DNA of 48,385 bases from Desulfocapsaceae bacterium (GTDB lineage Bacteria > Desulfobacterota > Desulfobulbia > Desulfobulbales > Desulfocapsaceae), in NCBI GenBank assembly GCA_028697885.1, contig JAQVER010000018.1:1-48385 (forward strand). The letters are read 5' to 3'. Numbering within the stretch: position 1 is the first letter of the stretch; the number at the start of each line of letters is the position of its first letter. Below, piece by piece: positions 1 through 48,385 of the stretch. The position numbers and the translations under genes are program-made. The notes below the pieces were generated by a model. That model ran no database searches, was not told where the DNA came from, and worked only from the letters and a program-made list of their open reading frames with translations.

Positions 1-1421
1 GGTAGTAGCATCGTGCCAGGCGCTTCATGGGGGGCAACCGGAAACTCTTTGCGGGCTGTTCCCAAAAAAGTAATCCCGAAGACCTTAACAAAACAGGCAA
101 GGGCTAAGGCCCCAGTCATGGCCAGAGCGGGGACAGCCAGTACAATCAGAGAAAACGGAAACATTGCCCCTTCTGTCTGACTGTGGAGCAGACCGAGATA
201 AATAAGCCATTCACTGACAAACCCGTTGAACGGCGGCAGGCCACAGATGGCCACCGCTCCGCCCAGAAAGAAAAAGGCAGTGCGCGGCATAGCCCGCAGC
301 AGCCCGCCGTAATGGTCGATGGTTCTCGTGCCGGTGGCATGAATCACCGAACCTGCACCGAGAAAGAGCAGGGATTTGAACAGGCCATGGTTGACCACAT
401 GGAGCAGGGCTCCAGCCAGACCCAGGGCGACGAGGGTCGGATGATGATAACTCTGGCCCAGCAGAGCGCAGCCCAGACCGATCAGGATGATGCCGATATT
501 CTCCACGCTATGATAGGCAAGCAATCGTTTGATATCATGCTGGGCCAGGGCAAAGGCCACACCCATGATGGCCGAAATGACTCCCAGCGTCAGGATTGTC
601 CATCCCCACCAGCCCGGCGGAATGATATAAAAACTGGTAATGCGTACTATGCCGTAAATCCCCATCTTGATCATGACCCCGCTCATCAAGGCAGAGACAT
701 GACTGGGAGCAGTGGCATGAGCGGCTGGTAACCAGAAGTGGAACGGCATCACCCCCGCTTTCATTCCAAAACCAAACAAGGCAAGCAAAAAGATGGCGCC
801 GGCCTCAAGTGTTGCGCCCTGCAAGGTTGCAGCCTGAGGAAAATTGAGGTTTCCGCTGCTGCCCGCCAGCAGGAGGAACATGCCAAAAAGGGCAAGGGTG
901 CCGATATGGGTGGCCACGAGATAGACATAGGCGGCCCGGCGGGTTTCCTTCTCCTTTTGTTCTGTCAGAAGGAGGAAAAAACAGCTGAGGGCCATGATCT
1001 CCCAGGCCATCAGGAAGACGATCCCGTTGCGGCAGGTTGGCAGGAAGACAATGCTAGCGCCCAATATGCCATAAAAAACACGCAGCTTGCCTGCTACCGC
1101 GCCTACTTTAGCTTGGGGCATGTAGCCAAGACCGTAAATACCTCCCATGCCCAGAACAACCAGGGCTGGCAGCTGAAAGAGAGAGGCCAGTCCATCCAGT
1201 TCCAGGACAAACGGGCCTCCTGGATGTGCCCATGCAATAGTCAGTAGGGGAGATGGCGTCTGCCAGCCCCCGGCCAGGGAAGTGACAAGGGCCAGAGAGA
1301 CCCCCAGCAACAGCAGGATGAGCGAGAGGATCTCTCCCTGTCTGGCGTAGCGTCCACGCGCCAAGGCTGGTAACCCGGAACAGAATATCAGAATAACTGC
1401 AGCAAAAAAGATTTCAGCCAT
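1..1421 (-). CDS. NuoL/HyfB-like proton-translocating subunit of Ehr complex 1 (3' end outside window)
   Basis: The minus-strand frame from the ATG at 1421 reads without a stop to the window edge, so the C-terminus is missing. It begins MAEIFFAAVILIF and is almost continuously hydrophobic. It carries the antiporter-type signature KAGVMPFHFWLPAAH followed by APSHVSALMSGVM, with a membrane Lys and His, and later SVENIGIILIGLG and GLPPFNGFVSEW. These are hallmarks of HyfB/HycC, relatives of NuoL, which are thought to translocate protons in the membrane arm. It starts 5 bp after the stop of the ferredoxin-NuoB gene and is the last gene of this set seen here. In the second set the equivalent gene comes first. 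Large open frames on the plus strand here are shadows. Confidence 0.88.
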   Translation of the reverse strand, partial: MAEIFFAAVILIFCSGLPALARGRYARQGEILSLILLLLGVSLALVTSLAGGWQTPSPLLTIAWAHPGGPFVLELDGLASLFQLPALVVLGMGGIYGLGYMPQAKVGAVAGKLRVFYGILGASIVFLPTCRNGIVFLMAWEIMALSCFFLLLTEQKEKETRRAAYVYLVATHIGTLALFGMFLLLAGSSGNLNFPQAATLQGATLEAGAIFLLALFGFGMKAGVMPFHFWLPAAHATAPSHVSALMSGVMIKMGIYGIVRITSFYIIPPGWWGWTILTLGVISAIMGVAFALAQHDIKRLLAYHSVENIGIILIGLGCALLGQSYHHPTLVALGLAGALLHVVNHGLFKSLLFLGAGSVIHATGTRTIDHYGGLLRAMPRTAFFFLGGAVAICGLPPFNGFVSEWLIYLGLLHSQTEGAMFPFSLIVLAVPALAMTGALALACFVKVFGITFLGTARKEFPVAPHEAPGTMLL

Positions 1422-1426
1422 GTCCT

Positions 1427-2188
1427 TTAACCCCTTTGTTCCCTTCTGCCAATCAAACGGAGAAGGCCATCAAGAATAGTATAAGGCTGCGGCGTACAGC
1501 CTGGAATATAGAGATCCACGGGGAGCAGGGAATCTAATCCCTTGGTTGTTTCGCTGCTGTGGATAAAAGGTCCACCATTGATAGCGCAGGCGCCGACAAC
1601 AATGACGACTTTGGGCCCAGGTACCGCTTCATAGGTATCCAGCACCGCGCTGCGCATATTCTCAGAGACCGGTCCGGTGACGAGAATCCCATCTGCATGG
1701 CGGGGTGAAGCGACAAACTGGATGCCAAAACGGCCAAGGTCAAAGACCAGGGTCCCGAGAACGTTACAATCGGCCTCACAGGCATTGCAGCCGGCAGCGG
1801 AGATCTGGCGTAGTTTAAGTGACCGGCCCAGGAGTTTGAGCCGGGCAGGTTCAAGGGGTTTGGCCAGGGGATATTCTCCACCGCTGTACAGGAGTTCCTG
1901 ACGGTTCCGTACTGCCAGCCGGTATTCATTGCTGAAATTGATGCGATGTTCAGGGCAGGCCTGGCAATCGGCACAGAACAGACAACGGCCAAGATCAATG
2001 GCCATTTTTCCATTCCGTATCATGCAGGCGTCAAACGGACAAAGCTGTTCACAGGCCTGACACCCCTGTGGGCATTCACTGCTAAACTCCGGCATTCCCC
2101 GAAAACGCGGAGCCAACTTTGGCTCTTCTTTCGGGAATTTCCCTGTTCTGAACCCTTGACGAATTCGTTCGCTGATTATATCTAACAT
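1427..2188 (-). CDS. Ferredoxin-NuoB fusion, small electron-transfer subunit of Ehr complex 1 (HyfH+HyfI-like)
   Basis: The 253-residue protein has two parts. Residues about 35-80 form a bacterial-ferredoxin region with Cys39, 43, 46, 50 and Cys69, 72, 75, 78, enough for two 4Fe-4S clusters. Residues about 120-250 are NuoB/HycG-like: GCNACEAD (Cys134, Cys137), Cys201 in GACAINGGPF and Cys231 in YIPGCTP would hold the N2-type cluster. In E. coli hydrogenases 3 and 4 these are two proteins (HycF/HycG, HyfH/HyfI); here they are fused. The ATG at 2188 has an AAGGAT-type ribosome site. The protein should sit on the cytoplasmic side and pass electrons to or from the large subunit encoded upstream. 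Confidence 0.88.
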   Translation of the reverse strand: MLDIISERIRQGFRTGKFPKEEPKLAPRFRGMPEFSSECPQGCQACEQLCPFDACMIRNGKMAIDLGRCLFCADCQACPEHRINFSNEYRLAVRNRQELLYSGGEYPLAKPLEPARLKLLGRSLKLRQISAAGCNACEADCNVLGTLVFDLGRFGIQFVASPRHADGILVTGPVSENMRSAVLDTYEAVPGPKVVIVVGACAINGGPFIHSSETTKGLDSLLPVDLYIPGCTPQPYTILDGLLRLIGRREQRG

Positions 2189-2223
2189 GCTGTTTTATCC
2201 TTCTATTCTCTCATTTTTCCCAA

Positions 2224-3759
2224 TTACAGATCAAAGCCGCAGTAAGACAAACTAAAACTCTTGTTGTTCAGAGGGAAATCAGAGATCTGTTCGTCACGCA
2301 AGGCCATGGCCAATCCGCTCCAATTATGAAAAGAGGGGTCAACTATTTTGTAACGCCGGAGCTGACCATCAGCATCGGTAATACCAATATGCGCCACCTC
2401 GCCCCGCCAGCCTTCGACCAGAGAAACTGCTAAGGCATTGGCCTTAAGCGGCCCGACCGGTACCTTGACCGGACCTGCGGGCAGGTTCTTGCCGATCTGC
2501 CGGAGAAGGTTGATGGAGGCTATGACCTCCCGGTAGCGGACATGGGCCCTGGCCCAGACGTCCCCCGTTTCCTCTGTGATCAGCTCGTCAAACACCTTGC
2601 GATATATCCCGGTGGGATGGAAAAAACGACTGTCGCGAGGGACGCCACAGGCCTTGGCAGCTACTCCCAGCAGTCCCAGATCTTCAGCCACCGAACGGGA
2701 CACGTGACCTGACCCTTCAAGACGGCTCAAGACCGAAGGTGCATCAAAGAAAAGATCCAGCGCACCCAGTGTGTTGCCTTCAATCTCATCAATGCGGGTT
2801 TGCACCGCGTTTTCCAGCGTCGGGTCAAGGTCGAAGAGAACTCCGCCCGGCCGCACCAGGCCTCGTCCAAACCGACTGCCGCATAGGGCCGCGCTCAGGT
2901 TGAGATAGTCGCCGCGCAGGCGGCCGCAAAAGGAGGCGGTGGGCAGGAAACCCACATCACCGGCCAGAGCCCCGATATCGCCCACATGGTTGGCCAGTCG
3001 TTCCAGTTCCAGTCCCATGGCGCGGATGGCCTGGGCCCGGGCGGGAACCTCGCAGCCGCTTAAGGCCTCAATAAGCTGACAGTAGGCAAGCCCATGTCCA
3101 ATCGTGGTGTCGCCGGCTATGGTCTCCATCTGGGCCATGGTAGAGGGATGCGGGCCGTGGAGGAGCATTGGCTCGATACCCCGGTGCTGGTAGCCAAGGG
3201 ATATCTCAAGATGCATCACTTTTTCCCCATAGCACTGGAAACGGAAATGACCAGGTTCGATGATCCCGGCATGAACCGGACCGACAGCTACCTCGTGCAC
3301 CCCTTCTCCATCCACCCGGTAAAACTCCATGTCACCTGGCAGCGGATGTCGGTCCAGCGGTCGGCCCCAGACATCGGTCTCCCCCTGCCAGACCCGATGA
3401 AAACGGACGGGTTTGAGCCAGGGATGGTCTGTTGGCGTGACCCCGTATTGCTCTGCAATCTCCCTTTCAAAAAGTTGGATCTGCGGACAACTGGTGGCAA
3501 GCGAGGGAAACGAGGTCCCAACCTCGGTCCGGTACACAGCGATCGTCGCATGCCGATCTCTGGCAATGATGGCGAATAATTCCAGGTCATCCTTTTTCCC
3601 TACTCCTGGAACACCGAAGAGTGCGGCCACCCTGCCGCCTCTTTCGACCTCCGCCAGCAGGCAACGACTGAATTCATCATAATTGAGAGATTCCACCAGG
3701 CTCAGATCAACAGTCCCGCCATTTTTCATGAGTTGCGGCTCTATATTCTGTTTCATCAT
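2224..3759 (-). CDS. NuoCD/HyfG-like large subunit of Ehr complex 1, lacking NiFe ligands
   Basis: The 511-residue protein has a NuoC-like N-terminus (about 1-150, with FEREIAEQYG near 97-106) fused to a NuoD/HycE-like part from about residue 158 (PVHAGIIEPGHFRFQ, then ISLGYQHRGIE). In NiFe hydrogenases a CxxC pair follows this point and a second CxxC lies near the C-terminus. Here the first site reads ETIAGDTTIGHG and the tail reads DPSFHNWSGL through SYCGFDL, so both pairs are absent. The protein therefore cannot bind NiFe in the known way, and the Ehr group is the best fit. Its substrate is unknown. The start overlaps the upstream NuoN-like gene by 4 bp, indicating translational coupling. 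Confidence 0.88.
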   Translation of the reverse strand: MMKQNIEPQLMKNGGTVDLSLVESLNYDEFSRCLLAEVERGGRVAALFGVPGVGKKDDLELFAIIARDRHATIAVYRTEVGTSFPSLATSCPQIQLFEREIAEQYGVTPTDHPWLKPVRFHRVWQGETDVWGRPLDRHPLPGDMEFYRVDGEGVHEVAVGPVHAGIIEPGHFRFQCYGEKVMHLEISLGYQHRGIEPMLLHGPHPSTMAQMETIAGDTTIGHGLAYCQLIEALSGCEVPARAQAIRAMGLELERLANHVGDIGALAGDVGFLPTASFCGRLRGDYLNLSAALCGSRFGRGLVRPGGVLFDLDPTLENAVQTRIDEIEGNTLGALDLFFDAPSVLSRLEGSGHVSRSVAEDLGLLGVAAKACGVPRDSRFFHPTGIYRKVFDELITEETGDVWARAHVRYREVIASINLLRQIGKNLPAGPVKVPVGPLKANALAVSLVEGWRGEVAHIGITDADGQLRRYKIVDPSFHNWSGLAMALRDEQISDFPLNNKSFSLSYCGFDL

Positions 3760-5201
3760 GCTCTCACCTCAAGTAATGCGGCCGCATCAACAAAAATCTG
3801 GCGGACAGAATCGGGTAAATAGACACCCAGAACAAAGATGATCACCAGCATAAGCAATGGCATCCCGGTAGTAGCAAAGGTCTCACGATAATCCTTGTCT
3901 CCTGCATTCTCTGAGGGAGTACCAAAGACAACTGAAAGTACTGTTGTGCCCATGCCGATAAAGATGACTGCCAGGAAGAAAAGAAAAAGTCCACCGGTAA
4001 CATAATGGCCGCCGCTGAATACCCCCTGCAGGATAGTAAACTCGCTGACAAACGGCGCAAACGGTGGAGACCCGGTGATGGCTATAAAGCCTAAAAGAAA
4101 AAGGATGGAGGAAAAAGGCACCAGGGTTATGGCCCCACGCACTTCATCCATCCGTTTGCTGCCAAAACGACGATGAATGTTGGCCGCCGACAGGAAAAGA
4201 ACTCCCTTGGTCATGGCATTATTCATCAGATGGAGCATGGCCCCGTAGGTGGCAATCCCGCCCATACTGATCCCGATGGCAATAATTCCCATATGTTCAA
4301 CACTGGAATAGGCAAGCATGCGTTTAAAATCAGGCTGCCGGACAACAAAGACGGCAGCAAAGGCCATAGAAACAAGCCCCATGGCCAGGAAGGCCTCACG
4401 GGCCAGAACAGCTTCACTGGCAGCATCCATAATCTGCAGGGTTCGAAGCAGGCCGAGAAAGGCCACGCTCGTGAGCCCTCCTGCCAGGAGGGCGCCAACG
4501 ACACCGGGGGCCTCGCCATAGGCATCTGGTTTCCAAGTGTGCAGGGGGGCAAAACCTACCTTGGTGCCAAAGCCAACCAGCAGAAAGACAAAGCCTGCCT
4601 TGAGCCAGGGGCGGGAAAAAGTGGCAGCAGACTGCAGGATGTCGTCAAATTGCAGACTGACGTGTCCACCTTCAGTCAAACCGGCATAGGCGATAAAAAG
4701 GATACCAAGCATGGCCAGGGCAATACCAACCGAACTGAGGAGCAGATATTTCCAGGTTGCCTCGATGGAAAGACGGTTACGGTTGAAATAGATAAGCGGG
4801 GCGCTGGCGAGGGTGGTTGTCTCTACCGCCACCCAGAGGACACCTAAATGTCGTGATATGGTCGCAAGGCTCATGGCGAAGAGAAAAAGGAGAAGGCAGC
4901 TTACAAAAACCCTGTTTCCCCAGGAAAGACGGTAACGAAGATAGCCCAGTGCATAAAATGAACAGCCGCAGAAGAGCAGACTTATGATAAGCAGGATGAG
5001 GCGGCTGAGGGCATCAACGCCCAGCCAGCCATTGGCTGCCGACAGTGGTCCTGCTTGGATGATAAGAAAAGTCAGCGCCAGATGCAGTATGCCGAATATA
5101 GGTAACAGCCAGGGTCTGAAACGATTTGAGGGTAGGCTCAAAGCGAGTAAGACTCCACCGAAAGGGATAATTAAGAGGAGGGTGATGAGATTATTTTCCA
5201 T
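3756..5201 (-). CDS. NuoN/HyfF-like proton-translocating subunit of Ehr complex 1
   Basis: The 481-residue protein is strongly hydrophobic, with about 13-14 predicted membrane helices. It carries the Mrp/NuoN family signature KVGFAPLHTWKPDAYGEAPG and, further on, MLAYSSVEHMGIIAIG, TKGVLFLSAANI and TGSPPFAPFVSE. These place it with HyfF/HycC relatives that form an ion channel in the membrane arm. The usual TWLPDAH is TWKPDAY here, a small departure. It lies between the NuoK-like gene (136-bp gap upstream) and the large subunit (4-bp overlap downstream). Confidence 0.88.
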   Translation of the reverse strand: MENNLITLLLIIPFGGVLLALSLPSNRFRPWLLPIFGILHLALTFLIIQAGPLSAANGWLGVDALSRLILLIISLLFCGCSFYALGYLRYRLSWGNRVFVSCLLLFLFAMSLATISRHLGVLWVAVETTTLASAPLIYFNRNRLSIEATWKYLLLSSVGIALAMLGILFIAYAGLTEGGHVSLQFDDILQSAATFSRPWLKAGFVFLLVGFGTKVGFAPLHTWKPDAYGEAPGVVGALLAGGLTSVAFLGLLRTLQIMDAASEAVLAREAFLAMGLVSMAFAAVFVVRQPDFKRMLAYSSVEHMGIIAIGISMGGIATYGAMLHLMNNAMTKGVLFLSAANIHRRFGSKRMDEVRGAITLVPFSSILFLLGFIAITGSPPFAPFVSEFTILQGVFSGGHYVTGGLFLFFLAVIFIGMGTTVLSVVFGTPSENAGDKDYRETFATTGMPLLMLVIIFVLGVYLPDSVRQIFVDAAALLEVRA

Positions 5202-5337
5202 AGTATTCGAGCAGCATGCAAAAGTTTTTAAAGTCGTAAGCCTGATATTTCGACCAGGTAAGCAATCTTATGTATATGGGACTCTGCGGGGAGCTAAGAT
5301 TCAAAAAGCCAACAAATAAAGTGAAAGATCCCTGTTA

Positions 5338-5976
5338 TCATTCTTTTAATGACGTCAGCTGGTCTATATTTATCGTGGAAAACTCGCGTTTGATCTGATG
5401 CATGACAATAACCATAATAAAGACAGCAACCAGAAGATCGAGCAGGACGCCCGACTCCACCATGAGGGGCATGGCTTCAGTCAACAGCATACCGAAAATG
5501 AAGATTCCATTTTCGAAGATCAGATAGCCAATGACCTGATTAATGGCCTTGCGCCGGGTAATGAGCAGGAGAAAGCCGGTGGCCAGGGTGGCGAGGCCTA
5601 CCGGGACGAAAAGTGACAGGTTGTGTTCGGCAACCAGCGGCAGCCGGTCGCTGAAGATAAAGGAAGCGGCGGTGGCCAAGGTACCAAGAATAAGGGTTGG
5701 CACATAGCCGAACAACGGCTGGATCTCCCGGCCGATATGAACTTGACGAACGGCTCTGAAAAGCAGGTAGGGGATGGCAATTCCCTTGAGCAGAAAGGCA
5801 GCGACGGCCAGAAAAACGGTATGGTTGGAAAAGCCGTGCGCGAGAACCGGCAACAGGGAAAGCATTCCGCCCTGAATGGCAATGGTGCGGATATTTGACC
5901 CCAGGCGGCTGCTGCCCAGAATAAAGAAGTTGAGCATGACGACCAGCAACAACAGAAGGTTGGCAGTATTATTCAT
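5338..5976 (-). CDS. NuoK/HyfE-like membrane subunit of Ehr complex 1
   Basis: The 212-residue hydrophobic protein has about six to seven membrane helices. Its region ITRRKAINQVIGYLIFENGIF, with an intramembrane Glu, matches HyfE, the longer hydrogenase-4 counterpart of NuoK. The C-terminal tail (INIDQLTSLKE) is hydrophilic. The start lies 4 bp after the stop of the NuoH-like gene, as expected for one transcript. HyfE is found in Hyf and Ehr complexes but not in E. coli hydrogenase 3, which supports the Hyf/Ehr assignment. Confidence 0.86.
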   Translation of the reverse strand: MNNTANLLLLLVVMLNFFILGSSRLGSNIRTIAIQGGMLSLLPVLAHGFSNHTVFLAVAAFLLKGIAIPYLLFRAVRQVHIGREIQPLFGYVPTLILGTLATAASFIFSDRLPLVAEHNLSLFVPVGLATLATGFLLLITRRKAINQVIGYLIFENGIFIFGMLLTEAMPLMVESGVLLDLLVAVFIMVIVMHQIKREFSTINIDQLTSLKE

Positions 5977-5980
5977 GGAG

Positions 5981-6901
5981 TTACCTTAAAAGCAGGATCA
6001 GTGAGAAAAATGAGAGCAGCATGCCACCCACCAGGAGTTGGGGAATCCGTATCAGCCGTAAGCGTGCGATGGTGGATTCAACAACCCCGACAAGCACGGC
6101 CAGCACAAGCATGCAAACGGTAAACAGCAGGATGTCAAGGGCCATATTCCCTGTTGTGTCGGGAACCAATAAGCCCACCACCAAGGCACCAAGGACAAAG
6201 AGTTTCATGGCCGCCCCATAGAGGATCATGCCGAAATCCGGCCCGCTATGATCAAGGACCATAACTTCGTGGATCATGGTCAATTCCAGATGGGTGTTGG
6301 GATCATCAAAAGGGATGCGGCAGTTCTCCACCAGGGTCACAAGGAACATGCATGCAAGGATTAACAGCAATGATGGCGCGGCAGTGTGCCAGGATGCTGC
6401 GAGAGTCTGTCCGAACATGGCATCCAGGGAAAGTGATCCGGAAAGCCGTGCCAGAACAATGAAGGATAATAAAATAGTGGGTTCAGCCAGACAGGAATAG
6501 GTGACCTCACGCACCGCTCCCATCCCCTCAAAAGCAGAGCCGGTATCAAGGGCGGAAGAGGCGATGAAAAAACGAGACAGTCCGAAGAGATAGACAAAAA
6601 AGATCAGGTCGCCGTTAAAGGAGATGGGCGCCCCGATGGCCCCGAAGGGAATCAGGAGGGCTGCAAGCACTGGAACCACGAGTCCCGTCACTGGTCCGAC
6701 CCGGAAAATCCAGGTGGTTGTACGGCTGAGGACCAGTCTCTTACTGATCAGCTTCCAGATGTCGAAGTACAACTGGAGAAAGGGTGGACCGATACGGCCG
6801 GCAAAGAGGGCCTTGGTCTTGCCAATAACACCAGCCAGCAAGGGAGAAAGGCTGAAAAGCAGAAGCAGATGCAGGAACAGTTGTAGTAGTGTGGTTTTCA
6901 T
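5981..6901 (-). CDS. NuoH/HyfC-like membrane subunit of Ehr complex 1
   Basis: The 306-residue protein has about eight membrane helices. Its signatures are AGRIGPPFLQLYFDIWKL near the N-terminus, GSAFEGMGAVREVTYS in the middle, and ELTMIHEVMVLDHSGPD near 207-223. This is the HycD/HyfC family, related to NuoH, which links the soluble arm to the proton-pumping arm. It is the first gene of this set. A good sigma-70-like promoter lies about 190 bp upstream, and no other gene intervenes. The ribosome site (GGGTAAG) is modest. Confidence 0.88.
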   Translation of the reverse strand: MKTTLLQLFLHLLLLFSLSPLLAGVIGKTKALFAGRIGPPFLQLYFDIWKLISKRLVLSRTTTWIFRVGPVTGLVVPVLAALLIPFGAIGAPISFNGDLIFFVYLFGLSRFFIASSALDTGSAFEGMGAVREVTYSCLAEPTILLSFIVLARLSGSLSLDAMFGQTLAASWHTAAPSLLLILACMFLVTLVENCRIPFDDPNTHLELTMIHEVMVLDHSGPDFGMILYGAAMKLFVLGALVVGLLVPDTTGNMALDILLFTVCMLVLAVLVGVVESTIARLRLIRIPQLLVGGMLLSFFSLILLLR

Positions 6902-7090
6902 TTCTTACCCATGACTCATTAGATGGTCTCGAAGAAAGTCATCAAGGGAGTGGCGTCGTAAGAAAGAGAAGTCTGCACGAATTTATCGACATTCCTCGCT
7001 TCACCCAGAGCCCTGCCCGAAAAAGGAACAAAATGATGACAATGAAGATATTCCCGTCTCCATCCTCAATGCCTGTTACGTACCAGATGA
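6902..7090. other. Leader region of Ehr complex 1, no gene seen
   Basis: The 189 bp between the promoter and the first Ehr gene contain no convincing coding frame. No riboswitch or strong hairpin was recognised. A 5' untranslated leader of about 180 nt is implied if the promoter call is right. Confidence 0.4.
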
Positions 7091-7120
7091 TTTATATTCT
7101 AAGCTCGTTGCAATTGTCAA
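7091..7120 (-). promoter_or_regulatory. Putative sigma-70 promoter of Ehr operon 1
   Basis: Read on the minus strand, a perfect -35 box TTGACA (7115-7120) is followed after 18 bp by TATAAA (7091-7096). The next gene downstream on this strand is the NuoH-like subunit. This region does not carry the two-part element seen upstream of the SulP and LCIB-like genes. Confidence 0.5.
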
Positions 7121-7248
7121 ATTGTTTAGAAAACACCATGGCAGCTGAATGTCGAAACGGATTATGGGAACCGTTTCTGACATTGTATATCGATTAAGGC
7201 CTAATATCTCGAAGGTAGGTCATTTTATCGACTCTCCCGTTGAACCAA

Positions 7249-7294
7249 TAAAAAAGCCAGGTATCCTTAAAAGGGGACCCCTGGCTTTTTTTAT
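7249..7294. terminator. Bidirectional rho-independent terminator
   Basis: An inverted repeat with AAAAAAGCCAGG on one arm and CCTGGCTTTTTTT on the other ends in a T-run on either strand. It lies just after the SulP stop codon and before the promoter of Ehr operon 1, so it should separate the SulP transcript from the operon. Confidence 0.8.
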
Positions 7295-7316
7295 TTACGA
7301 AGTAGGTCCCGGCCCT

Positions 7317-9464
7317 TTAGGCTGGGATATACTTCGTCAAAGGGCAATCTCCACAGCCCTTAAGAGGCAGATCGGGCTTGGTGTGGATCTCCTCGAGAAT
7401 GGACTTAAGCGCGGTTTCCGTATCTGGAAAGAGATGATTGGCGCCGATTTTATTATGGAGGCCGGTACGCTCCATAACGGCCATTACCTGACCTTTGACA
7501 CCGCACATGGCAAAGCCAAGTTTGGCAGCACGCAAGCGGGCAACGAGCATGGCCAGAGCCTCTTCTCCCGAGGCGTCCATGTCGTTGATACCCTTGGCAT
7601 CAAGTAAGACGTAACGCAGGTCGGGTTGTTCTGTACGGAACTTGGCAACCTGCTCGTCAAGATAGCTGGCGTTGGCAAAGAACAACGCGCCGTCAAAACG
7701 CACGACTGACACATGGCGGCACCCTTTTAAACGGTAATGTTCAGCGTTTGTCAGAACATTGTTCTCATTCATGGACAGAGAGGCCACTACCGGCCGCATC
7801 GACTTGTAGAGAAAGACTGCCATGGATAGCGCGACACCAACCATTATGCCCTTGTCAAGATGCGGTGCAAAGTAGAGGGTGACGCAGAAGGCGAGGATGG
7901 AGATGGCACCATCATACCACTGAGCCTTCCAGGCATGGGCAAAGCCCTTAACATTGAGCAGGCCGATAACAGCCATCATGATGACTGCAGCCAGAGTGGC
8001 CTGGGGCAGATGATAGAGCAATGGCGTAAAGAAGAGGAGGGTGGCAACAACCATCAGGGAAGTGACCACCGAAGAGATACCGGAAACCGCACCCGCCTGC
8101 AGATTGACCGCAGAACGGGAGAAGGAACCGGAAGTGGCGTAACTGGAGCTGAATGATCCCAGTATATTTCCAAGGCCCTGGCCGATGAGTTCCTGGTTAG
8201 GGTCAAGCTTCTGTCCAGTCTTGGCCGCCATGGCCTTGGCAATGGCAATGGCCTCCATAAAGCCAAGCAGGGAAATGATAATCGCTGTGGGCAGCAGTTT
8301 GGAAAAAGTCTTGGCAGTGAGGACTGGTATGGTGAATTTTGGCAGGCCTTCGGGGATCGTGCCGACAATAGCGCCGCCGCCCATCATGCTGATCTTCGCT
8401 GGATCCAGGGCACTGTTTTTTACCTTGATCCTCCAGGTACCGCCATCACCCTTTAGGCCTTCGGGAAGATGTCCTTTGGGATAGAAGGTTGATTGTTCTC
8501 CCTCTTTGACTGCCTCAAGCTTCAAATGCCGTAGTTCATAACGCAAGTCTTGGGCATGGGTTTGTGCCTCTTCTATTTCCGCGGTGAGTATATCTACTTC
8601 GTGTTTGGCCTTGATCAGCTCGATTGCGGCCCCATGGGTGCGATGTTCGGCTTGCAGGGTATCAACCTCCTTGCCCATTTGGGTACGCTCATCACCTTTT
8701 TCTTTGATCGCTATGATCGCTTTATTGAATTCGCTTATAGTTTTCTCAATTCCGTCGACGTGGATAGCTTCGGTTGGTACAGAGGCATCGTTGTTAAAAT
8801 GGGTAAAATAAGAAAGCAGGGTGGTGATCACAACAGCGATCAGGACATTGGGAATCCGGGGATTGATACGACGTAGAACGACCATAATAGCCACTGCGCC
8901 AATACCGTAAAGCAGGGTTGGGATATGAGTGTAATCCATGGCTGCCTGGAATACCCGCACCATGGTTTGATAGTGATGGGGGGCGCTGTCTACATATACT
9001 CCAAAGAACTTGGAAAACTGGGAGGAGGCAATGATGATAGCGGCGGCATTGGTAAAGCCGTTGATCACCGGATGGGAAAGAAAATTAACCACCATGCCCA
9101 GACGCAGGACACCGAGAGAAAACTGGAAAATACCGACAACCAGCGCCAGACAAATGGAGTAGGCAATAAATTCGGGGGATCCGGCCGAGGCCAGCGGTGC
9201 CAGGGAGGCTGCTGACATCAGGGAAACAACAGCTACGGGACCGGTGCCGAGTTGACGACTGGAGCCGAACAGGGCTGCAATCATTGGTGGCAGAAAAGCG
9301 GCATACAGGCCGTAATAGGCGGGGAGGCCCGCCAGTTGGGCATAGGCCATAGACTGGGGAATCAGCACCAAGGCGACTGTGATGCCGGCCACGAAGTCCA
9401 GCTTGAATTTACCGCCGCTATAGCCTTCAAACCAGGCTAAAAACGGAAAAATTTTTGTCAGCAT
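7317..9464 (-). CDS. SulP-family anion transporter with STAS domain and coiled-coil insertion
   Basis: A 715-residue protein from the ATG at 9464, which has an AGAGGAAAG ribosome site 7 bp upstream; an in-frame TTG at 9482 overlaps that site and is less likely. SulP features are IPQSMAYAQLAG near the N-terminus, GLPAYYGLYAAF, and SVNLQAG-type sequence after ATSGSFSRSA. Residues about 580-700 form a STAS domain. The family carries sulfate, bicarbonate or other anions at the inner membrane. Unusual is an insertion of roughly 120 residues before VGTIPEGLPKF (about residue 370), most of it charged coiled coil (about 240-325). The C-terminal tail has a CGDC motif. The substrate cannot be read from sequence; shared regulation with a carbonic-anhydrase-like gene makes bicarbonate worth considering besides sulfate. 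Confidence 0.9.
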   Translation of the reverse strand: MLTKIFPFLAWFEGYSGGKFKLDFVAGITVALVLIPQSMAYAQLAGLPAYYGLYAAFLPPMIAALFGSSRQLGTGPVAVVSLMSAASLAPLASAGSPEFIAYSICLALVVGIFQFSLGVLRLGMVVNFLSHPVINGFTNAAAIIIASSQFSKFFGVYVDSAPHHYQTMVRVFQAAMDYTHIPTLLYGIGAVAIMVVLRRINPRIPNVLIAVVITTLLSYFTHFNNDASVPTEAIHVDGIEKTISEFNKAIIAIKEKGDERTQMGKEVDTLQAEHRTHGAAIELIKAKHEVDILTAEIEEAQTHAQDLRYELRHLKLEAVKEGEQSTFYPKGHLPEGLKGDGGTWRIKVKNSALDPAKISMMGGGAIVGTIPEGLPKFTIPVLTAKTFSKLLPTAIIISLLGFMEAIAIAKAMAAKTGQKLDPNQELIGQGLGNILGSFSSSYATSGSFSRSAVNLQAGAVSGISSVVTSLMVVATLLFFTPLLYHLPQATLAAVIMMAVIGLLNVKGFAHAWKAQWYDGAISILAFCVTLYFAPHLDKGIMVGVALSMAVFLYKSMRPVVASLSMNENNVLTNAEHYRLKGCRHVSVVRFDGALFFANASYLDEQVAKFRTEQPDLRYVLLDAKGINDMDASGEEALAMLVARLRAAKLGFAMCGVKGQVMAVMERTGLHNKIGANHLFPDTETALKSILEEIHTKPDLPLKGCGDCPLTKYIPA

Positions 9465-9530
9465 TTTTTCTTTCCTCTTCAAGTAAATTTGGTTGGCCCG
9501 AAAGGCCGTTGTAAAAAATTATAAAGATTG

Positions 9531-9622
9531 ACCATCGTAATGGTGAAAAATAAATTTTAAATCATATTTTGAAATTTAGTATGCTAGTACTTAGCTCTCT
9601 TAGTGAGAAAGTCAAGGGAAAA
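9531..9622 (-). promoter_or_regulatory. Two-part upstream element of SulP gene, copy 1
   Basis: On the minus strand CCCTTGACTTTCTC begins a 40-bp block (9583-9622) with a TTGACT -35-like box and a CTAAGTACTAGC segment where a -10 would lie. After 38 bp comes the dyad ACCATcgtaATGGT (9531-9544). A near-copy with the same 38-bp spacing stands upstream of the LCIB-like gene at 18894-18989. The SulP start is 67 bp further on. Function as promoter plus operator is inferred. Confidence 0.55.
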
Positions 9623-9669
9623 GCACCGGGGCCTTTCCGATATCACAGCAAATAAATAACTTCACATAA

Positions 9670-10413
9670 CTACTTAAAATAAGTCAATAAAGCATGCAGA
9701 GTAGTAAGTGGATGAGGCGGACATCCGGGAATATAAAGATCAACCGGGATGATGCTGTTGAGATCGCCAACGATTTCATCACTGCCATAAAAAGGGCCGC
9801 CGGAAATAGCGCATGCACCACTGGCAATCACCACTTTGGGGTGTGGAATGGCTTCAAAGGTGGTGATGGTCGCGGCCCGCATGTTCTTGGTCAGAGGACC
9901 GGTGACATGGATACCGTCAGCATGCCGCGGGGAGGCGACAAATTGAATCCCAAAGCGGGAAAGATCCCAGAACGGTGTATTCAATACGTTGGTGTCGGCC
10001 TCGCAGGCATTGCAGCCCCCTGCTGATATCTGGCGGAGCTGCAGGGAGCGGCCAAAGAGCTTCTTAAAATGCTTTTTGGAATGTTCGGCCAAGGCGGGCA
10101 GGTCTCCCTGGGTGAAAAGATCGTCACGGCTGGCGGTACCCATTTCACAATTTTGGGAAAAGGTTACAAATTTACCGCCGGACAGAGTCTCACAGAGGCC
10201 GCAGAATACACAACGGCCCAGATCAATCCGACAGTTTTTGGTATCAATGCAGTCCTGGGGGCAGGCGTCAGCGCAGCGTTGTATCAAAGCTCCATCACAT
10301 TTCGGGTCTACCTTGGGTAGGCCGCGAAATCTCTTATAGAGGTTGATCGGCTCTTTGGGGTATTTAGAGGTCCGGTGCCCTTGTTCTAATCTATTTTTTA
10401 TTACTTGTAACAT
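9670..10413 (-). CDS. Ferredoxin-NuoB fusion, small subunit of Ehr complex 2
   Basis: The 247-residue paralogue of the 1427-2188 product has the same layout. Ferredoxin-type cysteines lie at 39, 47, 51, 55 and 61, 68, 71, 74, with Cys89 nearby; the spacing differs from the other copy and one cluster may be altered. The NuoB-like half has GCNACEAD (Cys134, Cys137), Cys201 (GACAISGGPF) and Cys231 (YIPGCPP), matching N2 ligands. SRFGIQFVASPRHADGIHVT is nearly the same in both copies. It is the last gene of set 2, 138 bp after the large-subunit gene, and precedes the SulP gene by 187 bp. Confidence 0.88.
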   Translation of the reverse strand: MLQVIKNRLEQGHRTSKYPKEPINLYKRFRGLPKVDPKCDGALIQRCADACPQDCIDTKNCRIDLGRCVFCGLCETLSGGKFVTFSQNCEMGTASRDDLFTQGDLPALAEHSKKHFKKLFGRSLQLRQISAGGCNACEADTNVLNTPFWDLSRFGIQFVASPRHADGIHVTGPLTKNMRAATITTFEAIPHPKVVIASGACAISGGPFYGSDEIVGDLNSIIPVDLYIPGCPPHPLTTLHALLTYFK

Positions 10414-10551
10414 AGCAAAACCTTAATGTTTATCCTGAATTTAAGGAATCTTTAGGAGCTTAGAGAAAATGAGGAATGTCTTTCATGCTCATTTCGTTTA
10501 CGGCCCCTTATGCCGTCTCTTATCTTCAAAAGACGATAGTATCTACAGCGG

Positions 10552-12060
10552 CTACAGATCAAACCCGCAGTAGGAAAGGTTGAAGCTCTTATTGCACAGA
10601 GGGAAGTCGGAAATTCCTTCATCGCGCAGAGATAAGGCCAGCCCCATCCAATTGTGAAAAGAGGGATCTTTCACCTTGTAGCGCAAAATCTCTCCTTTGG
10701 CATCGGTCAAAATGCAGTGAGAGACCTCTCCCCGCCAACCCTCATTGATGCTTACCACGAAGGAGTGAGGGGCCAGTTGCAGCAGTTCCTGAGGCGTGTA
10801 GCTTTTGGCTTCTTCCATTTTATCCAGCAGGGTATTAATCAGACTGGTGGAATGCATGATTTCCTCCCGCCGCACCATGCCCCGTGAGTGGACATCACCA
10901 TCGGTTTTGCTGTTGCTGTTTGCTGGCAGTTCGGCATAGCATTCGGTGGGGAAGCTGACCCTGGCATCATAGCTCAGACCTGAGGCACGACCGGCGTAGC
11001 CGACCAGACCGATCTTTTCAGCATTTTCTTTGCTCACCTTGCCGGTATTGTCAAAACGGCCGGTAACACTGGGGGCGGAAAAGATCAGCTCATTGACATG
11101 CTCCACCTCCGGAGTGAGCTCTGCCAGTTTATCGCGCAGCAGTTTTTTCTGCTCATCGCCCATAACGTGGGTGACCCCACCGGCTCTTACCAGGCCGCGT
11201 CCAAAGCGGTTGCCACCCAGAATCTGGGTCGGGTTGAGGTATTCACCCCGGATCCGGCCGAAATAGGCGGAAGGTGGATTAAAGGCCACATCAAGGCTGA
11301 GGGCGCCCAGGTCGCCGATATGATTGGCAATGCGTTCAAGCTCGAGAGCGATGGTGCGCACTGTCTTGGCCCCTTTATCTACCTCAAGGCCTGCCAGCGC
11401 TTCGAGGGCCTGTGCCTGACAGAGGCCATGGCCGATGGTGGTGTCGCCGGCAATAGTCTCGGCGATAATGGCCATTCTTTTTAGGGGAACGGACTGCAGC
11501 AGTTTCTCGACTCCCCGGTGTTGATAGCCGAGCTGGATCTCCAGATGAAAAACGCGTTCACCGCAACATTGAAAGCGAAAATGGCCGGGCTCGATAATTC
11601 CGGCGTGCACCGGTCCCACTGCTACCTCATGGACGGTTTCGCCTTCAACGGAAAAGTAGGGGTAGTTGCCTGGAATATCCTGGCTGTAGTTGTTGTCGAA
11701 GACATCCTTCTTTCCATTATAGTTGCTATGGTAGCGAACCATCTTCAGCCAGGGATGTCCTTCCGCCTTGAGCCCGTACTGCTCGCCGATCTCCCGCTCG
11801 AACATGTGGAATATTTCCGATTCGGCAGTCAGGGAGGCAAAAGAATCAGGGGCGTCACAGCCGCCGACATAGAGTTTGTCGGTGCGCATGACAGCCAGCA
11901 GTTTGCTTACACCCTCATCCTCATAGGCAAAAAACTGTACTACTTTCCCTCCTGTTGCCGCACATTCGAGAAGTTGCTGGCGAAAGGTCTCAAAGGGCAG
12001 GTGGGGAATATCGGCCCTGTTTATTTTTTCATTGTTTTGTATTTGTAGCAACTTATCCAT
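10552..12060 (-). CDS. NuoCD/HyfG-like large subunit of Ehr complex 2, lacking NiFe ligands
   Basis: A 502-residue protein from the ATG at 12060, preceded by GGAGGT 7 bp upstream; an in-frame TTG at 12084 overlaps the preceding gene more deeply and is less likely. It has a NuoC-like N-terminus and a NuoD-like body (PVHAGIIEPGHFRFQ, LGYQHRGVE, ETIAGDTTIGHG). As in copy 1, neither hydrogenase CxxC pair is present: the C-terminal segment is DPSFHNWMGL through SYCGFDL. Both copies end with the same SYCGFDL, so this tail is conserved and probably matters. A NiFe hydrogenase is excluded; the reaction is unknown. The start overlaps the NuoN-like stop by 8 bp. Confidence 0.88.
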   Translation of the reverse strand: MDKLLQIQNNEKINRADIPHLPFETFRQQLLECAATGGKVVQFFAYEDEGVSKLLAVMRTDKLYVGGCDAPDSFASLTAESEIFHMFEREIGEQYGLKAEGHPWLKMVRYHSNYNGKKDVFDNNYSQDIPGNYPYFSVEGETVHEVAVGPVHAGIIEPGHFRFQCCGERVFHLEIQLGYQHRGVEKLLQSVPLKRMAIIAETIAGDTTIGHGLCQAQALEALAGLEVDKGAKTVRTIALELERIANHIGDLGALSLDVAFNPPSAYFGRIRGEYLNPTQILGGNRFGRGLVRAGGVTHVMGDEQKKLLRDKLAELTPEVEHVNELIFSAPSVTGRFDNTGKVSKENAEKIGLVGYAGRASGLSYDARVSFPTECYAELPANSNSKTDGDVHSRGMVRREEIMHSTSLINTLLDKMEEAKSYTPQELLQLAPHSFVVSINEGWRGEVSHCILTDAKGEILRYKVKDPSFHNWMGLALSLRDEGISDFPLCNKSFNLSYCGFDL

Positions 12061-13480
12061 TAACGCTACCTCCGATAGTGGCAATTGCCGAAAGAATTGT
12101 TTGATAGAGGCTGTCCGGCAGCCAGACGCAGAGAATTACAGAGGTGAGCAGCAGGGCGTATGAGGGCAGAACCCTGGTCCAATTTTCATCAACCAGGATC
12201 TCTTCATCCCATTTACCAAAGCTCATCTTCATCACCAGACGTGAGGCGCCGGCGAAGATCAGGATAAGGGCCAGGATAAAGATGCTGACTTCGATAGTTC
12301 TGCCCTGCTGAAAGGCTCCCATGATTATGAGGAGCTCACTGACAAAGATACCGAAGGGCGGAAACCCGGAAATTCCGGCAAACCCCGCAAAAAATGCGGT
12401 GAAGGTCTTGGGGAAGACCTTGGCCATATTGCCGGTTTTGCTGATCAGCTTGCTGCCGTAGCCCAGCAAAACGTTACCGGCGGATAAAAAGAGGGAAGAT
12501 TTAATCAGCGAGTGGTGGATGAGATGGAGCATGGCGCCATAGGTAGCCAGGCCGCCAATCCCCACGCCAAAGGCGATAATTCCCATATTCTCAATGCTTG
12601 AATAAGCCAGCATCCGCTTATAGCCGGTCTGGTTAAAGATGAAGATGGCGGCCATGAGCATGGACAGCAGGCCAAGGCCGATGAGAATATTGCTGGAAAA
12701 ATCACCGAGACCGGCCTGGTACAGGAGCCGATGACTGCGATAGACACCGAGGAAGGCACAGTTGAGCAGAGCTCCTGAAAGCAGGGCTGAGGCCGGGCTT
12801 GGTGCCTCACTATGAGCATCCGGCAGCCAGGTATGCATAGGAGCCAGGCCCATCTTGGTCCCATAGCCGATCACCAGAAAGATAAAACCGGCCTTAAGCC
12901 ACATCGGGTCAAGCTGTGTTGCCACTGCACCTAGACCGCTGAAGGTAATCGGGACCTGGACATTGCCGATATCCATGGACAGGACGATGAAGAAACAGCC
13001 AAGCAGGGCCAGGGCAATACCCACAGAACAGATCATGACGTACTTCCAAGTTGCCTCCAATGCTGATTTGGATCGATGCAGGAATATCAACGGGGCACTC
13101 ATCAGGGTTGTCGCCTCGATGGCAATCCACAGAACTATCAGATGGTCAGCCAAGGCAACCATGGACATGGAAGACAGAAAGAACAGGGTACAACCGATAT
13201 AAATGGGCTCACTGGTTATTTCGGTCACGCTCATATAGGATACGGCATAAATCGAGATAAAGAGAAAGATAAACGAGGCGACCAGCAGCACCAGCAAACC
13301 CTCTGGAGAAGCAGAAAAATATTGGGGCAGACCCGGCGTTATCTTGCCCAGCCATGCCATGATTGTTATCTGCAGGTGAAGCAAGGCTGTCACCACCAGG
13401 ATTCCCCGGCCAAACTTGACCGGTAGGAACATGGCGATAATCCCTGTAAACAGGGGGATGAGGCAGGTAAATTCTAACAT
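12053..13480 (-). CDS. NuoN/HyfF-like proton-translocating subunit of Ehr complex 2
   Basis: The 475-residue, roughly 14-helix protein has the antiporter signature KMGLAPMHTWLPDAHSEAPS, then MLAYSSIENMGIIAFG and SGFPPFGIFVSELL. It is the counterpart of the 3756-5201 product and keeps the canonical TWLPDAH, which that copy lacks. It is expected to be an ion channel in the membrane arm. It lies between the HyfE-like gene (68-bp gap) and the large-subunit gene (8-bp overlap). Confidence 0.88.
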   Translation of the reverse strand: MLEFTCLIPLFTGIIAMFLPVKFGRGILVVTALLHLQITIMAWLGKITPGLPQYFSASPEGLLVLLVASFIFLFISIYAVSYMSVTEITSEPIYIGCTLFFLSSMSMVALADHLIVLWIAIEATTLMSAPLIFLHRSKSALEATWKYVMICSVGIALALLGCFFIVLSMDIGNVQVPITFSGLGAVATQLDPMWLKAGFIFLVIGYGTKMGLAPMHTWLPDAHSEAPSPASALLSGALLNCAFLGVYRSHRLLYQAGLGDFSSNILIGLGLLSMLMAAIFIFNQTGYKRMLAYSSIENMGIIAFGVGIGGLATYGAMLHLIHHSLIKSSLFLSAGNVLLGYGSKLISKTGNMAKVFPKTFTAFFAGFAGISGFPPFGIFVSELLIIMGAFQQGRTIEVSIFILALILIFAGASRLVMKMSFGKWDEEILVDENWTRVLPSYALLLTSVILCVWLPDSLYQTILSAIATIGGSVNG

Positions 13481-13548
13481 TTTATTATATATCCTTACCT
13501 AAATGAAAAATAAATATTGGCAACGACTCAACCATCTCGGCGCCTTTG

Positions 13549-14208
13549 CTAATCCTTTAATTGCCCAAGGAGGGCGGTATCGACATCATCAAAGGAGCTG
13601 TTGATATTATTGAGCACAATACCCATGATCATGATACCCACGAGGAGATCGAGTAAAACCCCGAATTCAACTAGATACTGGGTATGGGTCTGCTTGGCCA
13701 GGGCGGTACCGAAGAGGTAGATGCCGTTTTCCATCATCAGATAGCCGATAACCTGGGTAATGGCCTTATGACGACTCATGAGCAGAAAAAGCCCGGAGGC
13801 CAGGGTGGTGATGGCAGTAATCATCAGCAGCACATGCTCCCCTGGAAGAGATTGGGAGGCATAGATCCGATCGGCAATAAAAACGGAAATCAGGATAAAA
13901 AGCAGGCCGGCAAAAAGTGAGGCATGGTAGCCGACAATAGGTTCAATCTCGCGCCTTATTTTGATCTTTCTCTCTGCCACATAGATAAAACCGGGGATGA
14001 AGAAGCCTTTGATGAGAATCATGACCTGCAGCATGAGAATGGAGCCCATGGTCATAGCATGAAGGTTTTCAAGGAAAAGGGGAATGAGCGACACCACAAT
14101 GCCTTGAAAGGCCATGATTTTGACCAGGGCCACGAGGCGGTGCGCAGCCAGTGACATTAACACTGACAGAAGGGTAAGGGCCAGTAGGGCATCTGAAAAA
14201 ACACTCAT
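13549..14208 (-). CDS. NuoK/HyfE-like membrane subunit of Ehr complex 2
   Basis: The 219-residue membrane protein is the counterpart of the 5338-5976 product. MSRHKAITQVIGYLMMENGIYLFG, with its intramembrane Glu, is the shared core. The hydrophilic end contains VDTALLGQLKD. The start codon overlaps the stop of the NuoH-like gene as ATGA, showing tight coupling. Confidence 0.86.
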   Translation of the reverse strand: MSVFSDALLALTLLSVLMSLAAHRLVALVKIMAFQGIVVSLIPLFLENLHAMTMGSILMLQVMILIKGFFIPGFIYVAERKIKIRREIEPIVGYHASLFAGLLFILISVFIADRIYASQSLPGEHVLLMITAITTLASGLFLLMSRHKAITQVIGYLMMENGIYLFGTALAKQTHTQYLVEFGVLLDLLVGIMIMGIVLNNINSSFDDVDTALLGQLKD

Positions 14209-15122
14209 TTGATCAGCTCCATGGTGAGGATGGTGGCGAAAAAGACCAGAATAAAGGGAGTCAGGATAAATTTGGGCACCATATTCATCTTATATCTGGC
14301 GGTAATAGACTCCACCGTGCCAATGGTTATGTAGATAAAGGTGACGACTGCATAAAAGAGCAGCCCGTTGAGCCAGACATTTTGCAGTTGGAACGGGTCT
14401 ATAATCCTGGCCAGGAAGCCCGCGTAAAAAAGAAGTTTAAACCAGGCACCCAGCTCGATTAAGGCCAGATCAGGACCGCTGTGATCAAGAATCATAACCT
14501 CATGGATCATAGTGAGCTCAAGATGCGTGGCCGGGTCATCCACCGGCACCCGCGAGTTCTCGGTGAGCATGACGATGTACAGGGCCACGATGACCAGGAT
14601 CAGCAGTGCCCCGTGTTCACCGGTGAGGCTGATGGGGTGGCTGCCGGAAAAGAATTCGGCAAAGCTCAAGGATCCAGTGATCCGGAAGAAGAGGACGAGG
14701 ATACCAAAAACGGTGGCTTCAGCCAGGGTGGAGAAAAAAGCCTCCCGGGCTGCCCCCATGCCCTCAAAAGGTGAGGCGGTGTCGAGTGCGGCCAGAATGG
14801 TAAAAAAACGACCCAATCCCATGAGATAAAAAAGAATCAGCACATCTCCATGAAAAGAGAAGAGGGGAGCGATGCCGGCCATGGGGAAAAAAAGCAGCAT
14901 CATCAGGCTGGTGGCACAGCCCACCACCGGTCCCATCCGAAAGACAAAAGTGGTGCTGGTGCTGTAGACCGAGCCCTTTTTAAAGAGTTTAGCCATGGTG
15001 TAGTAGTTGATCAGCAGCGGTGGACCCTGCTGGCCCGCATAACAGGCCTTTACCTTCTTGATGAGCGCCGGCAGAAGGGGCGTTATCAGGATTGCAAAAC
15101 AAAACGAGAATATGGATTCCAT
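14205..15122 (-). CDS. NuoH/HyfC-like membrane subunit of Ehr complex 2
   Basis: The 305-residue protein is the counterpart of the 5981-6901 product. It has AGQQGPPLLINYYTMAKLFK near the N-terminus, SPFEGMGAAREAFFS in the middle and ELTMIHEVMILDHSGPD near residue 205. It joins the soluble and membrane arms in this superfamily. It follows the HyfB-like gene by 117 bp, a gap that contains a stem-loop at 15152-15187. Confidence 0.88.
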   Translation of the reverse strand: MESIFSFCFAILITPLLPALIKKVKACYAGQQGPPLLINYYTMAKLFKKGSVYSTSTTFVFRMGPVVGCATSLMMLLFFPMAGIAPLFSFHGDVLILFYLMGLGRFFTILAALDTASPFEGMGAAREAFFSTLAEATVFGILVLFFRITGSLSFAEFFSGSHPISLTGEHGALLILVIVALYIVMLTENSRVPVDDPATHLELTMIHEVMILDHSGPDLALIELGAWFKLLFYAGFLARIIDPFQLQNVWLNGLLFYAVVTFIYITIGTVESITARYKMNMVPKFILTPFILVFFATILTMELIK

Positions 15123-15151
15123 CTCTTACCTCAATTTTTTTATGGTACTCG

Positions 15152-15187
15152 AAAGAGTGCCGGACAGAGTGTTGTCCCGGCACTTTT
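15152..15187. terminator. Stem-loop between the HyfB-like and HyfC-like genes of Ehr set 2
   Basis: AGTGCCGG (15156-15163) pairs with CCGGCACT (15177-15184). A T-rich run follows on the plus strand only. On the minus strand, the direction of the operon, it lacks a T-run, so it is more likely an mRNA processing or stability hairpin than a stop for this operon. It may block antisense transcription. Confidence 0.45.
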
Positions 15188-15239
15188 AATTTTTAATACG
15201 TCCGTTATCTAAACTCGACCATGAGCAGACTTGATCTCT

Positions 15240-17198
15240 TTATAAAAGAAGGAGCAGGACAATAATGGCCAGAACGATATAGGCAATATAGAGCTGGATC
15301 TTCCCGTGCTGGATCCAGCGCAGCTTATGCAGGAACTTGAGTAGCGGTTGGATCAGACGCAGCTGGTAGTTTATTTCCGCTACATCCTCCACTTCTGTCT
15401 CCCAGGTGGTCTTGCCGGGGAAGATTTTAGAGAGACCTGAGTAGATTTTCTTCACCGGCACAAATGGCCGGTAAAAATCGATCATTTCTGCGGCATAAGA
15501 GGTGCCGGTGTATTGCATACGGACCGTGGGCTGGGTAAAGCCGCAGCCCCAGGTGCCGCCGCTGCCAATTTCTTTCTTGAGGTAGAGGATTTTGCGAAAG
15601 AGGGTTATCAGCAGCAAAAGGCCTATGAAGATAGCAACCGTCTGCGAGACTTGACGAACAATTCCCATAAAGGCCTGGGTGTCAAAGCCGACGGTAAAGG
15701 GGACATCGTTGATGCCGGCAAAGGCGAGCCTGATAAAGGGCTCCGGGAGGACGCCGATCAGCAGACTGGTAAGGGCCAGGAGGACCATGATCAGAGTCAT
15801 GGAGGATCCTGCCTCGGTTGCCTTGGCGGCATTCTCGGTGCGTGGTTCCCCCAAAAATCCCAGACCAACCACCTTGGTAAAGCAGGCCGCGGCCAGGCCG
15901 CCGATGACCGCCAGGGAGACAATTGCCAGAATTGCCAGAATGAAAGGCAGGCGATGATTGCTGATACCGTAGAAGGCGCCGTAATAGATCAAAAATTCAC
16001 CGATAAAACCGCTGAATGGCGGCAGGCCGGAGATGGCAACTGAGCCGGCCAGGAAGGCTCTGCCGGTGATGGGCATCCGTTTCATCAGGCCACCCAGCTG
16101 GTCAATATTCGTGATCTTGGCTTGGCGGGATACTGCGCCTGCTCCCATGAAGAGCAGCGATTTAAATATGGAGTGGTTGAAGACATGCATAAAGGCCCCG
16201 GCAAAGCCAAAGAAGGCCATGGCCTGACTCTGTTCGGAAACGCCGACCATACCGATTCCCAAGCCAATGAGGATGATGCCGATATTCTCTACACTGCTAT
16301 AGGCGAGAAGCTCTTTGAGGTCCTGCTTGGCCAGGGCATAGACAACACCCAGGACACCGGTACCAATGCCGGTCACCAGGACGATCTGGCCGATGAGTGG
16401 TGTTGTGGCATCAAGCAGCAGGTACATCCGAAAAATTGCGTAGATACCCATCTTGCTCATCACAGCAGACATAATCGCGGCAATATGACTCGGGGCGGCA
16501 GGACCAGATTGAATCTTCGCCAGATGAAGGGGAAAGATGCCCGCCTTTGATCCAAAACAGAGAAAGGCCAGGATGAAAACCAGGAGCTTGGCACTTTCCG
16601 GAATAGTGGCAAAAGTGGAGAAGTCGAAACTGCCGGTATGCTGATACAAAAGGGCAAAGGCGGCAAAGAGGAACATGGCGCCGCCCTGGGCAAAGATAAA
16701 ATAGATATAGCCCGCCTGGCGGTTCGCCTTGGTCTGATAGTCAAAGATCACCAGAAAGAAGGAGGAGAGGGACATGATCTCCCAGGCCAGGGCAAAGGTA
16801 ATAATGTTTGCCGCCGTAACCACCAGGGCCATGGAGGCCACAAGAACCGCGAAAAAGAAATAGTTGACAGCAGTCCGTGTCGCCTTGGCCTTGTCACCCA
16901 TATAATGGAAGCTGTAAAACAGGGCCAGGGGTGGGATGGTGAAGATCGGTACCAGAAAAAAGAGGGAAATACTGTCCACCTTAAAAGCAAGTGTAAAAAG
17001 GTGGAGCCAATTCCTGCTTATTTCTATAGTGGCCGCATGGCTCAAAAGATTGGAGAGACTGTAAAAAAGTCCAACTCCACAGCCTGCGGTTGTCGTGGCA
17101 ATAGTTACCAATTTCATCAAGGTAAACTGCCGGCATAAGAGGAGTGCAGCAACTCCTCCTGCCAGGATTACAGCAAGCGACACAAACATGGTGCCCAT
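15240..17198 (-). CDS. NuoL/HyfB-like proton-translocating subunit of Ehr complex 2
   Basis: The 652-residue protein has about 16 membrane helices. NuoL/HyfB features are WEIMSLSSFFLVIFDYQ, AYSSVENIGIILIGLGIG and SGLPPFSGFIGEFLIYYGAF. It departs from the family where a WLPxAH motif is normal: KAGIFPLHLAKIQSGPAAPSH lacks the Trp-Leu-Pro and the His, while the partner gene of set 1 keeps them. Residues about 555-630 are hydrophilic, and one last helix ends the chain, as in HyfB-type proteins. It is the first gene of set 2, with GGAGGGAAAT ahead of the ATG, and follows the LCIB-like gene by 268 bp. Confidence 0.88.
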   Translation of the reverse strand: MGTMFVSLAVILAGGVAALLLCRQFTLMKLVTIATTTAGCGVGLFYSLSNLLSHAATIEISRNWLHLFTLAFKVDSISLFFLVPIFTIPPLALFYSFHYMGDKAKATRTAVNYFFFAVLVASMALVVTAANIITFALAWEIMSLSSFFLVIFDYQTKANRQAGYIYFIFAQGGAMFLFAAFALLYQHTGSFDFSTFATIPESAKLLVFILAFLCFGSKAGIFPLHLAKIQSGPAAPSHIAAIMSAVMSKMGIYAIFRMYLLLDATTPLIGQIVLVTGIGTGVLGVVYALAKQDLKELLAYSSVENIGIILIGLGIGMVGVSEQSQAMAFFGFAGAFMHVFNHSIFKSLLFMGAGAVSRQAKITNIDQLGGLMKRMPITGRAFLAGSVAISGLPPFSGFIGEFLIYYGAFYGISNHRLPFILAILAIVSLAVIGGLAAACFTKVVGLGFLGEPRTENAAKATEAGSSMTLIMVLLALTSLLIGVLPEPFIRLAFAGINDVPFTVGFDTQAFMGIVRQVSQTVAIFIGLLLLITLFRKILYLKKEIGSGGTWGCGFTQPTVRMQYTGTSYAAEMIDFYRPFVPVKKIYSGLSKIFPGKTTWETEVEDVAEINYQLRLIQPLLKFLHKLRWIQHGKIQLYIAYIVLAIIVLLLLL

Positions 17199-17228
17199 TT
17201 ATTTCCCTCCAAATTTTTTATACGCTGT

Positions 17229-17255
17229 CATTACATGTGACGCTTGTATGTAATG
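17229..17255. promoter_or_regulatory. Inverted repeat upstream of Ehr operon 2
   Basis: CATTACAT (17229-17236) and ATGTAATG (17248-17255) form a perfect 8-bp dyad with an 11-bp spacer. It lies 31 bp before the HyfB-like start, where an operator or leader hairpin would be placed. A second short dyad, CTCCTAggTAGGAG, is at 17354-17367, and an A/T run of ten at 17413-17422 follows the LCIB-like gene. No binding protein can be named. Confidence 0.4.
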
Positions 17256-17466
17256 TCTTATTTTATCTGTCTTGGCGGCAACGCGCAGTAGCTTGCCTTG
17301 GCCATGTCCCTTTGGGTCAGGCTATTTTCCCCTATGAATACTTATTCCCCGCTCTCCTAGGTAGGAGTGAGGATGAGTGTACAGTTAGTGCCGAAAATGT
17401 GTAGGTTGTGTTAAAAAAAAAACTGGGCTGGGTTGCGGTTTTTATACTTTTCCTTGTTTTGCAAAT

Positions 17467-18648
17467 TTAGTGAGGAGATCTGATATCAAATCGGGGCGCT
17501 GCCAGCATTCTGCCGATTTCCTCTTTCAAGTCCGCCTGTTCCGGGTTGATGCTGTCCTGTTCCATCAAAAAGGTGTAGATCGCATCTTGCTCCAGAGGCT
17601 TGCTGTATTTTTCCGGCGTTCCGTCCTTGAGCTGGATATGGGCGGCCCAGGGTACAAAATAAGTGGTGGCGGGATAGCCTTCATATTCGGAAATGTCAAT
17701 ATTAAGACCTGCAATATACAGGAGATTCTTTCCTGCATATTCCGAACCACGGCGGATGGACTCCACAGTACGGGCAAATTCAAGTTGAATGTTGATCTTG
17801 GCTGCCCGCAGAGAAGGATTACGCGAGGTGACAATAATCGGCATGAATTCAATGAGATTTCGCTCCAGGAGGATCGATTCATCAGTCTCGTGCAGATCTT
17901 CCCGGAAATAAAAGAGGTCTTCGCTCAGGTATTTTCCGATACACTCTCCTTCACCGGTTTTCCAGATATAACCGGTGGCATCAATGCGTTTACGAAACTC
18001 TTCAGCAACCTCATAGGTTTGGCTGGTGCTGATAGCGGCAATTGGCATGATCTTGCCGTTTTCACTCATTTTGACGATGTTCTCCAGATGGAGTACCAGG
18101 CCATTTTTGACAGGATGCGAATCAAAATCAATAAAGGAATTTTTGACGGTAATCAGATACATGCCCTTGTCGTCCCGGTGGAGAAAAATCCTTTCCTGGG
18201 CAAAGCGATATTGCTCAAGATAGGGGGTGATCACATGGGTTATCTTACCGCAGGAATTAGAAATACAGGTTCCAGCCATTTTGGGTCGGGTACATTTGCC
18301 GTAAACTCCGGTGTGAGGGTCGTAACCAACGTGACTGGCTTGAACAAGCACTGAGTCTTCACCATGATGAGCATGAGGTCCATGGCGGTCAATGGCGACA
18401 ATCCCGCCAACCCTGCCATGGTTAAAAGGAAAGGTGCCGAAATGTTTGGTCAGTAAGATAATTGGCCAGCCCTGGTTCTCGTCTGAGCAGAAGGCTCTGG
18501 AGGGCATGATCAAACCTTTACGAAAGCCCAAGGTCATACAGAGATTGTATAGCTTAGGGGCAAACTCCGCATAGGAAATTGCCCGGTCATCGATTCTGAA
18601 AGGGGCAAGCTTGCGAATAATACTTGGCTTTTGATATTTATTTGGCAT
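17467..18648 (-). CDS. LCIB/C-like (beta-carbonic-anhydrase fold) protein, putative
   Basis: The 393-residue soluble protein resembles the limiting-CO2-inducible LCIB/LCIC family known from algae and some bacteria, which adopts a beta-carbonic-anhydrase fold with a Cys-His-Cys zinc site. Visible parallels are FCSDENQG (Cys54, Asp56), a His-rich stretch ending in ASHVGYDPHTGVYGK (His106), and a Cys-rich segment AGTCISNSCGK (Cys128, Cys133). The order Cys-Asp, HVG..GK, Cys-Gly matches what I recall of the family. The CxDExxR form of the first motif is incomplete here (no Arg), so activity is uncertain. There is no signal peptide or membrane segment. It shares an upstream element with the SulP gene and precedes Ehr set 2 on the same strand. 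The family call is from memory of motifs, not a search. Confidence 0.55.
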   Translation of the reverse strand: MPNKYQKPSIIRKLAPFRIDDRAISYAEFAPKLYNLCMTLGFRKGLIMPSRAFCSDENQGWPIILLTKHFGTFPFNHGRVGGIVAIDRHGPHAHHGEDSVLVQASHVGYDPHTGVYGKCTRPKMAGTCISNSCGKITHVITPYLEQYRFAQERIFLHRDDKGMYLITVKNSFIDFDSHPVKNGLVLHLENIVKMSENGKIMPIAAISTSQTYEVAEEFRKRIDATGYIWKTGEGECIGKYLSEDLFYFREDLHETDESILLERNLIEFMPIIVTSRNPSLRAAKINIQLEFARTVESIRRGSEYAGKNLLYIAGLNIDISEYEGYPATTYFVPWAAHIQLKDGTPEKYSKPLEQDAIYTFLMEQDSINPEQADLKEEIGRMLAAPRFDIRSPH

Positions 18649-18893
18649 TTTTTATCCGTGATATTTTTGTGATGAATGACAATCAACTGCCACAAAAATT
18701 ATCTTGCAATCCCATTCAATCATCTTTGATGCCCTGTTATGATGCCGGCCAAAAGGTTCACTTGAAACTGACAATCGTCATCGTCCTTTTCACCCGACGA
18801 GGAACAGAAAAAATATCACAGTGTTCTCTTTTTTCGTCAATGAAACGTCGTCAACGAAGAGGGAGCCGCTCTTAAAAATTTTAGGGACTGACT

Positions 18894-18989
18894 ACCATTA
18901 CGATTAATGGTTAAGGATGAATTTCAATGCATGCCCTCAAATTTTGTTCGCTAGTCTTAGCGCTCTTTCAGAGAAAGTCAAGGGGAAAA
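18894..18989 (-). promoter_or_regulatory. Two-part upstream element of LCIB-like gene, copy 2
   Basis: On the minus strand the block at 18950-18989 starts CCCCTTGACTTTCTC and continues through GCTAAGACTAGC; 38 bp later stands the dyad ACCATTacgattAATGGT (18894-18911). Order, spacing and most bases match 9531-9622 upstream of the SulP gene. The start codon is about 245 bp downstream, further than at the SulP copy. Confidence 0.55.
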
Positions 18990-19134
18990 ATGATTTTTTT
19001 TTGCTCCTCGATACCAACTCAAGAAGCAGGTGAAATGAGTGGTGGATGTGATGCCTTTTTGAGTGATAAAATTATGTTATTACTTTGATTTCTGTTGCTT
19101 TGTTGCTGTCTGTTTCCTCATAGGAAAGCAGTAA

Positions 19135-19217
19135 TATAATCAAACTATTTTTGATATATAATCAAACTATTTTTGATATATCATCAAGTGGTTATCGCTG
19201 TTAATCAAGTACTTGAT
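19135..19217. repeat. Tandem 22-bp dyad repeat plus ATCAAGTACTTGAT palindrome
   Basis: Two identical 22-bp units (19135-19156, 19157-19178) each contain the dyad ATCAAActattTTTGAT. A perfect 14-bp palindrome ATCAAGTACTTGAT follows at 19204-19217. The shared ATCAA half-site looks like a set of operators for one dimeric regulator. Confidence 0.6.
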
Positions 19218-19418
19218 AAAAAAAAGCTGCAGGATGGTAAACGGATGATATGCCTCGTATGATTTCAGAAATGAGCTTGGTGGGGCAAATTGAATTTGAC
19301 ATGAGAGGGGGGCAAAAGTACAAGATTCTGTTCTCTTGATCGCTTGAGTTGTTGAGATTATTCTTGGGGAGTAATATACACTTGAACTTTTTCCTGAGTC
19401 GTCAAGATTTTATAACAT

Positions 19419-21077
19419 TTAGCGTAAGGCAACGATTTTAGTTTTCCCAACGTAGTCGCGGCTTTCAAAGCCGGTCATGGCTGTCATTTTCTTGGTCAGT
19501 TCGCCGATATTCTTGAGATTTCTGATGATGGTTTGAACGTCGTTCGCCAACTCTTCCGATTTCATTTCCTCTTCAAGCAACTGGGCTGTTCCCAGGGCGG
19601 CAAAGAGGGGTGAATTAATTTCATGAGCGACGGTGCCGGCCAGTTCCACAACCCCTTGTAGTTTCACCCGTTCCAGATGCTCCAGTTCTAATTGTCGTTT
19701 GGCAGTGATGTCACGGATAACCTCGATCACATATTCAACCTGCCCTGTATCGTCAAGCATGGGTGATGCTGTTCGTTCAACCCAGTGCATGCCGTCCTCC
19801 TTGATCAGTTGGTGCTCATGGGTTGCGGTCTGGCCTGTTGCCAGGACTTGCTCCACTGGACAATGCTCTACAGGACAATCATGGCCCGGCCACAGGGAGT
19901 GATAGTCGGCGCCTAGAATCTCCTGTTCCTCTTTGCCCATGGCAGCGAGAAAGACCCGATTGGCCAGGACCAGATGTCGATCCTTATCTATCACCAGCAG
20001 TTGCGGGCGGATGCAGTTGAGGACGCCCGCAACAAATCGTTCACTCTCTTCCACCTGATTAAAGAGCAGGGTTATCTTCTGATAGGTTCTGGCATTCTGG
20101 ATGGCGGTTCCGCCTATTTCAGCGATGGTGACAGCAAAGTTGATTTCGCTGCTGGTAAAACAATGGTGGACGTCTGAGAGGATGCGGATGATGCCGATAA
20201 CCTCTCTTTTGACCTTCAGGGGAACTGCCAGTAGGGATTTTATCCCCTCTTTTCTCATATTTTCCTTGTACAGTACTCTTTCATCGTGGCTGACATCAAA
20301 GATGGAGACCGGTGCTCCGGTAAGAGCCACGGCAATATTCCGTTCTCCTTCAATTTCTCCGCGGCGGATATATTCCTCGGAGATCCCATGGGAGGCGACC
20401 AGTTCCAGATGATTTGTCTGCGGTCGTAACAGACGGATTGTGCAGGCTTTGCAGCTCATACTGCGGGGTAACCGTTCAACGATGGTATTTAAAACCGAAT
20501 CCAGGTCCAGGGTGGAATTGACAAGCGCCGATATCTCCTGCACCTCTTTCATAAAGTCAATCTGGTTTTCCATTTCCTGAAACATTCGGCCATTGGAGAT
20601 GGCAATACCTACCTGCTCAGCCAGTGCCATGGAAAAGGAGATTTCCTCTGAAGTGAATATCCTGTTGCGCCGGGTCAACAGACGGAGAATGCCGATGACT
20701 GAATCCTGAAAGAGGATAGGCAGGGTGAGCACACTTTTGATCCCTTCCTGACTCACCAGAACCTGATCACTGAAGTGGGTATCCTGGTCAACATCGGTTT
20801 TGGCCACTGGATATCCTGAATTGATCATGGCCATAGTCTCATCGGTATCAATATGGCTGCGTGACAGGTACTCCATAGACAGGCCCTGGGCTGCGCCCAT
20901 GACAAAGGTGTTAGTCGAGGGATCAAGCAGACGGATGGTGGCGGCATCAATATCAAGTAGACCTGGCAATTCCCGGACAATAGTATCCATCACCTGCTGG
21001 TGATCAAGTACCATGCTGATCAGCTTGGTCACTTTTTGAAAGACCTTGAGATATTTGAGTTCGTTGATCTGTTCCAT
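19419..21077 (-). CDS. GAF-GAF-PAS protein with HisKA box but no ATPase domain
   Basis: The 552-residue soluble protein has GAF domains at about 10-165 and 180-335, a PAS domain at about 345-465 and a HisKA segment with the H-box VAHEINSPL (His485). Only about 67 residues follow the His and no N, G1 or G2 boxes of a HATPase domain are present; the chain ends YVGKTKIVALR. Similar short kinases occur in Desulfobacterota as far as I recall, so this may be a natural form used as a phosphoacceptor or dimer partner. The PAS domain has CPVEHCPVEQ (Cys401, Cys406), a possible redox or metal site. The gene follows the molybdoenzyme gene by 69 bp and is probably cotranscribed. Confidence 0.8.
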   Translation of the reverse strand: MEQINELKYLKVFQKVTKLISMVLDHQQVMDTIVRELPGLLDIDAATIRLLDPSTNTFVMGAAQGLSMEYLSRSHIDTDETMAMINSGYPVAKTDVDQDTHFSDQVLVSQEGIKSVLTLPILFQDSVIGILRLLTRRNRIFTSEEISFSMALAEQVGIAISNGRMFQEMENQIDFMKEVQEISALVNSTLDLDSVLNTIVERLPRSMSCKACTIRLLRPQTNHLELVASHGISEEYIRRGEIEGERNIAVALTGAPVSIFDVSHDERVLYKENMRKEGIKSLLAVPLKVKREVIGIIRILSDVHHCFTSSEINFAVTIAEIGGTAIQNARTYQKITLLFNQVEESERFVAGVLNCIRPQLLVIDKDRHLVLANRVFLAAMGKEEQEILGADYHSLWPGHDCPVEHCPVEQVLATGQTATHEHQLIKEDGMHWVERTASPMLDDTGQVEYVIEVIRDITAKRQLELEHLERVKLQGVVELAGTVAHEINSPLFAALGTAQLLEEEMKSEELANDVQTIIRNLKNIGELTKKMTAMTGFESRDYVGKTKIVALR

Positions 21078-21146
21078 ATGACGGCTGTGATGTTGGCTGA
21101 AGGTGAAAGGCGGAAGGAAAAATATTTTTACTTCCGCCTATTTTTA

Positions 21147-23996
21147 TCAGGCCTTTCGGATAGTTGTTTTGATATACTTCAATGGTGGTGTTCCTGTCCA
21201 TTTACAGGCCACGTTGGGAGGCATCAGGATGTTGGTGTTAAATCCTTTGAATTGTGGATATTTGGGGTCACCTTCCAGTCCAAATTTATGGCCAAAACCA
21301 CCGGCGGCACCCAGAACTCCCTGGCGGATATCCCAGGTGACCACGGCCTTGGCCTTGGCCTCGCCCCAAGGGGATGTAATCACGACATCATCGCCGCTGG
21401 TAATGCCCAAGTCTTTAGCATCCACAAAATTGATCCAGACCGGGTTGGTGCCGCACTGTTTCATCAGGGCGACATTCCAGAATGTGCTGGTATGTTCATG
21501 TTCCAGCACCCGGAAATAGCCGGTGATCATGGGAAATTGCTCATCCGGTTGCAGTTCCGGCCAGTCTGCCCAGGGATCTTTGTAGTCGGGCAGGCCGTCC
21601 ACCCCATTTTCTTCGGCCAGAGGATTTATGAAATTGTACTTGCCGGTCTTGGTGTTGCCAGAGGCACCATAACCGGCCGGCGGATTCATCGAGCCCCAGC
21701 TCTTGTACTTGTAAAACTCCTGTTCATTGGTGACATAATAGCCGGTCTTGCGCAGTTCCTCGAGGCTGATTGCCTGGTTGCGCATCTGGTTTTCCATGTA
21801 CTCCTCGTCACTCTTCCAGGGGAAGTATTCACCAAAGCCAAGACGTCTCGCCAGTTCCGAGAAGATGGAGACGATAGATCTTGCCTGGTACATGGGATTG
21901 ATCGCCTTCTGCCCCAGCGAGAGGAAGGCCTCATACATCCAGTCGGAGACCACCCGGCTCTGTTCCAGATAGGTGCAGTCGGGCAGCACCACATCACAGA
22001 GTTCGGTGGTGTTGGACATGAAGCAGTCGATTGAACAGGAGAATTCCAGTTTTTCAATGGCCCGCCTGATGGAGGGCTCATTGCCGCAGGACATGACCGG
22101 ATTGCCGAAATAACAGACCAAGGCCTTGAGCTTTCCTGCGTCCACATCCTTTTCAAAATAACCGGGGATCCAGCCGCTCCAGAGATGGCCTTTGTCCAGT
22201 TTGACCTTGGCCGCATTGTTCGGGGGCTTGGGTTGGTCGTCGCCCCAGGGTGAGGCCAGCTTGATTTTGCTGACCAGTGCCGGGCCGCCGGGGGCATCAA
22301 AACAGCCCATCAGGGCATTGAGAGCGATGAGGGCCTGGACGGCGTGTAAGGTGTTGGCTCCCTGGGAAACCCCGGTCCAGGAGTTGGCTCCGGCGGCAGG
22401 AGCGGCGGCGGCAAATTCACGGGCAAGTCGTCTGATGGTCTCAGCCGAGACCCCGCAGATCTCTGCTGCCCATTCGGGAGTGCGCTCTATGCCATCCTCT
22501 TCGCCCAGCAGTCTTTTCTGGAAGGCGTCAAAGCCATAGGTCCATTTTTCGACAAATTCCTCATTGTACAATTTCTCTTTGACTATTGTGTGACACATGC
22601 CCATGGCCATGGCCCCGTCCGTACCCGGTTTAATGGCGATCCATTCGGTGGCAATACCTGCGGTCTCGCAACGGCGCGGGTCAACGACCACCAGCTTGGC
22701 ACCATTCTTGACCGCCTGTTTGAGCAGGGTGACCTTGCGCTGTCCGGCAGAGGTGGCCAATTCGTTGATACCAAAAAGCAGGATGAATTGAGAGTTGGCA
22801 TAGTCAATCCAAGGCCGTTTCTCGCTGTAGTTTTTCTCATTGGCCATACGGGCAGGATTGTCGCACATCTGGCGATGGCTCACTTTATTAGGAGTGCCAT
22901 AGGCTGCCATTACAGCATCGTGGCACCACATGTTAAAGTCGTTGCCCTGATGAAAACCGAGCTGTACCGGATCAATTTTTTTCAGATTCTCCACCATCCG
23001 TTCCATGGCTTCGTCCCAGCTTGCTTTGCGGAAACGGCCATTCTCCTTGATCAGCGGGGTCTTGAGGCGATAGGCGCTGTAGGTATTGTTGTGGGCGTTG
23101 GCCCCTTTTACACAGAGGCGACCGCCGCCTTTGGGATCGCCGGCCAGACCTTTGCAGCCGGTGATGATATTGTCTTTGACCTTGACCTCCTGGCCACAGA
23201 GTCCCAGGCAGATGTAACAATGAGTATTGACGCTGCGCATCTTCTCCGGTGCCTCAGCCCCTTCAGCGATGGTGGTGTACTCCTCACCCAGATCGAGAGT
23301 GGAAACAGCCGCTGCCATCTGTTCGAGGATAGTGATATAAGCATGGCTGGTGGCCTGGTCTGCGAGCATGGAGAAAGAGAACATCCGTTCGTTGAAGAGA
23401 TAACTCATGGTCAACTCCGAGAGACCGCGGTAGAAATCACTTTTGGCGGCGGAGGCCAGAACTGCGCAGAATTCTACGGTCCAGCCCATGAGGTGGTTGC
23501 GCAGAAAAGTGAACTGCTTTTCCTGGTCCTCATCGTTATAGGCCGCGCGTTCGGCCAGGTAACGCATAAACTCGAGTTCGACGGCGATATGGTCATCGAG
23601 ATCAAAATAAGCGGGATTCTTATGGACTCCGGCTGCATTCAAGGCGGCGCGCATGGCGACAACCGGTTCCTGCATGACCAGCGGTTCTCTTGTGGCGTAG
23701 CAGGATTCATAGGGAAAGGCCGGGTTGTTGCCGGCGTTCAAGAAAAGGTCGGCATATTCGTAGCGCAATGCGCTGAAGACCTCTTGCGGTGTTCCTGACT
23801 GGAGACCTGAGGTCATCTTGGTCAGGCCGGAACAGAAATCCTGGATAGTGCATATCTCTTGCAGTGCATCGATGCGATCTGCAAAATCACGGTTCTTCAT
23901 CTGTTCTATCAGATGGAGGGGGATCTCGTCTCGATACATGGCTGAGAGAAAGTGATACATCTTGGCCCTGGCCAGGTTTATTGCTTTAATATCCAT
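21147..23996 (-). CDS. TorD chaperone-molybdopterin oxidoreductase fusion
   Basis: The 949-residue protein begins with an all-helical TorD/DmsD-like domain (about 1-235; DDHIAVELEFM at 134-144 is the family signature). It continues as a DMSO-reductase-family catalytic subunit: a 4Fe-4S motif with Cys260, 263, 267 and 295, a likely Mo-ligand Cys378 (RQMCDNPARM), and C-terminal FNTNILMPPN in the pterin-binding domain. Such chaperones normally act as separate proteins that insert the cofactor. There is no Tat signal, so it should be cytoplasmic. No iron-sulfur or membrane partner subunit is encoded nearby, so its electron partner and substrate are unknown. It lies between a receiver protein gene and the GAF-PAS gene. 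Confidence 0.85.
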   Translation of the reverse strand: MDIKAINLARAKMYHFLSAMYRDEIPLHLIEQMKNRDFADRIDALQEICTIQDFCSGLTKMTSGLQSGTPQEVFSALRYEYADLFLNAGNNPAFPYESCYATREPLVMQEPVVAMRAALNAAGVHKNPAYFDLDDHIAVELEFMRYLAERAAYNDEDQEKQFTFLRNHLMGWTVEFCAVLASAAKSDFYRGLSELTMSYLFNERMFSFSMLADQATSHAYITILEQMAAAVSTLDLGEEYTTIAEGAEAPEKMRSVNTHCYICLGLCGQEVKVKDNIITGCKGLAGDPKGGGRLCVKGANAHNNTYSAYRLKTPLIKENGRFRKASWDEAMERMVENLKKIDPVQLGFHQGNDFNMWCHDAVMAAYGTPNKVSHRQMCDNPARMANEKNYSEKRPWIDYANSQFILLFGINELATSAGQRKVTLLKQAVKNGAKLVVVDPRRCETAGIATEWIAIKPGTDGAMAMGMCHTIVKEKLYNEEFVEKWTYGFDAFQKRLLGEEDGIERTPEWAAEICGVSAETIRRLAREFAAAAPAAGANSWTGVSQGANTLHAVQALIALNALMGCFDAPGGPALVSKIKLASPWGDDQPKPPNNAAKVKLDKGHLWSGWIPGYFEKDVDAGKLKALVCYFGNPVMSCGNEPSIRRAIEKLEFSCSIDCFMSNTTELCDVVLPDCTYLEQSRVVSDWMYEAFLSLGQKAINPMYQARSIVSIFSELARRLGFGEYFPWKSDEEYMENQMRNQAISLEELRKTGYYVTNEQEFYKYKSWGSMNPPAGYGASGNTKTGKYNFINPLAEENGVDGLPDYKDPWADWPELQPDEQFPMITGYFRVLEHEHTSTFWNVALMKQCGTNPVWINFVDAKDLGITSGDDVVITSPWGEAKAKAVVTWDIRQGVLGAAGGFGHKFGLEGDPKYPQFKGFNTNILMPPNVACKWTGTPPLKYIKTTIRKA

Positions 23997-24093
23997 GAAA
24001 AAATATCCTCCAAGTATGATGGGGAAGTAGTGAGTAGGTAGGGGGCATTTTATGCACCATTTGTACTGTCCAAACTGTCTTGTTCCTTATCTG

Positions 24094-24480
24094 TCAGACG
24101 TTGATACTGCTTTTCTTGTCTTTCCCTTTCAGGACCTTCTCTACCTTCTCTTCGAGCTCGTCCCGGTCAATGGGCTTGACACAGTATTCGTCCGCCCCCA
24201 GGCTGATGGCCTCACGGGCCGTCTCCACGGTCGGATAGCCGGTGAGCATGATGGCCCGCATCTCCGGGGTTGATGCCTTGAGCAGCTCCAGTACCTCGAT
24301 GCCGCTCATTTTCTTCAGTTTTATGTCAAGAATGGCCAGATCAACTTTGTTGGCCTTGGCGTAGGCAATAGCCTCATCCTCTTCGGTAAAGGTGTGCACA
24401 TTATGACCTTTTTTGGTCAAAATCTTTCCAATGAGCACGGTTGCATCCTGTACATCGTCCAATGCTAATATCTCAGCCAT
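24094..24480 (-). CDS. CheY-like single-domain response regulator
   Basis: The 128-residue receiver domain has the acidic pair Asp8-Asp9, phosphoacceptor Asp52 (LAILDIKLKKMSG), Thr80 and Lys102 (VKPIDRDE). There is no output domain; a short charged tail follows. It lies between the membrane histidine kinase (205 bp upstream) and the TorD-molybdoenzyme gene (97 bp downstream), so it may relay phosphate between the nearby kinases. Confidence 0.88.
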   Translation of the reverse strand: MAEILALDDVQDATVLIGKILTKKGHNVHTFTEEDEAIAYAKANKVDLAILDIKLKKMSGIEVLELLKASTPEMRAIMLTGYPTVETAREAISLGADEYCVKPIDRDELEEKVEKVLKGKDKKSSINV

Positions 24481-24685
24481 GATTTACCCTCCAGTAAGTT
24501 GTCACATTTGATAGCGTTGCGAAAAGGCCCAAATACTTCGTTGCCCTGTGCCTTTCGCCATTGCAGCGTACCCACAGTACTTCTCATTTTTCACTGCTTG
24601 TGTGTCTCGTTTTTTTATCTTTTCGTGTAGCCATCTCTTTGATGACTATATGCAAGTCCATCAACTTCCTGTTTTTTGACAAATA
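24481..24685. other. Gap between receiver and kinase genes
   Basis: No gene or clear terminator is seen in this 205-bp gap. The receiver start is preceded by GGAGGGTAAATC, a good ribosome site. No matching -24/-12 pair was found here. Confidence 0.35.
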
Positions 24686-26254
24686 TTATTCGCGTACACT
24701 TGCTGCCTCAACCACCACTGCCGGAAGTTTGATGTGAAAGGCCGTTCCCTGAGCCTTTTCTCCGGATTGTTTGTTGGTTACCGGACTTTCCACTTCTATT
24801 CGTCCGCCATGGTCCTGAATGATTCCGTAGGAAACCGAGAGGCCCAGACCCGTTCCCTTGCCCACTGATTTGGTGGTAAAGAATGGATCAAAGATTCTGG
24901 CCAGGATCTTTTCCGGGATCCCATGTCCGCTATCCTGGACAGTGGCCACTACTTCATGGGTGGTTGCATCATAGCGGGAGATCATGGTTAGCTCGCCTGA
25001 GCCCTGCTGCTCCATGGCATGATGGGCATTGTTGACCAAATTGACGAAGACCTGCCGTAACCTTTCGGTATCACCGACAATAAGTGGCAGGTCAGGGGTG
25101 AAATCCTGATGGACATTGATGTGGTCCATGTTCAGAGAGTGCTGGGTCACGGCAATGACATCCATCAGTATCTCATTGATGGAGACATCTTCCCGGGCGC
25201 TTTCCGATTGACGGGAAAATTTGAGCAGATCGGCCACAATCTTTCGACAGGCCTTGGTCTGCCGTTCAATGATGGCCAGATTCTGCCCCGGTTCACTCTC
25301 AGCAGAAAAATCATCCATCATCAGTTGTGCGTAGCCAAGGATGACCCCCAAGGGAGTGTTGATTTCATGGGCCACTCCTGCAGCCATCTGGCCCACCGAG
25401 GCCATTTTTTCACTGGCGGCCAGTTGTGCCATCATGGTCTTGATCCGGGTGAGATCTTTAACGATGGCATCACATCCACTCAACATATTGTTTTCATCGT
25501 AAACAGCGGTGGCCGATAACAGCACTGAAATACCGGTGCCGTCCGCCTTGGAAAATTCCACCTCCAGATCCTCGACAAATCCCTGAGAGCGTAGAACCTT
25601 GTGGTAGCTTTCCAGTTCGTCCTCATTTTTGAAGATGTCCACGAGGTTCAGGTCCGGCGCTTCATCGAGGGGATAGCCCAGCATCTTAAAGCCGGCGTTG
25701 TTCATGGTCAAAAGGTGATTTTTGGCATCGCTGAAAAAGACCATGTCTTTGGAGTTGTTAAAAAGATTACGGAATTTCTTTTCCGAGGCCGAGAGCTCAC
25801 GGGTTCTTTCCTCGACCATCTCTTCCAAATGCAGATTCATCTTGTGTAGCTGGTCGGCCGCAATTTCCAGTTGATCATAGGCTTCTTTCAGGCTTCTGGC
25901 CTTGCGGTTAATGGCCTGGTATCCTTCAATCCCTTTGTGGTAATAGAGGGTGACGGCGGCCAGGGATATCATGAGCAGGGTGTTGGTGCCCCCGGAAATG
26001 GGGTTGATAAAGCGCCATGCCTCCTCATCACCGGAAAATAAGAGGATATGTTTGACTAAATGTCCAGTGGCCCGGGAGATGGCAAAGGAGGCCAGGGTCA
26101 GACAAAAGTAAAAGAGAAATCCCCAGAGGAAATTCTCCGGCTGTTTCCTGATCAGCAGCCAGGCATAGCGCAGGGCAAGAAATGATAAGACAATGATACA
26201 CAGCGAGCCGATCATGTCGGTGATAATGGCCGGATAGAGAGGAAGACTTGTCAT
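24686..26254 (-). CDS. Membrane PAS sensor histidine kinase
   Basis: The 522-residue kinase from the ATG at 26254 overlaps the stop of the upstream membrane gene as ATGA; a longer in-frame start at 26299 would overlap that gene by 49 bp and is rejected. Three or so membrane helices lie in the first 110 residues, then a coiled coil, a PAS domain (about 155-275), HisKA with [13 protein letters not shown] (His296) and a full HATPase domain with [17 protein letters not shown] and GKGTGLGLS. It can autophosphorylate. Likely partners are the CheY-like protein next to it or the NtrC-type regulator upstream. Confidence 0.9.
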
Positions 26255-26721
26255 TTTTCTTCCTTCGTTTCTATGCTGCGATAAAGGGAACGCATGCAAA
26301 GGAAGAGGAAAAAGAGTGCCGGCACACTGAGCAGATGATCCAGGGTGGCACAGAAATAGATGAATTTGATACTGGTAATGGGTCCTATAAGCCGTGACGA
26401 AAAATATCCTGCCGGATGGATGATGTCGGAACTGGCAATATCAAAACCCAGCCAGTGTCCGGAAAAGGCCAGGATATTCCAGAGGATCATCAGGATGCAG
26501 AAGATCTGCAGATAGCGCCAGCCCTTGCCGGGAAAAGCGCTACGTCTTACATCCCAGAAAAGATAGCTTAAGGCGGCCACAAAAAAAAGATGGGCCAGCT
26601 GATGCACATAAATACCCTCCGGGGGGGCGTGGACTTGTAATGCCCAGGCCTGATCCGGAGCAAGAAGCAATGCCAGGGGCAGGTACAGGGCAAATATGTT
26701 GATTTTTTTTGTTATGTTCAT
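26251..26721 (-). CDS. Small polytopic membrane protein paired with the sensor kinase
   Basis: The 156-residue protein begins with a signal-like helix ending AWA-LQVHAPPEG, then has three to four membrane helices. His residues lie at the membrane edges (VHQLAHLFF, FSGHWLGF, TLDHLLS). I do not recognise a named family. Translational coupling to the kinase by an ATGA overlap implies that the two work together, perhaps as a sensing module for a small ligand or haem. A candidate sigma-54 promoter precedes it. Confidence 0.75.
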   Translation of the reverse strand: MNITKKINIFALYLPLALLLAPDQAWALQVHAPPEGIYVHQLAHLFFVAALSYLFWDVRRSAFPGKGWRYLQIFCILMILWNILAFSGHWLGFDIASSDIIHPAGYFSSRLIGPITSIKFIYFCATLDHLLSVPALFFLFLCMRSLYRSIETKEEK

Positions 26722-27028
26722 ATGGCTATGGAGCAGGGAGTACTTTTACCTGGAAGTTAATGGATGAATAGCAGGTCAATATCATTCTGCTATGCACATT
26801 AAGCGCCAGAAAAAGAAAGGAAGTGAGAAAAGAGTATATGTCTTTTCATATTAGTGAGTTATCTGTCTGTTCGTTTTTGGGATGTTATGAAGGATGTGGC
26901 GGTTCCTCTGGGATCTCCATTCAGAGGCTGCAACAAAAAAGAGACAGTGAAACATTCAGGTGTCACCTGCTGTCCGGATGGTGATTCTCCTGACAGAAGC
27001 AGGGGATTAGGAAGAGGTCGGGGGAATC
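26722..27028. other. Gap between NtrC-type regulator and membrane kinase operon
   Basis: This 307-bp gap has no convincing gene. It contains the candidate sigma-54 site at 26793-26808. No T-tailed hairpin was recognised. Confidence 0.4.
26793..26808 (-). promoter_or_regulatory. Candidate sigma-54 (-24/-12) promoter
   Basis: On the minus strand TGGCGCTTAATGTGCA has GG and GC separated by exactly 10 bp, as sigma-54 promoters require, with a near-consensus TGGC at -24 and TGCA at -12. The start codon of the small membrane protein is about 70 bp downstream. An NtrC-type activator is encoded immediately upstream, which is consistent. Confidence 0.4.
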
Positions 27029-28450
27029 TCAGGCTGTTCTGAAGGTGTCAGCATCAACCTGATAACGGCGCATCAGACGTTGAAAGGCCTGCCGCTCCAT
27101 GCCGCTGATCTTGGCTGCAGCCGAGACGTTACCTTTTGAGCCTGTCAGGCAGTGACGCAGATATGAGCTGGTGAAGGGACCGATCACCTTTTCCTTGGCC
27201 TGTCTATAGGGAAGCTGATAGACGCAGGCGGGAACCTGACTCTGTGTTTCTCCGTTCTTGCCGTTATCTTCAAAATTGGTCAGCTCATGCGGGGTGATTT
27301 TGCGGCTGTCCGAGAGCAGTACCGCCCGGTTGATGATGTTCTGCAGTTGCCGGACGTTTCCCTTCCATTGCCTGCGCATGAGACATTGCAGGGCCTCGGG
27401 GGTGAATTCCATTCCTTCCCGATCATACTCCTGGGAATACATGGTCAGAAAATGCTGAGCCAGTAAGGGGATATCTTCCTTGATCTCTGTCAAAGTGGGG
27501 AGAGTGACTGTCATCACGTTCAGACGGTAAAAAAGATCTTCCCGGAATTCCCCTTTGGCCATCTTGGCCTCAAGATCCTGATTGGTGGCGGCAAGTACTC
27601 GGACATCAACCTTGAAGGTCTTGGTCTGTCCCAGTGGCTGGATCTCTTTTTCCTGCAGGACCCTCAGGAGTTTTGTCTGCAGTCCCAAGGGGAGATCGGC
27701 AATTTCATCAAGGAAGATGGTGGAACCATCTGCCTCGAGAAAGAGGCCGGTTTTGTCATGATCGGCACCGGTAAAAGCCCCCTTGCAATAGCCGAATAGT
27801 TCACTTTCGAGGATATGCTCAGGAAGTGCCGGGCAGTTGATGGTGATCATCTTTTTCTCTGCCCGTTTACTCATGGCATGGATGGTACGGGCAGCAACTT
27901 CCTTGCCGGTTCCTGATTCTCCGCGAATGAGTACGGTGGCGTCGCTTTGTCCCAGGCGTGACAAAAGATCAATAGTTCGCCGTAATGGCGGTGAGTGACC
28001 GACAAACCCGGTCAGCGCACTGGTGCTGGTCAGACGCTGCTGGAGATGCAGATTTTCCCGCAACAGGTATGTCCTCTCAAGGGCGCGTTTGACCACCTGG
28101 CTGATTTTGTTGTTGTCAAAGGGCTTTTCAAAAAAGTCATAGGCGCCGTCTTTCAGTGCTTGAACCGCTATCTCAATGGTTCCATAGCCGGTCATGATGA
28201 TGGTGCTGATGGTGGCGTCAATGGCAGCGATGGACTGCAGGAGCTGCAGACCATCCATGTCCGGCATGATAATGTCGGTGAGTACCACATCAGGCTTCCA
28301 GCTCCTGACAAGTTCCAGGGCTTCGAGGCTGGATGTTGTTAAGGCGACCTCGCAGGCGCATTTTTTGGACAGAACTTTCTTCAACAGGTTAAGGAGATCC
28401 CTTTCATCGTCCACAATCAGGAGGCGGGTTGGTTTTTGTTGCTGGGCCAT
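27029..28450 (-). CDS. NtrC-family sigma-54-dependent response regulator
   Basis: The 473-residue protein has a receiver domain (1-120, phosphoacceptor Asp59 in VVLTDIIMPDMDG), an AAA+ domain (about 150-385) with Walker A GESGTGKE, the sigma-54 contact loop GAFTGA and Walker B IFLDEIADL, and a C-terminal Fis-type helix-turn-helix (GNVSAAAKISGMERQAFQRL). It should activate sigma-54 promoters when phosphorylated. It starts 6 bp after the phosphatase-YkgJ gene, so it is probably the last gene of the Lon-led operon. Confidence 0.92.
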   Translation of the reverse strand: MAQQQKPTRLLIVDDERDLLNLLKKVLSKKCACEVALTTSSLEALELVRSWKPDVVLTDIIMPDMDGLQLLQSIAAIDATISTIIMTGYGTIEIAVQALKDGAYDFFEKPFDNNKISQVVKRALERTYLLRENLHLQQRLTSTSALTGFVGHSPPLRRTIDLLSRLGQSDATVLIRGESGTGKEVAARTIHAMSKRAEKKMITINCPALPEHILESELFGYCKGAFTGADHDKTGLFLEADGSTIFLDEIADLPLGLQTKLLRVLQEKEIQPLGQTKTFKVDVRVLAATNQDLEAKMAKGEFREDLFYRLNVMTVTLPTLTEIKEDIPLLAQHFLTMYSQEYDREGMEFTPEALQCLMRRQWKGNVRQLQNIINRAVLLSDSRKITPHELTNFEDNGKNGETQSQVPACVYQLPYRQAKEKVIGPFTSSYLRHCLTGSKGNVSAAAKISGMERQAFQRLMRRYQVDADTFRTA

Positions 28451-28456
28451 ATGTCT

Positions 28457-29494
28457 TTATCCTTGAGAGTCTTTGATCATGGCTTGAAAATATTGTTGCA
28501 CAAATTGTCCGGAAACCGTGTCAAAAATTGTAAATCTTAAGCTGCCGGACGGAGGGAACTCACCGGTGAGAGCGAGAAAAACATCACGGGAAGTGGTTTG
28601 TATCACCAAGTTCAGCCTCTCTTGCGTCTCCATGTTTAGGCCGGAGCGGCATCTTATGGGGCGATTGGCGTGCAGGATGCAGGCCTGGTCAACCAGGAGT
28701 GGGCAGGAAAGGGTATGGCTTGCTGCAAGCTGTCGGGCAGCTTCTTCCGGAGTACCGCCCTCTGTCTTCTGCCTTTTTCTGAGCCGGCAAGAAGTCTCGC
28801 CTGCCCGATCCATGGCGGCCAGGCGCTGTTCCCGGCTTAACTGTCTATTCAGAGTATGACTGATATGGACGGCTTCTATTAATTCCATCTCAAAATAGGT
28901 ATGACAGCATCTTTCGGTATCCAGCTCCAGAAGGTCAACTCCTGCTTGTCGGGCCAAGGCTTCTGCTTCCTGCAGGATTGCCGCATATTCCTGGAGAAAG
29001 GGCAGCAGGTTAACGGTCTCTTTGTCCTCAATGCTCGGCGTACGTGCGCTCAGTTGCCCTTGTTGTTTACCATACTTACGCAATAGTTTCCACTGGCTGT
29101 AGTTTCCGGGAGTTACCCGGGCGGGCTTTAGTTTTTTTTCGGTAAGTTTCAGTCCCAGTCCTCGCCTGAGCAGATAGGCGGAGACAAAGGTGCCGGTGCG
29201 GCCCAGGCCATGCCGACAGTGAATCAGGACTTTTTTTTTCAGATAGAGGGCCTCATCAAGCCATTGCAGCGCCTGCTCCATCAACTCCATATCCGGCGCG
29301 CATTCATCCGGAATAGGAAGATAGTAGACCTCAAATCCTGACTCCTGCTCAATCTGATGCAGGTCGCAGAACTCGCCGCACAGATTGACAATGGCATCAA
29401 TCCCCTGTTCCCTGATGGCGTCAAGATCGTCATAGGACATGGGGGCGGAGCCGGCAGCCAGTTGGCTGGTAAGCCAGTTTACGGTATAAGGCAT
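28457..29494 (-). CDS. Dual-specificity phosphatase fused to YkgJ-like Cys domain
   Basis: The 345-residue protein has an N-terminal protein phosphatase domain (about 1-145) with the active-site loop HCRHGLGRTG (Cys93, Arg99) and a candidate general acid in the IPDECAPD region. The C-terminal half has Cys196-Cys197, Cys264, Cys272 and Cys282 in an arrangement like YkgJ proteins (CPLL...ACILHANRPIRCR), which bind zinc or an iron-sulfur cluster. A phosphatase joined to a putative metal sensor suggests redox- or metal-controlled dephosphorylation; this is inference. It lies 12 bp after the PEP-synthase-like gene and 6 bp before the NtrC gene. Confidence 0.78.
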   Translation of the reverse strand: MPYTVNWLTSQLAAGSAPMSYDDLDAIREQGIDAIVNLCGEFCDLHQIEQESGFEVYYLPIPDECAPDMELMEQALQWLDEALYLKKKVLIHCRHGLGRTGTFVSAYLLRRGLGLKLTEKKLKPARVTPGNYSQWKLLRKYGKQQGQLSARTPSIEDKETVNLLPFLQEYAAILQEAEALARQAGVDLLELDTERCCHTYFEMELIEAVHISHTLNRQLSREQRLAAMDRAGETSCRLRKRQKTEGGTPEEAARQLAASHTLSCPLLVDQACILHANRPIRCRSGLNMETQERLNLVIQTTSRDVFLALTGEFPPSGSLRFTIFDTVSGQFVQQYFQAMIKDSQG

Positions 29495-29506
29495 GATCGT
29501 CTTTTG

Positions 29507-31996
29507 TTATGTTTCTTCCAGAAAATTCTGTACATATTGCTCTACTTCCTGAGTGTCATGCAGGGACATGTCCATAAGTCTGGTGGCGCCGAGCAGGCGG
29601 CCCAGGGTGAACAGGTGCATCTTCATCTCCGGACTCGGCAGGGAAGAGATCCTGGCATCCAGCAGATCACCCCGGGTCTCGATCTGAAATCCTGCCTGCT
29701 GAAGCAGGGTACGGATAAAATCAAGACGCAGCAGACGGCCGGAAAAGTCAGCCCCGCCACCGGCAAAACGGAATTGACAATAGTTGTTGGAGCTGTCCTC
29801 GCCACAGAGGGCATCGACCAGGGTAAAATGATAGCCAAAACGCATGATTAAGTTGATGTAATCGGTGCCAAGCACCGCATAGCTGGCAAAATCCGATGAC
29901 TCTGAGCTTGTGATTCCGTCGGCCATGGTCAGTTCGCCAAACTGTTTCCAGTCAAAATGGGCTCTCTCCTGCCATTGCACCGAAGGGTGGGTCAGTCCTG
30001 CCCACAGGGCCTGAAAGGGTGCTGAACTGATCTGCTCCACAGTGATTGTCTCTTCCCGGACGGCTGCGGTAAGCAGGCCGCCGCCGACATCAACAACAAA
30101 GATATCAAAAGGCAGATCCGAAAGCAATTTTTTCCGCTTACGAGAACGGTTCCCCAGGCGATCCCCGAGAGAAAACATCGATCTGACCGCCTGTTCATGG
30201 GCAAAACGGATAATGTCATGCAGGGAACGGCATGATTCGGGGCTAAATCCTTTGGCCTTTGGGTCAATCAGGTGCAGGGGGGTGATAGTGTCAAGGAGCT
30301 TACACAGTTTTCGGAAAAAGGGGAGCTGCTTTTGTGATTCATGGAGAGGAAGCGTCTCCAGGCGGGGCAGGATATCACCTTCATAGACGCTCTTCATCTC
30401 TGCATGCATGGTTATGATCTTACCTTGACCTACTACTGTCTGAATTTCAGGACCCAGACCACAAATCAGGGGGACGCCGTATTCCCGGCAAACTGTGGAA
30501 AAATGGCCGACAACACTGCCAAGCTCTGCCAGTACCCCCTTGACCCGGTCAAGAACCTGAACGTAAGAGGGAAGAGTCTCTCTGATTACCAGAATAGCGC
30601 CGGCAGGTACCTGTTCTACAGGATGGTTTGTGTCCACCCGGTAGGCCGGGCCACAGGCCTGACCGAGTGCGGCCATGGTTCCCCCCCGGAGCAATGGTGA
30701 GCTCTGGATTTCGCTAATTGATGTCGGTTTTTTCTCGATGTTAGTCTCTGGCGATGATGCATGAGATTGCAGGGCACGACTCTGGAGAAAAAGGATCTTG
30801 CCGCTGTCGGTCAAGGTCCATTCGATATCCTGAGGAGTTTGGAAATAAGCCTCAATCTTCAGGGCATCAGTGGCCAGAGAAGTGATCTGTTCAGCGGTCA
30901 TCATTTGAGTCAGGAAGTGTTTTGCTATATCGTTTGGGTCCGTTTTATGGCAACTGGTGTCTGCTCTTGCCACTGCCAGAACATCCGGGATTTTCCGCCC
31001 GCTGACCAGTGCTTCTCCCTGTCCCGGCACGGCATGGATGAACAGATGTGCTGAATCCAGGCCAGCGGGGTCGACAGTGTACACGACCCCGCTGGCCTGG
31101 GCATTTATCATCTCGAGCACCAGTACCGCCATGGGTGTTTCTTCATCGCTCAGTCCACTGTGTATCCGGTAGGCTAACGACTCTGGCGTATATTTACTGG
31201 CAAGGACGGTAAGATAGGCCGGGATGAGATTTCCTTTCTGAACTTCAAGAAGGGTAGTGTACTGTCCGGCAAAAGAGCATTCGCCATCTTCTCCCACGGC
31301 ACTGCTGCGCACAGCCACCCGGATATCATCTGTCTGGTTTGCCCATATGCTTGTGTGGGTAGCCAGGATCTCGTTTTCAATATCAGGAGGAACCTCGGCA
31401 TTTTTGATCAGTTCCATCAGCTGTTGTGAGATCCGCGCCAGGCTGCCTGGGCTGGCAAGATCGATCTGTGCCAGCAGCTCATTGATATCGCTCCGCAGAT
31501 CATTGTACTCCAGCAGGTAATGAAAGCTGTTCACCGTGATGATAAAACCGGAAGGCACAGGCAGTTGCAAGGTCTTGGTCAATACGGCCAGGGTGGCGCT
31601 TTTGCCTCCGGCAAGCTCTGGTTTTACGGCGGGGTCCCTCAGAGTCAGGACAAAGGGCGGGCCAAAGTGGAGAGTGGGTGGGGCCAGCAAGAATCTGCTG
31701 TAAAAGTCAAACTTACGAAAATATTCAGGCAGGGTGACAAAGGATCCAGGAGCCATACGCTCAAGGCACTCCACCATACCGCCAACACTGGCAGAAAGGG
31801 CATCGTATCTGGCCGCAATCCTGCAGAAATCTTCTTTTTTCCCTTGATAGTAAAGGTCTTCCAGGTCGGCCATGAGTTCGTGACTCCGACTGTCAAAGAC
31901 CAGAAGCTCCCGAAAGGCATCATAGGTTCCCCGCAGGACAACGCCGGGAGCAAAAAGACGATAGGTCCAGTATTTGAAAAGGGTGTTAATAAGCAT
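29507..31996 (-). CDS. PEP-synthase/PPDK-like protein with unrecognised C-terminus
   Basis: An 829-residue protein from the ATG at 31996; a TTG at 32029 is an alternative. Residues about 115-410 form the ATP-grasp domain of PEP synthase and pyruvate phosphate dikinase (ELAGGKSATLA, VRSSAVGEDGECSFAGQYTT, VYTVDPAGLD). A swivelling phosphohistidine domain follows (about 430-525), with GSVVGHFSTVCREYGVPLICG; His498 is the expected carrier. The normal C-terminal TIM barrel for pyruvate/PEP is absent: residues about 530-829 are something else, containing FVVDVGGGLLTAAVREE and FRFAGGGADFSGR. Phosphate transfer to a substrate other than pyruvate is likely, perhaps linked to the phosphatase next door. 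Confidence 0.8.
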   Translation of the reverse strand: MLINTLFKYWTYRLFAPGVVLRGTYDAFRELLVFDSRSHELMADLEDLYYQGKKEDFCRIAARYDALSASVGGMVECLERMAPGSFVTLPEYFRKFDFYSRFLLAPPTLHFGPPFVLTLRDPAVKPELAGGKSATLAVLTKTLQLPVPSGFIITVNSFHYLLEYNDLRSDINELLAQIDLASPGSLARISQQLMELIKNAEVPPDIENEILATHTSIWANQTDDIRVAVRSSAVGEDGECSFAGQYTTLLEVQKGNLIPAYLTVLASKYTPESLAYRIHSGLSDEETPMAVLVLEMINAQASGVVYTVDPAGLDSAHLFIHAVPGQGEALVSGRKIPDVLAVARADTSCHKTDPNDIAKHFLTQMMTAEQITSLATDALKIEAYFQTPQDIEWTLTDSGKILFLQSRALQSHASSPETNIEKKPTSISEIQSSPLLRGGTMAALGQACGPAYRVDTNHPVEQVPAGAILVIRETLPSYVQVLDRVKGVLAELGSVVGHFSTVCREYGVPLICGLGPEIQTVVGQGKIITMHAEMKSVYEGDILPRLETLPLHESQKQLPFFRKLCKLLDTITPLHLIDPKAKGFSPESCRSLHDIIRFAHEQAVRSMFSLGDRLGNRSRKRKKLLSDLPFDIFVVDVGGGLLTAAVREETITVEQISSAPFQALWAGLTHPSVQWQERAHFDWKQFGELTMADGITSSESSDFASYAVLGTDYINLIMRFGYHFTLVDALCGEDSSNNYCQFRFAGGGADFSGRLLRLDFIRTLLQQAGFQIETRGDLLDARISSLPSPEMKMHLFTLGRLLGATRLMDMSLHDTQEVEQYVQNFLEET

Positions 31997-32180
31997 TGTT
32001 GACAGCCTTGAAATCAAGGGGGGCCACAAAAAGAAGAGACTCCTTATGGCTTGCTGTTGTGCTTTTCAATGGTCATAAGCACATTTAAATCAATCTTGAT
32101 TATCGGCCAGAGAGAAAGCTTAAGTCAACTTGTTTTTGTGGTGTCTACATTTCAGTGGATGTCGAGGGGGGGGGAGGGAC

Positions 32181-33325
32181 TCACTGCTTTGATGATTTCT
32201 TTCTGTGCTGGTATTCCTGAACTGCCTGATTATGCTCGGAAAGATCTTTCGAGAATTGGTGGGTTCCGTTGTTTTTGGAGACAAAATAAAAAAAGTCAGT
32301 AGGCGCGGGACGCAGAACGGCCTCCATTGCCTTTTGGCCTGGATTGCAGATGGGACCGGCGGGTAATGCCGGCACGACATAGGTGTTATAGGGGTGTTCT
32401 GTTTTGAGGTCTGTCCTGGTCAGGTTCCCTGAAAAATCTTCCAGACCATAGACAACTGTGGGGTCTGATTGCAGGCGCATCCCGGTCTTGAGTCGGTTGA
32501 GAAAGACGCCGGCAATAATGGGTCTTTCTGCCGAATCACCGGTCTCCTTTTCCACAACTGAGGCCAGGGTGACAACCTCATGACGGCTCATTTGTTGTCC
32601 GGCGTTATTGGGTAAGGCAGACCATATTTGAAAAAAACGGGCCACCTGCATGGCGATCAGCTCTTTGGTATCCCGCAGATCGTGGGTCAGATGATAGGTG
32701 TCGGGATAAAGATAGCCTTCCAGGCTTGGTACTGATGGAAGCCCCAGGGAATGAATAAAATCAGGATCATGGGCCAGGGCCAGGAACCGATCCCGATCAC
32801 ACCAGGATCCGGCGGCAAAGATCTCTGCCACCTCTTCTAACCGTAGTCCTTCGGGGATGGTCACGGCATATTGAACCGGCTTGGCCATTGCCAGTTGTCG
32901 TAATACCTCGCCCGGTTTTTTCCCGAGGCTTAACCGGAATTCGCCAGCCGGTAATTTCCGAGACAGACCAAGAACCTTGGCCAGCAACAGAAAGCGGATG
33001 TCATCATCAACCAGCTTGGCTTCGGCCAGGATCTTTCGTATCTGCCTGATTCCTGATCCGGGAGGAATGGTGACAATGGTGTATTCTGTCTTCTGCTGAG
33101 GAGCAGAGTGCCAGGCATAGAGGGCTAGCCAGCCAGCCGCTGCTATCGGACAAAGTAACAAAAAGAAAGCCGTCCAGCGAAGGGCCTTTTTTTTTAAAAA
33201 AACAGAGCCGTTCGCTGGACTTTCGTTACCTGTATGGGGAGGCCGCCCTATATCCATTTCTGGAATGGGCGGCACTTGGTCATCCTTGGCCTGTGGACAA
33301 TCAGGCTGTGCTGCACCGCTGAGTT

Positions 33326-33329
<4 letters not shown>
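32181..33329 (-). CDS. mltG: MltG-type endolytic murein transglycosylase
   Basis: The 382-residue protein has one membrane helix (about 50-70) and a periplasmic YceG/MltG domain. The catalytic Glu is in ASVVEKETGDSAERP, followed by IAGVFLNRL, LQSDPTVVYGL and NTYVVPALPAGPICNPG, all typical. It cuts growing glycan strands and sets their length. The first codon is a TTG overlapping the Lon stop (TTGA) with a weak ribosome site; an in-frame ATG at 33257 (residue 25) is an alternative. Confidence 0.92.
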
Positions 33330-35728
<2,399 letters not shown>

Positions 35729-36214
35729 GTAAACCTCCTGATCCAGCGTAACTGGATAAGTGACTTTTATTGAGTTCGAGAGTAACTCCCGATAATTTCC
35801 CTGTACTTGAGGTGTGGATTAAGACAGGGAAGAACGTATGGTAAGTGGTTATCATATAAATCCTCAAACCGGTTGAAAATACTAAACATTGCTCTAGTCG
35901 AAGTCAAGACTGTAAATTGCAGAACACTCAGGGAATTGAGGGAAGGTGTCGGAGAAAGGGAGAAGATGTCTTTTTTTGCTTGAATTAAACACTCCTTTCA
36001 CTCATAATTGTTTGCCTTTAAGTATTGGGAGTCCTGTGATAATTCATCAATGGGGTGGCTTTGCCATGCTGTGTTGAGGCTGTAGCGAAATAACCATCAC
36101 ATCTCTAATCATTTCGTTACTGGCCTTATGATCTTCACCTTATTTCAATGGCCGAAGATGTCTTTTCCATGGTTCTCGCAGTCTCATTTTTTCTAGTGTT
36201 TATGGAGTCTAGTC
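35729..36214. other. Divergent promoter region between lon and the LbH protein gene
   Basis: The 486-bp gap holds the lon promoter on the minus strand. No clear promoter was found for the plus-strand gene, though the start at 36215 has GGAG 7 bp upstream. No small gene was recognised. Confidence 0.5.
35879..35907 (-). promoter_or_regulatory. Putative sigma-70 promoter of lon
   Basis: On the minus strand TTGACT (35902-35907) and TAGTAT (35879-35884) are separated by 17 bp. This lies about 150 bp before the lon start. No heat-shock-specific motif such as a CIRCE dyad was seen. Confidence 0.5.
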
Positions 36215-37015
36215 ATGCTTAGTCCGCACTCTTTTTTTGATCTCTCCAAGTTTTCCCATGCCCAGATTTTTTTTGAAAAGGAGTACGTCTGGACCGCCTT
36301 GACCCGGTTGCAAGAGTATATGGACGGTTATGTCTATCCGCAGCTTACAAGTCCGCTGCTTCCGGAAGGAGAGCCATTGACCAGGACGGTTGTTTTGTAT
36401 GAAGGACAGATCCTTTCAGCCAGCGGATTGAAGATTGTCTATGGCGATACCACGAAACAGCAACTGCGGGTCAGTTCCGGGAGCCGTGAACTTACCGGTG
36501 CCACTGTCATAATGGCCGGAACTGTGCTCATGGGCAAGCAGATAGCCCTGGGGCGTGGAGTGCTGGTGGAAAGCGGGGCTCTGATCAAGTCGCCTGCCAT
36601 TATCGGCGACTATACCGAGATTCGTCAGGGGGCGTATCTGCGTGGCTATTGCCTGACCGGATCCCATTGTGTCATTGGCCATACTACTGAGGTAAAGCAT
36701 TCCATCTTTCTCGATCATGCTAAGGCCGGTCATTTTGCCTATCTCGGTGATTCTATCCTGGGCCGGGACGTCAATCTGGGGGCGGGCACTAAATTTGCCA
36801 ATCTTAGATTTCTGCCAGGAAATGTTGTCATTCGTACCAGTGAAGAGACCATTGATACCGGTCGCAGAAAATTTGGTGCCATCCTTGGGGACCAAGCTCA
36901 GACCGGATGTAATTCAGTAACCAGTCCCGGGACCCTGATCGGCAAAGAAGGCATCCTCATGCCCAATACTACGGCTCCATCCGGATATCACCCGCCCCGA
37001 ACCATTCTCCGTTAA
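36215..37015 (+). CDS. Left-handed beta-helix (hexapeptide repeat) transferase-like protein
   Basis: The 266-residue protein has a helical N-terminal part (about 1-60) and hexapeptide-type repeats from about 75 to 240 (for example LGRGVLVESGALIKSPAIIGDYTEI, written in part as repeated I-G-x-x-x-x turns). It resembles the C-terminal half of GlmU-like sugar-phosphate transferases, including HFAYLGDSILGRDVNLGAGT, a typical GlmU-type acetyltransferase stretch. There is no nucleotidyltransferase domain. Acyl or acetyl transfer to a nucleotide sugar is plausible. A strong terminator follows. Confidence 0.75.
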   Translation: MLSPHSFFDLSKFSHAQIFFEKEYVWTALTRLQEYMDGYVYPQLTSPLLPEGEPLTRTVVLYEGQILSASGLKIVYGDTTKQQLRVSSGSRELTGATVIMAGTVLMGKQIALGRGVLVESGALIKSPAIIGDYTEIRQGAYLRGYCLTGSHCVIGHTTEVKHSIFLDHAKAGHFAYLGDSILGRDVNLGAGTKFANLRFLPGNVVIRTSEETIDTGRRKFGAILGDQAQTGCNSVTSPGTLIGKEGILMPNTTAPSGYHPPRTILR

Positions 37016-37038
37016 ACCACCCTAGGCAAGAAAAATAC

Positions 37039-37070
37039 GAAAAAAGTTTCTGTTGTTGGAAACTTTTTTC
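37039..37070. terminator. Rho-independent terminator
   Basis: A perfect 12-bp stem (GAAAAAAGTTTC, 37039-37050; GAAACTTTTTTC, 37059-37070) encloses the loop TGTTGTTG. The A/T tracts are part of the stem, and T-rich ends occur in both directions. It follows the hexapeptide protein gene. Confidence 0.75.
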
Positions 37071-37193
37071 AGGGTATTCATTTTCTTCCTTGATTTTGTG
37101 TAATATCTCATTATATTCTGTGCATAATCACGATACGGCTGGCGTGTTTGGGAAAGTTCTACTGAAATCTTTTTAAGAGAAAGGGAGAGCATT

Positions 37194-37718
37194 ATGAAAA
37201 TTGTTGTTTCCGCCACAGGAATGAATCTGGATTCTCCTGTTGATCCTCGATTTGGCAGGGCGGCTTGTCTGCTCATAATTGACAGCGACACCGGCACACT
37301 CATCGAAGCCATAGACAACACCCAGGGCAGAGATGTTGCTCAAGGGGCCGGGATAAGTGCGGCGGCCCTGGTTGCTGATAAAGGTGTCGGGGCCATTCTT
37401 ACCGGACGAGTTGGCCCCAAGGCCATGCCTGTGATTGAGAAAGCAGGTATTCAGGTTGTCTCTGATGTAAGTGGCACGGTACGCGAGGCTGTGGAAAAAT
37501 TCAGGAGTGGTTCACAAGATCAGGCCAGTTCTTCTGCCGATCCTGTTACTTTTACATCGCCGGCCATTGCTGGTAGCGGCACGGGTGGCGGGCAATGCCG
37601 GGGATGCGGTAGTGGCCAGGGCCAAGGTGGTGGACAAGGAAGAGGTGGTGGACAAGGAAGAGGTCGCGGCGCCGGTTGTGGTTCCGGTAAAGGTCGAGGT
37701 CGAAACAGGCAGGAATAG
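37194..37718 (+). CDS. NifX/NafY/MTH1175-like cofactor-binding protein with Gly-rich tail
   Basis: The 174-residue protein has a dinitrogenase iron-molybdenum cofactor domain (about 1-105: SPVDPRFGRAACLLI, GAGISAAALVADKGVGAILTGRVGP). The tail (about 125-174) is unusual, rich in Gly, Gln and Arg with QCRGCGSG and AGCGSG. It contains a perfect 18-bp tandem duplication at 37626-37643 and 37644-37661, coding GGGQGR twice. The family binds metal clusters. It is the first gene of a three-gene plus-strand set with two ferredoxin-type ATPases, 9 bp before the next. Confidence 0.82.
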   Translation: MKIVVSATGMNLDSPVDPRFGRAACLLIIDSDTGTLIEAIDNTQGRDVAQGAGISAAALVADKGVGAILTGRVGPKAMPVIEKAGIQVVSDVSGTVREAVEKFRSGSQDQASSSADPVTFTSPAIAGSGTGGGQCRGCGSGQGQGGGQGRGGGQGRGRGAGCGSGKGRGRNRQE

Positions 37719-37727
37719 GGTGAGCAG

Positions 37728-38555
37728 ATGCAGATAGCAGTTGCCAGCGGCAAAGGTGGAACAGGCAAGACCATTGTCTCAACCAGTCTGGTCATGTGTG
37801 CCCCAGGCCCAGTCCAGTACCTTGATTGTGATGTGGAAGAGCCCAATGGCCATATTTTCCTCAAGCCGGAGCTGGCCACCAGTGAACGGTGTACGGTCAT
37901 CATCCCGCAGATCCTGGAAGAAAAATGTACCTATTGCGGGAAATGCCGTGATATCTGCCGCTTTAATGCCATAACCCTTTTTGCCAATACCATCATGACC
38001 TTTCCCGAGATGTGTCACTCCTGCCTGGGTTGCTTTCGGGTCTGTCCGGAAGATGCCATTGTCCGGAGTGAGCGGGAGATCGGCATGCTGGAGTCCGGCA
38101 TGGCAGGCAATATCAGCTTTGTCCATGGCAGGATGCGGGTGGGAGAGGCCATGGCGGTTCCTCTGTTGAAGGCAGTGAAGAAAAAGGCAGACAAGGACGT
38201 GCTGGTCATCATTGATGCCCCTCCCGGTACCTCCTGTCCTTTTGTTGAGGCAATCTCCGATGCGGACTATGTCATCCTGGTCACTGAGCCCACTCCTTTC
38301 GGGCTCCACGACCTGAAGCTTGCCGCCGAAGTTCTCCGGAACTTTTCCAAGCCCAGTGGGGTGATCATCAACAGGGCAGATCTGGGGGACGCACAAGTTG
38401 AACAGTGGTGTCGGCAGGAGGATATTCCGGTTCTGCTCAAGATTCCCTTTGACCGAAAGGTTGCGGAAGGCTATGCCCGGGGCCAATGTCTGGTGGAGGT
38501 GCGTCCAGACCTTCGTCCTTCCCTGCAGGCCCTGATCGAGGAGATTTGTGCATGA
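37728..38555 (+). CDS. MinD/NBP35-type ATPase with inserted ferredoxin domain, first copy
   Basis: The 275-residue protein has a deviant Walker A ASGKGGTGKT near the N-terminus, two 4Fe-4S motifs at about 65-105 (CTYCGKCRDIC and CHSCLGCFRVCP) and VLVIIDAPPGTSCPF in the Walker B region. Such ATPases are typically found in pairs beside NifX/MTH1175-like proteins and are thought to assemble or move metal clusters. The stop overlaps the next start as ATGA. Confidence 0.88.
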   Translation: MQIAVASGKGGTGKTIVSTSLVMCAPGPVQYLDCDVEEPNGHIFLKPELATSERCTVIIPQILEEKCTYCGKCRDICRFNAITLFANTIMTFPEMCHSCLGCFRVCPEDAIVRSEREIGMLESGMAGNISFVHGRMRVGEAMAVPLLKAVKKKADKDVLVIIDAPPGTSCPFVEAISDADYVILVTEPTPFGLHDLKLAAEVLRNFSKPSGVIINRADLGDAQVEQWCRQEDIPVLLKIPFDRKVAEGYARGQCLVEVRPDLRPSLQALIEEICA

Positions 38556-39469
38556 AAGAAATTGTTATTTTAAGCGGTAAGGGCGGGACAGGTAAGACCA
38601 GCCTGGTAGGGTCTTTGGCCTATCTCGCGGAAAACAAGATTCTGGTGGACTGTGATGTTGATGCCGCTGATCTGCTTCTGCTGCTTGATCCCAAACCTCG
38701 CAGCAGCAATGAATTTCGTTCCGGCGTCAAGGCAAAAGTCATCAGCGATCAGTGTAGTGGCTGTGGAATCTGTGTGGATCTCTGCCAGTTTGAGGCCATT
38801 ACGCTGGACCTCGTTGGCCAGACGGCCCTGATGAACCCTTTGAGTTGTGAAGGCTGTGGCGTCTGTGCCCATTTCTGCCCGGAACAGGCCATTGTGCTCG
38901 AAGAAAATTACTGTGGAGACTGGTTCATCTCCGATACTGACTATGGCCCTCTGGTTCATGCCCAGCTCTTTGCCGGCGAAGAGAATTCAGGAAAACTGGT
39001 CTCCTTTATCAAACGGCAGGCCCGCGAGCTGGCAGAACAGACAGGGGTTGATCTGATTCTGATTGATGGCGCGCCAGGGATCGGTTGTCCGGTTATCGCC
39101 TCCCTCTCCAGTGTCGATATGGTCTTGGCCGTGACCGAACCAAGTCAGTCCGGCTGGCATGATCTGGAACGAGTTCTTGACCTGGCTCTTCATTTCAGGC
39201 TAGAATCTTTTGTCTGTATCAATAAATGGGATCTGCATCCGGCAATGGCCGCAGCGATAGAGGCAGCCTGTGTTGAACGTGGGGTTGAGGTTTTAGGTCG
39301 CATTCCCTTTGATCCCACAGTGATTGAGTGCCAGATCCAAGGCACTCCTGTAGTCTGCAATGAGCAAAGCCCAGCGGCTATGGCCATCAGGAAAATCTGG
39401 CAAACTTTGGGTGCAAGACAAATAAGCCTTTGTAAAGAAACAAGGGGCTTGGGAAACCAAAAAACATAA
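38552..39469 (+). CDS. MinD/NBP35-type ATPase with inserted ferredoxin domain, second copy
   Basis: A 305-residue protein from the ATG at 38552, which overlaps the stop of the first copy; a longer frame to 38486 is rejected. It has Walker A SGKGGTGKTS, ferredoxin motifs CSGCGICVDLC and CEGCGVCAHFCP, and LILIDGAPGIGCPV. It is clearly paralogous to its neighbour, and the two may form a heterodimer. The NifX-like gene product is the likely partner or cargo carrier. Confidence 0.9.
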   Translation: MKEIVILSGKGGTGKTSLVGSLAYLAENKILVDCDVDAADLLLLLDPKPRSSNEFRSGVKAKVISDQCSGCGICVDLCQFEAITLDLVGQTALMNPLSCEGCGVCAHFCPEQAIVLEENYCGDWFISDTDYGPLVHAQLFAGEENSGKLVSFIKRQARELAEQTGVDLILIDGAPGIGCPVIASLSSVDMVLAVTEPSQSGWHDLERVLDLALHFRLESFVCINKWDLHPAMAAAIEAACVERGVEVLGRIPFDPTVIECQIQGTPVVCNEQSPAAMAIRKIWQTLGARQISLCKETRGLGNQKT

Positions 39470-39588
39470 AAATGTAATGGGTATTTCTTTACGGCCCTTA
39501 AGTAAGGAATAGGGAAGGGCAAAAGAGAAAAGTGAAATCCAGAAACATATTAATATGTTAATAAAACAGAGGCTGCTAAGTCAACAGG

Positions 39589-39960
39589 AAATGGTATTAT
39601 GTCCCCGGATTTCCCGCACATTATTCCGAAAGTTAATCATCCGGGTATAGCGTCGATGCGCTTCACCGACAGCACGCGCGAGGCCCTCAGGTTTATCAGG
39701 GATTGCGATCAGGTGAACGTGATTTGTCATAAGACAGTAGGAGATAAAGCGTACGCCAAATTGTTCACCCTGTTGGCGGAGCAACTGTAGATATTCTCTT
39801 CTGTCGTCATCCTCGAAAAAAATATCCATCGAGCGTACACCACGTTGTATAACGTGATGTGGGTAACCTGGTACGACTATTCGTTTCATTCTCGCCATGG
39901 GGTAAGCATAGCAGGCAAAATGTTAAAATCAACAGGAAATAGTATTGTGTCCCCGGATTT
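39589..39960. mobile_element. Deletion derivative of the Y1-transposase element
   Basis: The right end (39937-39960) has the same GTGTCCCCGGATTT terminus as the full element at 41719-42458. From 39612 to 39962 it differs from that copy by only about two bases. The transposase 3' half and the left end are lost; instead, a second right-type end (39589-39612) abuts the break in direct orientation. Confidence 0.7.
39612..39898 (-). pseudogene. Truncated Y1 transposase, N-terminal 95 residues
   Basis: It codes for the first 95 residues of the transposase at 41737-42396 with a single difference (Gly/Ser at residue 11), and keeps the HxH metal site (NHVHLIA). The frame then runs into an element end and stops at 39581. 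The catalytic Tyr region is missing, so it should be inactive. Confidence 0.8.
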
Positions 39961-40078
39961 CCGAGCCGGTGGGGGGCCACTGCAACATAAGTGGGCATTA
40001 TGCGACATTGCCGGTACGAAGTTCGTTCTGGGTAGGGGCGAGGGCTGCCCGTCGTTTGTCGCTTTGCGATTGAAAAAA

Positions 40079-40585
40079 CTAATTTTTCAAGACCTGGCCC
40101 CTTCCTGGTTCTACCTGTGTGAAGTATGAATTTGCCAAGACTCCTGCAAGCATCAGCAATAATATCAAATTGAGAAAATCTTTATACAAAAACCACAAAA
40201 AAGTTATTGTATCCCCCTTGTTACGCATGACTTGTAAAGCAAAAAACTTGATCCGCAAAGTTTCGGCTATTGATCCGCCAGGGTGTTTAACGAAATCGTA
40301 AATTGCCGCCACCAGTGATATTGAAAAAAATATCCATGCTAAGACGCGCCAAGACTTCCACTTAAAAAAAACACCCCATGCGGAAATAACCCCAGGTGTC
40401 AAATAAGCAACTGTATACAACAACAATATTTTATGCGCCAAACACATATCGGTTGATACTGTGCTGTCGCATTCAGAAGACAAGACAACTCCTGTCAAAG
40501 AAAATGCAGAGTGAATATATGGGACGCAAATAAAGATAATGATCCAGCCTGTTATGCAGGTTCGGTTTATTAATGGAACTTTCAT
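40079..40585 (-). CDS. Small membrane protein, candidate immunity to the adjacent Rhs tip
   Basis: The 168-residue protein has about four membrane helices (about 12-30, 52-72, 82-100, 135-155). Its start codon directly abuts the stop of the Rhs C-terminal frame, the usual position of an immunity gene. The DNA is AT-richer than the Rhs core, as in other tip-immunity modules. I do not recognise the family. A membrane immunity protein would suit a toxin acting at the inner membrane. Confidence 0.6.
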   Translation of the reverse strand: MKVPLINRTCITGWIIIFICVPYIHSAFSLTGVVLSSECDSTVSTDMCLAHKILLLYTVAYLTPGVISAWGVFFKWKSWRVLAWIFFSISLVAAIYDFVKHPGGSIAETLRIKFFALQVMRNKGDTITFLWFLYKDFLNLILLLMLAGVLANSYFTQVEPGRGQVLKN

Positions 40586-41680
40586 CTAGTTATCACAATT
40601 TGGTGGGGGACATTTTTTGAGCTTTTCCTTGCAGGTCTCTATGCACTGCATTAAAATTCCAGACCCTAACAACGAATCTTTTCCTGTTGCTTGCATAACA
40701 CATTCTGTAATTATTTGATCATCCCCTGGCTGTTTCCTGCACAAATTAGAGGCGCATTTATTTCCTCTTGCCGTACCAATAATTTTTTCAGCAGTATCAG
40801 GAATTAAATCATCCCAGATACTACCTAATAAACCGCCTGTCAGCCCACTCTTATCAGGGATATTCACCGGATTCCCTGAAACATAAGCATACAGATTCAA
40901 CCCACCCCGCAACCCAATCGGATCAGCGGAAATGTACCTTCCCACCTCCGGATCATAAAACCTATTCCAGTTGTAATGCAACCCCGTCTCCGCATCGTAA
41001 TACTGGCCCGGAAACCGCAAGTTGTTGGCCACGGTAGCAGTCGTGATCTGGGCCTTCCCAAAGGGCAGATAGGCGGCCTGCCAGACCACGGCACCGCTTA
41101 CGGTGACCAGCTGCTGCGGGGTGCCGAGGTGGTCGTTGATAAAATAATAGGTGCCGGGGTTGGTCTGATATTCCTTCAGGACCATCGGCTCCCCATCCAG
41201 ATAAATATACTCCCTCAGTACGGTTCCGTCTACCAGCGTCTCGGCGATGAGCTGGTTGTTGAGGTCGTAGAGATAGTGAGTGGTGGTTGCGCCCACGGTC
41301 TTGCGGATGCGGCGGTTGCTGCTGTCGTAGCCGTAGGTGGCCACGGTTGCACTTTGTTTTTCCACCTGGATGATCCGGTTCAGGCCGTCGTAGGTAAAGG
41401 TGAAGGTCCCGTCTGTGATCATGTTGCCATTGGCGTCATAGGTCGGGGTCTTCGGGGTGGTGCCGGTGGTTCCGGTCAGCTGGTTGTTGGCGGGGTTGTA
41501 GCTGTAATTGCTCGCCTCGTCACTGGTGGTCGGGGACTGGATTCCGGCAATCCCGGTCACATGGCCTGCGGCGTCACGGGTATAGGTGTAATCAAAGCTC
41601 CCGGCCTTGATCCGGGCGACATTGTAGCGTTGATCGTAATTTCTGGTCAGATTGACTGAGCCCAGGGTGGCAGCCTTCAA
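40586..41680 (-). pseudogene. 5'-truncated Rhs C-terminal cassette with Cys-rich tip
   Basis: The frame codes for the last Rhs/YD repeats, the core-end PxGL boundary (RFYDPEVGRYISADPIGL at about 240-260) and a variable tip of about 85 residues with eight or so Cys (ending CPPPNCDN). The open frame enters from the transposon end at 41719 without an ATG; a TTG at 41680 is the only plausible start. It is thus an orphan Rhs-CT. The tip is unrecognised and may be a toxin or a fragment. A membrane protein gene follows at once. Confidence 0.72.
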
Positions 41681-41718
41681 CGGCCCGAAAGGAAGATGGG
41701 AGGCTGTTGAGACAAGCG

Positions 41719-42458
41719 AAATCCGGGGACATAATACTATTTAATACTGGGTCGACCAGGTGATTTAGGTCGGGCATCTGTGCCGGTAATTTTCTCCACT
41801 GTAGTAAAGAAACTTTCAGGGCCTAAGGGGCGTCCTGTCCGGCTTTTTTCCCGAAGCTGGTCGGTGTAGTCAGATTCAGTGCGTAGAAATTGTTTCCAAT
41901 CGGTTATTTCAGATAACAGGCTCGATTCTGTCACCAGAGGATCATGATCAATAACACCGGAATGGATAGCAGCACTTGACCAGGGATAGTCCCATGCCTG
42001 CGGAACCATTTTAGCCCGCACCGGATTCCGCTCTACATACCGCACCGCGGCCAGAAGATACTCGCCGGTACACACCGGACAAGAGGAAAAACGACCCTGA
42101 AATAAATATCCCCGCACATTATTCCGAAAGTTAATCATCCGGGTATAGCGTCGATGCGCTTCACCGACAGCACGCGCGAGGCCCTCAGGTTTATCAGGGA
42201 TTGCGATCAGGTGAACGTGATTTGTCATAAGACAGTAGGAGATAAAGCGTACGCCAAATTGTTCACCCTGTTGGCGGAGCAACTGTAGATATTCTCTTCT
42301 GTCGTCATCCTCGAAAAAAATATCCATCGAGCGTACACCACGTTGTATAACGTGATGTGGGTAACTTGGTACGACTATTCGTTTCATTCTCGCCATGGGG
42401 TAAGGATAGCAGGCAAAATGTTAAAATCAACAGGAAATAGTATTGTGTCCCCGGATTT
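41719..42458 (-). mobile_element. Full Y1-transposase (RAYT/IS200-like) element with inverted ends
   Basis: The 740-bp element is bounded by 24-bp ends that are inverted copies with one mismatch (41719-41742, 42435-42458; outer bases AAATCCGGGGACA). It encodes a complete transposase. One deletion derivative (39589-39960) and one end fragment (43604-43735) are present in the same island. Confidence 0.72.
41737..42396 (-). CDS. REP-associated/IS200-like Y1 transposase
   Basis: The 219-residue protein has the HUH metal site NHVHLIA (about 58-64), YTRMINFRNNVRG and the RNPVRAKMV motif near 120-130, as in REP-associated tyrosine transposases; the catalytic Tyr is in the EYLLAAVRYVE region. It cuts single-stranded DNA at hairpin ends in this superfamily. 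The frame is complete and could be active. Confidence 0.85.
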   Translation of the reverse strand: MARMKRIVVPSYPHHVIQRGVRSMDIFFEDDDRREYLQLLRQQGEQFGVRFISYCLMTNHVHLIAIPDKPEGLARAVGEAHRRYTRMINFRNNVRGYLFQGRFSSCPVCTGEYLLAAVRYVERNPVRAKMVPQAWDYPWSSAAIHSGVIDHDPLVTESSLLSEITDWKQFLRTESDYTDQLREKSRTGRPLGPESFFTTVEKITGTDARPKSPGRPSIK

Positions 42459-42497
42459 CCTTACTACTCTACCCTTGTTTTGAGCCGAGACAACCTA

Positions 42498-42977
42498 TCA
42501 CGGACGACCAATATCATCAGTATTAATAGGAGGACATTCGGGTTGGTTGGTACTATATTTTTTTTCAACATCATTCACCATCCAAAAAATAGCACCTTTA
42601 CATGGGAAGCTAACAATATCCTTAACATTTTGATATGTTACCGAGTAGTATTGGGGAGAAAAATTATAATTCCCTTGGCGTTTAATCACTTCTTTAGTGA
42701 CTTCATGCCATTCAGCATTTGTTACAATATTGATTAACTCTGTCCTTTCAGGTTTAGGCCCTCTTACAACAAATCGGGCTTTATTAGATGAATAGAGAAA
42801 TACTGATACAGTAACATCATCTCTCGTATACCCCTCTGGAATTTTTAGCCATATTGGAAGGCGTGAATCATTTGCTAAAAGAAAATTTGACTCAACGAAT
42901 CCATCCATAGGGTTACAAGAGCATAGAAAATTAAAAGATACCAATATCAGAGCTAATAAAAGATGCTGCTTGTTCAT
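42498..42977 (-). CDS. Lipoprotein, candidate immunity to the PLA2-like Rhs tip
   Basis: A 159-residue protein from the ATG at 42977, 4 bp after the Rhs-PLA2 stop; an upstream in-frame start at 43070 would overlap the Rhs gene and is rejected. The signal peptide (LLLALILVSFNFLCSC) ends in a lipobox with Cys21. The mature part is mainly beta-like with one further Cys pair (FPCKG, PECPP). Envelope lipoproteins are common immunity proteins against phospholipase effectors. Confidence 0.68.
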   Translation of the reverse strand: MNKQHLLLALILVSFNFLCSCNPMDGFVESNFLLANDSRLPIWLKIPEGYTRDDVTVSVFLYSSNKARFVVRGPKPERTELINIVTNAEWHEVTKEVIKRQGNYNFSPQYYSVTYQNVKDIVSFPCKGAIFWMVNDVEKKYSTNQPECPPINTDDIGRP

Positions 42978-42981
42978 GGCA

Positions 42982-43617
42982 TTAGTTACACTCACAATCA
43001 TCATAATTAAGCTTAGCCTCTGAAATACACTTAACAGCTTCTCTGTTACACTTTTGGCATGCTGGAACAATTGGAAAAGCAGAAAAAGTACCTATCCAAG
43101 AGGACCAATTACACCCATTTTTGGAATAACAATCATCATGCTTTTTACAACAATTTTTATAACATTTATTATTGTTTAACTCACCCATAGGCCAAGAACA
43201 GATATCATCTTGCCTATCAAAACCAGGCCGAAAATTACCATTCCATGGTTTAAGCGGTGTTGATGATGGTGGCGCCCCCATAGGAAATTCCCAATAATTT
43301 CGGTCTGGATCAATATAAGCCAACCCCCATGGGTCTACCGCATTTACCGGATTCCCCGCAACATACGCATACAGATTCATCCCCCCATCAAGCCCAATCG
43401 GATCAGCGGAGATGTATCTCCCAACCTCCGGATCATAAAACCTGTTCCAATTATAATGCAACCCCGTCTCCGCATCAAAATACTGGCCAGCAAACCGCAG
43501 GTTATTGGCCACGGTCGCAGTTGCAATCTGGGCCTTGCCAAAAGGCAGATAGGCGGCCTGCCAGACCACGGCTCCAGCGGCGGTCACCAGCTGCTGCGCA
43601 AAGAAATCTGGGGACAT
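42982..43617 (-). CDS. Rhs C-terminal cassette with phospholipase-A2-like tip
   Basis: The 211-residue frame has the Rhs core end (about 10-95, FYDPEVGRYISADPIGL) and a tip of about 110 residues. The tip contains CCKKHDDCY (Cys146, Cys147, His150, Asp151, Cys153), the His-Asp active-site motif of secreted phospholipase A2, with further Cys for disulfides. The ATG lies in a transposon end (43604-43627), which replaces the N-terminal Rhs shell. Without a shell or signal it may be silent, or serve as a swap cassette. Confidence 0.78.
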   Translation of the reverse strand: MSPDFFAQQLVTAAGAVVWQAAYLPFGKAQIATATVANNLRFAGQYFDAETGLHYNWNRFYDPEVGRYISADPIGLDGGMNLYAYVAGNPVNAVDPWGLAYIDPDRNYWEFPMGAPPSSTPLKPWNGNFRPGFDRQDDICSWPMGELNNNKCYKNCCKKHDDCYSKNGCNWSSWIGTFSAFPIVPACQKCNREAVKCISEAKLNYDDCECN

Positions 43618-43735
43618 AATACTATTTTATGCTGGGTCGACCAGGTGATTTAGATCGGGCATCTGTCCCGGTAATCTTCTCTACTGTGGTAAAAAAACAT
43701 CAGGGTTGAAGGGGCGTCCTGTCCGACTTTTTTTT
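43604..43735 (-). mobile_element. Left-end remnant of the Y1-transposase element
   Basis: This stretch matches the left end and transposase 3' end of the full copy (from 41719) but with several changes and stops after about 130 bp. The transposase reading frame is broken. It supplies the start codon for the PLA2-type Rhs cassette. Confidence 0.65.
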
Positions 43736-44146
43736 CATTTAGCTGAATACTACGCTTACTTCTTAAAAACCTATAAAAGTTGTACTTCAATTTAGAATCA
43801 GCGGGTTCTAGGAGATTATCAGCTTCTTTTGACTTGGAGTCAAGCTTGAAAATCTGGTGTTGATCGGGGGCACTTTCGTGGTTGGTACCGATTTTCTGTT
43901 TACTAAATATCTTTAGCCACTTTACTTCGGAGAATCATAATGATTTTTGAGAATACATTGAATGTTGGGGATTTTGTCGAGTTGTAGATCGCTGTGAGGC
44001 TGGTTAGCTCAAAGTGGAACTTGAGCCGCAAGACATGATCGAGTAAACTGAAAAATATGGTGCGGGATTAATGGGCTTGGCTTACGTTTCGTGGCAGCCC
44101 TCTGTTCCTGTTCACTCTTTTCTCTTTACCCTCAAATTTTCTTATT
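43736..44146. other. Gap before fumarase, no gene recognised
   Basis: About 410 bp without a convincing frame, between the island and the fumarase gene. It may contain the fumarase promoter, but no strong -35/-10 pair was found. The fumarase start has no obvious ribosome site. Confidence 0.4.
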
Positions 44147-45664
44147 ATGACTATCATCAATCCAGAAGACTTTATCAGCTCCATCGCCGACAGTCTGCAG
44201 TCTATCTCTTATGCTCATCCCCGCGATTTTATTCAGGCCATGGCCCGCGCCTATGAAAAAGAGCAGAATCCGGCAGCCAAAGACGCTATCGCCCAAATCC
44301 TGATCAACTCCCGGATGGCAGCCATTGGCCAGCGTCCGATCTGTCAGGACACCGGCATTGTCACCGTCTTTCTGAAGGTTGGTATGCAGTGCCGCTTTGA
44401 TACGGATCGGAGTATGCAGGAGCTGGTGGATGAAGGAGTGCGCCGGGCCTGGCTTAATCCGGAAAACCCCCTGCGCGCCTCAGTGCTTGCCGATCCGGCA
44501 GGAAAAAGGAAAAACACCGGAGACAATACCCCGGCAGTCATTTACACCGAACTTGTTCCCGGCAGCGTTGTTGACATCCGCATTGCGGCCAAGGGTGGCG
44601 GTTCTGAGAATAAGAGTAAGTTTGTGACCCTGAATCCAGGCGATTCCATCGTGGACTGGGTGGTGAAGACCGTGCCGACCATGGGAGCCGGCTGGTGTCC
44701 TCCGGGAATCCTGGGAATCGGTATTGGTGGGACGGTTGACCGGGCTATGGTGCTGGCCAAGGAATCATTGTTGGAACCCATTGACATTCAGGAACTGATC
44801 GAACGCGGGCCAGTGAGCCGTATAGAAGAGTTGCGCCTGGAAATTTATGAGGCAGTCAATAACTTAGGCATCGGCGCTCAGGGCCTGGGCGGACTGACCA
44901 CGGCACTTGATGTCAAGATCAAGGATTGCCCCACCCACGCAGCTTCCCTGCCGGTGGGCATGATCCCCAACTGTGTTGCTACCCGTCACATCCACTTTAT
45001 TCTCGACGGCAGCGGCCCGGCTCATTTTGAACCGCCGCATCTGGAGGACTGGCCGCAGATTAAATGGGAAATGGGGCCAGAGGTGAAACGGGTACAGCTT
45101 GATACTCTCAGTCGTGAGGAAATCGCCGGCTGGCGGATTGGTGAGACCCTGCTCCTGAATGGAACCATCCTCACAGGTCGGGACGCAGCCCATGGCCGCA
45201 TCCAGCAGTTGCTGGCCCAGGGGGAGCCGTTGCCAGCCGGGGTGGACTTTAAAGGGAAATTTATCTACTACGTCGGGCCTGTCGATCCGGTCGGTGACGA
45301 AATTGTCGGCCCTGCCGGTCCTACCACCGCCACCCGCATGGATAAATATACCGAGATGATGCTGTCCCAGACCGGCCTGCTGGGCATGATCGGCAAATCA
45401 GAACGGGGTGATGTCGCTATTGAATCCATTAAAAAACATGGCGCGGTCTATCTGATGGCCGTGGGGGGGGCGGCCTATCTGGTCTCCAAGGCGATCAAGA
45501 AATCACGGGTGGTGGCCTTTGCCGATCTGGGTATGGAGGCTATTTACGAGTTTGAGGTGGAAGATATGCCGGTGACCGTCGCCGTGGACAGCAGGGGGGA
45601 GTCCGTGCATAAGAGTGGGCCGGCGCTGTGGCAGCAAAAAATAAGGGATTACAGAAAAAAATAG
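44147..45664 (+). CDS. Class I iron-sulfur fumarate hydratase
   Basis: The 505-residue protein joins the alpha and beta parts of class I fumarase. Cys66 (ICQDTGIV), Cys184 (GAGWCPPGIL) and Cys276 (IPNCVATRH) match the three ligands of the 4Fe-4S cluster. The C-terminal part has YYVGPVDPVGDEIVGPAGPTT and TRMDKYTEMML. It interconverts fumarate and malate in the cytoplasm and is oxygen-sensitive, as suits an anaerobe. It stands alone on the plus strand. Confidence 0.95.
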   Translation: MTIINPEDFISSIADSLQSISYAHPRDFIQAMARAYEKEQNPAAKDAIAQILINSRMAAIGQRPICQDTGIVTVFLKVGMQCRFDTDRSMQELVDEGVRRAWLNPENPLRASVLADPAGKRKNTGDNTPAVIYTELVPGSVVDIRIAAKGGGSENKSKFVTLNPGDSIVDWVVKTVPTMGAGWCPPGILGIGIGGTVDRAMVLAKESLLEPIDIQELIERGPVSRIEELRLEIYEAVNNLGIGAQGLGGLTTALDVKIKDCPTHAASLPVGMIPNCVATRHIHFILDGSGPAHFEPPHLEDWPQIKWEMGPEVKRVQLDTLSREEIAGWRIGETLLLNGTILTGRDAAHGRIQQLLAQGEPLPAGVDFKGKFIYYVGPVDPVGDEIVGPAGPTTATRMDKYTEMMLSQTGLLGMIGKSERGDVAIESIKKHGAVYLMAVGGAAYLVSKAIKKSRVVAFADLGMEAIYEFEVEDMPVTVAVDSRGESVHKSGPALWQQKIRDYRKK

Positions 45665-45763
45665 CCGGAAGCGCCTTCAGAGCGCCTTCAGGAACAAAGT
45701 GTGAACGCTGGTTGACGGCCTGTCATGTCCTCAGGGCATATTCAAGGTGGCAAGCGCATACGA

Positions 45764-45799
45764 AATCCGGAGCCTCGTTTTATGGAGAAGCTCCGGATT
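45764..45799. repeat. Perfect 10-bp inverted repeat after fumarase
   Basis: AATCCGGAGC (45764-45773) pairs with GCTCCGGATT (45790-45799). There is no T-run, so it is not a standard intrinsic terminator. It lies between the convergent fumarase and peroxidase genes. A direct repeat AGCGCCTTCAG occurs twice in tandem just after the fumarase stop. Confidence 0.5.
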
Positions 45800-45844
45800 G
45801 ACAGTTGGGCATCTTAAAAACTTTGGCCTTTTCTATCCTTACAG

Positions 45845-46942
45845 CTATTTATCGGTCAAGGTATTGAGGAAGGCGTAAAGGTCGTCGATATCCTGTTCGC
45901 TCAATCCCATGTTGCCTGTCGCAGTGGTCACGTTCTGATCCACCTCTGGGACCAGATCTCCCCTGTCATTCATAAAGGAAATCATCTCTCTTAAGGTAGT
46001 GAAATAACCGTTATGGGAATAGGGGGCCGTCATCGTGATATTTCTCAGGGTCGGTACCTTGAATTTGCCATTTTGGGCCGCATCATTAACTACTGGCCCA
46101 AGTCCCAGATCATAACCATTATACACCGTACCCGGTACGGTCAGTAATCTGTCATTTACCGGTACACCAATATTGAAGTAGCCGTAGTTGGTGAACAGTG
46201 GAGCAGGTTCGTCGCCAACCACTTCATCGGTATGGCATGAAGAACAGTTTGCTTTAAAGAGCTCCTGCCCCTTCAGTTCCTGGGCAGTCAAGGTTTCCGT
46301 GTCAAATTTTGATGTGAATGCGGTGACCTCAGCCGATCGCTCATAAGCCGCTACCATCTTGGCAATCTCGGCATAGGCTGCATCGGCCTTAGCATCTAGA
46401 TAACCATCAGGAGTATCGTCATCGCCAAGAACAGCAAAGAAATCCGGGCCAAAATAACTGACAAAAAGATTCGCATACTGTGATTCGGAAACTCTGATCA
46501 CCACATCTCCCGGTAACGACAAACCCATCTCCACTGGATTTAATGGCGGTCCCTGAGCCTGCTCTGCCAGGGGATCGCCAAGGACTTCTCCTGTTTTACG
46601 ACCATCCCAGAACATGCCGCCGAAATACTCACCGTTCACTTGATACAGTATCGGACTGTAACCGGTGTAGGCTGACGTCGGGGCATTCCTGCCACCTTTT
46701 GATGTGCCGTCATCCCCCAGGGAAACCATTGTATTATAAGGATCCCGGCTGTTAGTCGGATCTGCAAACCCGGCCGTTCGATGGTGGCAGGTAGCGCATG
46801 ACTGTGTTCTGTTTAATGAAAGCCCTTTGTCCATGTAAACGTGTCGGCCCATCTGCTCTTCTAGCGTAAGCTGAACAGCCGAAACTGATCCCGCTCCAAA
46901 AGCCAGAGTAAAGAGTACTGTGTAAAGCATTGTCCTTTTCAT
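45845..46942 (-). CDS. Di-haem cytochrome c peroxidase family protein
   Basis: A 365-residue protein from the ATG at 46942 (AGGAGGG eight bases upstream); the longer frame to 46990 is rejected. It has a Sec signal peptide (cleavage near SVSA-VQL) and two c-type haem sites, CATCH (49-53) and CSSCH (233-237). Typical motifs are MFWDGRKTG, PLNPVEMG, and KVPTLRNITMTAPYSHNG. The family reduces hydrogen peroxide in the periplasm or, in MauG relatives, oxidises proteins. The downstream hairpin and the small exported protein are on the same strand. Confidence 0.92.
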   Translation of the reverse strand: MKRTMLYTVLFTLAFGAGSVSAVQLTLEEQMGRHVYMDKGLSLNRTQSCATCHHRTAGFADPTNSRDPYNTMVSLGDDGTSKGGRNAPTSAYTGYSPILYQVNGEYFGGMFWDGRKTGEVLGDPLAEQAQGPPLNPVEMGLSLPGDVVIRVSESQYANLFVSYFGPDFFAVLGDDDTPDGYLDAKADAAYAEIAKMVAAYERSAEVTAFTSKFDTETLTAQELKGQELFKANCSSCHTDEVVGDEPAPLFTNYGYFNIGVPVNDRLLTVPGTVYNGYDLGLGPVVNDAAQNGKFKVPTLRNITMTAPYSHNGYFTTLREMISFMNDRGDLVPEVDQNVTTATGNMGLSEQDIDDLYAFLNTLTDK

Positions 46943-47262
46943 TTTTCCCTCCTTTTGAAAATTATTATGGAAGCAATCCCCGCTGCCCATTCAAATTCAA
47001 TATTGGCAAGGGGCCAGAAACAATGTTTTTGGGAACTTTTATGCAATGCCGCCAATGTTTGCTGGAGCATCTTCGACACGATGCCTGTCATCAGAACCTG
47101 TTGCAATCAACAAGGTGCTGCCGATCATGTTAGACTTCAGGCATGGAAAGGGAGCAAACAGTAAATGAGCGTGTGGACACCCGTCAGGCGACAGAGGTCT
47201 CTCTGCCGCCTGAGCGAATACCCTGAAAATTTTAGTGACCATTTTATGAACTCAGAGGGATT
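46943..47262. other. Gap between peroxidase and small exported protein
   Basis: This 320-bp gap contains one strong hairpin (47184-47213) and no convincing gene. The peroxidase promoter is expected here, but no clear match was found. Confidence 0.4.
47184..47213. repeat. Stem-loop downstream of the small exported protein gene
   Basis: TCAGGCGaCAGAG and CTCTGcCGCCTGA pair with one mismatch around the loop GTCT. There is no T-run on either side, so it may protect mRNA ends or end transcription by another means. Confidence 0.5.
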
Positions 47263-47670
47263 TTAGTCATTCTCCACCTTGAGCAGCGTATCAACGGTAA
47301 TCATTACCGGTCCTCCCCAGTCCTTGCCATCATTCCATTTATTGGTAGCGGAACTTTTAGCACTGAGGCTTTCTGCTGTGACTTCATCAGGGAAGGTAAT
47401 GGTGACTGTCACGTCATCGTCAAGCAGGGAAAGTCCAGCGAGCAGCCCGTCATCAATAAGATCTTCTGCCGCACTGACTGAATCGGTTGTGATTGTTGTC
47501 GTTCCCATGTCGTCGTCAAAAACCAGATCTGCATGGGGGGTATCGGCCACCATTTCATCGATCATGGCGTAGATCTCTGGATCAACAATATCTTCAGCAG
47601 GATGGTGGGCAAGAGCAGGACTGGCGGCCAGCACTAAACAAAATCCAGAGAAAATTATGCTTTTTTTCAT
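47263..47670 (-). CDS. Small acidic exported protein, unknown function
   Basis: The 135-residue protein has a Sec signal peptide (cleavage near PALA-HHP). The mature part is very acidic, has no Cys, and ends DWGGPVMITVDTLLKVEND. The ribosome site AGGAGG is strong, suggesting good expression. I do not recognise a family. His-His at the mature N-terminus and the acidic patches could bind metal. It lies upstream of the peroxidase on the same strand. Confidence 0.75.
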   Translation of the reverse strand: MKKSIIFSGFCLVLAASPALAHHPAEDIVDPEIYAMIDEMVADTPHADLVFDDDMGTTTITTDSVSAAEDLIDDGLLAGLSLLDDDVTVTITFPDEVTAESLSAKSSATNKWNDGKDWGGPVMITVDTLLKVEND

Positions 47671-47804
47671 GGTAAACCTCCTTTTGGCGGCAAGATCAGT
47701 TGCAGGGATTCACAGCTTCCAAGTTCTTTTATTTTCGTGTTGTCTTGGATTTTGCTATAGTCATTCTCTTTTCTGCCTCGAAATCCTGATAGTGTTAACG
47801 ATCC

Positions 47805-48385
47805 CTATCCCTGCTCCCTCTCTCTGTTTTGTTCCATGCAGCGATTCTGCTGCTTTTTTTCACTTGTGTTTTTCATGCTATTGGACCTGGGCATAGCCGA
47901 ACTTGACACTCTCGTGCTGTCTCTGCGTCCAGCACCTCCCTTTCCACGAGCGAACGTCGTATTGTCAGAGATCAATGCTGCAAGGAAGAGAGCTATGCTA
48001 TAAGGATCTTGTTCTTCGTTATTGTTTCTTCTTTTGCATGCCGGGCTGGATTCATCAAACGGGGAACTATTTCGTTTTTTGTCCATTATCAACACACTGT
48101 TTTCCGCCTCGTAGTCAGGTAAACTCTTATTTACTCCCATGCTTGCCAGGGTTACTGCGAGGAATTTCTTCCACTTGACTGTCGGATTAACAACCTGGAA
48201 GCCTATCATCTGATACATCTCTTTTTTAGTTTCCGATCTCCACTTGGCTTTTAACATGAGTTTGAAATCCTGGAGAGGACCGTGCATGATGCTAAAACAT
48301 TTTTGGGAATGCTCACCAAAATGTGACGGAATTTGACATATTCGAATTCCGGTTATTGAAACATCTTCAACAACCCCAATACAGG
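47805..48385 (-). CDS. PilZ-like domain protein (5' end outside window)
   Basis: The minus-strand frame is open to the window edge; its visible part is 192 residues. It begins GVVEDVSITGIRI, a typical PilZ beta-strand motif, and continues KAKWRSETKKEMYQMIGFQVV, like the end of PilZ domains. The last 100 residues are hydrophilic and of low complexity (KKRNSS, KRRNNNEEQ, SEKKQQN), so the C-terminus could be altered. PilZ proteins commonly bind cyclic di-GMP; the RxxxR end of that motif is outside the window. Confidence 0.5.
   Translation of the reverse strand, partial: CIGVVEDVSITGIRICQIPSHFGEHSQKCFSIMHGPLQDFKLMLKAKWRSETKKEMYQMIGFQVVNPTVKWKKFLAVTLASMGVNKSLPDYEAENSVLIMDKKRNSSPFDESSPACKRRNNNEEQDPYSIALFLAALISDNTTFARGKGGAGRRDSTRVSSSAMPRSNSMKNTSEKKQQNRCMEQNREREQG

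Follow-up and report, generated by a model that had tools for sequence, protein, structure and literature searches.

Direct copies of an insertion sequence alternate with cargo in IS26 translocatable units, and H-repeats are IS-like residents of the rhs loci of Escherichia coli. The locus described here resembles both. However, H-repeats belong to a different transposase family and IS26 is a DDE element, whereas the element reported here is of the Y1 type and shows no sign of moving such units. The gain and displacement of toxin tips and immunity genes, and their retention as orphan arrays, still await an explanation. Orphan (dissociated) Rhs tips have been attributed to C-terminal displacement in the passages cited here of Jackson 2009 (see also Poole 2011). 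Kirchberger 2017 deals in part with the orphan immunity arrays found in T6SS clusters, and Zhang 2012, likewise in part, with immunity genes strung behind polymorphic toxins. TIRtrons, with their TIRYT transposases, are described in sections of Di Nocera 2013 and correspond to TnpA_REP subclass 2.1 in the relevant section of Quentin 2018. Here, a transposon of this known kind coincides precisely with the points at which orphan cassettes are cut, both in Rhs arrays and in a CdiA-type array, and also adjoins a T6SS Tae4 pair.

The window analyzed here is the whole 48,385-nt stretch of a Desulfocapsaceae contig, in which a Y1 transposon, present as one full-length copy and two truncated ones that share the same orientation, encloses two Rhs cassettes on the minus strand. 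Repeat comparison bears out the order of element, cassette, element, cassette, and element fragment proposed in the earlier note, with refinements on the outer copies. Only the middle copy is full length (41718-42459, minus strand), with 25-bp inverted ends (GTCCCCGGATTTC) that are 96% identical over 25 nt (41718-41742 versus 42435-42459). The left relic (39614-39961, minus strand) retains the upstream end and about the first 98 transposase codons, and 300-nt direct repeats at 39613-39912 and 42111-42410 are 99% identical between it and the middle copy. It lacks the 3' half of the transposase gene, and at this break it abuts a solo upstream end of a further copy (39578-39613, minus strand), recognized by repeat comparison and joined inside the transposase gene; the three upstream-end copies start at 39578, 39926, and 42424. 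The right relic (43603-43735, minus strand) consists of the downstream end and the C-terminal part of the transposase gene, in two stretches of 91% and 81% identity, the first reflected in the 91% identity of the downstream-end repeats (41718-41813 and 43603-43698). The outer elements of the earlier note are present, but the left one is truncated and joined to a solo end and the right one is a 3' part. Cargo lies between two element copies as in composite transposons, with both outer copies truncated.

The transposase (219 aa; 41737-42396, minus strand) matches PF01797 with 34.5 bits, and matches the REP-associated tyrosine transposase model NF047646 with 50.7 bits, below its cut-off of 80 bits; four relatives score 68.9 to 75.6 bits. 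Residues H60, H62, Y120, N124, and P125 are invariant in a 13-row alignment and form the HUH and Y---NP signature of class 2 as given in the part of Quentin 2018 that defines it. The element is bounded by terminal inverted repeats, of which the upstream end (GGGGACAC) fits the TIRtron consensus GGGGWSAS and the downstream end (GGGGACAT) departs from it at the last letter. When the window's own genome was searched for TGTCCCCRGATTTC with up to one mismatch, 15 places were found (5 exact, all inside the island, and 10 with one mismatch); as a control, the same pattern read backward gave 3 forward matches and 1 reverse match. With only these five exact matches to the element's own end, the one end searched, the ends are not an abundant genomic repeat family of the REP type. 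The element is a TIRYT-type transposon, or TIRtron, a known but little-studied kind. Domain searches reported no separate domain at the C-terminus of the transposase, where subclass 2.1 has a helix-turn-helix extension. It shares with described TIRtrons a TnpA_REP-type Y1 HUH transposase and GGGGWSAS terminal inverted repeats, and TIRtron ends are known also as dimers and clusters; a direct tandem array whose copies are separated by gene cassettes, however, does not feature in the passages of Di Nocera 2013 and Quentin 2018 that describe these elements.

Both cassettes contain a partial Rhs core (Rhs_assc_core, TIGR03696; E-values of 1.1e-28 and 1.1e-29), a tip, and, by position only, an immunity gene, and neither has a 5' delivery part, as expected of orphan Rhs cassettes and as the earlier note had read them. 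Cassette 1 (39962-41717, minus strand) comprises an rhs fragment (core and tip 1; 40586-41680, minus strand), whose core frame is open back to the element end, and an immunity candidate (40079-40585, minus strand) that appears by eye to be a membrane protein and has no Pfam match. Cassette 2 (42460-43602, minus strand) has a shorter core stub. Its rhs fragment (42982-43617, minus strand) begins at an ATG that is located within the element end and reads in frame into the core, and is followed by a candidate immunity gene (42498-42977, minus strand) that is lipoprotein-like by eye and has a homologue behind a tip-2 homologue in genome G632. Both cassettes are flush with element ends, as had been noticed from the sequence, with 0 to 5 bp between each core and the element. 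Rhs DNA homology to relatives extends to 41718 in three genomes (41692-41700 in others) for cassette 1, and to 43598 in several genomes for cassette 2. The element end as a general supplier of start codons was dropped, since of the two window cassettes only cassette 2 has such a start in frame. A shared target motif was likewise dropped: in the window, each of the two cuts coincides with a run of Gly-Thr-Pro codons in intact homologues, but the cut at locus L128 does not.

The cores of the two cassettes are 86% identical at the DNA level. The earlier note had proposed looking for a full-length rhs gene matching them; a search of the assembly returned only the island itself, with no full-length rhs gene or other core match. 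Neither tip has a Pfam match, and tip 2 had no convincing match among solved structures. A phospholipase-like motif (CCxxHDxC) was seen in tip 2 by eye only. Among 257 genomes, tip 1 has homologues in its own genome only (1/257) and tip 2 in two including its own, the other lying on a 1,563-codon open frame with an Rhs core and no element within the 3.2 kb examined; neither tip was found in any other element bracket.

The island occupies a variable chromosomal site between an Mrp-like ATPase gene with ferredoxin motifs (38546-39469, plus strand) and a fumarase-like gene (44147-45664, plus strand), both recognized by eye. Empty sites, which the earlier note had suggested seeking, are present in four congeners (G006, G003, G005, and G010), where matches to the two genes are 148 to 246 bp apart. 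The site is occupied in a fifth congener, G016, by an rhs core, a tip, and an immunity candidate, followed by a relic of this element, 89% identical in DNA, and then by an rhs N-terminal fragment adjoining the Mrp-like gene; the fumarase gene is on another contig, so this site is only half resolved.

Similar layouts recur in other bacteria. At L233, a locus from another family, the second of two rhs copies lacks 1.29 kb of its core and carries an element there instead, the remaining parts being 91.8% identical to the first copy over 608 bp on the left and 90.7% over 397 bp on the right; a second, direct element begins behind the immunity candidate and continues past the contig end. Elements are flush with cut toxin genes at L128, L210, and L337, the last a Pseudomonas aeruginosa CdiA-type array in which the toxin genes are cut on the 5' side. 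The cut points are scattered: the window alone has two, L128 is cut close to the end of the core, and L210 far upstream within it. Both L128, which has a bracket with solo ends, and L210 show the order full-length rhs, tip, immunity candidate, element, cut core, and old tip. The orphan core of L128 is 85% identical to the resident core over 41 bp, and that of L210 has no DNA match to the neighboring full-length rhs and tblastx segments of mostly 46% to 56%, so that its parent was another gene. Other brackets hold Tae4 and a WG-repeat protein, encoded on the other strand from the element (L063), or a BrnT-like gene, below cut-off, with a CopG-type gene (L074). L337 carries two copies, 99.955% identical across 2,214 bp, of a unit in which the element is joined to a toxin fragment and further genes; on the left, this repeat breaks off at the element end. 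Tandem pairs also enclose a SEC-C protein (L141) or genes with no confident match (L139, L143, and L072). At L184, small genes form a string behind an effector gene, as in the orphan immunity arrays treated in part of Kirchberger 2017 and the immunity-gene strings treated in part of Zhang 2012, but are separated by transposon copies. The search for Rhs tips within such ends, proposed in the earlier note, thus yielded comparable layouts (L233, L128, and L210) but none with the window's own tips.

Such an element either trims and rearranges toxin arrays or moves cassettes. We lean toward the first: the island would be what is left of an rhs array, at a chromosomal site that varies, after remodeling by the TIRtron. 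Copies of the element would insert locally, always with the same orientation, either downstream of an immunity gene or within an rhs core, and the DNA between them would then be deleted, by recombination between directly repeated copies or by aberrant Y1 excision that uses one element end as its anchor. Loss of the 5' delivery parts of rhs genes would leave cassettes of core stub, tip, and immunity gene flush with element ends. L233, with rhs sequence on both sides of the element and 1.29 kb missing from a copy roughly 91% identical to its neighbor, supports the repeated insertion into Rhs sequence that the earlier note had considered. The identity of the element, the flush and scattered cut points, the direct orientation of the copies, the empty and occupied sites in congeners, and the 5'-cut toxin genes of L337 are observations in favor of remodeling; the order of events and the process behind the deletions are inferred. 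The cut rhs gene has no surviving sister copy in the window or in L210, where the deletions are therefore not directly visible, and an element in an otherwise intact rhs gene was not found among the loci examined. The different parent of the L210 orphan core and the half-resolved site of G016 also count against this reading. A transposon that multiplies in toxin arrays and trims them is probably also the source of the similar layouts in other bacteria.

Independent insertion at random positions into one long rhs gene, with no deletion, is very improbable, and for the window is already refuted unless parts were lost later. The middle element is flanked by the 3' end of one cassette and the inside of another, so the simplest form of such interruption, which the earlier note had named as contrary to its reading, does not apply in the window, where nothing favors it; L233 does have an element inside one rhs copy, but with a deletion. 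It is just as improbable that the assembly joined repeats artificially, because the island, although from a draft genome of 174 contigs, is internal to a contig of 48 kb, its flanking genes are conserved among congeners, and similar structures occur in other assemblies. Displacement of tips is an unlikely alternative, in which an incoming module of core, tip, immunity gene, and element would recombine by homology in the core on its left, while its right-hand junction would form at the element end, so that the element marks the illegitimate side and the old tip is orphaned downstream. The gene order of L128 and L210 fits the C-terminal displacement model as set out in the passages cited of Jackson 2009, and this reading would address the question of insertion mechanism left open in the portion cited of Kirchberger 2017. 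Window cassettes and the orphans described in those passages of Jackson 2009 alike consist of a leftover core stub, tip, and immunity candidate. However, the model of Jackson 2009, as given there, predicts identical orphan and resident cores, contrary to the values for L210, L128, and the two window cassettes, and the window orphans begin at a transposon end, have differing cores, and lack a resident full-length rhs in the assembly.

Because composite-like brackets occur in several loci, mobilization of cassettes is a possible, though clearly less probable, explanation, with the Y1 transposase moving single-stranded DNA from end to end, with tip and immunity gene, between arrays. Complete or partial brackets are found in the window (two), L233, L128, L063, L074, and L337, and the duplicated unit of L337 would suit such movement. 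However, this repeat extends to the record end and may reflect recombination or an assembly artefact, the tip and immunity genes of the window were not found in the other loci and brackets examined, the homologues of tip 2 and its immunity candidate go with a large rhs frame that has no element in its vicinity, the L233 element sits inside one rhs copy, and other tandem pairs hold other cargo. The suggestion that these ends are a way to mobilize toxin tips thus gains the brackets as support but no moved cassette. A broader version, slightly more doubtful still, is that TIRtron ends constitute a cassette system for conflict genes, in which the Y1 transposase would carry pairs of tip and immunity gene, each as a single-stranded unit running from end to end, in and out of Rhs, CdiA-type, and T6SS arrays and so supply the missing mechanism of tip gain and displacement.

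Among 80 loci selected by transposase alone, 6 contain additional copies or fragments, and all eight of these are in direct orientation; the same holds for all six more copies in four loci picked for their listed neighboring matches. Orientation was rejected as evidence for units. In the control loci the transposase shares its strand with the upstream neighbor in 51/72 (8 of 80 had none) and with the downstream neighbor in 34/67 (13 of 80 had none), and transposases lean to the GC-skew-positive strand (50/76, with 4 of 80 dropped for short flanks); co-orientation with rhs therefore tells little. The window element is on the negative-GC-skew strand, opposite to this lean, a point that counts against the remodeling reading.

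Elements were present at 6 of 81 Rhs loci at a transposase E-value of 1e-20 or below, with one weaker relic in addition; these loci were L128, known beforehand and also in the list, and 80 regions picked among the matches listed. Densities in the same genomes predict about 0.74 such loci (P about 1e-4), an expectation that is a lower bound because at most 15 candidates were scored in most genomes, and the E-values behind the two counts are on scales not quite alike. Since 2 of 40 hsdR regions (drawn from the best matches listed) carry an element at the same threshold, at distances of 6 and 7 kb from hsdR, with weaker matches in 3 further regions, the proposal that elements seek Rhs loci was rejected; a general preference for islands can account for the excess. 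At Rhs loci the transposase matches lie 0.7 to 2.0 kb past a core, numbers too small to separate from hsdR. Conversely, an Rhs core match is found in only 3 of 109 transposase loci, L019 to L127 (L103, L119, and L036, the last of which led to L128). Tandem full-length copies are uncommon: a phylum search (E-value of 1e-45 or below, at most seven candidates scored per genome), which misses relics and shows one of the window's three copies, listed 68 matches in 48 of 395 genomes, all on different contigs. The transposase is also encoded at two loci in viral contigs, in 1 of 50,697 phage records, and in 7 of 72,556 plasmids.

Along the minus strand, repeat comparison resolved the island into a right element relic that retains only its 3' part (43735-43603), cassette 2 (43602-42460), a full element (42459-41718), cassette 1 (41717-39962), a left relic that retains only its 5' part (39961-39614), and a solo upstream end (39613-39578). 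Both cassettes include the terminal part of an Rhs core (TIGR03696). Pfam searches of the tips in both cassettes returned no match, and each cassette carries a small gene, for a membrane protein or a lipoprotein, which by eye and position looks like an immunity candidate. Homology of the window Rhs to relatives extends to 41718 in cassette 1 and 43598 in cassette 2, indicating that each core is truncated right at an element end, with 0 to 5 bp of filler. Elsewhere in the genome's own assembly (3.88 Mb, 174 contigs) the window Rhs core has no match, and no exact copy of the element end sequence lies outside the island. Tip 2 (42985-43338) has, by eye, a CCxxHDxC motif resembling that of phospholipase A2; in its homologue in genome G632 (L335) the His-Asp pair is conserved, as are several of the cysteines.

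The full-length element spans 742 bp, has 25-bp inverted ends, and carries a single gene, for a Y1 transposase. The HUH pair and Y---NP motif are present in the transposase alignment (A1, 13 rows), and the REP-associated model gives the window transposase 50.7 bits, below its cut-off of 80. Its upstream end contains GGGGACAC, which matches GGGGWSAS, a motif described for the terminal inverted repeats of RAYT-like genes (TIRYT, TIRtrons; Di Nocera 2013); most TIRYTs have been assigned to TnpA_REP subclass 2.1 (Quentin 2018). Relatives are common, occurring in 121 of 193 related genomes (E <= 1e-20), or 144 of 193 by profile search, and on contigs labelled as many phyla; they are rare among phage and plasmid collections. 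At several loci (L233 11060-11200, L054, L057, L129, and L134) several element ends stand next to one another adjoining the transposase gene, which looks like insertion of new copies at existing ends or retention of ends.

The chromosomal site is flanked by a Mrp-like gene, for which 9 of the 17 genomes of the genus gave a match, and a fumarase-like gene, matched in 16 of 17 (in G007 at only 36% identity). In G006, G003, G005, and G010 these matches are 148 to 246 bp apart and represent empty sites, while in G002 approximately 3.0 kb with two other genes separates them. These genes (L283; G002:C8 122474-125468) are by eye antiporter-like and MscS-like, so the site accepts other inserts as well. 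G016 has, after the Mrp-like gene, an rhs N-terminal fragment, then a relic of the window element at 89% DNA identity, then an immunity candidate, and finally an rhs core bearing a different tip; the window tips have no match in G016. The contig breaks off within that last rhs; a separate contig carries the fumarase gene. Taken together, the empty sites, the G002 insert, and the G016 rhs indicate that the site is variable and held rhs in another congeneric species.

Of 193 related genomes, 69 have Rhs; 80 regions from these, plus locus L128, made up the 81 Rhs loci that we compared. The transposase is present in six of these (E <= 1e-20), and G016 adds one relic; in all seven the transposase or its relic lies 0.7 to 2.0 kb past a core and on the rhs strand. 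Own-genome densities predict 0.74 loci with an element among the 81 (P of six or more, ~1e-4), a lower bound since at most 15 candidates were scored in most genomes. In a control set of hsdR islands, 2 of 40 loci reached E <= 1e-20 for the transposase, at distances of 6 and 7 kb from hsdR; three additional loci have weaker matches. The enrichment at Rhs loci may thus reflect enrichment in islands generally. Conversely, an Rhs core matched in 3 of the 109 transposase loci L019-L127, two of the three being L103 and L119. In 51 of 72 loci the transposase lies on the same strand as its upstream neighbour, and in 50 of 76 it is on the GC-skew-positive strand, a lean that the window element does not share, so co-orientation is expected in part.

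Four of the seven loci are informative, and among them L233 is the best witness to the mechanism. Its first rhs is full (2,043 codons), and in the second copy an element sits inside rhs with 1.29 kb of core DNA between two points gone; the copies are 91.8% identical left of the element and 90.7% right of it. The second copy is followed by a tip, an immunity candidate, and a second direct element, of which only the start is present before the contig ends. L128 has a full-length rhs, an immunity candidate, an element, an orphan tip whose core stub begins at the element end, and later two solo ends, and L210 has a full-length rhs, an element with several upstream ends, and an orphan core beginning at the element end. 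In L184 (identical to L142, G048:C197) a full rhs precedes three direct elements, mutually 94.5% to 95.4% identical and separated by different small genes. This arrangement resembles an immunity array with transposon spacers.

We favor a reading in which elements multiply locally and deletions trim rhs arrays. Two direct insertions followed by recombination between the copies would produce the L233 deletion and the flush borders elsewhere, as would aberrant Y1 excision anchored at an element end. The direct orientation of local copies fits a transposase that uses one strand; work on IS608 reportedly found a lagging-strand preference. Cassettes between copies would be remnants left after elements landed behind immunity genes and inside cores. 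With this composite layout, a cassette could be carried by the ends of two copies. However, no moved cassette was observed. Among 257 genomes, tip 1 has no homologue in another genome, and the pair formed by tip 2 and its immunity candidate is matched once, in G632, on a large rhs frame with no element within the 3.2 kb examined. The arrangement of the island was not found described in the listed titles, abstract openings, and consulted passages of the open-licence literature on TIRYT/RAYT, IS200/IS605, orphan Rhs, CDI, and polymorphic toxins, which is weak evidence of absence.

Local copies also occur outside Rhs. Among 80 loci chosen by transposase alone, six contain an additional copy or a fragment spanning 100 bp or more; these amount to eight stretches, every one direct. 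In a phylum-wide sample, using a search that would overlook relics, no two of the 68 matches listed share a contig. L063 (3450-5666) has a Tae4 T6SS amidase effector and a WG-repeat partner, on the strand opposite to the element, flanked on one side by a C-terminal piece of a transposase and on the other by a full element. L074 (1-2123) has a CopG-type antitoxin and a BrnT-like gene (below cut-off) enclosed by a full element and a relic of the transposase. A SEC-C protein lies between copies in L141, and proteins so placed in L139, L143, and L072 have no confident domain match. In a 24-kb Pseudomonas aeruginosa record (L337, NZ_CP116719.1), small toxin-domain and other genes follow a DUF637 protein in an array (5421-22887) that includes three full TIRYT elements and a relic, each oriented like the listed genes. 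One element adjoins an endonuclease toxin whose match begins at profile position 11 of 132. A unit started by an element is present twice (99.955% over 2,214 bp), with a break at the element end; because the second copy extends to the edge of the record, the duplication may stem from recombination or assembly. The 24-kb 'plasmid' could represent part of a chromosomal array, or a circle.
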